From Physcomitrium patens (taxonomy: Eukaryota > Streptophyta > Bryopsida > Funariales > Funariaceae), in assembly GCF_000002425.4 (NCBI RefSeq), contig NC_037257.1, forward strand, positions 11,987,328 through 12,051,327: 64,000 nucleotides of DNA, in the 5' to 3' direction. The notes beneath the pieces were generated by a model that was not told where the DNA came from, searched no databases, and worked only from the letters and a program-made list of their open reading frames with translations. Both the position numbers and the translations under genes were made by a program. The stretch's first letter is position 1. Every line of letters starts with the position of its first letter. Positions 1 through 64,000 of this stretch are shown here, piece after piece.

Positions 1-1
1 C

Positions 2-622
2 AACTATGGGTATCATTCGAAGCTTGATTTATTGAGTCCGTCAACAAATAATAATCCAGCAGCTGAAGGATTTGCAAAACAACTATTAGAGCTTCAAAAT
101 AAATTGAAGCTTCAATTACAATCCGCTCAAGAATCCTACAAGGCATCTGTAGATAGATTTTGGAATCAAGCACGTACTTTCAAAAATGGAGATAAAGCAT
201 GGCTTCTTCGACGGAATATCAAGACCAAGCGACCATGTGATAAGTTGGACTATCGAAGATTGGGACCATTTATCATCCAGAAGCAAATCAATCTAGTGGC
301 GTACCATCCGGAATTATCGGCTTCTATGAAGGTACATCCAGTCTTTCATATTTCTCTGTTGGAGCCTTATCGAGAGTCATCTTTTTTTGGAAGAGTACAA
401 TGTCCGCCACCTAGTATTGAGATCAAGAACCACAAGGAATATGAGATTGAAAAGGTACTGGATTCATGGCGAAGGTGGGGCAAGTTGAAGTATCTTATTC
501 ATTTGTGCGGCTACGATATTAATGAGCGAACATGGGAGCCAGCTGAAAATCTCACCAATGCGCCGCAAAAGGTACAGGAGTTTTATCAACAATATCCTCA
601 TAAACCTAAGCCAGTTCGATGA
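2..622 (+). CDS. Ty3/gypsy integrase C-terminus with chromodomain (element E1, partial)
   Basis: This is the 3' end of a gypsy pol frame, open from the window edge to a TGA at 620-622. The N-terminal part is the post-catalytic integrase tail. It includes the GPY/F-like module with DKLDYRRLGPF and the HPVFHISLLEPY motif typical of chromoviral integrases. A chromodomain follows, roughly residues 130-185 of the open stretch, with KEYEIEKVLDS, a YLIHLCGYD core and ERTWEPAENL. The usual aromatic in the 'HWKGY' position reads Leu here. The integrase would insert element cDNA, and the chromodomain would steer it to modified histones. Unlike the related element at 3.1-8.3 kb, this stretch has no internal stop, so E1 looks younger. 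The catalytic core lies outside the window. Confidence 0.85.
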   Translation, partial: NYGYHSKLDLLSPSTNNNPAAEGFAKQLLELQNKLKLQLQSAQESYKASVDRFWNQARTFKNGDKAWLLRRNIKTKRPCDKLDYRRLGPFIIQKQINLVAYHPELSASMKVHPVFHISLLEPYRESSFFGRVQCPPPSIEIKNHKEYEIEKVLDSWRRWGKLKYLIHLCGYDINERTWEPAENLTNAPQKVQEFYQQYPHKPKPVR

Positions 623-935
623 TAGCTTCCTTCTAAAGCTTGCTCACCTAAGAATATAAGAAAGGGAGAGAGCACCACCAAAATTTGTAGTTGATGTAGT
701 TATTTACTCCAAGATAAAATAGAATTTTTTCAGTAGACATAGTTTGGTCTTCTGATATGGATAGCCAAGAGATAGATACTATGCCAGTTAGATTATCTCA
801 ACCGACTAGCTCACGAAGGCGACCCCGAGATGAAGAACTGCCTACACCATGACGACGATGGAGGATACCGAGTAACCGATCACTGGTGATTGTATTTGAG
901 TCCGAGCCTGCTTACGATGGTCAGCCAGAAGGCGT
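623..935 (+). other. 3' noncoding region of gypsy element E1
   Basis: This follows the pol stop codon and has no long open frame. It resembles the matching region of the downstream element (7774-8331) in position and in a purine-rich GATGAAGA stretch. It is cut at 935/936 by a solo LTR and resumes at 2187. Confidence 0.5.
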
Positions 936-2186
936 TGTCGGGGTAGAGTGAGTTTGCCTCAAGAAAGCACTGGGCTTCTGGCTGTCACTAAATACTCAAT
1001 CAAGTTTGAAATATAAGGGTAACAATTTTATATATATAAACTCCTCTCCTTTGGAGCAATTACATCAATATACAAGCCTTAAAATCCAAAGAACACCAAA
1101 ATACTTGATAAGGTGTTATAAAAAACTTATATATCCTTATGAGGAATTTTTCCCGAAGTTCAACAGCTCATAACTTACAATCTAACCGTCTAAACAACTC
1201 CAAATTTTACATGGAGTACTGATATATCTTTAGCAACTACCACACCAAAATTCAACTGTAAATTCGTCTTGGATCTTGTGATATCTTGAAAACCCTAACT
1301 GTAGCTTCAAACCCTAGCTTTTTTACACCCGTGTACAACTTCCTTTATATCTCACAAAGTAATTATTCAAATACTATGAAACTTTGATCTTAAGCTTTTT
1401 AACCCAATTACACACACTTGTAGAAATTTTGAGCCAAAAATTCGTCCAGAAACTCAAGATATGGCTTCATCCATAACTAGCAACAAAACGATATACTTAC
1501 TGCCTTCAAATTACAAGTGCTGTCTTCAACGCCTCATAACTCCTTCACCCAATCTTAGAATTCACTATACAGTAAGTAGAATGTGTAGCCAAGAAAATGC
1601 TCCCTCCAAATCCAGTCGCCGATCTTCCGTTGCTCTCCGTATTCGTATGTGATGCCCAAAAGAAGTGACAGTAGGTACAAAATTGACACCTTATCTTTGA
1701 ACATTCATATCTTTTCCATTAAAACTCGAAATCACACAAAATCTTCACCTAAATTATACCCAAAACCCTAAACCTTTTGACCCTAGCCTCCAAAGCTCGA
1801 ATGGCCTCGAAAGAGGAACCCTAATTCCTAATATGGCCTTAGGCAGCCTCCTCAAAGCCCATTGGGCATGGTATTCAACCAATAGGGATGAAGTTCTTCA
1901 CCCCTTGCCTTCATCCAACCATGCCTTACTTTCACCCTTCCCAATAAGCCTCCTTCTAGTTATATTTTCATCTTTTAACTCCTCCCTTCCCTTAATCTTT
2001 ATACTAACTATCTAAATCCTTTATAATATAAACTCTATAATCAAACTAGATTAACTTCCAAATAATTTTTCTTATTTCAATTCATTTTAAATTAACATAC
2101 TAACTATTCTAACTCACATTAAGACTTATAAACATATTACATATTTTCACTAATTTTTACGTACTGTAAGTAATTACATTACGACA
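936..2186 (-). mobile_element. Solo LTR (TGTCG...CGACA family) inserted in E1
   Basis: The segment starts TGTCG and ends CGACA, perfect inverted termini. It is flanked by a 4-bp direct repeat GCGT at 932-935 and 2187-2190, as expected for an LTR left by internal recombination. The terminal sequence and length (about 1.25 kb) match the LTR at 60163-61508, and the interior resembles the minus-strand copy at 48969-50291. I infer minus orientation from that resemblance. Short open frames inside (for example near 1461 and 1833) have no recognisable domain and I treat them as chance. Confidence 0.7.
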
Positions 2187-2415
2187 GCGTATTTGTAGGA
2201 CAATTTTACAATGAGGATACGGAAGTTCATGCTTAGTCAGAAGTTGAAGGAGTGGGCCACTACCGTTAGCTTCAAGGGCCGATGAACCACTTGCCTCGTG
2301 AACAATAGTTGGAGTTCATAGCAGACGTTATGGGACAGATCTTCATTTTTTTGCGTTGATACTGATTAACAACAACATTACTTCTCAGAGACGTCAAAGC
2401 TAAAGGAAGGGGTGA
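2187..2415 (+). other. End of E1 3' region with polypurine tract
   Basis: This continues the E1 noncoding tail after the solo LTR. It ends in a polypurine tract AAAGGAAGGGG at about 2402-2412, just before an LTR starting TGTTAGGG at 2416. That is the primer position for plus-strand synthesis in retroelements. Confidence 0.6.
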
Positions 2416-2742
2416 TGTTAGGGACATAGTCCTTAGAACCTTCTAGAGACAAGTTTCTAGAACCTTCTAAAGACAAGTTTCTAGAATCTTCTAGAAGCAA
2501 GTCTTTGGAACTTTCTAGAAGCTTCTTAGTTAGTAGAAGATGTTAGGGACATAGTCCTTAGAACCTTCTAGAGATAAGTTTCTAGAACCTTCTAGAAACA
2601 AGTCTCTGGAACCTTCTAGAAGCTTCTTAGTTGATAGAAGATGTTAGGGACATAGTCCTTAGAACCTTCTAGAGATAAGTTTTTAGAACCTTCTAGAAGC
2701 AAGTCTCTAGAACCTTCTAGAAGCTTCCTAGTTTGTAGAAGT
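2416..2742 (+). repeat. Tandem repeats in LTR U3
   Basis: Three units each start with TGTTAGGGACATAGTCCTTAG, at 2416, 2541 and 2642, spaced 125 and 101 bases. The first unit carries one extra copy of the inner TTCTAGAACCTTCTA-like module. The pattern resembles enhancer repeats in retroelement U3 regions. Confidence 0.9.
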
Positions 2743-2758
2743 TGCTTGAGAAGCTTCC
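2435..2758 (+). promoter_or_regulatory. Array of heat-shock elements (nGAAnnTTCn units)
   Basis: The U3 repeats contain many perfect alternating GAA/TTC units at 5-base spacing, the binding pattern of heat-shock factor. Four-unit runs occur at 2479-2496, 2508-2525, 2580-2597, 2609-2626 and 2710-2727. Three-unit runs occur at 2455-2467 and 2686-2698. Weaker runs start at about 2436, 2561 and 2662. The array lies directly upstream of a TATA box. Heat induction is an inference by analogy with the Arabidopsis ONSEN (ATCOPIA78) LTR. Confidence 0.75.
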
Positions 2759-2768
2759 TAAATAGGAG

Positions 2769-2776
2769 TATATATT
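2769..2776 (+). promoter_or_regulatory. TATA box of the hybrid LTR
   Basis: TATATATT lies about 40 bases after the last heat-shock element and would place the start of transcription (U3/R border) near 2800. Confidence 0.55.
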
Positions 2777-3338
2777 GGAATCGAGGCTGAAGAGTTCTTT
2801 AGTCTCGACAACACATCTCTTGGAGCTCTAGCTCACCTCTCTGGTGTTGTTCTTGTATTCATCTCATTAATCTAGTTCTTGCCAATTCTTCTTGAACTTC
2901 TTGTTAGATCTCGAGTCTGTATTTCTATATTCGTGACATCTTCGCTCTTGTGAACTCCTTTCTTACTTCTAGTCTAGTTTCAAGGGTGTCTAGTTTTCTT
3001 GAATTTTGGCAATAGCCATTCCAGTTTCTTTTTTAATATACATATCAAATTATTTCTATTTTGTCATCTTTCTTTGAGAGAAGTCTCACTTGTTTATTTT
3101 TTTTTATCATATTCTTGTCTTTGACAGATTGACAAGAGTACACTTACAATATCAAAGCTTTGTCTAATCTTGATTAAGAGTGGATTATCCTTTTTGCTTG
3201 ATAAGACATAAGCATATTAGAAGTTGCAGATTACCTTCTTCTAAATTGATATTGTCCTTAGTATTTTCTTTGTTCTCAAGTCCTTTCTTCTATTTGTCTT
3301 CAGCAATATTAGACATCTTTTCTTTTCTGAGTGTTATC

Positions 3339-4279
3339 ATGGCAGAACTTCTTGAAATGAATGGCAGAACAACAAGATTGGCAAGATGTGAAGATATAGA
3401 AATGATTGGAGTTGCTTCAACATCTGTACCAAATCATGCACCAAACCCTTCTCCTATGGTGGAATACTCTTCAAGTGTTAGAGAACCAAGAATTTTCCTA
3501 CTCGAGAAGTTTGATGGCACCAGATCAAAGTTTAGAGGATTTATCAATCAAGTACAACGTGTGATTGAACTTCAATTCCAAAGCTATCCAAGTCTAGGAT
3601 GGCAAGTTAGATTCATTAGTACTCTTCTTTCAAGTTCAACATTATCATGATTTTCATCTTTTCTTAAACGATGAGATCCAATATTGAATAATCTAAAGGC
3701 TTTTTTGACAGAGTTTCAATCCATGTATGGAAAATATGATACAATTCGTATTGCAACCAATAAGTTCCGTATTTTGTAAGAAGGCAATCAATCAGTAATA
3801 TTGTATGCTTCACAATTTGACAACTTGTCACTGATATCAAGTGGCATGATGCTGCACTTATTAGTCAATTTCTCTACGGATTACAATATGAGGTAAAAAA
3901 ATTAATGCTCAACTTATTTGATCTTCAAACATTGAGTCAAACAATTGACTTTGCTAAAAAGTGCGACAATCATCTTTTTGAATTTCAATCTGAGAACCAT
4001 ACAAGTGGATCTCAACGTTACTATAATTCAATGGCAATACCAACATCTCTTCAACGCATATATTTGGAAGTAGAGGATATGTAAATTGATGCAATATGTT
4101 TCAAACCTCTTACTGAGCAAGAAAAGATTTATTGTTGTCAAGAAGGATTGTGCTTATATTGTGGAGAACCTAAGCACACTACTCAACATTGCCCAAAGAA
4201 GCGGCGCAACCATAAAATGAGGAGTATGGTGATCAAAGAAGATAGCATGTTGAAAAACGAATTTATTCAGCTACAATAG
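3339..4279 (+). pseudogene. E2 gag with CCHC zinc knuckle
   Basis: I place the start at ATG 3339 (MAELLEMNG). The capsid part has the retrotransposon gag block near REPRIFLLEKFDGTRSKFRGF at about 3480-3540. A TGA at 3648-3650 (Trp expected) and further stops interrupt it. A frameshift lies near 3830, within the run ending SLISSGMM. The nucleocapsid zinc knuckle CLYCGEPKHTTQHC spans 4151-4192 and has the C-X2-C-X4-H-X4-C spacing, followed by a basic KKRRN tail. The family role is virus-like particle formation and RNA packaging. This copy cannot make the full protein. Confidence 0.8.
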
Positions 4280-4398
4280 GAATTGTGCGACTGGAACCTT
4301 GTACAACGCCTAGTGAAGGTCCTATCTTCTCCTCAGAACCCTCTCCATATTTTACGATAAATGTTATTCTATGACCTAAATAGTACAAAGCCTCTGCC

Positions 4399-4690
4399 TT
4401 GCTAGATTCAAGAGCCTCAACATGTTTCTTAAATGAAGAATTTGCTAAAAGACATAGCATATTTTTAGTGAGGAAAACTAAACCTGTTTATGTAGAAGTC
4501 ATAGATGGTCGTCTATTGTCTTCAAGAGATGTTACTCATGAAATCTTTCTTATAGAAATAGCAACTAATGGTCATAGTAGCTTTGTAATATTTAATATCA
4601 TTAGATCTCCTTCTAATCCAGTCATTTTAAATTTATCATGGCTAGAAAAATATAATCCTAAAATAGATTGAACTTCTCGTAGTCTTGACT
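4399..4690 (+). pseudogene. E2 retropepsin-type protease
   Basis: The frame reads LDSRAS at its start, where aspartic retropepsins have LDSGAS. The active-site Gly is Arg here, a G-to-A change. The rest matches the family: EEFAKRH, the flap-like region, and FNIIRSPSNPVILNLSWLEKYNP at its end. A stop at 4669-4671 sits where family members have Trp. The enzyme would process Gag-Pol. The Gly change and the stop make this copy inactive. Confidence 0.8.
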
Positions 4691-4934
4691 TTTCTAAAAG
4701 TATAACTAAGAGTATAATTAATCAAATAAAAAGTCATAAGTCTAGTATAATTAAACCTATATTTGTAGGTGCAAGAGCTTTCTTGCATGCTGCAAAAGAA
4801 GGATCACCTTGTGTCATTTATGCCACACGTATTTCTACTGATGGAAAGACTTCAAGTGGCATTCCAAGCCAATATTAAGATTTTAAAGATGTATTTGAGA
4901 AGACGAATGCGAATACTCTTCAAGAGCATCTTTC

Positions 4935-6498
4935 CTATGACAACTCAATTGACCTTCAAGAAAGAGCACAACCGCCATTTGGATCACTCTACAATTTATT
5001 TCAAAATAAGTTGGTTGAACTCAAGGAGTATATTGAAGAAAATCTTGCCAAGAACTTCATATGCCATTCTAAATCTCCAACAAGAGCTCTAATTTTATTT
5101 GTGAAGAAAAAAAATGGATCATTGTGGATGTGTGTCGATTATCGAGGAGTCAACAAAATCACTATAGAAAATAAGTATCCACTACTTTTGATATCTCGAC
5201 TCCTTGATGAGTTGAATCAAGCTAAGATCTATACAAAAATAGATCTACGAAGAGCATACAATCTGGTACGCATCAAAGAAAGAGATGAATAGAAGACTGT
5301 GTTTCAAATAAGGTATGGACATTTTAAATACAACGTCATGCCTTCTGGACTTACAAATGCACCAACAGCATTCTAACATCTAATGAATGATGTCTTTCGA
5401 GAGTTTTTAGATGATTTTATTGTCTGTTACCTAAACGACAACTTAATCTATTCTAAGAACATAGAAGAACATAAACTTCATGTTCGTCATGTATTGCAAA
5501 AACTAAGAGATGCGGGACTCTATGCCAAGATAGAAAAGTATATATTTCATACTACTCAAGTTGATTTTTTAAGATACATCATTTCAAATGATGTACTTAT
5601 GATGGATCTTAAGAAAGTTCAAACTATTATGGATTGGAAGATCTCAAAAATGGTAAGAGATTTCCAATGCTTTTTGGGATTTGCCAACTACTATCGGATC
5701 TTCACAAAAGACTTCTCTCAAGTTGTAGCTCCACTTACACGTTTGACTTGCAAAGACAAACTTCAATGAAATCAAGAAACTGAAGTAGCATTTGAAGCTT
5801 TAAAAATAGCCTTTGTTTTTGCACCAATCTTGTATTGCATTGATTTTTCTAAGCTATTTTTTATGGAAAAAAATGCATCAAACTTTGCTTTGGGTACCAT
5901 ATTGTCTCAAATAGAAACAAATAATAAACTTTATTCAATAGCTTTTCATTCGAGAAAATTTTTAGCAGTCGAGATCAACTACGAGATCAATTACAAAAAA
6001 CTTCTTGTAATCATGGATTTGTTTCAAGAATGGTGCCATTATTTAGAAGGTACTTTTCGCCCAGTCACCATGTATATGGATCACAAGAACCTTAAATATT
6101 TTATATCAACACATGTTTTGAATTATCGCCAAGCCTGTTGGAGTATGTTTTTGTCAAGATTCGAATTCAAGATCACTTATCGACTAGGAAAACAACAAGG
6201 TTTATCAGATGCACTCTCTAGACAATCTTACCTTACATCAAAAGAAGGAGATGCTGCTTTTAATCAAGAACAGATAATTCTCTTGAAGCCAAAGCATCTT
6301 CATCTTCGAGCAATAAAATCAACACTAACTATTGATTCAATTTTTATTAAGCAAGTTCAGTCAAGTATGTCTTCTGATCTTCTTATTCATGATATTAAGA
6401 AAAATCCTTCAAAGTCTCATGATACTTCCAAGTTCGAATTCAAAAAGAATCTACTATATTTTGAAGGATGCTTATATGTTCTAGAAGATGAACCTTGA
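4935..6498 (+). pseudogene. E2 reverse transcriptase and RNase H
   Basis: The RT begins near the FG-LYN block (about 4975) and has FVKKKNGSLWMCVDYRGVNK (about 5098-5157), then KYPLLLI, YTKIDLRRAYN and the catalytic box at about 5425. That box reads YLND where gypsy RTs have YLDD, so one catalytic Asp is lost. Stops at 5290 (Trp site in RDE*KT), 5374 (Gln site in F*HLMND) and 5767 (Trp site) fit C-to-T decay. RNase H follows at 5830-6240 with ASNFALGTILSQ, SRKFLAVEINYE, MDHKNLKYF and LSDALSR. The DAS signature reads NAS. These would copy element RNA into DNA. Confidence 0.9.
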
Positions 6499-7773
6499 TT
6501 ATGTGTTCTTCAAGCTCATCATGACTTTCCAGTAGCAGGACATTTTGGGTACAATAAAACTTTGGAATTAATATCTAGAGACTTTTAATGGTCGCAAATG
6601 TGGAAAGCAGTCAAAGATTTTGTACAATTTTGTGATGTTTTCTCAAGATCAAAAACTCCTCGTCATTGACCTTACGGACTTCTTCAGCCATTATCCATTC
6701 CAAAACAACCATGGTCTTCTGTTTCTATGGATTTCATCATGAATCTTCCAATCTTACATTCTTATGACTCTATATTCATGATAGTAGATCATTTTACCAA
6801 GATGGCACATTTAGTACCATGTACAAAATCTATCTTAAGTGAAGAAACAGCTAAGCTCTTTCTTGACAATATCTATCGCTATCATGGATTATCCAAGGAT
6901 ATTATATTAGATAGAAAAACTCAATTTATATCAAGATTTTGGTAGATTCTTTTTAAGATTCTAAAAGTGGATATAAAACTATTTTGGACATTCTATCCTC
7001 AAATTGATGGACAAACGGAGCGTGCTAATCAAGTTTTGGAGTAGTATTTAAGATGTACCACTAACTACCTACAAGATGATTGAACAACTCTTTTGCCATT
7101 GGCAGAGTTTGCTTATAATAACATGATACATTCTTCTACAAAACAAACACCTTTCTTTACCAATTATGGTTATCATTCATAACTTGATACTTTTGACTTT
7201 TTAGAAGTTGATAATCCTGCTGCAAAAGATTTGGCAATTCATTTATCAGAGCTACATGCAACAATGAAGGCGTAGTTAAAAGAATCTCAAGAACAACAAA
7301 AGGTCAATACGGATGTCTATCGAAAGGGACAACCACCATTCCATATCGGTGATAAGGTATGGTCACTTTGTCGCAATATCAAGACCACTTGTCCTTCTGA
7401 TAAGTTGGACTATCAAAGGCTTGGACTATTTTCTATTTCTGTTCAAATCACTCCAGTTGCATATCGTTTATACCTATCGAAGTCAATGAAAATACATCCA
7501 ATATTCCACGTATCTCTTCTTGAACCATACAAGTTAGTGGACATACCAAGAAGAAGAAAAGCTCCACTTCTTCCTCTAGAAGTGGACAATAATGAAGAGT
7601 TTGAAGTAGAAGAAGTCTTAGATTCAAGGTGGCACCAAAATAAATTAAAATATCTTATCCATTAGCACGAATATGATATTAGTGAATGCACATGAGAGCC
7701 AATAAAGAATCTTGCAAATGCAACAAAGGTGGTGGAGAATTTTCATCGACGACATCCATCAAAATCAAGATGA
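6499..7773 (+). pseudogene. E2 integrase and chromodomain
   Basis: After a TGA in RNase H/linker sequence (6496-6498), the integrase zinc-binding region runs through about 6520-6670. The core starts at MDFIMNLP, with the first catalytic Asp in SMDFI (6727-6741) and IVDHFTKMAHL. The second acid reads ILDRKTQFIS at about 6905, Arg for Gly after the Asp. FYPQIDGQTERANQ-like sequence at 6992-7032 carries the catalytic Glu. The tail has DKLDYQRLGLF and HPIFHVSLLEPY. The chromodomain is FEVEEVLDSRW (about 7600-7632) and ends with a stop for Trp at 7663-7665. At least seven stops, nearly all at Gln or Trp positions, break it. Confidence 0.85.
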
Positions 7774-8331
7774 AAATCTTTCTTATAAAAGAAACAAGAT
7801 CTAAGTAAGATAACATTCTACTTTCAATCCTTCTTTATAGCTTCTTTGTAGTTGTGACACTCAGGAGATGGAGAACCAACAACCAGCAGATTTGACTCAA
7901 GAGTCTTCATTTGCTGACCTATCGGATGAGATACTACGATTGTTACAACCTTCAAGACGATGAAATTGAGATGAAGATCTTCAAGAATGACATATTCTTC
8001 CTTGAATAGATGGCAAGGTACAATGCGTTTGGTATCACGACTTTGGAAGGGACTCCCGATTTTTGGTGATTTTACTAGAGGTAGGAACAACTCCTGATGG
8101 TGTTCCAAATATTTTATTCAAAGGAAGTTATGAAGGCCTCAACAATGATCAAATAACTGGGTGGTCTTCCTGCTTGGTATGGAAGACTACCGATGGTTGA
8201 GAGGTCCTATCAATCATCTTTGGAGAGAGCAAAGATCAGAGTAAGTGACAACTATAATTTATCGCATCATAGATTTCTTCAACATATGATGACCGCTCTT
8301 CATGGAACTCGTTCCTAGAAGGGGAGGGTAA
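7774..8331 (+). other. E2 3' noncoding region and polypurine tract
   Basis: No open frame with a recognisable domain is present. The tract GAAGGGGAGGG at 8318-8328 lies three bases before the LTR start and is the expected plus-strand primer. Confidence 0.7.
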
Positions 8332-8889
8332 TGTCACGGACATACACATATAAGTTAGTAATTACATGTATAAATAGGTAGAAGTAAGTAAAAGTCAATA
8401 AAATTAAGTTAATTCTATAATATTTACCATGGAAGCTTCCTAAAAGATTTATAGATACTCCTTTGACTTTATAGGTGTCTTTAATTGACTTTTTGGTTTA
8501 AAAACGTGGTCAACAAGTTTGCCATGTTCCACACATGTTATTAGCTTGAAAACCAAGCTAACTATGTGGCTCACACGTGAAAAAATTTGCCTTGTAAGTC
8601 AAGGCATGTCTCTTACAAAATCAACACATATTGGAGGTCCTATAGAACATCGCCTTATAGCCCCTAATTAGATAGTATATATAGAGATAAGAGTAAAGCC
8701 TTCTTTACTCTTGTCAATTCATTTTTTGCTTCCAGTCTAGTTTCAAGGGTCTCTAGTTTGCTTGGCTTTTGGTAATAGCCATGCTAGTTTCTTTTTTAAT
8801 ATACATATCAAGTTATTTCTATTTCGTCATCTTTCTTTGAGAAAAGTCTCACTTGTTTATTTATTTTTATCATGTTATTGTCCTTGACA
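8332..8889 (+). repeat. 3' LTR of gypsy element E2
   Basis: It begins TGTCACGGACATACAC and ends near CTTGACA. A TATA-like TATATATA lies at about 8676-8683. Related copies lie at 19599-20175 (plus) and 28172-28596 (minus). The 3' part is shared with the hybrid LTR at 2957-3127. Confidence 0.8.
8689..8712 (+). promoter_or_regulatory. Hairpin just downstream of the LTR TATA box
   Basis: AAGAGTAAAG and CTTTACTCTT form a perfect 10-bp stem with a 4-base loop, a few bases after the TATA box. The copy at 19960-19983 keeps the stem with a paired change (A-T to G-C). It would lie in or near the R region of the transcript. Confidence 0.55.
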
Positions 8890-11013
8890 TGTTCATCTTT
8901 TTAAGCCATATTGAGGTGAAGTAGTCACATGTATAATCTACTTTCAAAATCAAATTTCAACGAAAGTAATTTCTTCTTACATAACAATATTTGAATTTTG
9001 GCATAAGAAAAAATCTGATATAATTCACATTTGTGTATTTAGAAGTAAATATTTTGATAATATCCTTGATCTTCTTTGAGTTAAGCTTAATGGTAAAACT
9101 CAAGAATATATTTTCTTTGAATATACTTCAATTAACAAAGGCTGTAAGATCGAATAATTAAACAATGGAGCCATATTAATCTCTTAAGATATTATTTCTT
9201 AAGAAGAGTGTATTCCTCTTTATCCAACTATTATACAATCTAACTACTTCTTTAATTCTATTATTCAAGCCTATTTCTATTTTTATCAAATAAGTGGATT
9301 ATCTTTTTTTGATCTCTCTACCATGCCTTTAAGCCTCTCTACTAGAGCTACTCTGTCACTATCATTACTACTAGTAATTGATACCATACTAGCACCTTAA
9401 TCCTTTACCTTACTTTTTAGACTTGCAAATTTATGATTTGCTACTAATGCTCCCAAGTTTCTATGATCCTACTTGATGTCCATATCAAATCCTCTTTATG
9501 AATTACAACTGCCTTTGCTGACATAATCTTATATTCAACTCAGCCTATCTTAAAGTTGTGTTACATATAGCTACTAGATCATTACCACTAGCACTTCTTA
9601 CTATGCCATTGTCTACTACTATGGCCTTGTAACCCATAACTCAGATCCAAATATACTCTCTGCTACCATCTCAATCTTTTCTATATACATTGTAGAATCA
9701 CCATTAAGTCTAAAGCTATGTCTTACTTACACCATTACATTCACTCTCTTTCTACTACCTCTAATAGTCTCAAAATCAACCCACTATCAATTAGCTTGTT
9801 TCTTGTGTCTATTTACCAATCTTCTTGTAATAACTATGGCATTCCATTGCCAAAATACTTATTTAAAAATTATGATCCTAATACTCTTTGACTGCAATTT
9901 AATTTCAACCTTTCTTCCGAAACAAAGTGTACCTTCATCTTTGTTGTTGTTGTTGTGCTTCTAGAATCTAAGTCCTATACCAAAGCAAAGTATTCTTTTG
10001 AATGCTATCACTAACAAATCACCATAATTGAAGAGTTCACATGTTGTCAATGATACCTAGATATTCATAAATCTCTCAACTCATCAAAAGTTTTAAAAAT
10101 TATTTGTAAATAGATTTTCAAACTCAAGCTTAGTAATAGCAACATGGTAGATTACAAAGTGTGATTTATAGCTTGCAAATTTAATAATTTCTTGGGCTTG
10201 AACTATCATAAAATCTTCTTCTTAGCCATCATAATTAAATCAAAATTTAGTCAATCTACTTCATCTTTGCACTCATTGCACAAATAGATCTTTACATCTA
10301 CCAAATAGATGTAAAGATTGCCTTTTCAAATAGATTCTTGCGAGATAAGATTTACATGCAAGTTCTAGAGGATGTCCTTTCTTCATGCTTCAACATAATA
10401 TATTGATTTAACAAAATCCTCTATATATTGAAGTAATTATCACACAAGTGATTTAAAGTTATCAATCAATTTTTGGCAATCTTTGGTTTTATAAATTCAT
10501 TTGTAAATAAAAATATCTATTATTTATAAAATGATTTGGATTTTGTAATACTCATCTTTTGTAATAATAATATATTGATTATGGCCAACAGTCTCTTCCT
10601 TCTTTATACAATTAAGACTTGGTTATACTCATAGTTCTTTGTCTTTGATCTTGGTAAGGTACACCACATCTTGAATCTATGAATTATTGGAAATATTGAT
10701 TGTAGCTGGCTTTAAGTAATTCAAGCTCTCTATATCAAACAAGAACTTGTGATGTTTGGATTTTTAGATACTAAACTTGTCTCGGTTGTGCTTGCTTCTT
10801 GGATACATCTTTTTGTTGCTGATTACTTTTTATACTTATCGACAAGGTGTTGTGTACTAATTTTTTATATAAAAATATTGTTGGTTCATTAAATTAAACT
10901 AATTGGTGCACTTGACCAAATATCTCCTTTGCTATCAATGGTTTTATCCAGTATATGTAGAATTTTAGCCAAGTGAACATTTGTGCTTGTAAACATATAT
11001 TTTGATATCTTTA
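8890..11013 (+). pseudogene. Ty1/copia relic, plus strand: reverse transcriptase fragment
   Basis: The stretch is AT-rich and full of stops. At about 10258-10400 a translation block reads LIAQIDLY, Q(M/I)DVKIAF, LRDKIYMQ, matching the copia RT block 'QMDVKTAFLNG.L.EEIYM'. Weaker RT-like sequence continues to about 11000. From about 8900 to 10200 I see no secure domain; it would hold the region between integrase and RT. The matching RNase H lies at 12640-13110 beyond an inserted LTR, so the two are halves of one element. Confidence 0.6.
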
Positions 11014-12480
11014 CATTTTCATACTATGTAAAGTCTGCTTAATAATGTACTAAACAATTGGATGTAGAAAAAAAAATGGAACTTGCAATAAGATGATCCT
11101 AATAATTATAATAGAATTTTAAACAAACTTCCATTAAATTATAAAAATGCTAAAAAATCTTTAATTGAATCCAAAATAAGATTCAAGAATTTATAAAAGA
11201 AATATAAAGAAATCATAAATTAATCGTGATAAAATATATATAATAAAAAAATCTTAAAAGAATATCAAAAATAGAAATCTTAATTGAATCTTAATCAAAT
11301 ATTTAATAAATCTTAATAAAATCCTTAATAAAATCCTAATAAAATCCTAAATCAATTTCAATTATACCTTAATGAAATCTCGAATTTTAAACAAATTTAA
11401 ATTAAATGTAAAAAAATATTAATCAAATTATAAAAAAAACTTGATTAAATCCTAAAAAGGTCTTAAAAAAATTCTAAGAAAAATCTAAATCTTAATCCTA
11501 GATCAAATGCCAATGAAATTCTAAATCCTATATAATCTTAAAAAAATTCTAAGTAAATTTTAATTAATTGCTATAGCTATTTGAAACCTCAATAAATATT
11601 AATTAAATAATAGATCTTAACTATAATTTTATCTAGACTTTAATCAAAAAGTAATTAATAAGATTATAAAATTTGAAAATAAACAGATATACCAATTGCA
11701 AGAAAAGCTTTCAAAATCTTTTGGTCATTAGCCTCCTTCTTTTTTTAACTTGAATATTGATTTTTCAACACGAATTTTTCTTTGCTAAATCTTTCAATAA
11801 ATCTAAAAATTTGATTATATTTAGATATTCAAATCTTAATTACTCTTATTAAATTTTGCTTCAATCCAATTAGTAAATATTTTTAGATCTTAAAATCATT
11901 TACTAATCCTAAATCTCAAATTTTTGAAACCATAATCCACCAAAATCCTCATACATTTCAATCTAACTACTTGATTGATCTTAAAGTTTTTACACACATT
12001 TACAATAAATACAACAACAAACTACTCAATTTTCTTTATATTCACACCATGAAACTTGAAAAATCTTAAAATTTATAAACTTATTTTTATTTTTCAAATT
12101 CTAAACTTACCAAATATATCATTAACTCTAAAAATTCTTTAAAATCTTAATATTAATTCAAATGACATAAAACCAACATTCAAAATCCTCCTTCAAGTCT
12201 ACTTTCAAATCTTGTCCTCTAATTTGTAAAAAAAATCTTGAAGTTTTTGTAGATATTTAGTTTTTTACCTCAAATCTAATTTTGATCTTAATTGGCAAGC
12301 AATCTTCTTTAGGTATCAATTCTTATCTTCTTGAGGTAACGTTTGCTAAAATTAATTTCTATTTATTTCTTAAATATACCTTTATTCTTTATTTTTTTTA
12401 ATCTACCTTATTTTTTCTTATTTATGGCTCTACAAAATAAATAGAATCTATTTTCACAAAAGACAATTCTAATACTAATA
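11014..12480 (+). repeat. LTR of the 'aatcctaaat' family, copy 1 (boundaries approximate)
   Basis: The start resembles TGTTGTCATATTAC copies at 37110 and 44504. The interior is dominated by imperfect short repeats of the form 'aatcctaa', 'aatcttaa'. The end shares 'tttatgg.ct.ta.aaa.taaatagaa' with copy 3. It splits a copia relic, RT on the left and RNase H on the right. Confidence 0.55.
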
Positions 12481-12584
12481 GATTTTACTTCTTACTTATT
12501 ATTTATCTATATTTTTTTATTATATATTTTTAATTTAGCTTTCTTATAATAAAATACTTTCTTTCTTCTTTGACCTAATAGCCA

Positions 12585-13110
12585 TGTCACTATGGGATAA
12601 TGGCACCTTGGATTTCTATCTAGAGAATTATGAATCTTCTTTTGTTTTGTACTTCTTTTATGGTTTCAGCAAGGCAAATTGGAGAAGAAATATCAATGAG
12701 TGTTGTTCAACATCTAGCTATGTCTTTTTCTTCTTTTATTGTATCATAAGCTTCAGCTTTACATGCTAGAGGTCCACCATATTATCCAACATCAAAGTTG
12801 AGTACATTTCTATAGCTACCATAACTTATGAACTTATGTGGCTTTAGCTTGTCTAATACAACCTCTACTATACCAAAATCCTAAAAAAACCAATTCTCAT
12901 ATACTGCAACAATTAATCTATGTTGACCTTAGTTGACACAAAAAAATTTCATTCTAAAACAAAATATGTATCCATTCAATATCATTTCATTTGTCAACTT
13001 ATAACTTATTAAAAAATAATATTTCAATATTGCCCTATTTACAATATGCACTTTGATATCTTTACTAAGTTGATCTTTAGGCCAAAGCTTATTCAATACT
13101 TAATATTGCT
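12585..13110 (+). pseudogene. Ty1/copia RNase H (same relic as 8890-11013)
   Basis: The plus-strand reading gives GFSKANWRRNINECCSTSSY, the decayed 'GYSDANWAGD...RRSTSGY' block. It continues with KVEYISIATITYELMWL ('STEAEYIA...E..WL') and FHSKTKYVSIQYHFI ('HSKTKHI.I.YHFIRE') and ends with MHFDIFTKLI ('DI.TKPL'). The first catalytic Asp of RNase H reads Lys here (K in SKANW). The protein would degrade RNA in RNA-DNA hybrids. Confidence 0.75.
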
Positions 13111-15125
13111 TTGCTTGCTTGAAAAAAAAATTCCACCATTATAATAACTTAATTAAGCTGCTATATTGGAATCTAAAATTTCAATTAATCAATATATTAT
13201 ATCAATAAAAAAAATAAAAATAAATCACATCCCATCTAGGAGTTGCAACTTTTTGAGTTTCATCCTCTTTAATATAATTAATTCTATATAAAAAAAATAT
13301 ATAATAAGAATTTTATTAAAAATTTTAATATTCTTAAATTTTACCTAGTTCTAATACATATACAATTTCTCTATTAATTAACTTGATTGCTTTTGAATTT
13401 TGAAATTAGATCAAGTGGGCAACTTGATTACTATTGCCTACAATACTAAAGAATTGATAAGAGGAACTAGAATACTCAATTGTAGGAGATGTTCATATAG
13501 AAAAAATAAATATCTATATATTAAATAAAAGGAAGTATTTAACTAGTAGTTTCAAAAATTATTTATAAAGATAAATATAGATACAAAATAATTATTTAAT
13601 TAATTTATTTTTATCTTATAATATATTATATATATATATTCTTTTATTATAATAATTCTTGGTACTCGGTTTCAATATATATTCTTTTGAAATGGACTAA
13701 ATCTACAAGCATCTTTAATTCTACTAAGTAATCAAAAAAATCTCTTTTATAACATTATAAGTCTTTAAATAAATAAAAAAAAACTTAGAATTTAGACCCT
13801 TGTCTTAGAAGTCTTATATCATTCAAAAATATTTTATAAAATATTTTTAATAATGATATATAAATAAGAAATATTGATATTATTCTTATTATTTTCAATG
13901 CATGTCTTATAATTTTTTTATATTTAATATATTCTAGTATTTTTATATTTATTAAAAATTATTTTAATTTCTTTGTGTTTAAATTATAAAAAATTAATTT
14001 TATTATTTTCCATATTTTATTAAATAGGCATCATTATATATAATTATTTTTATAAAATATATTCAATTAATAATTTTTAAAATTAACGCAAATGCACAAT
14101 TTTTTGGCAATCATTGAGCATCATTTAAAGAAGTAAATACATGAATAAAAGATCAGCTCTATTGAAGTAAATTACTTTTTAGTGAATGGACACAAAAAGG
14201 ATTTTCTTTCAACTAATGTGATAAAATAACATTTATGAAGACACACTTCAACAATGAAATATTTTAACAACATATACTGTCAGAAGTAAAGTGTGATTTT
14301 TTCAATGTTACAAAAATCAAGCCATTTTGAGAAATAGACACCATGATGCCACTACCTTATGCATGAGTTTTAGAAAAATACTATCATATTTCACTTTAAA
14401 AGGATAAAAAATCAATCAATCAAAGTTTAAGAGCTTTTGAGCAGACACATGTTTTGAAACAATGGAGGCACCAAACACAGCTTGATTCAACTCCTAATAT
14501 ATACATGCTCACACATACAGCTCTTCTGCAGATGTTGTGCACAATTCAGATACTAAAACCACAATTGTAATGAAGCATACATGGATGTCATGCTAAACAA
14601 TTGGTACAAGTTTTTATTGAGCAAAAATTAGCCTAGTTACAAAAATTCCAAGTAGACCAGTACTGGTTGCTCCAGAGATCTTAGACACAAAGAAATATCA
14701 AATGGCTTAAATTTCCAAACAAGAATGGGCTTCACATTTGGAATGACTTCCAAATCTAGTTGAGACACTGATTGTGTAGAAATCTCTCTCAATTATAGCA
14801 TGTTTTCTTGAATGTAGTTTGGTGATTCTCCAAACCTCCAATGTGCGTCATTGATGGCTTGCACATGAGATTGGTATTAAAGCATATTTACAAATAAGAC
14901 TTAGTGAACACATTAAAGAACTCACATCCCAAAAAAGATAAACTACCTTTCATCTTGCATATCTTGTGCTTAATCATAAGAAAAAGCTCATACTATGAAT
15001 ATTTTCCTAAATGTGCTAATATGTGCTAATATATTTCTTATTTTGAATGTCATCCATTGATTTTTGTCTGGGTTCCTTCATAATGGAGCAATTCTTCTAA
15101 ACTTGGATCAATTATGGATTAAGAA
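13111..15125. other. AT-rich stretch without recognised genes
   Basis: From 13111 to about 14100 the DNA is extremely AT-rich with short TA runs (near 13625) and no coding signal. From about 14100 to 15125 base composition is more moderate, but I found no protein domain, LTR terminus or RNA gene in either strand. Confidence 0.5.
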
Positions 15126-15371
15126 TGCTAGATTTACTAACACATATTAGATTTATTAATACATGTTTGATTTACTAATACATATTTGATTAATTAATAC
15201 ATATTAATAAATATATATTTACTATTAGATAGTTACAAAGTAATTATAAATAAGTTATAACTAATTTTCTCTATAAGACAATACATAAGGCTCTTATTAT
15301 TGTTATATAATCAAGTCATTTTATTAATATATTCTATACATTATTTCATCATTCTTAATATTTTTTTCTTA
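15126..15371 (+). repeat. 5' LTR of a plus-strand Ty1/copia element
   Basis: It starts TGCTAGATTT (TGTTAG-like) and opens with four 19-bp tandem units at 15129-15204, each a variant of 'tagatttactaacacatat'. It ends just before a decayed primer site at 15374. The termini are inferred, since no second LTR was found. Confidence 0.5.
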
Positions 15372-15373
15372 TA

Positions 15374-15387
15374 TAGTATTAAAGAAC
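15374..15387 (+). promoter_or_regulatory. Primer-binding site, initiator tRNA-Met type (decayed)
   Basis: TAGTATTAAAGAAC corresponds to the plant retroelement site TGGTATCAGAGAAC with three transitions. It fixes the orientation of the copia element that follows. Confidence 0.5.
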
Positions 15388-15539
15388 TAATTTTCTTTCA
15401 TTTTTTTTTAGTATAAGTAGAAAACTCAACCTACTATATCTTTTCATAAGACTTCTTGTTCTTCATTAATATCTTCATTGTTTGCAACTAATTATTTCAC
15501 TTAGAGTATTAAATTGAAGGTTTTTTTGAGTTATGTAGA

Positions 15540-16300
15540 ATTATAAGGAGTGATTAATAGCACTAAAGCTCCACTTGATGCAACATCATGCCTAAAATTT
15601 GAAGGATATAAAAGCCTATGTAGAAATATTTCTACATTGTAAAGATAAACAATTCATGACATTATACAAACTACCTACATCAAAGGTAGTTTGGAATCTC
15701 ATCAAGCATATATAAATAATCAAACAAAGCTTCTTAAGTATGTTTCTATAAAGATCTTTTCTACTTAATAATAGATGAGAATGAAGATGCTCATGTATTC
15801 ATTAAAAATTAACAATATATCTTTGAAGAAGCTACCATTGCTAGTTGTATTTTCATTAAATTACAACAAGTAAATTTATTATTAACTAAATTATAACAAA
15901 TAAATTTATTACAAGCTACTTTGTTTGATTCATAGAGTGTATTTATTACCACCCAAGATGGAATTAATGACTTAATATTTTCAACATTACTATCTAATAT
16001 CTTACAACAAATAGCTATCAATTATTCAAAATGTGACAATTCAAGAATAAGTGCATTAATGTGAAAGGAAAATTTGTTAAACATAATAAATCCTTAAACA
16101 CTCTAAGATTGAATGATATCTCTTCTTGATAATATTATTCTAAACAAATATTTTTTTTATATTTTAATCAATCAACTAAAAATATTATTTTATATTATTA
16201 AAAAAAATAAAGACATAGATTTCCAAAATATCACAAGAAACAAAGAAATCAAATGAATAAATCAAAATCTAGAAGATTTTATATTGTTGAGGCAACATTA
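15540..16300 (+). pseudogene. Ty1/copia gag relic
   Basis: Just after the primer site and leader, the plus strand reads APLDATSCLKFEGYKSLCRN, resembling the start of copia Gag ('P.LDG.NY..W'). Stops and frameshifts follow. Minus-strand open frames here are chance. Confidence 0.4.
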
Positions 16301-17341
16301 TACCTATTTATCTATATTCTTTAGATAAAGAAATTTTACCAACACCATCTTCACATAACCTACAAGTTTATCACCACCAATTCTTTATGACAACTTTATA
16401 TTTTCTAAGCAATGGCTAAATTCTACTTCTTTAATTCTTATTGAGACTTGAAGCAACAACTTCAATTCCAATAGGACCTCATCTCAAAAAAATACTATTG
16501 GCCCTAAGAAGGTAACAACTTTCTATAGTTTGTTTCAATTGCAATCTAAATTGATTATAGGTTGTAGCTATTATACTTAATTTTTTAGACAATGAATGTC
16601 CCAACTTGCATCAATTACATATAATTGCCTTACTTAATTTAATTTTATAATTCAATATAATAATCTAATTGCAAGTTCCAATATCTCTTTCATGATAGTC
16701 TTGGCACTTATCGAAGCTACATTGCCTAAGTCCTATGTCTCTATTATGGACAACAACAAGCGTCAAACTTACAATCACTATTAAAGCACCAATAATTCTC
16801 TACAAAAAAATAAGGCTTATATAATATTTCCATCTATTAGATGAGCACTTCAACATCTAGCCATCTTTTATGTATATTATTTAATCCTAATGTAGTGATG
16901 GCCATGATCACAACTGTAAATTTTCATTATCACAAGATTTTATATTTTATATATAGAGGTGATTACACGGCTAGTAGTAGCTTTATTGTAATATGAGCCT
17001 ATAGTAGTCCTAACGTGGTAGGAGCTTGCTTGGCTATTGTTTAAGCCAATGTGGTCCAAGTTAGTATAGCCCAAGTTAGCAACCCAAGCCAATGTGATCT
17101 AAGCCAATGTAGTCCAAGTCCACCTAGCCATGGTCCTTGCAAATATGGTCTAAATTCATGTGGCTGAAGTTGGCATGACTCAAGCCATTGTGGTCCTTGT
17201 CAATATAATTGATTGGAGGCATTTAACTCTTGATAATAGCCAATAGTCTTCCACTAAGCCTATTTTAAGTTAAAAAAATATTTTGATATTATGACATTAT
17301 CAATTGAAGCACCTTAATGACCTCAACATGCAACATATGGC
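16301..17341 (+). other. Copia gag/protease region, decayed, with repeated linker
   Basis: No secure domain is visible. At about 17030-17215 variants of 'agccaatgtggtccaag' recur, reading as a Ser-Gln-Pro-rich linker in one frame. The position between gag and integrase suggests the nucleocapsid/protease part. Confidence 0.3.
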
Positions 17342-17569
17342 ATGCCATTAATTTATTTTAGATTACCTTTATTAACAAATAATTTATCTTTTTATGAAGG
17401 TTGTATTTATTATAAATACAATAAAATGCCTTCACCTAAAATACTTGCCATACATACAACAACATTGTTGACTTTAATCCATTTTGACCTTTGTGGTTCT
17501 GTAGCTATTCCTTCTCTTAGAGGGGCTTATTATTTTTTATTATTTATGAATGATTACTTGTACCTCATA

Positions 17570-17614
<45 letters not shown>

Positions 17615-18180
17615 TAATTTTTTTTTCTATTTTCAAAAATATCACAATTATATTACTAGTCAATTTGGTCAACTATTATTAATACTTTAAACAAATAATA
17701 TTAGAAAATTTATAATTAAAAAAATTTTACTTATTGTAAGCTCATAGTATTTTTCATTATTTTACAACTCTTTATATTTCTTCTAAAAATGGTGTAGTTG
17801 AGTAGAAAAATTGTTCTCATCAATTCAGATTGCATTATGTTATATGTGCTAAGTTCAATACTAGTTATTAAGTTGAAGTGGTTTAAAAAATCTATCTATT
17901 TACTCTTCTTGACTGGATATTACTCCTTATGAAAGGTAGACTAGTCTTAAATCAAACCTCCATCATTTACAAGTTTGAAGGTATTTAGCTATTATTAAAA
18001 TATCAAATACTAAATATACCAAATTTAACCCTCTCACTTAACAATACTTATTTCAAGGCTATGTTAAACCTCTTGGAAGTAAAGGCTATAGGATTTATAA
18101 TTTAGAAACTCATAAGCTATTTATGATTTATAATATAATCTTTAATGAAGATTCTATATTTTATTCTATTCTTTTTTTAG
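17342..18180 (+). pseudogene. Ty1/copia integrase, plus strand
   Basis: The open part (17342-17617) has the end of the pre-integrase zinc finger (CIYYKYNKM for 'C..GK..K') and LTLIHFDLCGSVAIPSLRGA, containing the first catalytic Asp ('HSDLCGP...S..G'). YYFLLFMNDYLYLIKIY follows ('YFL.FIDDYSR..W.Y'). A (TA)n run has expanded at 17573. Downstream fragments read SKNGVVE ('QQNGVVER', catalytic Glu) at about 17780, and FKAMLNLLEVKAIGFIIQK at about 18060, matching the 'CIFVGYS...KGYR.Y' block. The protein would insert element cDNA. Confidence 0.75.
17573..17612. repeat. (TA)n microsatellite inside copia integrase
   Basis: About 20 uninterrupted TA units, placed within the decayed integrase frame. 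Confidence 0.95.
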
Positions 18181-19598
18181 ACTCTCTTCATTGATTAGTG
18201 GCTCCATTGATTCTACGAGATGTGTCCACATATTTACAAGATTTAGATTTTATTATAGAATAGAATTCTCAATTGGGACCTTACTTATAAGATTTTAATT
18301 TTTTATATTGTGGTAGAATGTACCATAATTCTTTATTAATTATTACAAATTAAAAGTATAGTTGAAAAACTACTACTTAAGTTGGTTCTCTTTTAAGGTA
18401 TATAAGTCAATTTAATCTTGAGGTTTTAAAAGAACATCATCTTATTGAAGTATGGTATTTTATGTTCTAAAACAATAATAGTATAAAAAATCTATTGTTA
18501 ATTAATATTAATAATAATGAGATACTTAGAATAAATTTCTTTTAATATAAATAATTATATTTGATCTTTAAAATGATTTTTGATTCTTTAAAGATAATTT
18601 AAAAATAAAATTATAGATTTCTAAGAATTTAGATAAAATTCAATAAGTATCATATTTAACATTGTTTATAATAGCTTCAATATAACTCTCTTTTAATTTT
18701 TAATTTTTTTTTTATTTATTTTTGGTGCCAAATAAATTTTAAAAATAAAAAATTTGATATTTTTTCAAAAGGTATGTAGATAATATTCAACCTAGAAATT
18801 CTTTAAAATTAATACTATAATTTATTTTGCTTATTATTAACTTAAAACTTATATAATTATCAATTATATTAAATTCTATTTACTATTTATATATTATTTT
18901 TATATATTATATTTTATAATAATTTAATTTTTTTTCAAAACTATAAAGATTATTTTTTTATAATAATATAGTTAAAAAATATTTAATAATATAAAAAATA
19001 AAATTATATATTTCAAGGAATATCCATGTTTTTTATTTATTTTTAATATAAAATATATAATACTTAATAATTTTCTTTATTCTTAGAATACATAAATATT
19101 TTATTAAAATATCTAATAAAAAATAAGACTTAATATTAATAAAAAAAATCATATATTATATATTAAAATAATTAAGTCATTTAGAGGTTCAAATAATATA
19201 ATTAAATATTAAGAATATTAACATATTTTATAAAAATATTTCTTCAAATAATTCTCTAATTCTAAATTTTTTAAAAATAATTCTTAACTTAATACTTTTA
19301 AAGATCTTTATTGTTCTAATAGTTCTAAAATTAATAAGTGTTATTTTTGTATTGTAGTCTTTTTTTCTTGTGATAGCTAATAAATATCAAAATTAATTTG
19401 TTTATTGATATAATTTATAAAATAATCTTAATAATGACTTGGTTTTTTTAAAAAAAATAATTCAAGTTTTTATTGAAATATTTAAGTAATATTACACAGT
19501 TATTTTTTTTTATTTATTTTTTTAATAACAAACTATATATTAATTCAAATGAAGGTTGTATTATTTCTAATAGTTACATTGTACAATCTTAATATTAA
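18181..19598. other. AT-rich copia remainder without recognised domains
   Basis: The stretch follows the integrase relic and should hold RT and RNase H if the element was complete. Mutation to near-pure AT leaves nothing I can align. No LTR end is visible. Confidence 0.4.
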
Positions 19599-20175
19599 TG
19601 TCCTATCACAAACATACACATGTAAACCAATAATTATCTATATGTTACTAAAAGTAGGTAAAAGTAGGTAAAAGTAAGTTAATTCCATAATATCTTCTGT
19701 AGAAGCTTTGTAGAAGCTTCATAGATACTGCTTTGACTTTGTAGGTGTCCATAATTGATTTTTTAGGTTAGAAATGTAGTCAACAAGTTAGCCATGTGCC
19801 ACACATGTTGGTAGCTTGAAAAACAAGCTAACTATGTGGCGCACACATAAAAAAAACTTGTCTTCTAAGCTAAGGCATGTATCTTATAAAGTCAATATAT
19901 ATTAGAGGTCCTGTAGAACATTGCCATATAGCTCTTAATTAGATAGTATATATAGAGGCAAGAGTGAAGCCTCCTTCACTCTTGTCAATTCTTTTCTTGC
20001 TTCTAGTCTAGATTCAAGAGACTCTATTTTTTTTTTTTTTTTTTTTCTTATGGCAATAGCCATTCTAGTTTCTTTTTAAAATATATACTACTTTATTTCT
20101 ATTTTTTCACTTTAATTTTGACACAAATTTTCTAGATTTATGCATCTTTTTTTAGTTCATTTCCTTGACATGTTC
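19599..20175 (+). repeat. Solo LTR of the E2 family
   Basis: It starts TGTCCTATCACAAACATACAC and matches 8332-8889 along its length: the 'tgactttgtaggtgtc' block, the TAGCTTG-CAAGCTA palindrome, the TATA box at about 19948 and the downstream hairpin (19960-19983). It ends CTTGACATGTTC. No gag or pol flanks it. Confidence 0.8.
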
Positions 20176-20350
20176 TAGTAGTTTGTCTAAATTTTTATTT
20201 TTAAATACATTCTTAAAATCATTTTATTAAATAAAAAATAATATCTAAGGTTTTTTAGCTAAATTAATAATATAGTTTAAATTTTAAGTATTATATTTTT
20301 TAGCTTCTTTATAATTTTTTTTGACTTCTTAATAATTTTTTATAAAAGTA

Positions 20351-20352
<2 letters not shown>

Positions 20353-20394
<42 letters not shown>

Positions 20395-20403
20395 TATATA
20401 TAT
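20353..20403. repeat. (TA)n microsatellite
   Basis: An alternating TA run with one interruption near 20391. Confidence 0.95.
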
Positions 20404-21153
20404 GATTTCTATAAGGTATTTTATATTAGACTAGTATATGGATAGTTGATACCAAGTTATTATTGAATGACCACTTGTAGCCACCATAAATTAGTTGTAA
20501 TACTATATAGTCATAAATGGCCTAATAAGGCAATTATCCCTAAGTTGATTAGATATTGGTAGTAAGCTAATTGTTAGTGTGTTTGCATTATAAAGTTCTT
20601 TTTATTCGATTATAAACTTGTACTTTAAAAGCCAAAAGCAAAGGTTCATCTTATGTGATTAGTTTCCTTAATTAGGTAGTGAACTTATTTTTATTCCATA
20701 TTATTAAACTTCTATCAAAGTAATATACTTCCTCATCTCTTTTCACACAACTAAGTTACTTCTTCTTCTTCTTCTTTGATTTGATTTTTTTTGTAATTAG
20801 ATTGTATAAATCAAATCTAAGAATTACAATAATATGAGATATAAAGAGGATGAGATGATATTCAAGATATTATACATGTTTAGTTAAGCTAAATTATTTT
20901 TATATTAAGTTCTAAATTAATTAATTTTATCTAATTGGGCCTATATGACTCAATCCAAAAAATCTATCAAATACATTATATTAAATTAGCAATAAAAATT
21001 GAAAATATTATTTAAAATAATTGAAATTTAAGTAGCTTAGCTAAATATACATGAAATGTTTTATAATTTCACATACAATGGATTAATACTTGGATTAGCA
21101 ATCAAATATTTGGAACCAATAGAATATGATCTAAAAAGAAATAAAAGGATTAG
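20404..21153. other. Unassigned AT-rich sequence
   Basis: The sequence includes a (TTC)n run near 20760. The style (TGTTAGTGTGTTTGC near 20573, then pyrimidine-rich sequence) could be a copia LTR, but I found no partner copy and no primer site. Confidence 0.3.
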
Positions 21154-21275
21154 AAAATAGAAAAAATACCAAAAATACCTCCGAAATATGTGGAAATATC
21201 AAATATACCCTTGAAATTTTGATAATTGCAAATGTACCCCTGAGTTTTGTCAAAATTGCAAATATGCCACTGGCC
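21154..21275 (+). repeat. Four degenerate tandem units of about 31 bp
   Basis: Units of the form 'aattgcaaatgtacccctgagttttgtcaa' recur four times with divergence, directly before a GC-rich island. Confidence 0.7.
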
Positions 21276-21295
21276 CTAATAGCTTATCAGCAAAA

Positions 21296-21560
21296 TCCTA
21301 TGTTTTTTAGCTCTTTTCGGGGCCTAAGCTGCATGCCTCGAATTTTGTGGCTCGGCAATTCTGGGAGCTCTTCCGGCCCTCTTCTCTTTTTGTCGCCCCT
21401 GTGGCCGTCGCAACTGCACGCTGCCCCATTTCTGCCCGCCCGTGTGAACCCCTCGCACGACATGGATTCTTTGACCTCCACCAGCCATGTCTGAGCTCAT
21501 GGTTTGTTTAATCGTTTTCATCGTCAGCTGGTACTTGGACACCACAGTCGAGTTCATTTC
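21296..21560. other. Small GC-rich island of unknown origin
   Basis: Composition changes sharply to GC-rich with many CpGs for about 260 bases. Overlapping open frames exist on both strands, which is expected from low stop frequency in GC-rich DNA. None has a domain I recognise. It could be a fragment of a less mutated repeat or of a gene. Confidence 0.4.
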
Positions 21561-21844
21561 CAGGTTCTAGTAGGAAAACTTCAGTTCATTGAAAGAAGTA
21601 CTATGTTATGATATTGTGGTTCGGGATTAACCAGTAAAAGTTGAATTTTTTTCTGTTGAACTAGGGTGAAGTCGAATTTGTGATGCAAGTATTGACTTTT
21701 GAATCCATATGATTGGTTTCTTGATTTAATGTAGACCTCTATGAAATTAAACAAAAACAGAAAAAAAATAATATATTTTATTATTTTAAAATAGAATCTT
21801 AAGAAGTCTGATTCAGTATATGACTTCTTCAATTGGTTGTTTAT

Positions 21845-22193
21845 TCAGAAAATCAGTGGCAGATACTCTCCTCCTTGATCGGATTTGAAAATACAAAGTT
21901 TACATCCCGTTTGAGTTTCAGCCCAAGTGTGAAAAATTTTAAACACATGGAAGTACTCACTTTTTCTACAGAGAAGTCGAAGCACTGTGTAGCAAGAAAA
22001 ATCATCTTTAAAGGTAATATAGTATTCATAGCCTGAAAAAGTTGGTGGTACAATACGACCACTTAGATCTGAATGAACTACTTCAAGAAGTTGAGTGGCA
22101 CGAGTTGTAGCAATTTTTTGAAACTTAGTTGCCATTTTCTTGCCAAGAAGACATGTGGAGCACAGTTGTTGTAGAACATGTTTTAAAGAGAAC
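21845..22193 (-). pseudogene. Ty1/copia integrase fragment, minus strand
   Basis: The minus-strand reading starts with the CC half of the zinc finger, CSTCLLGKK (about 22140-22170). It continues TTRATQLLEVVHSDLSGRI with the first catalytic Asp in HSD, then YYITFKDDFSCYTV, and ends at SDQGGEYLP, where the family has the second catalytic Asp ('SDNGGEY'). The copia frame is lost left of about 21850 and interrupted on the right by an LTR at 22198. The gag of the same element lies at 23110-23495. Confidence 0.85.
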
Positions 22194-22197
22194 CCGG

Positions 22198-23082
22198 TGT
22201 TGTGATGTAATATGACTATATAGTGAAATTATAATCAAAATTGAATTTCTAATCAATATCTAATTATCTTAGTTCAATTATAATTTGAGGTGTCTAAACA
22301 TGGCTTTTATAAAAGCCTCTTAGGTTATTTTTTTATCTTAATAGTTAGTGGGTTGAAAGTTAGTTACTAATTTTACCTTCTAGGTTGTAGAGACTCTTCT
22401 ACTACCTTAGAAAGACCATAAATTGATAAAATCATGTTAGAAGAGATAAATAATTAGTATAGTTGATACTAGGATTAAGTTGAGAGTAGGGTTGGGCTAA
22501 AAAATCCTTAAGAGAGGTTAGATTGATACCCAAGGGTCGGTCATTTGTGAGATAAGGTCGAAATCAGACCTTTGGCCACAAAAACGATGGCCTAGGACAA
22601 AATAGGGATTCATTCAAAGATCAAAGGATAGGGTTGGAGAGCTACCTTGAAGTTCTTTTCAGAGGCATAAGAATTGTTTTTGGAGAGTTTTTGAGGACTT
22701 AGCAATTATTATTCAAAGTCAAGGTTTATATTGATGATTTGGATTTTATATAATATAATTAGGGCTAGAAATTTTGGCTAGTTTGTACAATTGATGTAAC
22801 ATCTATAGTTGAAAATTTTGCAATTGATATAACATCTACCGTTGTAAGTTACTGGCTGAGTAACATCAATGCACTTTTTGGAGGTTTTCTCACAATTTAT
22901 AAGTTGGATTGAGCTAAAAATTCTTGAGCATATAGAAGACTTACATTGACAATTGCATGCAAATTTTTACATCAAGTAGACGGTCAAATTGCATGTTACT
23001 GCTTGTTAAAGCTTATTGTTTAGAATTAGGACTTATAAGAAAAATCTAAATTGCTTAAATATGAAAGTAACAAGGTAATTGG
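22198..23082 (+). repeat. Truncated LTR, TGTCG-like family
   Basis: It begins TGTTGTGATGTAATATGAC and aligns with the reverse complement of 50291-49150, including the 'ttttataaaagc' and 'attgcttaaatatgaaagtaa' blocks. The last about 180 bases of the family are missing. It sits between the gag and integrase of one copia element, so a deletion removed its end together with the middle of the copia element. Confidence 0.7.
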
Positions 23083-23109
23083 ATTATCACACAAAAATTG
23101 GTTTTGACT

Positions 23110-23495
23110 TGTTCTTTGTGTGATAAATTTTTCTTATAGATTAGCTTGAGTAACGATGTCACTTGCGGAATATATATTTTCAAGAGCAAGCCAAGCTTCA
23201 TTGGCTATTTTACATGCTCATATATAGGAAAATATGGAATTGTCTATACAATCTAATATGAATCTAAAGTAATATGATCTTTCTTTTTGCAAGTAGTGAT
23301 GGCAGCTTGATTTGTTGGTAGAGTTGTCATTGCTACATTGATTGCTGGAATAAGTGAAGGTTATTTTTTTATTCCAAATATTAACTCCCATAATTCTTCT
23401 ATCTCAAATTTTATTTGTATTTTTTGTTTCCAGACATTATACCAAGAGCCATCAAATTTTAGCCATTCTTTGGTTGAGAGGCTAATTGAAGCCAT
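23110..23495 (-). pseudogene. Ty1/copia gag, minus strand
   Basis: ATG is at 23493-23495. The reading is MASISLSTKEWLKFDGSWYN then VWKQKIQIKFEIEELWEL, the typical copia Gag start ('F.G.NY..W...M...L...LW'). Stops replace Gln or Trp codons, and a frameshift near 23200 is followed by NEAWLALENIYSASD ('AWE.L...Y'). The 5' end lies 135 bases from a primer site at 23630-23641. Confidence 0.75.
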
Positions 23496-23629
23496 GTCGA
23501 AGAAAACAAAAGAAAGAAAATTTATTGGTGCTCCAGTTTTCTGTGAAGAATGTCTTCTTTCGCAGTTTTTTTCTCCTTGTAAATTTTTATTGTTTCTATA
23601 GAATTTTTGTTAATAATTCACAGAGACCT

Positions 23630-23641
23630 ACTCTGATACCA
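23630..23641 (-). promoter_or_regulatory. Primer-binding site, initiator tRNA-Met type
   Basis: The minus strand reads TGGTATCAGAGT, an almost unmutated site for initiator tRNA-Met. It sets the border with the LTR to its right. Confidence 0.8.
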
Positions 23642-23838
23642 TATTAGAATTATGTGAAAGTTTAAACTATCACAAGTTACATAATTTATTATTTTTATAT
23701 ATGTTTTAAATATGGTTTATACAGTCCAGGGAGTTATGACTGAACAATCGTCACTCTATAGTTGTATGCGATTAGATCGCTGACTATACTGTTTTATCTA
23801 ATTATAGTTATTGGTATGATTAATATCTCTATTATCTA
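23642..23838 (-). repeat. 5' LTR of the minus-strand copia element (right end inferred)
   Basis: The LTR adjoins the primer site. Its outer end is inferred to be near 23838, where homology to the GC-rich sequence at 30.7-31.0 kb begins. No second LTR is visible to confirm it. Confidence 0.45.
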
Positions 23839-23839
23839 A

Positions 23840-23979
23840 TAAATATATGTATGTATGTATGTATATATGTATGTCTTTATGTGAGTGATGAAGAAAGAGA
23901 GATGGAGTTAGTAAGCTCAAGCTTCTACTAGCACATAGCTTAGCTTGGTAAAGCAATCTGATCTGCATATGATATACGG
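23840..23979 (+). repeat. Decayed copy of the GC-rich sequence (part 1)
   Basis: It aligns with the reverse complement of about 30840-30960. The (TATG)n run at 23846-23874 matches the (GT)n run, 'aagaaagagagatggagttagtaagctcaag' aligns, and 'gatctgcatatga' matches 'gatctgcgtatga'. Differences are mostly C-to-T or G-to-A towards this copy. A solo LTR separates it from part 2. Confidence 0.75.
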
Positions 23980-24247
23980 TGTCGTGTTGTAACACGACTA
24001 TATGATAAAAATATAAATGAAAAGGATTTTATTGATATTTAGTCATTATAGATGTTAGAAATAGTGGCTAATTTTAGTGTCAATATTCAAGGGCCAGTTA
24101 ATGTCACCCTATTGCAAGCTATACCACCGTATGTGACATCAGCAATACGCTCTATCGGGGTCATTGAACCAAGTACCTTCCGTACCAACGGGACAATGAA
24201 GATAATTTTCTAACCTTACATAGAGCAAGCCTAGTAGGTATATACTG

Positions 24248-24565
24248 GTGGAGACACCTAATATGCCTGATGGGGGTACAAGAAAACCACTTTGTTGTTT
24301 TCGTTGTAGATAGATTGGTCATTATTCTAGTGAATGTCCTAATCCCAGAGCCAGTGATGATTACATGCTAGTGTGTAGGAATTACAAGCAATCGGAGTAT
24401 ACTTATCAGCAATGTAATGCTCCATTTAATTTCAATAATCAAGATCAATAGATCCAAAGCCAAGGAAAAATTGAGGAGATAAATCAAGGTCCTCAAGATA
24501 CTCTGATAAATCGGATAGAACATATCCAAGTCATTCTTACCAAGAGTCAGCAAAAAGAGAAATGA
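24248..24565 (+). pseudogene. Gag zinc-knuckle fragment within an LTR
   Basis: One frame reads CFRCRxIGHYSSECPNPRA, where x is a TAG at a Gln-type position. That is a C-X2-C-X4-H-X4-C knuckle. A second, damaged knuckle follows: VCRNYKQSEYTYQQCNAP, with Tyr and Glu at positions that would be Cys and His-adjacent Gly. A Gln-rich tail ends at TGA 24563-24565. The 60163 LTR keeps only the last bases of this block ('aatgctccatt' at about 60339). Either the ancestral LTR carried coding sequence or gag was captured here. Confidence 0.6.
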
Positions 24566-25578
24566 CCAATTTAACATTTGAGTGAGCTTGATGCGAAGGG
24601 CCAATTTGATCCAATTACGGGGACATCCAATCCAAGTCTTGTTACGGGCTTCTTACCTAGTATGAGACCTGACTCGGTTGGGCAACCTAATGAGGTCCTG
24701 ATTATGGAGGCTTCAGTTCTATTTCAAGCTGTTCCATTCTCTATGCCATTTTGGAGTAATGTCCTTTCCATAGAAAGATCCTCTTTGAGGCGGGAATTCC
24801 ATAGAAGCATGGTCTGCTATTCCAAATCCGAGTCCAGGGCAGAAGAATAGGGGACCTCACGGAGTTAAATAAAAAGAGAGGAAAAGAAAGAGGGCATTTG
24901 GAGGAGATCGGAGATTTTGGGGTCAGAGAGTTAGCTTCAAGATCCTTCGAAAGGTGTATGACTTGGTTTCATAGGATTTGGGAGGACTTTGCAATTGTTG
25001 CTCAAAGTCAATGTTTGTATTGGTGAATTGGATTTTTTGCAATAAAGTTAAGGCTAGTACTCTTGACTGTTTTGTGAAATTGGAGAAACATCTGTAGTTG
25101 AAATTTTAGAGATGTCTAGATGGTTGAGTATGCCAAGTACATATGAAAATTTGTGTTAATGTAATGATACGGATAGAGGATATTTGATCATTAGTATAAA
25201 GAGGTATCAGAAGTTGGCATATTGGGATTGTTTAGGATTTTTGTAATATTTGGAGATCTATCAACTAGAATAAGGTGAATTTTAATGTAGTAAGTCGAGG
25301 ACTTAAAGGTGGAGCTGCACACAAGGTTTGAATGAGAATTGATAGTTGGAGAAGGAGAAATTGTGAGTAAGGATTTGTCATCAACTTTCTAGGCGGTGGT
25401 CAAGAGACATTTGTGTGGATTTACGACGTTTTCTTACAATTTTTAAGTTAGATTGGATTGAAACTTCTTTAGCATTTAGAAGATTTGTAAAGACAGTAGT
25501 GGTAGAAGTTTTACAACAATCAGATAATCAGATTGAGAATTACAGCTTGCCGAAGCTCACTATCTAAGATTAGGGTTT

Positions 25579-25680
25579 AAAAATAAAAAAAATAAAAAAT
25601 AAAAAAATAAAAAATAAAAAACTATAAATAATAAATAATAAAAAAATAATACTGATAAAAATAAAAAAATAAAACTAACA
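25579..25680. repeat. A-rich simple repeat (A4-7 T)
   Basis: A run of 'aaaaataaa'-type units lies near the 3' end of the solo LTR, absent from the LTR at 60163. Confidence 0.85.
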
Positions 25681-25903
25681 AATAACAAAAGAATTTATCC
25701 TTATAATATCTTAAAATTATTAAGAATAGTGTTTCTAAGCACTTTGTACTAGGATTAAGCTTTTACATTGAAATCCAAAATAGTTTGTATTTAAATAGTT
25801 GAAATCCACTAGACTACTTGGATACTTGCAAAACATCATTTTATCTTCCACATCTAAATGCCCGATGCATTCTCAAGCAAGATAGCACGTAATATGACAA
25901 TGG

Positions 25904-26240
25904 ATTAGAAGGAAACTTGACAAGAAGTTGAAAAACATGATTCATGGATTTAAAATTGCCATAATTGGACAAGCTACATCCTAGCTTGAGATCACAAGTC
26001 GAACATAAATGAGGTCAATCAAGATGATTATCTCATAAACAAAGTAGCATGATTGTATATTGATTACCTCCATTACCTCTAAAGTTTTCTATTTTGCATA
26101 TTACATATGGGCACTTGAACTTCTACATAACCTCATATCTCATTGCTCTATTGCTTTGAATCGAGCTATGATCTTATTATGGACCACCTTCACTTTATAT
26201 TGCTGAGAGCCTAGTATTAGTGATACTCAACATGTACTCT
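25904..26240 (+). repeat. Decayed copy of the GC-rich sequence (part 2)
   Basis: It aligns with the reverse complement of about 30500-30835: 'gaaggaaac', 'aacatgattcatggattt', 'attgccataattggacaagc', 'cataaatgagg', 'ttatggaccaccttcac' and 'ttgctgagagcctag'. Most differences from the GC-rich copy are C-to-T or G-to-A. Similarity fades after about 26240. Confidence 0.8.
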
Positions 26241-28171
26241 TTTTTGTACAATAACATAACTTCCTCGTTCGATCTATGCCTCTAATGTTATAGCCATATC
26301 ACTTTCCACTTATGCCACATTGTGTTGAGAAGGTGTTAGTTTGGACTCTATCCATCCACTTACTGCATGTTGACAATGGCAAAAATCTCTTCTATCTAGT
26401 TTTTATCTAGTTGAGGATTAGGTATATTTTTCTTATCAGTTACAACCATTAGGTTAATTCAAAGTATAAAATTTCACCTCATCTAATCAAAAATCTTCTT
26501 AATGCCAAAGAATAAAAAATAAATAAAAATAAAAATAAAAAAATAGCATTACTCTTCTTTAAATCTTCTATCAAATCTTTTGTGATTTCCTATGTTTTAT
26601 ATGGTTAAAATGCTTTGAAAATTTGGAATATTTTAAAAGATAAGTTCTCAATAAAAAATAATGGATTTTACTAAAGTATTCAAAAATTATTCTTTAATCT
26701 TAATTTAGATAAAAGATAGAATGTAGAGTAAAGTAAATACTCAAGAAGACTATAACTTTTATTAATTTACACTTGTCTCATAATAAAAGTAGGTTTTGGA
26801 GCTATCAAATATTCTATAATATTTGTTCAAGGTTTTGAAGCAAAAAATGCTACATGCAACTCAAAAATAAATAAGTGGTGTGATTGTAATAAATAAGATT
26901 ACATTACATATAATTATTGAGTTTACTAAGTTCATATGCCTCATTTTGCAAACCTTAGATGTCATGGTCTTTTAAAAGATGTAATGAGCCTAGTGGAGTT
27001 TGTAGACTAATAAGTTCAATCTAGTCAAACATAAGCATGTGCACTAAGCAATTACAAAATATAGTGCATGAAGATGTATAGATAATATTTACATGCTAAA
27101 ATATATATAAAAATTATATAATTCTTGAATGATTTATTTCAAGAAATAGAACCTATATCTCTATATCTAATTCTCCAAATAATAATCAGAGTATTGTTTG
27201 ACATTTACATTAAGTCAAGATGAATAAATTTTGGTTTTGTAGTGTTCATTGAATTTCACTTGTATGAGTAAGTTCATTGAAACTACTATATGTAGATTTC
27301 AATTATAATTAGCAATATATAGAGTTATATACAAAGTAAAGAAAATCATTCTTTTATAATGTATATAATTATAGAGACTAGTAATTGATCTTATTACATT
27401 TTAAAGATAAACTTGTAAATAAATTAGTGAACTTACATAAATAATATAAATAAATTTAATATTGTATTGTATATTAAAATCCAAGAAGTTATTAATATTT
27501 TTTATTAGCATTGATCATAGATTAATAATATCCATAATATAATATAGTATAATTTTAAAATCTAAAAATAAATTATTACATAAGATCAAAAAAATGATAA
27601 TATACAAATGTTTATTATCAATAGTATATTACTACATATTATTTTAAAATTAACTAATAGCTCAAGTATTGAAAGCATGTAAACAAATTTTTGCTTTGCA
27701 TAACTTTAAAAAACTACCAAAAATATCTTTCAACTACAAATTAATTTTATGATTACAAAATATCTTGAAATGATAATAATAGCTTTCATATATAAAATAT
27801 TAAAAATAAAGCCTTGTTATTAATTAATTTACAACATAAACTCTCTAAAAACATAGTAATATAAAAAATAATTTCTAATTTTCTTTTGAGTTATAATAAT
27901 ATAGTCATAATTTAGTTGAATAAATCAAAAAAATAGTGGATTTTTCTAATCCTATAGAAATGCCTATTTTGGCATAAGAGCTATCTTTAGCTATAAAGTA
28001 CAACCATGAAGATCTTAATTTTTTTATATCCAAGAAGAAACTTAGAAAATAATCTAATTAATTTATTGTAAGTAGCTATTAAGGACATAAATCTCAAAGA
28101 AAGAAATCCTTAATATACTCTTATATCACTCAAAAGAACTAAAAAATCATTCAAAGATAATATAGTATTAA
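26241..28171. other. AT-rich stretch without recognised features
   Basis: Stops are dense in all frames and I see no domain, LTR end or primer site. An A-rich patch lies at about 26510-26545. Confidence 0.45.
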
Positions 28172-28596
28172 ATTAGAATGGCTATTGCCAAAGATAAGAA
28201 GATTAGAAAGTCTTGAAACAAGACTAAGAACTACAAAGGCGTTAATAAGAGTGAAGAAGGCTTTATTCTTACCTCCATATATACTATTTAACTAAGAGCT
28301 ATGTGATAATGTTTTATAGGACCTCCAAAATGTATTGATTTTGCAAAACACGTATCTTAACTTATAAGGCGAGTTTTCTACATATGTGCCACATAGTTAG
28401 TTTGTTCTGTAAGCTATCAACACGTGATTAACTTATTGACCAAGTTTCCAACCTACCAATCAACTATAAACACATGTAAAGTCAAAATAATATCTATGAA
28501 GCTTCTAAAAAACTTTTTTAGAAAATAAATCTACTTTTATCTATTTTTACTAAAACAAATAGGTAAATATTAGAATAAGTATGTATGTCCATGGCA
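28172..28596 (-). repeat. Truncated solo LTR of the E2 family, minus strand
   Basis: The minus strand begins TGCCATGGACATACATAC near 28596 and matches 8332 onwards. It contains the 'gccacatagttag' and 'tgttgatagctta' parts of the U3 palindrome and a damaged version of the R hairpin near 28235-28260. The last about 100 bases of the family are missing at the left. Confidence 0.7.
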
Positions 28597-29640
28597 ATAG
28601 CACCAAAAAGAATTTTAATATATCTGGTATTTAAAAAATACTCTCTAGACTACGATACTCTTTAGGCTTATGGTCACAAAATATATGTATTATTTGACAA
28701 GTTGGTGGTATTTATTTATCTAAAATACTTATCTATTTAATTTTTGTTCTTTTTTTGCTTGTAATATTTTTTTCATTAGAATTATCTTTAAAGTTGGCAC
28801 TTCTTTTATTAAAATCTCTAAAAAATGATATTTTTTTTGTAAATGAAGAGATACAATATTAAAAGGTAAATGAGTTGATTGGCTATACCAATACCTCATT
28901 AAAGTTGTTCAATGGAAGATGTCAATGGATTTATACAAATCTTGTCTATATTCAAAAGAATAATTAACAAATTTTCTTAAAATACCAACTTCTACTAATA
29001 ATATTACTTTATAAAAAATTTGATCACAACATTTTGATCTTTGATACAAAAGAATGGAATATATAAATATTTCAACTATCAAATAAATGTCCAACTAGAT
29101 TCTCTTTTTGATATTATTCTAGACAATGCAAGAATAATTTCTTCTTTATGTCGTAGTTATATGCCTAAGGAACATGCCAAGTTTGGTATATTGGTATGAA
29201 GAAAACATGATTTTGAAAAAAAAATTATATAAAAATATATAAAAATATCAAAGATTCAATCTATTTTCAGTTTTTGATATTTTATATTATTAAAAGATGA
29301 TATAATTCTATTTTTATATAACTATACTATTATTATATTATATTTTATTTTTTTCTACATTCTTAAGTTTGATGATTCAATAAGACTAATATATAAAAAT
29401 ATTAAAATTAGATTTTTTTCAACATAGATTATTTATTTGTTTTAAACCACCAAAGAACTTTTAAAGTAATATGTCATTTTATTTTAAATTTATATAATTT
29501 TTTTATGATACCACTTTTTTAAGTTTTATTTTTTATAAAAAAATAAAAATATAATCTCTTATATTTCATTTGTACTCAAAATAAAACTATTTGTACACAA
29601 AAATTCAAAGCAACCACTCCTTCTCAAACTAGGCTCCCCA
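28597..29640. other. AT-rich stretch without recognised features
   Basis: A short open frame on the minus strand at 28909-29094 has no domain. The border to GC-rich DNA at about 29640 is abrupt. Confidence 0.45.
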
Positions 29641-30298
29641 ATCCATCCAATAACCTAAATATAATAACAGAACCTGTCGCAAATTTCAGGCGATTGCGGG
29701 GAGTTACTTACAAGTATGTGTTCTATCCACTTATGTACACAGACTATCGCGGAGGTCAAAAACCAAAATCTCATGACGTCGTTGGTTGAGACCCCATACT
29801 ATCCCAACATCGGCCATTCACATGCAACATGCACAAGTTACTTCGAACACTGCCGTCTTCACACTAACCCACCGGAGCATCAGCTTCCCTGGCCGTGAAG
29901 GGGTCACCAACGTCACCGACTGCAAAGCGCAGATATTTCCACACCACAACAAGGCCATCAAGCTGACGAGCTTCAAGAGACAAATACAGTGAACCTCGAC
30001 GAACCGAAATTTATTCATCTCGACTTGGCTCTAATGTCAGCCACTGGTGTCGTTATTGTCAGGACAGCCAGGTGTAGAGTTTCATGCTCCACTCCCTGAT
30101 TTAAATCAATCATAAATTCTAGAATCCATATGTACTACCTACACATTCTCACGCACTGCATTCTACGGTCGCTGGGTGCATGCGCCCACGTTTGATGACA
30201 CAGATCTTGTTCGGCCACAGACTCCATCAGACTCACTACGCCCTCGAGAAGACCATCACACCTGAGCTCTGCAAGGGGGTCACGCGGCCATAATAACC

Positions 30299-30688
30299 TC
30301 AACTGTTGCACACGGGGCAGTTAGGTTCCTTGCAAGTACATTGTGGGTCCGGCTCCCCGCTGCATGTGACGTTCGGTGCTTCGAAACCTTGTGCAAATTT
30401 CGCACGACCCCTGGTGTCTCCACATCCTGCCCCTGGCGTGAGGCAAGCGAGGATGTCTGTGTCCTTCTTGAAGCTGCGCGTCATCGCTGCAGTGACGGAC
30501 GATGTAGCCGGGACCTCGCACCAGGCGCTCAGCAAAATGTCGTGAAGGCGGTCCATGAGAAGATCACAGGGCGGGTCAGCGAAGTGCGTCGATGACATGG
30601 GAGGTCGTGTGGGGATCCTCAGGTGTCCAATCTGCCACATGCAAACACACGAAACCGGAAGCCTGGGAGGTAATGAATGTGCAATCAC
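30299..30688 (-). CDS. Hypothetical Cys-rich reading frame, 129 residues
   Basis: This is the longest open frame of the segment. It has no signal peptide or membrane segment and ends in a Cys-rich tail CTCKEPNCPVCNS. Part of it (from about 30500) aligns with the decayed copy at 25904-26240, where the frame is not kept open. I do not recognise the protein. Coding status is uncertain: frames overlap on the other strand, and the start has no clear context. It could be part of an unclassified mobile element. Confidence 0.2.
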   Translation of the reverse strand: MIAHSLPPRLPVSCVCMWQIGHLRIPTRPPMSSTHFADPPCDLLMDRLHDILLSAWCEVPATSSVTAAMTRSFKKDTDILACLTPGAGCGDTRGRAKFAQGFEAPNVTCSGEPDPQCTCKEPNCPVCNS

Positions 30689-30728
30689 GCTGCTTTGGTT
30701 GTGAGGTAATCATCTGGGCTGTCCTCAT

Positions 30729-30956
30729 TTATGCTCGACTTGCGATCGCAAGCTGGGTTGGCGCTTGTCCAATTATGGCAATTTCAAATCCATGAATCAT
30801 GTTCTCCAGCTTCTCGTTGAGTTTCCTTCTCGTCCGCGAGTCATACGCAGATCTGGCTGCTTTCGCGGGCCGAGCTTTGCGCTTGTGTAGCCTTGAGCTC
30901 GCAGACTTTTTCTCTCTCCCCCTCATTGACACTTGCACACACAGACACAGACACAC
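30729..30956 (-). CDS. Hypothetical basic reading frame, 75 residues
   Basis: The frame is rich in Arg and Lys in the middle (RLHKRKARPAKAARSAYDSR) and ends KLENMIHGFEIAIIGQ... before a stop at 30729. The last third is the most similar stretch to the decayed copy (25908-26020), at DNA level. No family is recognised, and the N-terminal part translates the (GT)n repeat, so the start is unreliable. Confidence 0.2.
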   Translation of the reverse strand: MCLCLCVQVSMRGREKKSASSRLHKRKARPAKAARSAYDSRTRRKLNEKLENMIHGFEIAIIGQAPTQLAIASRA

Positions 30957-31022
30957 ACGCGCGCACTAAATATAAACATGCAAAAAGATGTTACTGTGCG
31001 TGTGTGTCTGTGTGTGAGCGCA
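30936..31022. repeat. CA-repeat and GT-repeat arms forming a potential hairpin
   Basis: A CACACAGACACAG...CGCGCGCAC arm (30936-30965) is followed about 30 bases later by a GTGCGTGTGTGTCTGTGTGTG arm (30996-31016). They can pair almost fully. Both are alternating purine-pyrimidine. Confidence 0.7.
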
Positions 31023-31498
31023 CAGTCGTCTCACCCGTTTCGAGTGGAGACCTGTTTTGTACTTTCGTCACGATGCGTAGCTGCTGCTTGCACCAGTGCC
31101 GGCAGCTGTCACTGGGACAGACCACATTCTTATCTTCGGTGCGTTGGAACTTGGTCCGACAAAATGACAGTTTCAGTATTCACCAACTTTTTACACCAGA
31201 GAACTGTTTTGTGGTTTGTGACACGCATCCTTGGGGAATGAAGCAAAACCTCGGAGGCACGCTGGATGGATGGATGCGGAAACACGGGTGAGAATCGCCA
31301 ACTCCCGCACAACCTCCCCCCCGCCGACTTCTGGAACTCCCGTCCAACAGCTGCCTCCGTGGAACTCCACATGAAGGGAACTACGTGCGCCACGCAGAAC
31401 GCTACCACCAAACGAGCTTCTCCCGTTGACCTGGCACCCCCGCCGACACTCGAGGGTTTCCACGCAACACACCGCCTCTCCAATCCGTCACCAGTGCA

Positions 31499-31503
31499 GT
31501 TAT
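31499..31503. repeat. Target-site duplication GTTAT, left
   Basis: GTTAT here is identical to 34691-34695 and directly flanks the two 134-bp LTRs. Confidence 0.85.
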
Positions 31504-31637
31504 TTTTGTTTCAATACGAAGAGCACAACACTTAAGACACAAACATCTGGGTGTAATGATCTTCTTTAACTTCAGTGATCATATTTATATCATGAAGAGA
31601 AGTTAAACTTTTAACTAGTAAATCACTAGTTACTAAA
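31504..31637 (-). repeat. 3' LTR of the small copia element
   Basis: 134 bases, matching 34557-34690 along the full length with scattered differences. The LTR ends (minus TTTAGTAA...CAAAA) lack the usual TG...CA. Confidence 0.8.
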
Positions 31638-31689
31638 CTCCCACTAAATGAATAACTTCTCTATCAAGATTATATGAAATAAGTCTCCT

Positions 31690-32420
31690 ACTTAGATAGA
31701 GGAGTTGAATATCATCCTGGATGTATGATGAGAAGAGCATGCATTTTCTTGAACTCATGATGGGAAGAGCACGCATTTTCTTGAACTTTTTTGGAGTTAA
31801 TGGTTTTGTAAATATATCAGCGACTTTGTAGTGAGTAGAGATGTAGTCAATTTGTAGGAGTCCATTCTGAATTTGTTCTTTGATCATATGATATTTGATA
31901 TCCACATACTTAGTTTGTGAGTAAAAGCTAGGATTTGGTGCTAGTTTGATAGCCCTTTGAAAGTTAGAGTACAATAGTGTAGCTATGTCTTGAGAAAATC
32001 TTAGATTTGCAAGGAGCCTTTGACACTAGATGATCTCCTTTGTAGGCATATAATAAGAAATGTATTCAAAATATGTCATATTGTCAACAAGATAGGCTTG
32101 TTTTTTCGACCTCCAACTAATTTGTCCTCCATTCAAAAAAAGAATGTATCTACTATAAGATTTTCTATCATCAACATTTGTTGCATTATCAATATCTACA
32201 TATGCAATAAATAGAGTAGAAGAGCTTGTCCCATTGTAAACTAGCTTGAAGTCTAGAGTAGTGAAGAGATATCAAAAAATTCTTTGTACAACATTGAAAT
32301 GAACATACATAAATTTGAACTTGAAATGGCAGCATTACTGACAAAGTAAGAGATATTGAAGTGAGTTCCAATAGAAGAAAATTAAAGGCTACCAATTGCA
32401 TTAACAAAAAAAAAACATTT
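31690..32420 (-). pseudogene. Copia RNase H of the small element
   Basis: The minus strand has VDIDNATNVDDRKSYSRYILFLNGGQISWRSKKQ-like sequence near 32090-32220 ('SD.D.A...D.RKSTSGY.F.L..G.ISW.SKKQ'). KYVDIKYHMIKEQIQ and DYISTHYKVADIFTKPLTPKKF follow at 31750-31930, the conserved end of copia Pol. The last about 110 residues are still open (31633-31974). It would remove genomic RNA during cDNA synthesis. Confidence 0.8.
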
Positions 32421-33050
32421 GAGTAAACAAAACATAAAGATGGTCATTGTTATCATTGTATAGAAAGAAAAGATAAATTTGATCGAGATTCTTTAACCAA
32501 GTGAGAATATGAAGATGATATTAGTGATATTGGTGGTTGTTTTTGGATTGTTGGATTTGAAAAAAGATCAACAATACGTGGAATAATATCATGAAAAAAA
32601 AACAAATGTACTTCTATTACTTGTATCTTTAGCATCTTTTAGTTGACCTTTAAGGTTATAAGATGAAAAATAATTTTTTTCTATAAAATTTGATAAATTA
32701 GTCATAAAAAAATTAAAATCAAGCTATTAATATTGACGTTTACAATATATTCAGATTTATTTGTATGACAATGATCAAAAAAAAAAATCAAAGAATAGAA
32801 AAGGTACCTTCATAGTAGCAAAATTAGAAGATGCATTTTTTAAAAATGGTGCATCTTTTATACAATTATGTTTTTGAGAAACTTTGGTTGGACTGAATAG
32901 ATTTCTTTTAAATTCAAGAATATATAAAACTTATGTGAATAAATAAACTTTAGCTCTATTAGATAATTGTACAAGAATCCAAATATTTCCAGTACCTATT
33001 ACAAAATAATGATGACCTAGAGGAATTTTGATAAGCCATGTTGCATCCAA
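32421..33050 (-). pseudogene. Decayed linker and pre-integrase region of the small copia element
   Basis: The minus strand at 32453-32635 reads a Ser/Pro-rich linker (IPRIVDLFSNPTIQKQPPIS) of the type between integrase and RT. No integrase core or RT box is present between the protease remnant and RNase H, so about 2 kb is deleted. Confidence 0.5.
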
Positions 33051-34430
33051 TAGAAAAGACTTATAATTGACAAACTAATAAACCTGATGTGTCATGTGAT
33101 CAGTAGTTCAACTATCAAAAATCTATCCATTTGAATGACTTCCACACAATAAGGCATTGTAGGCTTGAGTAATTTTAGAATATAGAAAATCTAATGAAGA
33201 TTGATCATGTTCATGAAAATTAATATTATCATGATTATCATTATTAAGCTTAATAGTATACTATTTCATGTTGAAAAATAGATGTTCTTAATAACAATTT
33301 GGATATAAAGAATCAAATGGCTCAACAAATGTAATTTAAATATAAAATCCAATTTATGAAGAATGAGACTAATTAAGTTTTTTTTGAAATACATGTAGAC
33401 ATTCTTGCCACCAATGCCTGAGAAGACCACAATGATTATATTTGGTCCTACATTTTAGTTTTGAAATTTTATTGTTTCTATTCAATTGAGAATAAAACAC
33501 TTAATTACAATAAACAAAAGATATTAGTGGCGTAAGAAGAGTTCCATGAAATTGAGATGAAAATCTAGTAGAATTGTGCAAAATAGGAGAATAAAGAGAT
33601 TTATAATAAAAAGTATTCATAGGGGTAGAAGTAGAAAATCTAGTAGAATTGTGCAAAATAGGAGAATAAAGAAATTTATAATAAAAAGTATTCATAGGGG
33701 TAGAAGTAAAAAAACCACACAAATAAAATCTACCACTGTTTGGTAGATTATTAGAGTTTTGAATAAAAAAAAAATATAGACAATTAACAAACAAAGCTAT
33801 AGAATCAAAAATAGAATCTTATTGTATGCAATATAATATCTTCTTTTCTTCCTTTTGTAATCTAAGCTTAAGATTAACAAGATTATGATCATTCTTAGGA
33901 GTATTCTCTCATGCAGCAATAAAAGAATCAAATTTAGTAGGTAAATTGGTTGTAAGCTTTGATATCATGAAAACATCAAAAAATGTTGTATCACCTAGCT
34001 CTCAAAGTTTGCTCATAGTAAGTTCAAGCTTTGGAATGAAATTAGATATAGATTGATCTTGTTCCAATTTTACATTAAAGAATTGACACTTTAGAAATTG
34101 AATATTTTCACCATTTTTGTATTCATGCTCCTCAAGAAGATAACCCTAGATGTCTTCTACAGTTAAGCAAGTAGTCAAAGGAGCAAGAAATTGTCTCTTA
34201 ATTCATAAAGTAAGAAGAATGTAAGCATTGTAATCTATCTCTTTCTACTTATCACTATGTAATTAATTTTTATTTTAACCATCAATGTGTTGTATGAGAC
34301 CTTTTGCACAAAAGAGATTTTGAAGTTGCCATTTCTAAAGATGGAATTCAGAACTATTGAAACATTGAATAGCAATTAGATCCTTCTTGATAGACATATT
34401 GATCATTGTAAGAAAGAACAGAGAAATGAA
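33051..34430 (-). pseudogene. Gag and protease remnant of the small copia element
   Basis: Read on the minus strand, gag starts MSIKKDLIAIQCFNSSEFHL near 34400 with KWQLQNLFCAKGLIQHIDG next. A decayed nucleocapsid (YNHCGLLRHWWQEC) lies at about 33400-33450. The protease signature WIFDSxTTDHMT ('W..DSGATDHMT', x is a stop) lies at about 33100-33140. An open part at 33501-33794 holds an in-frame 75-bp duplication. Stops are scattered elsewhere. Confidence 0.7.
33560..33709 (-). repeat. 75-bp tandem duplication in copia gag
   Basis: Two units start at 33560 and 33635. They differ at only a few positions and keep the frame: STPMNTFYYK.LYSPILHNS occurs twice. Confidence 0.9.
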
Positions 34431-34544
34431 GGATGAAAAGTTGCATTGAAAGTGACCCTTTAAAAAAATCAAGAAATTCAAGAAAATGCGTACAGCATTT
34501 CAGCAATCACCAACACATTTACTCATGCGCAGATTAGAAAACAA

Positions 34545-34556
34545 GGGCCTGTAACC
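34545..34556 (-). promoter_or_regulatory. Putative primer site resembling internal tRNA-iMet
   Basis: The 12 bases next to the 5' LTR read GGTTACAGGCCC on the minus strand. The usual TGGTATCAGAGC is absent. The sequence differs by two adjacent bases from GGTTATGGGCCC, the complement of the initiator tRNA-Met anticodon arm, which copia-type elements with half-tRNA primers use. Confidence 0.45.
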
Positions 34557-34690
34557 TTTTGTTCCAATACGAAGAGCACAACACTTAAGACACAAACATC
34601 AGGGTGTAATGATCTTCTTTATTTTCAGAAATCATATTTAAACCTCGAAGCGAATTTATACTTCTAACTAGTAAATCACTAATTACTAAA
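34557..34690 (-). repeat. 5' LTR of the small copia element
   Basis: 134 bases, paired with 31504-31637, followed by the GTTAT duplication at 34691-34695. Confidence 0.8.
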
Positions 34691-34695
34691 GTTAT

Positions 34696-35930
34696 CACCC
34701 TATGACATGAGAGGAGTGAAATGCAGACGCCCTACCGACAACTGCACCAAGCCATGCCATGCCTTGAGACCTCTCTCGTCGCGCCTGTGCTGTTCCTGAT
34801 AAGTGATACGTCGTCGCGTTCCCGTGGGTAGCGGCAGACCGCGAAACCGCCCCGTCACGTGCGATGTTCCGGAACATGGCAGCCATCGTGGCCTTCGACG
34901 ACAGGGACGGCAGCGACGACGAGGTGGAGGACGGCGTGGACGGCCCGAAATGAGAGGAAGCAGAAAACCAGGATGGAGGTCAGCACCACCAGTTGTGAGA
35001 AGTTCGTTAGAACAGGCAACAAGTCGCCCGCGCGCGCTGGGTGGTTCGGTGGAGGCCACGCCATTGCGTGTGAGCAATTCCTGGAACTGGCGGCAAGAGT
35101 GCATCCGTGCCCGCGGAGAGTTACAATGCGTAGCCACGGGCGCTTTGCGGACCTTAGGAACATCATATGAGGTGGGTAGAGCACGTGTAAAAATGTTATT
35201 GTCTGGAAGAGTTCATGTTGTTCATGGAAATGTAACAGGAAAATAGATGGAGGTGGCAGGTTCATCCCCGGCCTCCATGTTTTCACCACGTGCCGTGTTT
35301 CGGAAGGTAAACAACACACAGCCGATCATTTGTAGGCAGCACGCACGACTCAAACTGTGTCCAGTAAATTGGGATTGTTTAGAGCTATGTCACTCGAACC
35401 AACACCAGTAGGTGAAATCCGACACAGGGTTCAGTCAAAACCAATACAGGGTTCAGTCATCGCGATCATTCTCATTTGGCAATACGTGACGTGACTTGTT
35501 CCGAATGGACGCACGCGTTGCCACCAATTCATCACCTGCGTGCGCGATGGTTTCGTCAATGTTGTGCACGCTGTGCATGGAAACCAGGACTCCAAGTGCT
35601 GGTTTGAAGCTGGGGTTTGCTGTTTCTTTCGCAGTCGAAGGGAAGCTAAGCTGGGCCTGGGTGCCGTGAGCAACTTGTTTCGTCGTGGCCTTTGACAAGC
35701 TTGTGTGAGATGCGTGTCATGCTGAGTACCTTGGTATGCAGTGGACCTAACTGCGAGGTCTCGGTTGGAATGATTTCATGTTGGCGTGGCGGCTACGTGT
35801 TATTTTTATTGCTGGAAATTAGTTTGTTACTTTTCATGAAAGTTATTTGTGTTTCTTTAGCCGGAGACTTTGGATTTGGTTGGTTTTATATTAATAGAAG
35901 AAGGCAGGTGCAATAGGCAATTATAGATAG
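34696..35930. other. GC-rich segment (right half)
   Basis: Removal of the copia insertion joins this to 29640-31503 as one about 3.1-kb GC-rich stretch. It has many overlapping frames on both strands and none with a recognised domain. Composition falls back to AT-rich after about 35800. Confidence 0.55.
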
Positions 35931-37109
35931 GATTTTGATTACTTTAGGAGAATATTGTTTTTGCTTGTAGTTATAGTTCTTGCTTCTAATTAGCATCTAA
36001 TGTAGAGGTTAAAAGTATTTGAATCATTACCTCAATAAGATACAATAAGTGTATAAGTTAGTTATTTGAAGTATTAGTAGTTGAGAATTAGAATACAATT
36101 TATTTCAAAAGAAAAATTTAAGGATGTAAATTGTTATCAATAGGACAAGTTCAAATTCTTTAAGAAGAAATCAACATAGCACATCTTTGATAGGCATCAA
36201 CACAATACTTTTTTGATATAAAATCAATCTAGGACATCTTTAGCAAGGATGAATTTAACATCTTCTTGATAATGGAATAAACTAATAACTTCTTTAATAC
36301 AAATCAAGGCAACACTTCCTTTATAATCAATCATTATATCTTTATATCCAAAGATGAATACATAGCCAATAATTGCCTTTCTTTGATTAAGTCAAGATGC
36401 ATAGTTTAAGTCAATAAATCTTATTAGTCTATTGATGTCTCTTTTTTTATAGAGAATAAAATTGTCTTAGGTTCTTTTGGGATATTTAACAATCCTCTTT
36501 ATTACTTTTAGGTGAAGTTTCTGTAGATGCTAAAGGAACTTATTTATTATACCTATTAAATAGGAGATGTTGGATCTTATTTAAGAGACATGTCATAATT
36601 GTCAATAATTCCTCTATATTTTGTAGGATCCATATATTCTTCATTTGTCATATCCTTATATAGAATGAGTTTCTTTTCCATTAGAATAAAGCTTGATTCA
36701 TACTTATTCATATCTAGCTCAATAAATCTATCAAATACTTATCTTTATTGATTAAAAAGATATCTAATCCTTTACTATGTACACATTCAACTTGCACATA
36801 TAGAATTCAATCTCTTTGTGCTTTATCAAAAATATTGTATTTGATTTTAAGTTATTTATTTAATCCATTTCATCCATGGTTTGTTGTTGCTTGTGAATAA
36901 AAAATCATCTATACATAATATTAAGATGAAGATCTTGCCATCACTTACAACTAAGTATAGATTATTGTCTGTCATTTCTTTAACAAAACCATGTTTTAAA
37001 AGATATTTATCAATTCTTTGATACTAAGCTTGTAAAGCTTGCTTCAGTCCATAGAATACATTGTTTTTGTAACCTTTGATAGTGCAACCATGTGATTGTA
37101 AAATATATA
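35931..37109 (-). pseudogene. Ty1/copia RT C-terminus and RNase H, minus strand
   Basis: The minus strand reads NNVFYGLKQALQAxYQRIDKYLLKHGF near 37000-37080 ('ALYGLKQAPRAWY.RID.YL...GF'). ILILCIDDFLFTSNN is at about 36905-36945, keeping the IDD of the catalytic box. RNase H follows: GFTDSNHASCLDERKAIIGYIF at about 36330-36400, then poorly kept sequence to about 36200. The 3' LTR is not recognisable. The rest of RT lies beyond the inserted LTR at 37110-38840. Confidence 0.75.
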
Positions 37110-38840
37110 TGTTGTCATGTTACATGTGTTCTTGCTCAAGAATGCACTAGATATCTAATAGTAGAAGATAAATAGAAATGCAACAACAATCCTACAAAGT
37201 CTAATAGAATCTTAAAATAAACTTTGACTAATCCTTAATAATCCTGATAAAACTTTAATTAATTTAAAAAAAAATTAAAAGAAGTTACAAAAGAAACACA
37301 AAGAAGTCTTAAATTAATTTTAAAAAAAATAAAAAATAAATATTGAAGACATATAAAAATAAACCTTTAAAAAAATAATAATAATCTTACAAAAATATTA
37401 GAAATAGAAATTAAAAAAAAATAGAAAAAATCCAAAAAAATATTAAAAATAAAAATTTTAAATAAATCCTAATAAAATTTTAATTTAATCTTAATTAAAA
37501 CCCTCATGAACCTTAATCAAATCTTAGGTAAAATTTTAATTAAAATCCTAGTTAAAATCCTAATAATCCTTAAGCAAATTTCAGGTCAAATTCTAATTAA
37601 AACCATAATTTAAATCCTAATAAACCTTAATCATATCCTAGGTTGAATCCTAATAGAACTTTAATGAAATCTTAAATCTTAAACCAATATTAACAAATCT
37701 TAATAAAATCCTAAAAAAATCTTCAACAAATCTTAAACAAATCCTACACAAACCTTAATCAATTTCTAATCAAATCTTAATTAAATTCTAGTCATATCCT
37801 AATCAAATCTTAATCAAATTCAAAGAAAATTTAAATCAAATTCTAAATTCTAACCAAATTGTAGACAAATCTTAGGTCTTAATCAAATCCTAATCAAACC
37901 TTAGATTTTAAATAAATCCTAATCAATCCTTAGGCAACCTCTAAATCCTAAATAAATCTTGATAATCTTATAGTAAATTAAAAATTCAATAATTCATGAT
38001 TAAATCATTGATTTTGACTCAAAATTTATATACCTTACAACAACTAAGTAAGCAACAAGTATAATAAATTTGAAGAAGATTGCACATACCAATAGCAAGA
38101 AAACTCTCAAAATCTGTCAATTGTTGGCTGCCTTTTTTTTCCAACTTGAATGTTGATCTCTTAATACAAATTTTTCCTTATTGAATTATTTAATTACTCC
38201 ATAATTTGGAATATCTATAGATATTTTAGTCTAAATTTCTCTCACAAAATTTTATTTTAATCCAATTAGAAAATATTTTTAGAACTTAATATCATCCATT
38301 GATTCTAAACCTCAAATTTTCTAAAACCATAATCTACAAAAATCTTCATATTCTTCAATTTAACTACTTAATTGACCTTAAAATTTTTTACATGCATTAA
38401 TTAGAAGAAAAAAAATAAATTAACCAATTTTCACTTATAAATATGATATATAATTCACAAAATCCTAAAATTTATAAACCTATTTTTATTTTTTAAAATC
38501 TAAATCTACCAAATATATCATTAATTTTAAAAATTCTTCAAAATTTCGATATTAATTTAAATAACATGAAATAAACACTCAAAAATCTTTCTTCAAATTT
38601 TCCCTCAATTTCCATTTTTCAATTTGCAAAAAAATCCTAGAATTGCTGTAGATACATGATGTTGCACCTTTGGATTTGATTTCAATCTTGATTGGCAATT
38701 GATCTTTTCTAGATATTAATTCTTGTCTTGAGGTAATTTTTGCTAGAATCAACTCTTAACTTCTTCTTACATATGCTTATAACTTTTTTTCTTTTAATCT
38801 ACCTTTCTTATGCAAAATTGATCCATTTGACATGTATTTA
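37110..38840 (+). repeat. LTR of the 'aatcctaaat' family, copy 2
   Basis: It starts TGTTGTCATGTTACATGTG, matching copy 3 at 44504, then has more than 1 kb of imperfect 'aatcctaatcaaa' short repeats. It interrupts the RT of a minus-strand copia element. About 55 RT codons are missing around it. Confidence 0.65.
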
Positions 38841-39700
38841 ATAGTATATATTCATTTTTTGGAGATTACTTCATGTTTATTTTATAAGTTAATAAGCTCC
38901 CATGTCTTATTTTTCTTCATTACATCTAGTTCTTCTACTATATGTGCTTTTTAAATAGAGTCTTGGTTGGCTTTGTTAAAGGATAGTTTTTTTAATAATG
39001 CTTTAATCAGTATTATTAAAAATCTAAGATCTTTTTTTATCAAATTGCCCTCTAGTTGCTTGTTTATTCTCTTAATCTATTGCTTGAATCAAATCTGATT
39101 CTTATGTTAGTATGTATCTAAGGCCATCTATTAATTCTTCATTTGTGTGTACTTTCCTATCAAAAGATAATATCAATATGCATACTTCATCTATTAGAAT
39201 TAATTTGATAGATTCTTTCTATATCTTTTATAAAGGTTGATCTACAATAAATGACATATTAGTATCACGTGAACTATGGTTTTGAATATTTAGCTTACTT
39301 GTTAGTACAAAAGTTGAGCCAAAAGTTGTATAAATAGTTGTAATTGAATCTTAATGTAATTCTTCTAAAAACACATCATTTTTTTGATCAAAAAGTTCAT
39401 TATCTATAAGAATCAATTCATCAAATTATATATTATTTGAAAATAGCATTTTCTTTGTGTTAGAATCAAAATACCTATAGAGTTTAGAAGTTTTAACATA
39501 TCCTACATAAATAATAGTGACAACTCTCAATTGTAATTTAGTTCCATGCCTTTTTATGTAGATAAAGACTTGGCAATCAAAAAATTGTAAGTATGCAAAG
39601 TTAGGTCTTATATTGAAGAGTTTCTCATAGAATATGACTCCTTGGTTAATCTTTGTAGGAGACACATTAATAACTTATACAGCTATTTATATTGCTTTAG
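38841..39700 (-). pseudogene. Ty1/copia integrase C-terminus and RT N-terminus, minus strand
   Basis: The open part (39426-39665) reads FAYLQFFDCQVFIYIKRHGT and VTIIYVGYVKTSKLYRYFDS, matching 'HLR.FGC.AY.HI...R.KL' and 'KCIFVGYS..SK.YRL.DP'. Near 38840-38990 KKNKTWELINL and INKHEVISKKxIYTIKYMSNG match the RT start 'L..N.TW.LV.LP..K..I.CKW...K'. Confidence 0.8.
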
Positions 39701-40990
39701 TCCAAAAATACTTAAAAGTATAATTAGTCAATATCATACTTTTTTATTTTTTGTCTATATAGTTTTTATTTTTTCTTTCAAATACTCCATTCTAATATAG
39801 AGTGAAAGTTGTTGTTAGTTGGTGATAAATATTTTTTTCACTCAAGAATAGTATAAACTTTGAAGAAAGGAATTTGGCTTTTTTGTCATTGGAAAGTATT
39901 CAAATTCTTCTACAAAGTTAGTTTTCTATTAAAAAGATAAATGTTTTGAATCTACTAAGAATTTTTTATTTATTTTTTAAAAAATATCAAAATATATCTA
40001 AAGTAATTATCAATTTTTATTAAAAAGAAGTGTGATTGTATTAGAGATTTTTTAATGGAGCTATATAGATTTTCATATAGAAATTTTAATCATTCTATAG
40101 TCTTGGTCTAAACAAATTTTAGTATGTATATTTTTTAAAGTTTACCTAATTGATATTTTAAGCAAATTACTTTAATAGGTATAAGATAAGATATATCTTA
40201 TGTTTTCTATTTATGACTTAAATGCATAAGATTCTAATAATTTAAATGTCATGATTTTTATTGCCATAGCTTTATTAGATTTTTTTAGATAAATATTTAT
40301 TCAATACACTATATATTATTATTATATAAGTAATATAGTTATAAATATGTGTTAGCTTATATAGTTCATTATTAGTTCTAATACCTTATACTATTCTTTT
40401 AATAGATTTTTTTTTGTTATAATCATACATTGTGATTCATCAAAGAAAACTAAATATCTTTGATCAAAAAATTGATATATTTATAGTATATAAGAGGTTA
40501 AATCTAATATATAATAAATATTGGTAATAATAAAAAAAAATACTAGATGAGATACAAAATTTGGCATTGCTTCTAGCTATATTGGATGAATTTGACTATC
40601 AGTTGAATTAATTGTTTGATTGATTGGAGGTATTTTTATATTTGTAAAACTATCAATATAGCAAGCATAATGTTGAGTTTCACCTAAATCAATGATATAG
40701 TTTTTCTTTTATAGCTTTAGCAAAAAAATAACTAATGCTTCATTAAAATCTTATTTTAATTTTTTTTGTTGGAGCCATGTTTTCTTTTATTGGATATACA
40801 TATGTATATATGGCTCTTCCTTCTTTACCATGGATTTCCACAAGATGTGTTCCATAAAATTTATTGTTATATACTTCTCTATATGCTTTATAAAAAAAAT
40901 TCTATATTCCTAGTATCAATGTGGTTACAGTATATAAGTGAGCAAGATGGCTTGGTGCATCACATTATTGATAGTGTATTAGATCATGTA
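39701..40990 (-). pseudogene. Decayed integrase and protease region of the minus-strand copia
   Basis: This lies between the integrase C-terminus (39665) and gag (41000), so it should hold the integrase core, zinc finger and protease. Stops and indels leave only short patches. A plus-strand open frame at 40766-41020 is chance. Confidence 0.35.
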
Positions 40991-41842
40991 CCTTCAAGCT
41001 TTCCCAAGGTTTATATTTGATCATTTATATTTTATTCTACTTCCAAATTATTTTTGTTTGTTGAAGTTTGAATTCCAATATCTTGTTTTATTTTTAAAGT
41101 AGCTTTCTTGAACTTTATTTTATTTTAAAACATCATTGAATTTAATCATTAATTCTTCTTTTGTATCTTTACTAAGATTGATAATAAAGATATAGTATCA
41201 TTTTTTCAACTAGAAGTAATTTAGTAAGTGCATCAACATTTAATACCATCTCCTTATTTCTAACAACAATTTTAAACATGTTAAATCTCTTTGATAATCC
41301 ATTCAATATTTTGTGTGCTATAATAGAACTTTTAAGATATTCATCTATTTTTCTTAGTTATTCAAGATTGAATTTTTTATTATAGATAGATTATAATATT
41401 AGATCCTTTTTTTTATTTTGAGTATATTCTACTTATCTAATTTTATACTACAATCTTATTTCTCCCTACAATCTTAGTATCATATAAAATTTGGAGTTTT
41501 TGTTACATATCTAAAAGGTTGTTCAAATCTTTGATTGCTGATTTTATCATGTCAAAAACTAAGAACAGTAATACTTCTAATATTTTTCTATGCTTGCACT
41601 TATATTCTCTTAGATTAGATACATTTGTTGGTAAATATGACAAGGTGGTTTTCTTTTCTTTTAACTTAATTGGTGTTGTAACAATGATAAGCTATAATAA
41701 ATTGAAGCTTTTTGGTGATATCTTGGTCTTTGCAACATATATCACAAGTTTAGCTACAATGAATTTTGATTTAACATCAACCACTTCATACAAATCATCT
41801 TTCAAAACTATATTAGTCATTATATCTTTCTACTTTGACTAG
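40991..41842 (-). pseudogene. Ty1/copia gag, minus strand
   Basis: The minus strand at about 41200-41340 reads EYLKSSIIAHKILNGLSKRF then MFKIVVRNKEMVLNVDALTK and LLVE, the Gag_pre-type block ('L..SLP..Y......I......LS.DEL...L..E'). Upstream it reads LRE-YKCKHRK at about 41600. A decayed primer site at 41990-42003 marks the 5' side. Confidence 0.6.
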
Positions 41843-41989
41843 CTCAATACACCTACAAGCATATTGGCTTCTGAGATAATTATATCCATTATATCTATTA
41901 GGTTCAAATCTAAGATCTAAATCTGGATCTCAAATCTAAATAATTTATTTATCTAAGATCTTTTGTAGTTTTTGCCTTTATTCAAGGAT

Positions 41990-42290
41990 CTAACTCTATA
42001 TCATTATCTTAATATTTTAATAAATTAATTTATTATTTTTCTATAAAATTTTATTTGAACACAATTCAAGATTCATATATAAGACAATGAGAAGTTTTTT
42101 CTGAATACTTTTATTATTTATGCAAAGAATACAAATCTACTCATTGAATTTCTTACAAAAGAAAAGTTTCACTTCTTTAGCCTTTCACATAGAAGCATGA
42201 AATCTATTCTTTTGTATAGACATAAGATACTCACTTAGTCTTTCTATTGAAAGCAAAAAATGACTTACTGAGTACGTAAGCATAAGATAC
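41990..42290 (-). repeat. Decayed primer site and probable 5' LTR of the minus-strand copia
   Basis: The plus strand ACTCTATATCATTATC at about 41994 corresponds to the complement of TGGTATCAGAG with several transitions. The following about 290 bases, up to the gypsy LTR at 42293, would be the LTR. No matching 3' LTR was found. Confidence 0.35.
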
Positions 42291-42292
42291 AA

Positions 42293-42763
42293 TCTATAAT
42301 GGAGCATAGATAAGATAATTGTATTATTGATACATAGAGATAGGTAATTGGAGCCATTTTTAGGAAGTTTTTAGAAGTTTTTAGAATTGGGGCCAAATTG
42401 GTGGTCTATATAGGGTCCACTATGGAATATTCTAGAAGAACTAAAGGTAGTTATTTAAATGGGATCCACTATTAGAAATATTCTAGAAAATTCCATGATA
42501 GTTTGATAAGTATAAATAAGACTGACCAAGGTAATTTGAAGCATTTGGTAAGGTATGGCTTTGGTCCCTTTCTCTTAGTAAAGTTTTGTTTGCATTTTTT
42601 TTTGTTTCATTTTATTTCTTATTGCATTATTTTTTTTTATATTCTATTTTGTTTAGTTTCGTTCAATTTTGTTCTAGTCCATTTTGTCTAACTTTGTGAT
42701 AGAATTTATATTGCTATAGACTATAAGGATTTTAGATCTTTAAAAGAATTTAGAATTGTTTTA
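42293..42763 (+). repeat. 5' LTR of gypsy D
   Basis: It matches 47769-48274 over most of its length ('attgatacatagagataggtaattggagcc', 'gtataaataagactgacc', 'tgctatagacta.aaggnttatagatcttta'). Two perfect three-unit heat-shock elements lie at 42425-42437 and 42481-42493, upstream of a TATA-like GTATAAATA at about 42508. Confidence 0.75.
42425..42493 (+). promoter_or_regulatory. Two heat-shock elements in the gypsy D LTR
   Basis: GAAtaTTCtaGAA (42425-42437) and TTCtaGAAaaTTC (42481-42493) are perfect three-unit elements close to the TATA box. The 3' LTR keeps a damaged version near 47948. Confidence 0.6.
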
Positions 42764-42764
42764 T

Positions 42765-42776
42765 TGATACTAGAGC
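42765..42776 (+). promoter_or_regulatory. Primer-binding site of gypsy D (initiator tRNA-Met)
   Basis: TGATACTAGAGC matches TGGTATCAGAGC apart from two transitions and directly follows the 5' LTR. Confidence 0.65.
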
Positions 42777-43339
42777 AAAAGGTAGTCTATTCTTTAGTAA
42801 TATATTAATAGCCAATATCTAATTAGAGGTCAATTGTTGTAATCATACCAATTATTATTTTGAAGCTATTACAAGCTATTTCTAAGAAATCAATTGAAAA
42901 GATAGAAGGCATTGTAATAGCAAAGTTTGATAAGAAAATTATAACATGAGAGATATAACGGAGTTATTCCAAATAGAAGCTTAAGTGGAACTCCTCTTAG
43001 ACTAGATAGTTATTCTACAATGACAAATGGAAGCTTCTAGGGCAAAAAAATTGACATCTATTAGGTTGAAATTAAGTAAGCCAAAAACATATTTTAAAAC
43101 TTTAAAGCAAGAAGATGTATGTCAATAGCTCTTCAACATCCAACAATACTTCCAACTATCTTGAGCAAGAACCACTTAAGGAATTATTTCTACAATTAGC
43201 TATTTAAGAGATACAACAATCATTTGGTAGTAACATCTAGCTCAAAACTATGAAACTCAAGGTGGATTTTGTAATTAGGAGGAATTTGAGACCAAACTTA
43301 AGAATGGGTTTTGGCCCATCAATGTAGAGAAGTTAACAT

Positions 43340-44300
43340 GTGATTAATTAATTAATCTTATATAATCCAGATTATATGAAATTATGTCTTTTAATTCAAG
43401 TCTTTACATCTCTAAATTTGCAACATTTGAGAGGCAAAGATGATGGATCAATTTATACAAGAGTTAAAACTTATAATTCATGAAGAGGTTGAATTAAGAG
43501 ATCCACAAATATTTGAAGAGGCAATTAGGATTATAGAGAGGATTGATACTATAGATTTTAGAAATTATGGAGCATGACCTATAGAATAAAATCCTATTCT
43601 ATTATCTAATATTATGGCACAACAACCCACACCAATGAAAATTGATACCTTGCAAGGACTATTGACACTACAAAGATGACAAATATTGGCATAAAAAGAA
43701 TTAAATTATTATTATTGGAAGCCACATGAGTAGACCAAAGATTACCTAAGGCATCAAAATTCAAGTATCAACAAATCAATGTCGATTCAAAATCTTAAGG
43801 CTCATCAAAATGATAAAGAAGTAGAGCAGGGAAATGAGGCTCCCAATAAAAGCACCAAAGGCCAATATTAAGGATAATTATTGTCTCTTAGAGAGAAACA
43901 ATATGACCTTGAATAACTATTAAAGGAATCAATTGGTTTATCTAATAAGTTGATTGAGAAGACAATCATATTAAATACTTATAAATTATGACTCTACAAA
44001 AAATTACATTGCAATTGAGATTGTTGACAGACTTGGGATTAAAATCAAGGTAATCAGAGGAAGAAGTATATACTTAGCTGATGACTAAGAGAACATATAA
44101 AGTGAAACATATGAAGAAGAAATCTTGAGGTTGAATGAGACATATACATTGAGAGAAAAGTTTAAGATAACAAAGCTGAGATATGATATTATTCTTAGTA
44201 TGCCATGGCAAGAAGTAGAATATAAGCAAGTTGATTGACTAGTAAGGATGATTTCTTTCAAAGACAATGGATACAAGATGATCCTTGTGACTCCACATTG
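43340..44300 (+). pseudogene. Gypsy D gag end and protease
   Basis: The gag part (about 43430-43900) reads Gln/Leu-rich fragments with many stops. The protease at about 43980-44270 starts YDSTKNYIAIEIVDRLGIKI ('DSGAS.NFI...'), with Thr for the active-site Gly. YTLREKFKITKLRYDIILSMPW then YKQVD follow ('YDIILGMPWL'). Confidence 0.65.
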
Positions 44301-44503
44301 AATGAGGTAACAAAATGATCTATGGCTAAAAGCTTACTTGTAGAAATGATCTTTATAAAGAAATAAATACAACATAAATAGCTGAAAAATATGGTAGTTT
44401 CAAATCATGCCTTAGTAGCAAAAAAAATAGCCAAAGGAGTAGAATGGACAGAGCAACTCATACAAGAATATTAGAATTTTATTCCAATTCACTTGCCTAG
44501 TGG

Positions 44504-45280
44504 TGTTGTCATATTACATGAACTCTTGCTTGAGAATGCACCAACCACCTAGCTATAGAAAGTAGAATGGAAATTGTAACAACAAAATCTTAATTTTAAT
44601 AGAATATTAAATAAAATCTAATTAAATATTAACAAAGCTAAGTAAGCTTTAATCAAATTCAAAAGAAACCTTAAAAAAATCACAAAAGAAATAATAAAAA
44701 ATCTTAAAAGAATTTAAAAAGAATCCACAATAAACATTAAAAGAATCTTTAAGAAATCCTAAAGAAATATTAGAATAATTAAAAATATATCTTAAATTAA
44801 TCTCAATCAAGTCCTAATTTAATCTTAATTAAAATCCTAATGAAATTTAATTAAATCCTAGGCCAAACTTCAAATCCTAAACAAATTTTAAATCCTAAAT
44901 CCTAAGCAAATCCTAAATCTTAAATCCTAAATTCTAAACCAAATCCTTAATTCTAAATAAATCTTAAATCCTAGATCAAATTCTAAATCCTTATTCAATT
45001 CTAAATCCTAATCTAATCCAAATTCTATTTTTTGATCTATAAAAAAAATCCTAAAGTCATTATAAGTGCATGGTTTTGTGACTTAGGATGTGATTTTGAC
45101 CTAGATTAACGATTGAACTTTTCTAAATATCAATTCTTGATTTCTTGAGATAATTTTTACTAAAATCTACTCTTAACTCTTTCTTATATATGCCTATATT
45201 ATTTTTTTTCTAATTTATTTTATTTTGTCTTATTTATGGTCTTATAAAGTAAATAGAAGCCTATTTCATAAAAGGAAAAT
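44504..45280 (+). repeat. LTR of the 'aatcctaaat' family, copy 3
   Basis: It starts TGTTGTCATATTACATG and ends near 'aggaaaata'. The flanking GTGG (44500-44503) and ATAG (45273-45276) could be a target duplication decayed by two G-to-A changes. The copy separates protease from RT in gypsy D. Confidence 0.6.
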
Positions 45281-47768
45281 AATAGTATCTTTTAATTTTA
45301 CTATAAATACTTTGAATGGCTTGTTTTATCTTTTGGCCTTACTAATGCTCCAACTTCCTTCATGAATCATATGAACAAACTATTTTAGAATCTTTTGGAT
45401 AAGTATGTAATTGACTTCATCAATGATATCCTAGTCTATAATAAAATCTTTAATGAGTATGAATAACACCTATAGGAAGTATTGTATTAATTATAAAATA
45501 GTTGCTTCTATTATAAGTAATCAAAGTATAAACTTTAGAAGTCGGAGATCATCTTTTTAGGGCATGTAGTATCTTCCAAGGATATATGCATGGAATAAGA
45601 TAAAATGAAAGTAATAGAAGATTGGCCGACCTCCAAAGATGCTTCTAAAGTCTGTTCATTCTTAGGCCTTGCTAGATATTATTGCCATTTTGTTTGATAA
45701 TTTACACATATTAGTGCCTCATTAATAAGCCTATTGGAGAAGGGTGCCCCATTTGAATGAAAATTGGAGGAACAAAGTACCTTTGATAGGTTGAAAGAAG
45801 CACTCATTACTACTCTAATAATATAATTATATAATCTCAATCTTCTTTATACACTTGACATTGATGCTTCTGACTTTACTATTGGAAAGATCCTTCAATA
45901 AGACTTAAGTAAGGGCCTTTAATTTGTGGGATATAAATCATACAAGCTCAGAAAGATAAAGTTTAATTACTCTGTATGTGATCAAGAATAATTAGAAATT
46001 ATACATGCTACAAAGCTATAGTGAAATTATTTGTTGAGAAAGCCAATGATTGTTTGGAGTAACCATTGATCCCTACTATATGATTTGTATCTGAAAAATA
46101 TGAAATCACAAAATTATTGTTGAAAAGAACAGTTGTAACTTTTTGATATTCATCTTGAATATAAGCAAGGGCAATAACATATTGTGCTAGATAATTTATT
46201 ATGGAGACAAAACTTGAAGGTAGAATTAGAAGATGAGGTAAATTTTTTTATTATTTATAGTATCATTTCAAACCTAACAAAAGATATAGAATGAAAAAAA
46301 GCTACACATTGAGATGTTTATCTCAAGTTAATTAGCGATTGATTGAAGTTTATTGATATATAATATGAAGATTATAGTCTTAGTGATGGCTTGCTCTATT
46401 CTAAGAAGAAAATTTATATTTTTAATAATACTATACTTTTGATGCAAATACTTCAAAAATAACATGATATTTCAATATCTGGGTATCTAAACTATGAAAA
46501 GATTCTAGAAAAAATTTCAATGATATGATTTTTGGTAGATTTGAATTGTGATATTTGAGGTTTTGTGCGCTCTTGTAAGTCATGTTAATATAACAAAGTA
46601 GGTAATGTAACATCTCCTGGGCTGTTACAACCAATCTCACTACCTATGATATATTGGAAGTAAGTAACTATGGACCTCATTATATATTTATTATACACGC
46701 CTCTTAATGACACCACAATTGTTGTTTTTGTAGTCAGACTCTTGAAGCAACTTCACTTGGCTACAGTGTAATATAATATTGATGCCTCAATACTTGAACA
46801 AGTCTTCTTTGATATTATCCTTTGTCACTATAAATTATCTTATATCATGGTTTTAGATTGAAATCCGTGCTTTATGAGAAATTTTTGGGAGGCCTTATTT
46901 AAGCTATTGGGTACACGTCTTGTCATCTCTATGTCTTTCATCCTCAAATAGATGGACAAACAAAGTGTCCAAATTGAACCTTGGAAGATATGCTATGAGC
47001 ATTTGTAGTGATTTATTATAATAACTAGAATAAATATTTGACATCCTTAAAGTTTACTTACAATGATGGCATATAAGTAAGTAATGAATATTTACCATTC
47101 TTCTTTAATATTAGTCAACATCTAATTATGCCAGTAACTCTTTATTATCTCATTAATACCAACAACTTAATAACAAAAGAATTTTATACAATGGCTTATA
47201 ACTACCTTACAAGAAGCATGGCACCACTTCTTTATTACACAGAATTGACAAAAGCAATATACAAATAACCACTAAAAAAATAAGATCTTCTGAAAGGATA
47301 ACTAGGTATTACTTTCTAATGCCAACTTTCCAATTGTTATATCAATCCAAGTTCATAAGCTAGCACCTCAATAGCTTGAATCTTTTTGCATTTTTGTAGT
47401 GATTCTTGATGTTGTATACTACTTCAAGCTTCTGCCACGTATTTGGGTCCATTCAATCTTTCATGTTTCACAGCTCAAGGGATTTTATACTGAACCAAGG
47501 TGCTTTTCAGATTGACATCAACCACCACTACCACTAGTTGTGATTAATGACCAATAAGTATATGAAGTAGATAGAATTTTGGAGCATCGCTATCTTTGTT
47601 GTAGCAATAGATGTCCTCAGCTTCAATACAAGATCCTCTAGAAAAGTTATCCTATTGATGATGCAACGTAGAAACTTATATAGAATCTTATCTATTATCA
47701 AAAAATAATTTAATTATACCAATGGAAGTAAAATAAAGACATTCCGCATTAGTGGAGAGGAATTAACT
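45281..47768 (+). pseudogene. Gypsy D RT, RNase H, integrase and chromodomain-like tail
   Basis: The RT starts midway at YFEWLVLSFGLTNAPTSFMN (about 45306) and has FINDILVYNK where 'YIDDILVYS' is expected. SEIIFLGHVVSS then WPTSKDASKVCSFLGLARYY follow. RNase H has LDIDASDFTIGKILQ (about 45857). Integrase shows a zinc-finger remnant CKSC (about 46570) and MDLIIYLL (about 46670). The tail has FHVSQLKGFYTEP (about 47460) and YEVDRILEHRY (about 47555), typical of the chromodomain region. The N-terminal half of RT is lost at the nested LTR. Stops are frequent. Confidence 0.8.
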
Positions 47769-48274
47769 GTAATGGGGCATGGAACTGATAATCATATTAT
47801 TAATACATAGAAATAGGTAATTAGAGCTGTTTTTGGAAAATTTTTAAAAAATTTAAAAATTAGAATCAAAATGATGGTGCATGTGGGATCTACCATAGAA
47901 AATCCTAGAAGAATTAAGGGTAGTTATTTGGATGGAATCTATATTTAAAATCTTCTAGAAGGAATGTTTTTGATGGAACCTACTATTAAAAATATTCTAA
48001 AAAATTTTAGGATAATTGAATAAAGTATAAATAGGACTGACTAAGGCCATTTGAAGCATATGGTCAAGTATTACTTTGCTCTCTTTTTTTTAATAAATTT
48101 TGGTTTGTATTTTTTATTCTATTCTATTTTATTTCCTATCACATTGTTTTATCTTTCATGTTCTATTCTATTTAGTTTTATTTTGGTCTATTTTGTCTTA
48201 CTTTGTAATAGAATTTATGTTGCTATAGACTAGAAGGGTTATAGATCTTTAAGAGAATTAAGTCCCATTTTACA
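47769..48274 (+). repeat. 3' LTR of gypsy D
   Basis: It begins TGTAATGGGGCATGG just after a purine-rich AGTGGAGAGGAATTAAC and ends near CATTTTACA. It pairs with 42293-42763. Confidence 0.75.
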
Positions 48275-48968
48275 ATCTTAGCTTTCTATATAAAATATAA
48301 AACACTTGCTTAGCTTCTTATGTAGAAGCAACAAACACTCTCTTTATTTTTCTTATAAAAACATAATTTCACCTTGTTCACTATTACGTGATATGGTATC
48401 AAGTCCCAAATCTTGTCGAATGTATATAATTTAGTTTAATTAGTGGTTTTTCATCTATTTAAAATTAATTTATTAATTGACTTATTTATGACAATTAAGA
48501 TTTGAATATTTAAGTAATTTTTTTTTCTTAATTTGACATTTTTATAAAGTCAATCCTTGTGAGTGATTTTAAAAGTGAAAAAACTTGTTGTAAAGATTTG
48601 CTTGGCTATGGTGTTTTAGCAATTTTAGTAAAGCTTTAAGATTTTGCTTATTTTTATACTTGTACTCTTTGATTTTTGCTTTGTAATTTAAAAGATAGCT
48701 TGATTTAATTTGATGTAGATTTCTAATCTTTCACTTAACAAGAATCTTTCATTTTCTTTAATTTGTGGTACAACAAGTTAAAATAAAGTAGATCAAAAAA
48801 ATAAAAATCAAATATATATATATATATATTTGGATTTTTTTTGCTATTTGATTTTGGTTTTGTTTTGCTATTGGATTTTAGTCAATACTATATTAGGCAC
48901 CAAAACCTAGCTTGATTGTACTACTACACTATTGCATATGGCCATATTAATCATTGCAATTACTATAT
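48275..48968. other. AT-rich stretch with an isolated primer-like site
   Basis: TGGTATCAAGTCCC at 48394-48407 resembles an initiator tRNA-Met primer site, hinting at the left end of another element. I see no gene. A short TA run lies at about 48813. Confidence 0.4.
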
Positions 48969-50291
48969 TATCATATTATGTGTTATCTCCTTTAGGAATG
49001 CATAGGGTACTTAGCTGTAGAAGGTGAGGTTGTGTTTCACAAACATCCAAAAATCCTAATAGGTTTCATCTATAAGAAAAGAATGTAATCCAAATTTCAA
49101 TTCAAAAGTACTAAAAATTACTCTTTTTAGTAGCCTCAATCACACATAAACCTCAATTACCTTATTACTTTCATATTTAAGCAATCTAGATTTTTCTTAT
49201 AAGCCTCAATTCTAATCAGTGAGCTTGAACAAACTGTAACTTCTAATCTGACCATCCACTTCATATAGAATTTTGAATATGATTGTCAATATAAGTCTTT
49301 TATATGCTTAAGAATTTTCAGCCCAATTCAACTTATAAATTGTGAGAAAACCTCCAAAAATTGCACTAATGTCACTCGGCCGCCAACTTGAAAAGTGAAG
49401 CAAAAATTTCTAGTAGTGATTTCTCCTTCTTCAACTATTAACATTGACTCAAAATTGGTATACATCTTGATCTTCAAGTCTTTCAAGACTGTGCCAAATT
49501 TCACCTTGATCTCACTAGTAGATCTTTAGATATCACAAAAATCCTAGCCAACCTCAAATTGCCAACTTCTGAAACCCTCTTGTCCTAAAAACTAGATATC
49601 TCTAAACCACACCATTAGATTATCACAAAATTTTTTATAATCTTAGTATACTCAATAATCCAAATAGTATCAAATTTTAAACTATAGATGTTACACCAAT
49701 TATACAAATTAGTAAAAATTGCTAGTTCTAATTATATTATATAAAATCCAAACCCCCAATACAAATCCTAATCTTGAATAATAATTTCCAAGTCTTCAAA
49801 AATCCTACCAAAACCACCCTTATGACTCTAAAAAGAGCTTAAAGCTAGCTCTCAAATTCTAATCTCCGATCTTCAAATGCTCCCCTAAATTACCCTAGGC
49901 GGTTGTTTTAGTGACCAAAGGTCTAATTTCAACCTTGTCTCACAAATGGTCGATCCTCAAGTATCAAGCTAATCTTTCTTAAGGATTTTTTAGCCCAATC
50001 CTACCTACAACTTGACCCTAGTATCAACCATATTAACCATTTACCTCTTCTATTCTGATTTTATCAATATATGGCCTTTCTAAGGCAGTAAAAGAGTTTC
50101 TATATCCTAGAAGGTAAAAATACTAACTAACTTTTATCTACTTGCTATTAAGACAAGGAAATAGGCTAATACGCTTTTATAAAAGTCTTATTAAAATATT
50201 TTGAATTCTTCTTGAACTAATATAATAGAGTATTAATTAAAAAATTATTTTTAGTCATATTTTTACCATATAATTGTGTCACAACATGACA
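48969..50291 (-). mobile_element. Solo LTR of the TGTCG family, minus strand
   Basis: The minus strand begins TGTCATGTTGTGACAC at 50291. Its end, TATCATATTATGTG on plus, aligns with the reverse complement of the LTR end at 61494-61508. It also contains GCTGTAGAAGGT like 61455. The flanks ATAT (48965-48968) and ATGT (50292-50295) differ by one transition, fitting a 4-bp target duplication. Confidence 0.75.
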
Positions 50292-50328
50292 ATGTAGTAT
50301 AGAACAGTAGATTAGGGCTATAGAATTG

Positions 50329-50340
50329 TGGTATTAGAGT
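50329..50340 (+). promoter_or_regulatory. Primer-binding site of the methyltransferase gypsy element (likely)
   Basis: TGGTATTAGAGT is the initiator tRNA-Met site TGGTATCAGAGT with one C-to-T change. It lies 1.5 kb before gag on the same strand. The 5' LTR to its left is cut by the solo LTR. Confidence 0.5.
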
Positions 50341-51832
50341 CATCAAATAGAGTGCATCAAGGTAGGGTTGTAATACTATGCACAAGAAGAGCTCAAGTCA
50401 GAGCATTGAGTGATCACAAAATATAATAGTAGTGATGTATAGAAGAAGAACTTAGGTTGTGACATTGTTTAATTATTAGTAATGATCAAGGAATAAAAAT
50501 TTGTGAAGTAAGGCTATGTTATAGAAATTTCAACAATAGGATACTAACTCAACTTGCAAGATGGAGCAAGAAAATTGTGACATAGGATTTTAGTTACAAA
50601 AGTTGTACAATGCAATGATTTGATACAAATTATGACAAAAATATTATGACAATAGTTGGCAGCTAGTTGCAAGCGACAACAACTTGCGATATATCCTTAC
50701 AACTTAAGGCATCAAACTATGGCATTAAGTGAGTATGATCATAGGATTGCATTGTTACAAATCATCTTTGAAATTATAAGATCTATGGTAATAAAAATCT
50801 ACAATGAAAGATCCTTGTGATCATAAGATCTATAATAATAGGCTCTCTATAATCAAAAGATCTACAATGATAGGAATCTATGGCCATAGGTCTTATTGTA
50901 TAGTTGTGGGGGACATTAAAAAAAAAATAATAAAAAAAAATGATATTATCCAAAATTCTTAAGTATTGGATTTGGAAGCTCATACAAAGTGCATATGAAG
51001 CCCAATTTTTTTTTATTTTTGAGTCAATTTCATTTTAAAGAAGCCTAAAGAATTAATTGGCATAGTCAATTTTTAAAGTAGATGTCATTTGGAGCATTGA
51101 AGTAACATTATTAAATAGCATTTTCTTCCTTAGTGAATTTTTGATTTTCTTTTACTTCTCTACATTTTATTTTATTACAATTATCTTTTATTGTTATAAA
51201 TTTTATAATTTGTGATCATCAACTACACACATGTACCACTAACTTTGATTCATTGTAATTTTTGTATACATATTATTAAAGATGAGAATCTAGTATAGAT
51301 TTGTAGATTTTATTTTTGGTATCTTTTCCTAGTTGTAGATATTATTCTTGGAGGATTTTTATCATTATACCATTATATATTTATATTAGTTTAAATTGAT
51401 AGGTGTATTATAGAGATGAAGTTGGATTGATGGCTAATAATATTTTTCCGTTTGTAGATATATTGAATCTGTAATGATCTGGAGGTGATTACAAATGAAT
51501 TGAAAAGCTTAGTGATTTTACATGTGCAAGTTGTCCTTGTGGTCTTTAGATAGTTGCAAGTACCTAAATAGTCCTTTTATGATATATACTAGGAGTTGAT
51601 ATTATTAATCTCCTTGGATAGTAACTACACCAAAGACTTTAGACTAGAGGTGGATATTAACAAGGCTTTTTAGCCTGTTTCAGTGTTGGATACGACTTGG
51701 AGACTTAGAGTCTTAAGGATAGACACATTTTACTAGATAGAAGATAATCTTTATAATATGGTGAGAGATAGATTCTCAAAAAGACCTAAAGATATTTCTT
51801 TGCCAAATTAAAAATTCAAATTTCAAATATAG
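50341..51832 (+). other. Leader region before gag
   Basis: No recognised protein. Imperfect units of the type 'aagatctacaatgatagg' recur at about 50778-50895. Confidence 0.4.
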
Positions 51833-53250
51833 ATGAAAGAGAAGCATCATATGTCTCTAACTTTCAATGAGTGGTATGCCTTTGAACTCTTATCACAATA
51901 TTTGGAGTACAAGGTACTTCAAATCTATGAAAAATCAAGTGAAGAATACTCATTTGAGTTACGTGAAGTGGAGCATTATTGGAAGGCATGCATAGAGCTT
52001 ATTTCAACTCTTAAGAAGGATGCTATCTCAAGCTTCATGCCTACAATGAAAGAAGAAGATTCAATCTAAGAAAAAGTTGATATTTCTTTAGAAGATCTCA
52101 AAAAAAAAAATAAGTATCTACTTCTTTAACTACCACTCCAATTAGTTTGTCTCACATGACTTAAGCAATGAAGGCAATTTATCTGCAATAGAAGAGCCAT
52201 TATCATTTGAACCTCTTCAAATATTTTTTAAGTATTTAAAACATAAATATGGAGGTTTTAGGCATGATCAAATGTAACACATTCAAGACTTTTGTAATAA
52301 ATAAGAAGATATTTTGTATACCATATATATTTATTTGGCTTAATTTGCAATAGAATTAAAAAGTATGTTTGTTTAGAGTCAACTTGTTAAGAATTTCTTA
52401 TTTAAAATTGACAAAAAATTCTTAAATTTAGTCAAATTAAGAATTATTTTTAAGTATGATGATAAGGTCACATTGGCAAAAGAATTTGTTGAAGTTAAAA
52501 AATGCAATGAGGCACTTTGTCAACACAATACTATTAACATGATAGTTTAGATGATAGATGTATCTAAGCCCAAGAATATTGCAACTACTACAAGTAACTT
52601 GACAGAAATTCAAATTAAAAAGACTATGCATTGTTGGAGGTGTAGTAAATTTGATGACATCAAGAATGATTTCAATTAATCCAATAAGAAAAAAAACCTT
52701 ACTTATAGAGAAGTCTAAGCCAAAATCTGAGATGGCTAAAATCGTAGATAAATCTTAAAAGAAGTAATTGACATATTTTTATTGTGGTAAGCTTAACCAC
52801 AATGAAGATAATTTCTTCATATTACATTTGTACAAATAGCCTACTTTAGATAAGGAAAAGGCTTTAAAAACTAAAATTACTAAATTAGAAAAAAAAAAAT
52901 CAATAGTGCAGCTTTATTAGGCCAAATCATCAAATCTCATGTGACTTTTAGAAGTGGAACAAGTTCTTTTTTACTAGAAAATTATATGTTTTGTGTATTA
53001 AGACAAATAATAGTTACAATAGCTATTTATACTTAAACAACAGCTAAAAATATGACATCTATAAGAAGTAAGATATTAGAATCTTTGTCTAGTAGTTCAA
53101 ACAGTCATAGAAATGCTAATACTCATGTACGATTACTTTTATCTTTTGGCCTTGTAGATGTTAAATTTACAACAAAGCCTTCTATATCAGCTACAATACA
53201 AGATGAAAATATTAGTATTAAAAACATGAAATATACTTTGGATTAAAAAG
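51833..53250 (+). pseudogene. Gag of the methyltransferase gypsy element
   Basis: The first open part (51833-52069) reads LTFNEWYAFELLSQYLEYKV and a charged helical stretch ending TMKEEDSI. Further blocks include KYGGFRHDQM-like sequence at about 52240. Two damaged zinc knuckles are CWRCSKFDDIKNDF (about 52634) and YFYCGKLNHNEDN (about 52775). An open 64-codon block at 53052-53246 is in another frame. Gag would form particles and package RNA. Confidence 0.6.
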
Positions 53251-53580
53251 TATTGAATATACTTATATTTTTTAGTGTTGACTTGTTGACTTCAAAATTT
53301 AAACCAACAAAGATCTTTTAATTAGTTGGTAAAATATTGGAAGGCAAAATACATATGTCATCATTAGAAGAGGTTCAAGTAGTAACAAAGCTTTTAATAT
53401 AAGAAGATTTAGCTAAGTTACAAGAAAAACTTGGAACTAAAGATCTTAATTTTTTAAGAAAGTTACTTGAAGGCCACAAACATAAATCATTTAAGTAAAG
53501 TGCCATTGCCTACAAGAGTAGCATGTCTATCTGATGTTGCAGCTAAATCTTTTTGGAAATATCAAAATTTTTATCAAAGA

Positions 53581-54330
53581 ATTATGCGGCTAGTTAATAA
53601 CAACAACATGCTGGTTATTAATTAAACTAGTAGCAATACCACTCATGCTATATTTTTGCATGTTATGTTGAATTTCAAGGCTTAGTTAGTTATGATTGGT
53701 AAATGTTTTGCTTAAGAATTAGATCTTACTCTTATAGACTCGGAACCTTGTCTTTTTACCATTATCACTTTAGTAGAAGATGTAGAGCAAACTATTAATT
53801 ATATATATAGACAACCTTTATAATTAATATTTTATATTAGATTTGGTCCACTTTATTCATACTTATTTCTAAAGTGTACAATGACTAGTGCCACCAACTA
53901 TGATATTTTAGTAGGTCAATAGATCCTTCATTCATTTGATTTTGGCTTAGATAATTGGATTAAAGAAGCATGGATTCAATTAAGATTGACCATTGATGAT
54001 GAAAGGAAAGAATTCATTCTAGTCATATTTATAGCCATTATTGTAATTATGTTAGTAGAAACTTTATTTGATTGTAATACATTGGTATTTGATTAGCTTT
54101 GTAGAGTGATTCTATTAGAAGAAACATTAGCCTTTATATAATATTCTATAAGACCAACTTATCTATCATCTTTAGTAGTTCATGCAAAATACAAAAAATA
54201 TCCATCTCTTCTTTCGAAAATACATGTACAATGTAAAGAGATTGTATCTTCAATGTATATATTGAAGATACCAAAATCTTCTTTTTTATCTACATTTGCT
54301 CAACCTATTCATTAGCATCTATCAAATAAG
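53581..54330 (+). pseudogene. Retropepsin-like protease and linker
   Basis: This is in the same frame as the methyltransferase. The protease core reads VMIGKCFA (53690-53713), LDLTLIDSEPCLFTI, and ends ATNYDILVGQ at about 53893-53922, a typical retropepsin C-terminal ('YDILVG') signature. I do not see the catalytic D-T/S-G triad, which would lie before VMIG in a stretch interrupted by stops. A linker of about 130 codons, with KKYPSLLSKIHVQCKEIVSS, leads into the methyltransferase. Stops are at Gln-type codons (53653-ish, 53713, 53821, 53923). Confidence 0.6.
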
Positions 54331-55293
54331 GATATTACCTTTGTAGAACTCTTTGTAGGCATTGATATTGGTTTAGCAATAGTATTATAGGCTAGGCTTA
54401 TTATTCAAGAGTATATTTATGTGGATACTAGAATTACATCTAATCAAGCACCTTGACATTATCTCCAAAGATTGTTGGCTATATATTTCAAACAACTACA
54501 ACCTCTTACTATTCTTGGTTATTTTAGCAAACTTTATAATAATGTCATTTTTATTAGTCATGAGGATTTGAGGAGATTAGACTACATCAACTTAATGATT
54601 GTTAGATGGCCTTATCAAGGTCATTTGTATGATGAAATAGATCACAAGTTAGATGATCTTCAATCCAATTTATTTGCAGATTTGATATAGCTCACATAGT
54701 GGTGATTTATACATCAAACTATAGTACTTAGGTATATTTTTTAAAATTTATCACCATTAGATGACATTTAAATACCAGTATTGAAGAATTATTAATATAT
54801 CAATCAATCCCTTCATCCTCCAACCTTTGTGAATATTACGGCTTTGGACTCCTATATCCATCAACCTCATTTGATTTGAATCAATCTCATATTATTTCAC
54901 GTGCTTATAAAAGTATTTTTTAATATTAAATGACTTTTTGGATGCCATGTGGATAATATCTTAGATGATAATTAAATTTCTTTGATTTTCACTAAGATTG
55001 ATGAATCTCTTCTTGCCTTGGTTAATAAGATGGAAACACCTCATGGTGTATTTCCTATATTTGTGATATTTCTAGCATCTTTTGTATTTTGAATACATAG
55101 ATTTGTTATGATTTGGGATGTTAATTTACAAACCTATGAAGAACCTTATGCCAATGAAAGGAAGCATGCTATGGGCTTTTTAATTGGCACCACAATTACT
55201 TATAATCTTAATGAAGAACAATATTGTTTTTTCTAAGGCTAGGCTATGGACCTCAATACTTTGATATGGATTTTTGGAATATATCTTATTGTT
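54331..55293 (+). pseudogene. Retrotransposon-encoded C5 DNA methyltransferase domain
   Basis: The enzyme would transfer methyl from S-adenosylmethionine to cytosine C5. Motif I is FVELFVGIDIGLAIVL (54340-54387; family 'LF.G.G.G'). EYIYVD follows, motif II-like. DLRRLDYINLMIVRWPYQGH (54565-54624) holds motif IV, where the catalytic Cys of P-C-Q reads Tyr. DHKLDDLQSNLFADLI resembles the 'GL.D.RS.LF' block. Motif VI (ENV) reads stop-N-L at 54742. FVNITALDSYIHQP resembles motif VIII. Motif X is GxAMDLNTLIW (55237-55270). Order I to X is canonical, not the DRM rearrangement. Fifteen in-frame stops, no frameshift. Position between protease and RT shows it was part of Gag-Pol. Confidence 0.85.
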
Positions 55294-56600
55294 TAGAATC
55301 TTTTTTATGACCATATTAGTATTCAAAGGTTAGTGAACAATGGTCAAGGAGTAGTCGATCCTAAATTTACTAAAGTTAAAAAATATAAGTCATTTCTTTG
55401 CTTATAAAGGTATGCAATAGATGAGCTACAAGCTCAAGATGTCTTTGAAATTTTAGCTAAATATTTAGAAAAAATAAATGCTCAAGAAACTTTTTCATGG
55501 AATTTCTTTTGAAAGACACTCCATGTTCTATCAATATTTCTAATTCACACAAATATCATAGTAATAAAGCTCTTTATTTAATTAAAAATGAGGTTGTTAG
55601 AAGCATAGGAATTATTTCTTTAAAAAATTAGTAATTAAAAGCAGTGCCAGCATATAGTGGTGCTTTATTGGTGAAAAAAGAGACCATAGAGTTTGATGAT
55701 TGGCTATTAGAGTTAGGACTACATCTTATTTATGTTGAAGCACAAAAGATATAAGCTATTATCTGCTCATATTACAATTATTTTATCTTTAGTCTTAAAA
55801 ATCTTAAAGGTTATAAAGACAAATCTATTTACATTCAATTAGAAGGTAATCATACAATCTTTTAACAACCTTACAAACTTCGTGCGTGAAAAAAAACTGG
55901 TGTATAAATCCATTGCTAAGAATTTTTGGCTATAAACTTGATTGAGCTTTCTAATGGTGAATATGCTTGTTTTACAATCATGCCTTCAAAAAAAGATGTT
56001 TTTAGTAATTAGATAGCGAAATAGATGTATAGAAACTATCATCTAATTAATTGTAAGATTAAATTTAATTAATATCTTATATTAATGTAAGAAGAATTAT
56101 TTGATATAATAGGATTTATCCTAAATATTCAAAACTTTGGATTTAAGATCTTGTTATTACCAATTATTATTACTTATTGAAAGTCGAGTAAAGATAACAT
56201 TTTAGAGAGTTAATTAAAATGACAAAGATCAATTCTATCATTAGAAGATCCTTCCATTTGGCCTTAAGAATGTATTAATTGAGTTCCAATAAAAGATGAA
56301 ATAAGTTTTATTTGGATTATTATTTGCTAGATATTACATTGATGATATCATTTTTAGTAGCATCTTACAAGATTATATGAAAGATTTATAAGTAGTGTTT
56401 GAGTAATTATGGCAATAGAGATGGTACTTACATCATGAAAAGTATAAATTCTTCTATGAAAGATTATTATGCTTAAATTACATGATTATTCCAAGAAATC
56501 TTAGCATATAATAAGCAAAAGTAGATGCCTTACACAAAATCTCAATACCAAATGATGTTTCATGATTTTGGGGCTTTTTTAGCATTGACAAATTACTACT
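55294..56600 (+). pseudogene. Reverse transcriptase of the methyltransferase element
   Basis: A connector with YAIDELQAQDVFEILAKYLE (about 55417-55477) continues the methyltransferase frame. A frameshift follows near 55512. RT blocks are DLRSCYYQLLL (about 56147), FYHxKILPFGLKNVLIEFQ (about 56235-56290) and ARYYIDDIIFSS (56325-56360) with an intact YIDD at 56335-56346. KVDALHKISIPNDVS follows at about 56520. Substitutions match the gypsy RT pattern 'DLRSGYHQ' and 'LPFGLKNAP..FQ'. It would copy RNA to cDNA. Confidence 0.85.
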
Positions 56601-57200
56601 AAAGGTTTGTTAAAAACTTTAGTATTATTGCTTAATATTTACCTATTCTCAGAGATAAAGATCAACTATGAATTTGGAATTATAAGTAATAATATGCATC
56701 CAAATCATTGAAGAAAAAGTTGGACTCAATTCTAGTGCTTCAACATCCAAATGCCAATAGATCTTTTCAATTATATATAGATTAGAGTACAATAGAATTG
56801 AGAACAATCTTGACACAAAAAGATGATGTAAAATGAAAATATGTCATTGTATTTGCTTCTAAAAGTAATGATAATATAGAGTCAAATTACTTATCTTATG
56901 AAGGAGAAGCTTTGGCAATAGTTTGGACCATTACTCACTTTCAACCTTACTTATATGGTCATTATTTTATATTGGTAATTGACCATTAATTATTAAAGTG
57001 GTTTATAGAATTAGCCAACTTATTAAAAAGCTTTAAAGATGGATTTAGTTAATTTAAGAATATAACTTTGAGGTTGTGCATCAGGTAAGCATTATCAATT
57101 TGGATGCCAATGGAATTTTTCATAATCCATGTCCTTCAAAAGAAGACTTAATCAAAGCTCAATAATATGGAAATTGTGATAAAAAAGTAATTTTTGGATG
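56601..57200 (+). pseudogene. RNase H of the methyltransferase element
   Basis: SLKKKLDSILVLQHPNANRS (about 56703) and FQLYIDxSTIELRTILTQKD contain the first catalytic Asp ('LHTDWS.LGLGAVL.Q'). YVIVFASKS and NYLSYEGEALAIVWTITHFQ then PYLYG (about 56888-56960) and VIDHxLLKW match the family end 'TDH.PL.WL'. DANG near 57100 replaces the 'DADGLSR' signature. Confidence 0.8.
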
Positions 57201-57419
57201 GCATGTAGCCACATACTTAACTTTAATATCAGATTTTACAACCATGGTTCTTGACCATAATTTAGGTGAAGAATTAAATAAGAATTAAGTAATTAGTAAT
57301 GTGTTGAAAGATCTTTTAGTCTTTTTCAAACTTCAACAAGGGAAATTTCTTTCAACTATCTCTAATATAGAAAGAGATAGAATTAATCACTAAATAATAA
57401 GTTTTTATTGAGAAAACTA

Positions 57420-58590
57420 TTTATAATTTTATTTATGGCCTAATAGAATTAGGTGCATAATGTCAAGGCTAAATCAAAGAGCTTCTTTAATACACTAAGT
57501 ATATAAAGAACTTGGATATTTTGAAGTATTCAAGACATATTTTATATTGTACAATAAATATTGATAGAGTGGTATGTATTAACAAGTGGCTATACATGTT
57601 TCTTGGTGTGAAGTAAGTGATTGAATTAGATTAAGCTTTATCACTTTATTACTTCAATTGAAGTCATTGCCAATTATAAGTTTATATTATTATTAGTCTT
57701 TGGACTTTGTTGGACTACTTGTTGTTATGTCATATAGAGTTAAATATGTATTAGTGATAGTATAACATTTTAATAAGTGAATTAAACTTGTGGCTTTATT
57801 ACAAAATTCTTCAAAATTAGCAGCTATGGCTTTTTTTGATAAAATATTAGCACGTTTTGGAATACCTATTGAAGTCTTAATATATCAAAGAAGAAATTTT
57901 ATTGAAATTTTTGAAGATTTATATGTTAAAGCTTTTATAGATTATTATACTACATCTAGAAATCATCTTGTAGCAGATAGCATAATTGAGGGGTTTGTTT
58001 AGATTATCAAACATGGATTACAAAAGTATGGATTACTTCATGAAAACCATTGTAATTGGAATTTGATATTATTATAGATTGCAATAGATTATTGCTTTAA
58101 TAGATAAGCATCTTAGGCATCTTATAGTCCTTATCAATTATTATATAGATAGAAGTCAATTCTATCTAACTTAATATGTAAAAAGTTAGTTTCAATTATA
58201 GTTCTATATGATATTAATATTTGAGATTAATGTCTATATGAACAAGTTGAGTTCTTTAAATAAGCCATGCATATATCTATAAAAAATTTATTTATTATTC
58301 AATATCACAAGACTTTGTAAAATGCTTATATTTATAGTAGAGCTTATCAATCCTAATTACAAAGATTTTTTTATAAAGATTATATGTATTTATAATGTGA
58401 GGTGCCAAGAATACTTGATATTAAGAGAAGACATAGAATTCTACATGTAAAGAATGTCTTGTCCAGTGGTATTTTGTTGTTATAAGGCAAAGTTAGATAA
58501 GAGTGTCAGGAGCATTCAAAGAATTATATTCGTTGTTATCTTCTTATTGATGACTTTATACATCCTAAATTGATAATTAAGCCAATTTAT
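57420..58590 (+). pseudogene. Integrase of the methyltransferase element
   Basis: The zinc-binding region has YKELGYFEVFKTYFILYNKY and SWCEVSD (about 57500-57620). The core has SLDFVGLLVVMS with the first catalytic Asp (about 57694). The open part (57790-58002) follows. It contains FGIPIEVLIYQRRNFI, where the second acidic position ('DQG') reads Tyr-Gln-Arg, and NHLVADSIIEGFV, where the Glu region is changed. KYGLLHENHCNWNLIL and SYSPYQLLY match gypsy integrase tails. A GPY/F-like module reads PRILDIKRRHRILHVKNVLS then SGILLL (58405-58480). Catalytically dead. Confidence 0.8.
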
Positions 58591-58601
58591 CTTTTTTTTT
58601 T

Positions 58602-58815
58602 ATATGTGGTGAGAAGAAAGATATTGTTACCATACTTTTATGTGATCAATGCCAACGTGGGTAGTATATAGCATGTTTGATACTACTCTTTTTGACTCTT
58701 CCATTAAAATATTAAATTTTTCTTTGTTGTAATAAGTTTTTTAGCCATGCCTCATCTTTTGATAAAAATTGAAGATTTCTTGATATGTGATTAATGCCAA
58801 TGTGGGTGACATATG
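58602..58815 (+). pseudogene. PHD-finger module downstream of integrase
   Basis: Frame 58602 onward reads ICGEKKDIVTILLCDQCQRG-stop-YIAC, matching the PHD pattern C-x-x-C...LLCD.C.RGWH..C. The Trp codon is TAG and His reads Tyr. It is one base out of frame with the integrase tail, the shift lying in a T run at 58592-58601. A second copy of the central piece, LICD.CQCG.HMV, lies at 58790-58815. PHD fingers read histone H3 tails or methylation and would serve targeting. Confidence 0.7.
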
Positions 58816-58912
58816 GTGTAATCGTCGTTTGACTCGGACTCAAAATACCAAGATATTTGATCAGCATAGGTGGGTTCGATCTCGGGGAAAGACTCGTTGT
58901 ATGAATTGGATA
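58816..58912 (+). other. End of the methyltransferase element's coding region
   Basis: A short stretch of more moderate base composition (SSFDSDSKYQDI in the PHD-copy frame) is cut by the minus-strand LTR that begins at 58913. No 3' LTR of this element is recognisable. Confidence 0.35.
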
Positions 58913-59319
58913 TGTTATGTCACAATTGATTATGTATTAATTATCTAAAACTTCCAAAGTTCTCTTCCTCATCTCAATTCAATCCCTTCACAATCTCTAC
59001 AATCGTTCACTGCCCTGCAGCTACTCAATATCACTGACATTCCTGACATCTACAGGATGCTTAATCTCTTTCTACAGTACTTCAATTCTCAATTCCTTTA
59101 CTTTTACTCAATCTTCCAGTGCTACTAACACAATGCAATAATCTCTATTATCACAATCACACTTTCTTTCTCCAAATTAATTAATTCGAATTCATAATTT
59201 TTAATATCTCAATCACAGTTTCAGCAATCATTTTCTTAAATCCAATACTAAAGAAAAACACAAAAGCAAAGAAAACAAAAGGGTAGCTCCAAGCTTTACC
59301 TTGGCTCACGACTATCACA
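58913..59319 (-). repeat. 3' LTR of a minus-strand element
   Basis: The minus strand begins TGTGATAGTCGTGAGCC at 59319 and ends GTGACATAACA at 58913. A polypurine tract lies just upstream (59320-59345). TG...CA ends and the tract define it. No second copy is in the window. Confidence 0.6.
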
Positions 59320-59345
59320 GTCTGGCCCCCATTCCTTCTTCCTCA
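59320..59345 (-). promoter_or_regulatory. Polypurine tract of the minus-strand element
   Basis: The minus strand reads GAGGAAGAAGGAATGGGGG followed by CCAGAC and the LTR. This is the expected plus-strand primer. Confidence 0.6.
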
Positions 59346-59592
59346 ACCTCTTTATCCTACTCAACTGACATAGCAGTTAACAGATTCCAAAAGGTACGTA
59401 TTTTGGCCTGTTAACCGCTTTTCCCGCTAACTACCAATTCCTACTAATACCAATTGGTAACCATCCGACCAATTCCAGATTTTACCAACAAAGAATTGGT
59501 ACGGGGTTTCGAAGACCAATTACCAATTCTACATAGTTCCACTCCTAGCTGTGCAGCGTCCTCGCAAACACCAATATACTCCAATTTTACAA
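59346..59592 (-). other. Spacer between coiled-coil frame and polypurine tract
   Basis: Moderate GC with repeated 'accaattggta'-type motifs and no clear domain. On the minus strand it may be the decayed tail of the coiled-coil frame. Confidence 0.35.
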
Positions 59593-60162
59593 CATTTACA
59601 CATCATCTTCTTCCTCCAATTCTTGAACTTGTTGTTCGTCTTATTCTGTTCCAATATGCTTCGCTATTGGATTGGCTTCGTCTTCCTCTCCCTCTTCTGT
59701 TTGCTCCTCTTTAAGTTGGACTGTCAGATCTTCGTTCAACGCTCCCAATGTGCGCACCTGAGATTCCAATAATGCGATTTGGTTGTCTCGCTCCTTCAGC
59801 TGCTCTTTGAGTACATGCACCTGTACCTCCGGTTCTCCTGACGATGTACTGGCGGGATTGGTTGCTTCCTTCTGCTTGTTCAATGTAGACACCTCGGCTT
59901 CCAATTCCTGAATCCGGAGTGATAACTTCTTGTTCTCCACCTTTGAACTCTCCGACTGCCTACGTAAATCGTCCTCCGATTTAGTCTTCTCGGCGGCCAA
60001 TTCTTCCGCCCGATTCATTTCCTCCTGACACTGGTTCCGCAACTCAATACACTCCTACTTGTTAAGCTCCGCCAGAGTCTTCATCATCTTGTGCTGCCTG
60101 GTCTATTTCTCTTCTATTTCCTTGACCTGGTACTCCAATTTAGCATACTTGAGGGCGTCCGT
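59593..60162 (-). pseudogene. Coiled-coil protein next to a 3' LTR, minus strand
   Basis: The open part (59641-60042) reads MNRAEELAAEKTKSEDDLRR, LSLRIQELEAEVSTLNKQK, then VHVLKEQLKERDNQIALLES and DLTVQLKEEQ, with clear heptads. The frame extends upstream through two TAG codons at Gln-type positions (K-stop-T near 60100 and K-stop-E near 60055) to the LTR border at 60163. It extends downstream through a TAA at 59641 into DEQQVQELEEEDDV. Its place just before the tract and LTR suggests an extra 3' reading frame of the element, or a captured gene. No enzymatic domain is seen. Confidence 0.6.
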
Positions 60163-61508
60163 TGTCGTGTTGTAACACGAGTATACAGTGAAAATAAAAA
60201 AAAATAAAAAAGAAGGGGAATTTTATTAATATTCGGTTACCTCGAATATTGGGAGCATCGACCAACTCCAGCACAAATACTAAGTGGTCAGGTTCAGTCA
60301 CCCCGTTACAGTCAGCCGAGGCATACTGAAATGCTCCATTCGATTCTAATAACGGGAGTTAGCAGGATGAGAAGGACCAATTCACACGACGGGTTTGAAG
60401 AGCCAATTGGATCCAATTTCGAGAATCCAATCCGGGTCCTCTTACCCAATATGAGACCTGTATTGGTGGGGCAACCCAATGCAGTCTAGTTATGGGAAAA
60501 TCCAGGTCTTACTACGAACCTTAGCCAGTCTGACGCGAAGACCAATTTGACCCAATTACGCGAGCATCCAGGTTACTATGGGCATCTTATCCAATATGGG
60601 ACCTGAATTGGTCGGGCGACTCAATGTGGTCCCGATTACGGGGTTTCGATTCTGTTTCGGGCTGTCCTGTTCTCTGTGCCATTTCAGGGAACATTATTTA
60701 CGGTAAATGGATCTCTTAAAGGTAAAAACGGAGGAGAAGGCCTTGATGACGTGAGCCAATTTCGGATCTAAGCTCTGACGGCGGGAGCCAATTCCGGATC
60801 TAAGATAGAAGATTGAAGAAATTCAGAGGATAAGGTTAGGGGAGAATATAGTTTTAGGGAGGGGGGTTTTTTTTCTCTGGGAATCGGAGGGGAGCTAGTT
60901 TTCAAGCTTTTGCAAGGTTACCAGTTCGGTTTCATTGGAGGGTTTTGAAGATCAAGGGAATTAGAGAGAGGAGCTTCATGCTTCGGGTCGGGGAAGGAAA
61001 GATAGAGAATTTGGATTTTTCTTCTTCGTGGAGTTTTGGGAAGACTGAGGCAATCGCTGCTGAAGTCAGTGTTGTAATGGTGAATCGGGATTTTTAAATG
61101 AAGTGGGTTTGAATACTCTTGACTGTTTTGTGAAATCGAGTTACGTCTGTGATTGAAGGATTAAAAGGGTGTCTATAGGATTGAGTATGCGGAGTGAATG
61201 AAATTTATTGGGTTAATCTAACAAGACAGTCAGTGGATACAAGATCGTAAGTACAAAGCAGTATTGAAGGTTAACAGTTTGGGTTGTACGGGGTTCTCTG
61301 TAACGTCTAGAGACCTACCGGCTGGGGCAAAAAGGACTTCGACAAGCAGTCGAAGAGCACCCGTATAGATTTACTGTACATTGTTGCAGTCGTTTATATT
61401 CCAGCAGTCAAAAACTGATAGACTGCGTGACTATCGGCGAATCTCCATACTACCTTCTACAGCCAGACGCCCGGCGCGTTCTCGAGCAGGAAAGCACGTA
61501 ATACGACA
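60163..61508 (+). repeat. 5' LTR of the right-hand gypsy element
   Basis: 1346 bases, with TGTCGTG...TACGACA ends. It interrupts the coiled-coil element. An imperfect tandem duplication of about 150 bp lies at about 60388-60650 ('ccaatt..acccaatta', 'ccaatatg.gacctg.attggt'). Copies or relatives are at 936-2186, 22198-23082, 23980-25899 and 48969-50291. The sequence is GC-richer and better kept than the others, so this is probably the youngest insertion. Confidence 0.85.
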
Positions 61509-61512
61509 TAAG

Positions 61513-61532
61513 TGGTGAACCCGACGTGAAAG
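61513..61532 (+). promoter_or_regulatory. Primer-binding site of the right-hand gypsy element
   Basis: TGGTGAACCCGACGTGAAAG lies four bases after the LTR and has the TGG start of a tRNA 3'-end complement. It is not the initiator tRNA-Met site. I do not assign the tRNA. Confidence 0.65.
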
Positions 61533-61579
61533 CTTGAGGTAGAAGGTATTGGATTTTGGTTGATTTTATCTTTATTTTT

Positions 61580-63952
61580 ATGGAAAACGAAAATAAAAAT
61601 TTTGAAGGATTTTTGGGAGAAGTTTCTTGTGGGGAGTCTTCTAAAGGACAAGGTATGCACATGGATCCGTCTATTGCTAGTTTGTTTCAAGCCTTCTCAT
61701 TGTCAATGCAGCAACAGCAAAGCAATGATCGGAAGGAAGCTTTGGCAACCAAAGCATTGCAAGCAGTGGTCAATAAAATTGATCAATTTGATGGGAGGAA
61801 TATTTCAAGGTATTTAAGATGTTATGTTCGTGAAATGGAATTAAATCGGGTTTCTGAGAAGAAAATGGTTGCACTATTTGGACTTGCCACGATACCGGAG
61901 ATAAGGGACCACATTACATCAATTACGGATCGTTGTGGGAATTCATGGGAGGATTTTTCACATGCATTGAAAGACGAATATTTCTTGAAAGATGCTGATC
62001 GCATTATTAAGAAGCTGTTTCTGGGATGGATTGAACGGCCCAATAAGAATTTGTAAGCAACAGAGCTACTAAGGGAATTTAAGAGGCAGTACTCTCAATT
62101 ATCGAAGGTAGAAAAATTGACATTGGAGCCAAACAAAGTTGATCTATTTCTTCAAGCTGCTGATGGAGAATTGCAAGAGAAATTAGAACCCCTTCTTCAA
62201 GACAAAGAAGAAGATGAAGGATTGACAACAAAGTGGAAGAAAGTTGAAGATGTGGTGGGGTTGCTTACAAAAAAAGAAAGGAGGAAGGATAGGAGTAATA
62301 TTCCGAAAACAGTACAAGCACCCAAAGCTCCAGTACGTACAACACCACCGACAATGCCTACAGTTCAACCTTCGACATCCTTGTCAAAGAAAGCAGATAT
62401 GGGTATGGAAGAAATTATACAAGGAATGTGAGATCTTCAAATCAAGTTGGCAAGACTTGAAGAAAATACTTCTATAAATAATTCGAAGAATGTTTCAAAA
62501 CAAGGATATGTACAAAGATGCATTTGGTGTGATGATGCTTCACACACTAGAAAAGATTGCAATGAATTTAATAATATGATACGGCAGGGAATTATTTGCT
62601 GGAAAGATGGGAAGATAGCATTGAAAGATAGGGAGGATCTTCTTCAAACCAATTTTGGCAAGGGAGGAATGAGAGCATTAGTTCAAGACTACTTAAAAGA
62701 GCATGAAACAGTAGTACGAGAAAGTGCAAGTTATGGTGCTAGAGTAGATGATGAAATTGGTGGAAGTACGGAAACTAGTGAGTTTTGGGCTTCTGCCGTT
62801 TCTACAATGCAAGAAGGGAAATTACCTTGAGAAGCGTTATTGAAAACTGCAGCTACAATACGAGGAAGAACAGGTTGAGAGGATCCTGTTGAGTCTCTTT
62901 CAGTTCATGCATATATTGCTAAGAGCCAACATGAAGCTTTGATGGAAGAAAAAAGACGAGGAAATTTTGATGATACTAGAGAAGGAAATTCTTTTAAGAG
63001 GCAAACTCGAGGAGACAAGGCTCGGGAGGCAGCTTCATAAGAATTACCTGTAAAGGATACCTCAGCATCATTGGGAGAAAAAACAACGGAGACAAAAGAT
63101 AAGGGCAAATCAATTGCTTATAAGCTACTTTCTGACATTGAAGCGGCAACAAATTTGAAAGGGGTGTTGGAAGAACGTATATTAAACGCTAAGGTGGAAT
63201 TCACATTGAAAGAAGTCTTGGGAATTGCAAAGAAGGAGTTTCATGATGTTATCATTGACAGCATTAAGCGAAAGAGGCAATTAATGAGCGAAACTGGAAT
63301 GAGTCATGCTATTGATGCAAGAATATGTAGAGATCAAGAAGAGGTTGATATTAGTTACAAGCAACCAACAAATGAAAAGAATGGGTATAATCAGCGAGTA
63401 CGTTTCGAAGATTCTAGTGACAAGGAAATGGAAACTTTGAGCCATTATACTCGAAAGCATTGGGCAAGGGCAACTACTGAGGTATTGGTGAAGGTAGGAG
63501 ATATAGAAGAATCAATAGTTGCCTTGGTGGACCATGGTTCTGAAATAAATCTCATGTCTAAAGATCTTTATAAGAAGCAAAAATGGCCAATTGATATGGA
63601 ACATGGATGGGCAATACGAGCAGCTAATAACACACGAGGCGAATTATATGGAGCTTGTCCAGATGTCAAAATTCGGATTGGGAATGTTGCTACGGAGCAA
63701 CATTTCTTCGTTCAAGATACAACGTCTTATCCGTTGATTTTAGGACAACCTTATATCACGGCAACACGGATGGAAACAAAGGTACTTGACGATGGTTCTG
63801 CTTATGCAAGGGTACGGAGCGAAGATGGGAGGAAAGCTGTACAATTTCTAACAGTACCTCCTAACCATGAACGAAATCGAGATAGGTTGAGGGAGAAACC
63901 ATTGCCAAAGATTGTTGAAGGATTTAAGGATTTTGGGGAGGTACCACTGTAA
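61580..63952 (+). pseudogene. Gag-protease of the right-hand gypsy element
   Basis: One uninterrupted frame, ATG at 61580 (MENENKNFEGF), is broken by six stops: 62054, 62429, 62828, 62876, 63038, 63950. Each is explained by one C-to-T or G-to-A change in a Gln, Arg or Trp codon. Gag has KIDQFDGRNISRYLRCYVRE and FSHALKDEYF. A zinc knuckle CIWCDDASHTRKDC lies at 62519-62560. The protease at 63470-63790 reads ALVDHGSEINLMS (Asp-His-Gly at 63530-63538, where Asp-Thr/Ser-Gly is usual) and ends PLILGQPYITATR. Pol continues beyond the window. With no indels the copy looks young. Confidence 0.85.
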
Positions 63953-64000
63953 AGCGAGATTATGGAGGTACAAAAGAGGAGGTACTCTGCGAGATGAAGG

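Follow-up and report, generated by a model that had tools for sequence, protein, structure and literature searches.

It is puzzling that some retrotransposons carry a cytosine-5 DNA methyltransferase, since they are themselves silenced by methylation. According to the available text of de Mendoza et al. (2018, PMC5890265), such elements occur in Symbiodinium and in Klebsormidium nitens, the latter with the Ty3/gypsy element KnitGypsy-Dnmt3, whose DNMT3-type methyltransferase is under purifying selection. The same source reports that the methyltransferases of SymbioDIRS-Dnmt3 led to de novo CG methylation in yeast, and that no methylation was seen when the Klebsormidium Gypsy DNMT was tested in yeast, an outcome that the authors regard as inconclusive. 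DNMT3 in streptophyte retrotransposons is also treated, with no species named, in the accessible part of a 2025 paper (PMC12344493), and methylation mutants exist for the moss Physcomitrium patens (PMC6453930, available part). Here we analysed a stretch of 64,000 nucleotides of P. patens (NC_037257.1, positions 11,987,328 to 12,051,327, forward strand), hereafter the window, in which a sequence-only reading had described a Ty3/gypsy retrotransposon with a C5 methyltransferase and a PHD finger. Its statement that methyltransferase-carrying retroelements are already established in dinoflagellates and charophyte algae agrees with the elements of Symbiodinium and K. nitens as given in the available text of PMC5890265. 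The reading of the element itself is refined here in that the moss enzyme is of DNMT3 type and lies in the gag-protease ORF.

Anatomy of the Element

Ty3/gypsy homology spans positions 51614-58754 of the window (about 51.6-58.75 kb; tblastn with open relatives), and the copy is decayed. ORF1 comprises gag, zinc knuckles, protease and a DNMT3-type methyltransferase, and ORF2 comprises reverse transcriptase (RT), RNase H, integrase and a PHD finger, as follows:

51614..52123, + strand: ORF1, N-terminal part of gag; frame +2, decayed (tblastn, P0122 residues 17-181, P0123 17-188)
52164..52694, + strand: ORF1, second part of gag and first zinc-knuckle remnant (HCWRC, ~52626) (tblastn, P0121 residues 109-285, 48% identity)
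52681..53441, + strand: ORF1, second zinc-knuckle remnant and linker; frames +1, +3 (tblastn, P0121 residues 281-359 and 350-533)
53518..54138, + strand: ORF1, aspartic protease; frame +1 (tblastn, L003 protease region, 47% identity)
54334..55314, + strand: ORF1, DNMT3-type C5 methyltransferase; frame of the protease, 15 stops (tblastn, L003 methyltransferase, 44% identity, E 1e-76)
55629..55637, + strand: ORF1/ORF2 junction TAG TAA TTA; in-frame TAG at 55629-55631
55641..56632, + strand: ORF2, reverse transcriptase; frames +3, +1, +2 (tblastn, L003 ORF2)
56696..57138, + strand: ORF2, RNase H (Pfam RT_RNaseH_2, E 9.8e-23 on the window itself; tblastn, L003)
57388..58269, + strand: ORF2, integrase; frame +1 (tblastn, L003 integrase, 51% identity, E 1e-79)
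58270..58584, + strand: ORF2, C-terminal part of integrase and linker to the PHD finger (tblastn, L003 ORF2 residues 455-985 on 56992-58584)
58599..58754, + strand: ORF2, C-terminal PHD finger; frame +3, decayed (tblastn, L003 ORF2 residues 991-1042, 48%)
58784..58858, + strand: incomplete duplicate of the PHD core, confined to the window copy (DNA alignment score 45 vs. at most 38 in 500 shuffles)

The open relatives used here are four single proteins (P0121-P0124), each of which holds gag, protease and methyltransferase in one frame, and one contig of public environmental DNA (L003), in which ORF1 with the methyltransferase and ORF2 with the PHD finger are adjacent and both open. L003, which also carries RVT_1, RNase H and rve (Pfam), is the sole open contig with methyltransferase and PHD finger together, and supports the view of a gypsy element that combines the two. 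All five relatives align with the window, the contig with both of its ORFs, and P0121 covers ORF1 of the window along its length (E 4e-180). Its residues 535-1233 match positions 53443-55542 in a single frame +1 alignment with nine gap positions, which places protease and methyltransferase in one frame. The order protease, RT, RNase H and integrase typical of Ty3/gypsy is present in the window and in L003, and Ty3 Gag-Pol is the best solved-structure match of L003 ORF2 (E 6.7e-100). Among the smaller domains, zf-CCHC was found by Pfam in P0124 (E 1.6e-4), and Asp_protease_2 scores slightly below its cut-off in P0121-P0124.

Of the extent 50329..58912 proposed earlier, homology covers 51614-58754; since no LTR pair was found in the window by repeat search, blastn or local alignment, which gave no significant match in direct orientation, both ends are unconfirmed. 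An inverted match at 49.5-49.8 kb was rejected as an LTR, as it is part of another repeat. At 48527-48570, 44 bases match the non-coding block of L003 (E 4.8e-6) and may be an LTR remnant; L003 has an exact end overlap of 127 bases and therefore shows only one such block.

The Methyltransferase

The motifs FVELFVGIDIG, WPYQGH, DLQSNLF and AMDLN, on which the methyltransferase had been recognised, are all present in frame +1 of the window and are real: the L003 methyltransferase scores 244 bits against 50-60 kb, compared with a maximum of 22.3 in 50 shuffles of two-base blocks. The Pfam check that had been suggested gave a divided result. The open relatives pass for DNA_methylase (PF00145; E 2.9e-12 to 1.5e-11 in P0121-P0124, 6.8e-12 in L003), and L003 also for PHD, RVT_1 and rve, whereas the window pieces gave no DNA_methylase match and a PHD match under the gathering score, so that for the methyltransferase the proof rests on the relatives. 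In the window copy (locus L034) motif IV reads WPYQ instead of the WPCQ of the relatives, which means that the catalytic Cys reads Tyr. A search of solved structures (PDB) with the window methyltransferase gave no match, and the 334-residue piece as protein query matched none of 875 candidates, because the comparison was limited to proteins of similar length; queried inside a longer frame, it led to the four protein relatives.

By its sequence the methyltransferase is of DNMT3 type; DRM, DNMT1/CMT and bacterial enzymes are all more distant from it than DNMT3. The nearest solved relatives are DNMT3A/B (E 2.5e-8), followed by HhaI (7.7e-5) and DRM (0.017-0.04), and no chain named DNMT1 or CMT is among the 50 structure matches up to E 10. 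Moreover, a profile comparison with 15 DNMT3 proteins gave a probability of 99.2 (E 2.6e-19) with unrearranged motif order; the region that separates motifs VIII and X aligned poorly. The host genome has its own methyltransferase loci, namely two DRM, two DNMT3, and CMT and MET-like ones. In a weak tree of 140 columns and 20 rows, which left out P0066 as it has no motif I match, the retroelement enzymes group together (100/98) and stand beside host DNMT3 at only 85/93 with long branches. An HMM of the retroelement enzymes ranks the host DNMT3 pieces lowest, under DRM and other DNMT3s. A structure model was poor (pLDDT 45.8), and its top Foldseek match, DNMT3A (E 5.8e-8), is given little weight.

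PCQ and ENV are unchanged in all five open methyltransferase sequences at pairwise identities of 60-89%, which argues for kept catalysis. Mean pairwise identity among the five open ORF1 sequences, some of which lack the N-terminus, is 72.6% for the methyltransferase, 71.9% for the protease and 63.5% for gag; the methyltransferase is thus conserved at the level of the protease and above gag.

The Junction of ORF1 and ORF2

An in-frame TAG lies between methyltransferase and RT in all six junctions examined. The methyltransferase therefore ends ORF1 and is outside any frame uniting protease, methyltransferase and RT. Of the claim that it was made in frame with the protease as part of the element polyprotein, the shared frame holds, but a polyprotein including RT does not, since the TAG at 55629-55631 separates the two. 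The three undecayed junctions read TAG CAA TCA (L003) and TAG CAA TTA (L058, L060), and the bases after TAG in these three fit CARYYA, a readthrough-context motif. This context suggests a leaky stop. L003 ORF2 continues in the frame of ORF1 directly after the TAG, and its first Met is residue 117, within the part aligned to Ty3 RT (from residue 79).

The PHD Finger

LLCDQCQRG..AC, the second signature recognised before, is present at ~58.6 kb, and the L003 PHD finger scores 50.8 bits against 50-60 kb compared with 21.6 in 50 shuffles. In Pfam the window PHD finger gives E 0.051, or 0.0038 if trimmed to 43 residues, while that of L003 matches PF00628 at 47/47 positions with its Cys/His pattern (E 4.3e-10). 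A PHD finger is visible in all of the best 20 integrase/PHD loci of the genome, cut short in two. Within L003 ORF2 no chromodomain was found among Pfam matches up to E 0.1, and the PHD finger takes that place. Its nearest solved relatives are CHD4, Cph2, PHF12, UHRF1, MLL3/KMT2D and KDM5A/B, many of which are readers of the unmodified H3 tail. The second PHD core copy of the window reaches as protein only 21.2 bits, inside the shuffle range, and a second PHD finger is not supported as a family trait: 25 other loci show no clear one, and of the four that gave a further PHD stretch, three have a short, weak one in a different place and the fourth a single match broken in two.

The Family in the Genome and Its Decay

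The 470 Mb host genome contains 123 methyltransferase matches (~120 places), the family being present on 27 contigs, and at least 150 integrase/PHD matches. Among the matches listed, 38 of the 123 are followed on the same strand, at a distance of 1.5-5 kb, by an integrase/PHD match (37 distinct ones), compared with none in reversed order and none on the other strand. The proposed search for intact copies with this order thus recovered the order, but every one of the 123 matches contains stops. Of the 150 integrase/PHD matches listed, 65 end before the PHD finger, including that of the window copy, there because of a frame change. Five long stretches were fetched; three are already known pairs, and two (L057, L059) have integrase/PHD without a methyltransferase in the fetched part, so that a sister family lacking the enzyme is possible. 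A gag family search of the genome was dominated by another gypsy family (best 150 of 12,327 candidates scored). Scans of viral contigs revealed no relative of the element; two candidates from them (L001, L002) were rejected, as their ORFs look unrelated.

Compared with P0121, 404 of 657 mismatches of the window copy are reachable by C>T/G>A only and 15 by the reverse (raw counts, uncorrected for base composition). The copy is depleted of CG (17 vs. 129 expected) and CWG (25 vs. 126 expected); L003 itself is mildly CWG-poor (208 against 272). It can be assumed that CG/CHG methylation caused this C-to-T spectrum.

Proposed Mechanism and Alternatives

We consider it probable that the locus is the remnant of a two-ORF gypsy element with a leaky stop, a methyltransferase in the particle, a PHD-tethered integrase and decay by methylation. 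ORF1 would yield gag, zinc knuckles, protease and methyltransferase, and few ribosomes would pass the amber stop into the observed ORF2 order of RT, RNase H, integrase and PHD finger. If the stop is leaky, the methyltransferase would therefore be made at the level of Gag and packaged with the genome, and the PHD finger would be carried only on the scarce integrase molecules. Most likely, the methyltransferase would methylate cDNA of its own element within the particle or the pre-integration complex, and the PHD finger would tether integrase to nucleosomes with unmodified H3K4, replacing the chromodomain of chromoviruses. New copies would thus arrive methylated and in quiet chromatin, where host CG and CHG methylation would then convert C to T until all scored matches were broken.

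That two host sequences, a methyltransferase pseudogene and a PHD gene, came to lie beside an unrelated gypsy copy is highly improbable. The locus is crowded with overlapping old insertions and the window methyltransferase alone has no Pfam match, but gag, protease and methyltransferase share one frame in four single proteins, and the P0121 alignment together with the two adjacent open ORFs of L003 argues strongly against nesting. The earlier proposal that intact relatives might reveal nested elements was followed up and did not refute the composite element, given the 38 ordered genome pairs and the empty controls. A separately started ORF2 without a readthrough product is unlikely as well. 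Readthrough is only predicted, and no retroelement case was found in the literature searched, but the continuous frame in L003, the position of the first Met inside the RT-aligned part, the constant TAG and the fit to CARYYA all point the other way.

There is a substantial chance, short of even, that the substrate of the methyltransferase was host chromatin or target sites, or that the enzyme had become inactive and was used for binding nucleic acid or as a component of the particle. The inconclusive yeast result for the Klebsormidium enzyme (PMC5890265, available text) and the poor match between motifs VIII and X would fit this, whereas the constancy of the catalytic motifs and the position in ORF1, which would place the enzyme in the particle, speak against it. 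About equally plausible is a PHD finger without a role in steering integration, whose ligand would be DNA, Gag, a partner other than histones, or a different mark. Some PHD fingers bind no histone; however, the nearest solved relatives and the position at the integrase end, like that of chromodomains, are more consistent with tethering to the H3 tail.

Beyond the PHD-tethered, particle-borne mechanism preferred here, a bolder version is tentative and rather doubtful as a whole: the logic of DNMT3 would have been re-created in a retrotransposon, with a Gag-level methyltransferase, an H3K4me0 reader on integrase, a tobamovirus-like leaky stop and copies born methylated, and the same methylation would later have erased the family from the moss. 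If true, such stealth would explain survival despite strong CG and CHG silencing. The ~120 family places in a model moss and the open relative on a public contig are at hand, abundant methyltransferase and rare PHD-integrase are predicted from the order of the ORFs and the presumed leakiness of the stop, and the pairing of writer and reader makes the question why an element carries a methyltransferase testable.

Comparison with Known Systems

The catalytic domain of animal DNMT3A/B is homologous to that of the moss element across motifs I-X, and DNMT3 has an ADD domain that recognises unmodified H3K4; there, reader and writer are in one protein, whereas the moss element has them in separate ORFs. 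SymbioDIRS-Dnmt3 and SymbioLINE-Dnmt of Symbiodinium likewise carry a DNMT on a retroelement, but are DIRS and LINE elements instead of Ty3/gypsy and were captured independently according to the available text of PMC5890265. Tcn1 and RLG1 of P. patens and other plant chromoviruses are Ty3/gypsy elements with a chromatin reader at the integrase end; this reader is a chromodomain instead of a PHD finger, and a methyltransferase is unmentioned in the available parts of PMC6317226 and PMC7466625. Phygy, a non-chromovirus gypsy clade of the same host, also lacks a chromodomain, but is described as consisting of rather short elements in the accessible text of PMC6317226. Closest is KnitGypsy-Dnmt3, which shares Ty3/gypsy affiliation, a DNMT3-type methyltransferase with unrearranged motifs and a streptophyte host (PMC5890265, available text). 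By this published description it differs in that its DNMT is in the Pol polyprotein ORF and not in a gag-protease ORF1 (the paper's ORF naming may differ), in that DIRS-like repeats are described, and in that the main text nowhere mentions a PHD finger, with which the moss ORF2 ends; an alga of this kind is a possible source of L003. The literature searched, mostly without subscription papers and partly seen as excerpts, yielded no gypsy element with a PHD finger and no land-plant retroelement with a DNMT, nor a report of this element, in line with the earlier suggestion that it may be undescribed for this genome. As far as searched, the element therefore belongs to a known kind, the Gypsy-Dnmt3 of Klebsormidium, and is new in its land-plant host, its PHD finger, the ORF1 position of the methyltransferase and its putative leaky stop.

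Element structure

The motifs from which a sequence-only reading had proposed a Ty3/gypsy element with a C5 methyltransferase (MT) and a PHD finger are present in the six-frame translation of the window. The copy is heavily decayed, its MT segment carrying 15 stops in 327 aligned codons, and the Pfam check on the stop-masked window pieces returned RNase H (E 9.8e-23) and a sub-threshold PHD, no MT match, and a chance-like match to mCpol (E 0.069), so that the MT is unproven from the window alone. The MT piece as query retrieved four relative proteins (P0121-P0124; 1252-1451 residues, 37-48% identity; sources JGI, ENA, NCBI). PF00145 matches all four (E 2.9e-12 to 1.5e-11), as does, weakly, an aspartic protease profile; P0124 also has a zinc knuckle above its cut-off. 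The alignment of P0121 spans window 51833-55542 (E 4e-180) and that of P0122 begins at 51614 (E 3e-168); thus in the relatives a single ORF (ORF1) encodes gag, protease and MT, which upholds the proposed common frame of protease and MT.

The second half of the element is open in L003 (contig CADCWO010000201.1, 9285 bases), found by a genome-contig scan and filed in a cyanobacterial metagenome bin, isolate AVDCRST_MAG81, a name that denotes a desert crust. Despite this bin, it is plainly a eukaryotic LTR-type element, and its host could be an alga. ORF1 ends at 3491 and is followed in the same frame by ORF2 (1047 residues), whose matches are RVT_1 (4.3e-31), RNase H (1.8e-38), integrase (1.2e-13) and, at the C-terminal end, PHD (4.3e-10). 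The start of ORF1 lies at the other end of the contig. The contig ends overlap exactly by 127 bases, so that it must be either circular or a collapse of many copies. ORF2 aligns collinearly with window 55641-58754, PHD included; MT and PHD of L003 score 244 and 50.8 bits against the window, compared with at most 22.3 and 21.6 bits for shuffles. MT and PHD stand together in open frames in this one contig. No LTRs of the MT element were found in the window. Directly downstream of the PHD, at 58784-58858, lies a partial duplicate of its core; such a repeat is absent from L003, and no clear second PHD was seen in 25 other loci.

Distribution in the genome

In the assembly of 470,438,890 bases and 101 contigs (the window being C5:11987328-12051327), the MT query gave at least 123 matches (122 of 416 candidates scored), those listed lying on 27 of the contigs. 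A query made of the integrase end and the PHD yielded 151, of which 150 were taken as listed (150 of 593 candidates scored). Both counts are lower bounds, and an unpaired match proves nothing. In at least three cases two MT matches are, by eye, pieces of one and the same copy, leaving about 120 places as a lower bound. Among the listed integrase matches, 85 extend through the PHD and 65 end before it, the window copy's own because of a frame change. The search for intact copies of the same order succeeded as to order: at least 38 of the 123 MT matches have a same-strand integrase match 1.5-5 kb downstream (37 different ones), with no reversed or opposite-strand pair among the matches listed. 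As to intactness it did not, every listed MT match having at least one internal stop; the window copy ranks third. Three fetched stretches, already among the 38 pairs, run from gag to PHD (L060), zinc knuckle to PHD (L061) and MT to PHD (L058), and no MT was found in the fetched part of L057 and L059, chosen as strong PHD matches. The PHD is visible in all 20 best integrase loci, two of them cut short (L016, L019). Among the best 20 MT loci the pairwise distance is 0.040-0.130 transversions per site (mean 0.072 over 190 of 190 pairs), that to L003 is 0.170-0.210, and we read the family in this genome as one old radiation.

Origin of the methyltransferase

The nearest solved structures to the P0121 MT are DNMT3A/B (E 2.5e-8), followed by HhaI (7.7e-5) and DRM (0.017-0.04), with no chain named DNMT1 or CMT among 50 matches to E 10. 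A profile built from the five open MTs was compared with a profile of 15 DNMT3 proteins, taken from animals and unnamed sources, and matches it with probability 99.2 (E 2.6e-19, 257 columns) and normal motif order. P. patens has MET, CMT, DNMT3a/b and DRM1/2 genes (PMC6453930), and the host loci were assigned by eye:

L004-L009: two loci of DRM order and two DNMT3, besides a chromodomain-bearing CMT and a MET-like fragment

In the tree the open MTs are tied to host DNMT3 at only 85/93 (140 columns, partial exons). As the five cluster together (100/98) and their branch is long, and host DNMT3 pieces score lowest with the retroelement MT HMM, the MT reads as no recent capture of host DNMT3. Mean identity among the five is 72.6% for MT, 71.9% for protease, 63.5% for gag and 43-51% for linkers or tail; conservation at protease level and above gag would be expected if catalysis matters.

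Junction of the two ORFs and the PHD finger

TAG is found in all six junctions compared (L057 left out): AAG TAG CAA TCA in L003, TAG CAA TTA in L058 and L060, TAG TAA TTA in the window copy and L059, and TAG TAG TTA in L061 (printed frame shifted one base). Where CAA follows the stop, in three of the six, the bases agree with CARYYA, the tobamovirus readthrough motif. SIRE1 of soybean is a plant retroelement readthrough case; our literature search for a retroelement case found none. Readthrough of a few per cent, if so, would mean that the MT is made at Gag level and the PHD-integrase is rare.

The best solved relatives of the PHD are CHD4, Cph2, PHF12, UHRF1, an MLL3 homologue, KMT2D, KDM5A/B, ubi-d4 and PHF21A, then DPF3 and ATXR5. 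Many of these proteins read the unmodified H3 tail, and H3K4me3 readers have a Trp two residues before the His that in the element belongs to WHMAC. Since the element has Gly there and many of its relatives read unmodified H3, the PHD on the integrase is predicted to be a reader of H3K4me0 type, the favoured assignment.

Decay and a possible methylation signature

Mismatches reachable by C>T/G>A alone exceed the reverse in each comparison of the window copy: 404 of 657 against 15 with P0121 (raw counts; AT-rich sequence), 363 of 733 against 26 with P0123, and 375 of 508 against 11 with L003 ORF2. Stops stand opposite Q, R or W (12% of residues in the P0121 comparison) in 24/39, 24/40 and 50/59 cases, respectively. 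The best 20 MT loci pooled give 2154 of 3657 mismatches and 102 reverse. Loss of CG and CWG is a more specific sign than this C>T excess, which is uncorrected for AT-rich composition: the element has 17 CG (129 expected from base composition) and 25 CWG, for which dinucleotide shuffles predict 126 (sd 9.3). A shortage of CG and CWG marks old sequence in the window: it recurs at 10-20 kb (CWG 33 vs 129) and 36-46 kb (32 vs 147), is smaller at 3.0-8.3 kb (58 vs 136) and smallest at 61.5-64 kb (40 vs 66). CWG is also mildly low in L003 (208 vs 272). In P. patens, methylation of transposons stands at about 80% in CG and CHG alike (PMC9994747). The catalytic Cys is retained in 6 of the best 20 MT loci and is Tyr in the window copy.

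Neighbouring sequence

2-619 and 4879-7053: chromovirus-like gypsy with chromodomain-like tail (..ERTWEPAENL); its RT and integrase lie in longer open frames
11274-12409 and 37666-38805: direct repeat of 1.1 kb, 71% identity, very AT-rich
22217-23081, 24905-25561, 49154-50272 (inverted; 5' side of the MT element) and 61035-61264: common repeat, 68-83% identity, probably LTRs of another element
48527-48570: 44 bases with 82% identity to a non-coding block of L003 (about 7228-7271), perhaps what is left of an LTR, some 3 kb upstream of ORF1
61538-63949: first part of a younger element, gypsy-like, running to the window end, gag and protease-like frames open, GC 39%, weaker CG and CWG loss

Comparison with known elements

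The statement that DNMT-bearing retroelements occur in dinoflagellates and charophyte algae agrees with the paper of De Mendoza et al. (PMC5890265), which reports Symbiodinium DIRS elements, with cDNA methylation proposed, and Gypsy-Dnmt3 in Klebsormidium, whose DNMT showed no activity in yeast, an inconclusive result; PHD does not occur in its main text. Copia and DIRS retrotransposons that contain DNMT3, in streptophytes and dinoflagellates, are mentioned in a 2025 paper (PMC12344493). A review (PMC6338049) holds that land plants, such as tracheophytes, lack elements of this kind. The accessible part of a systematic survey of green-plant LTR elements names eight types of domain, a list from which MT and PHD are both absent (PMC6317226), and that of a P. 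patens transposon paper contains neither methyltransferase nor PHD (PMC7466625). From this comparison, the kind of element is already known, and its land-plant host is the first case as far as the literature searches reach. De Mendoza et al. place the DNMT of Klebsormidium Gypsy-Dnmt3 in the Pol ORF, perhaps under another naming of the ORFs, whereas in the family described here the MT is part of ORF1, together with gag and protease.
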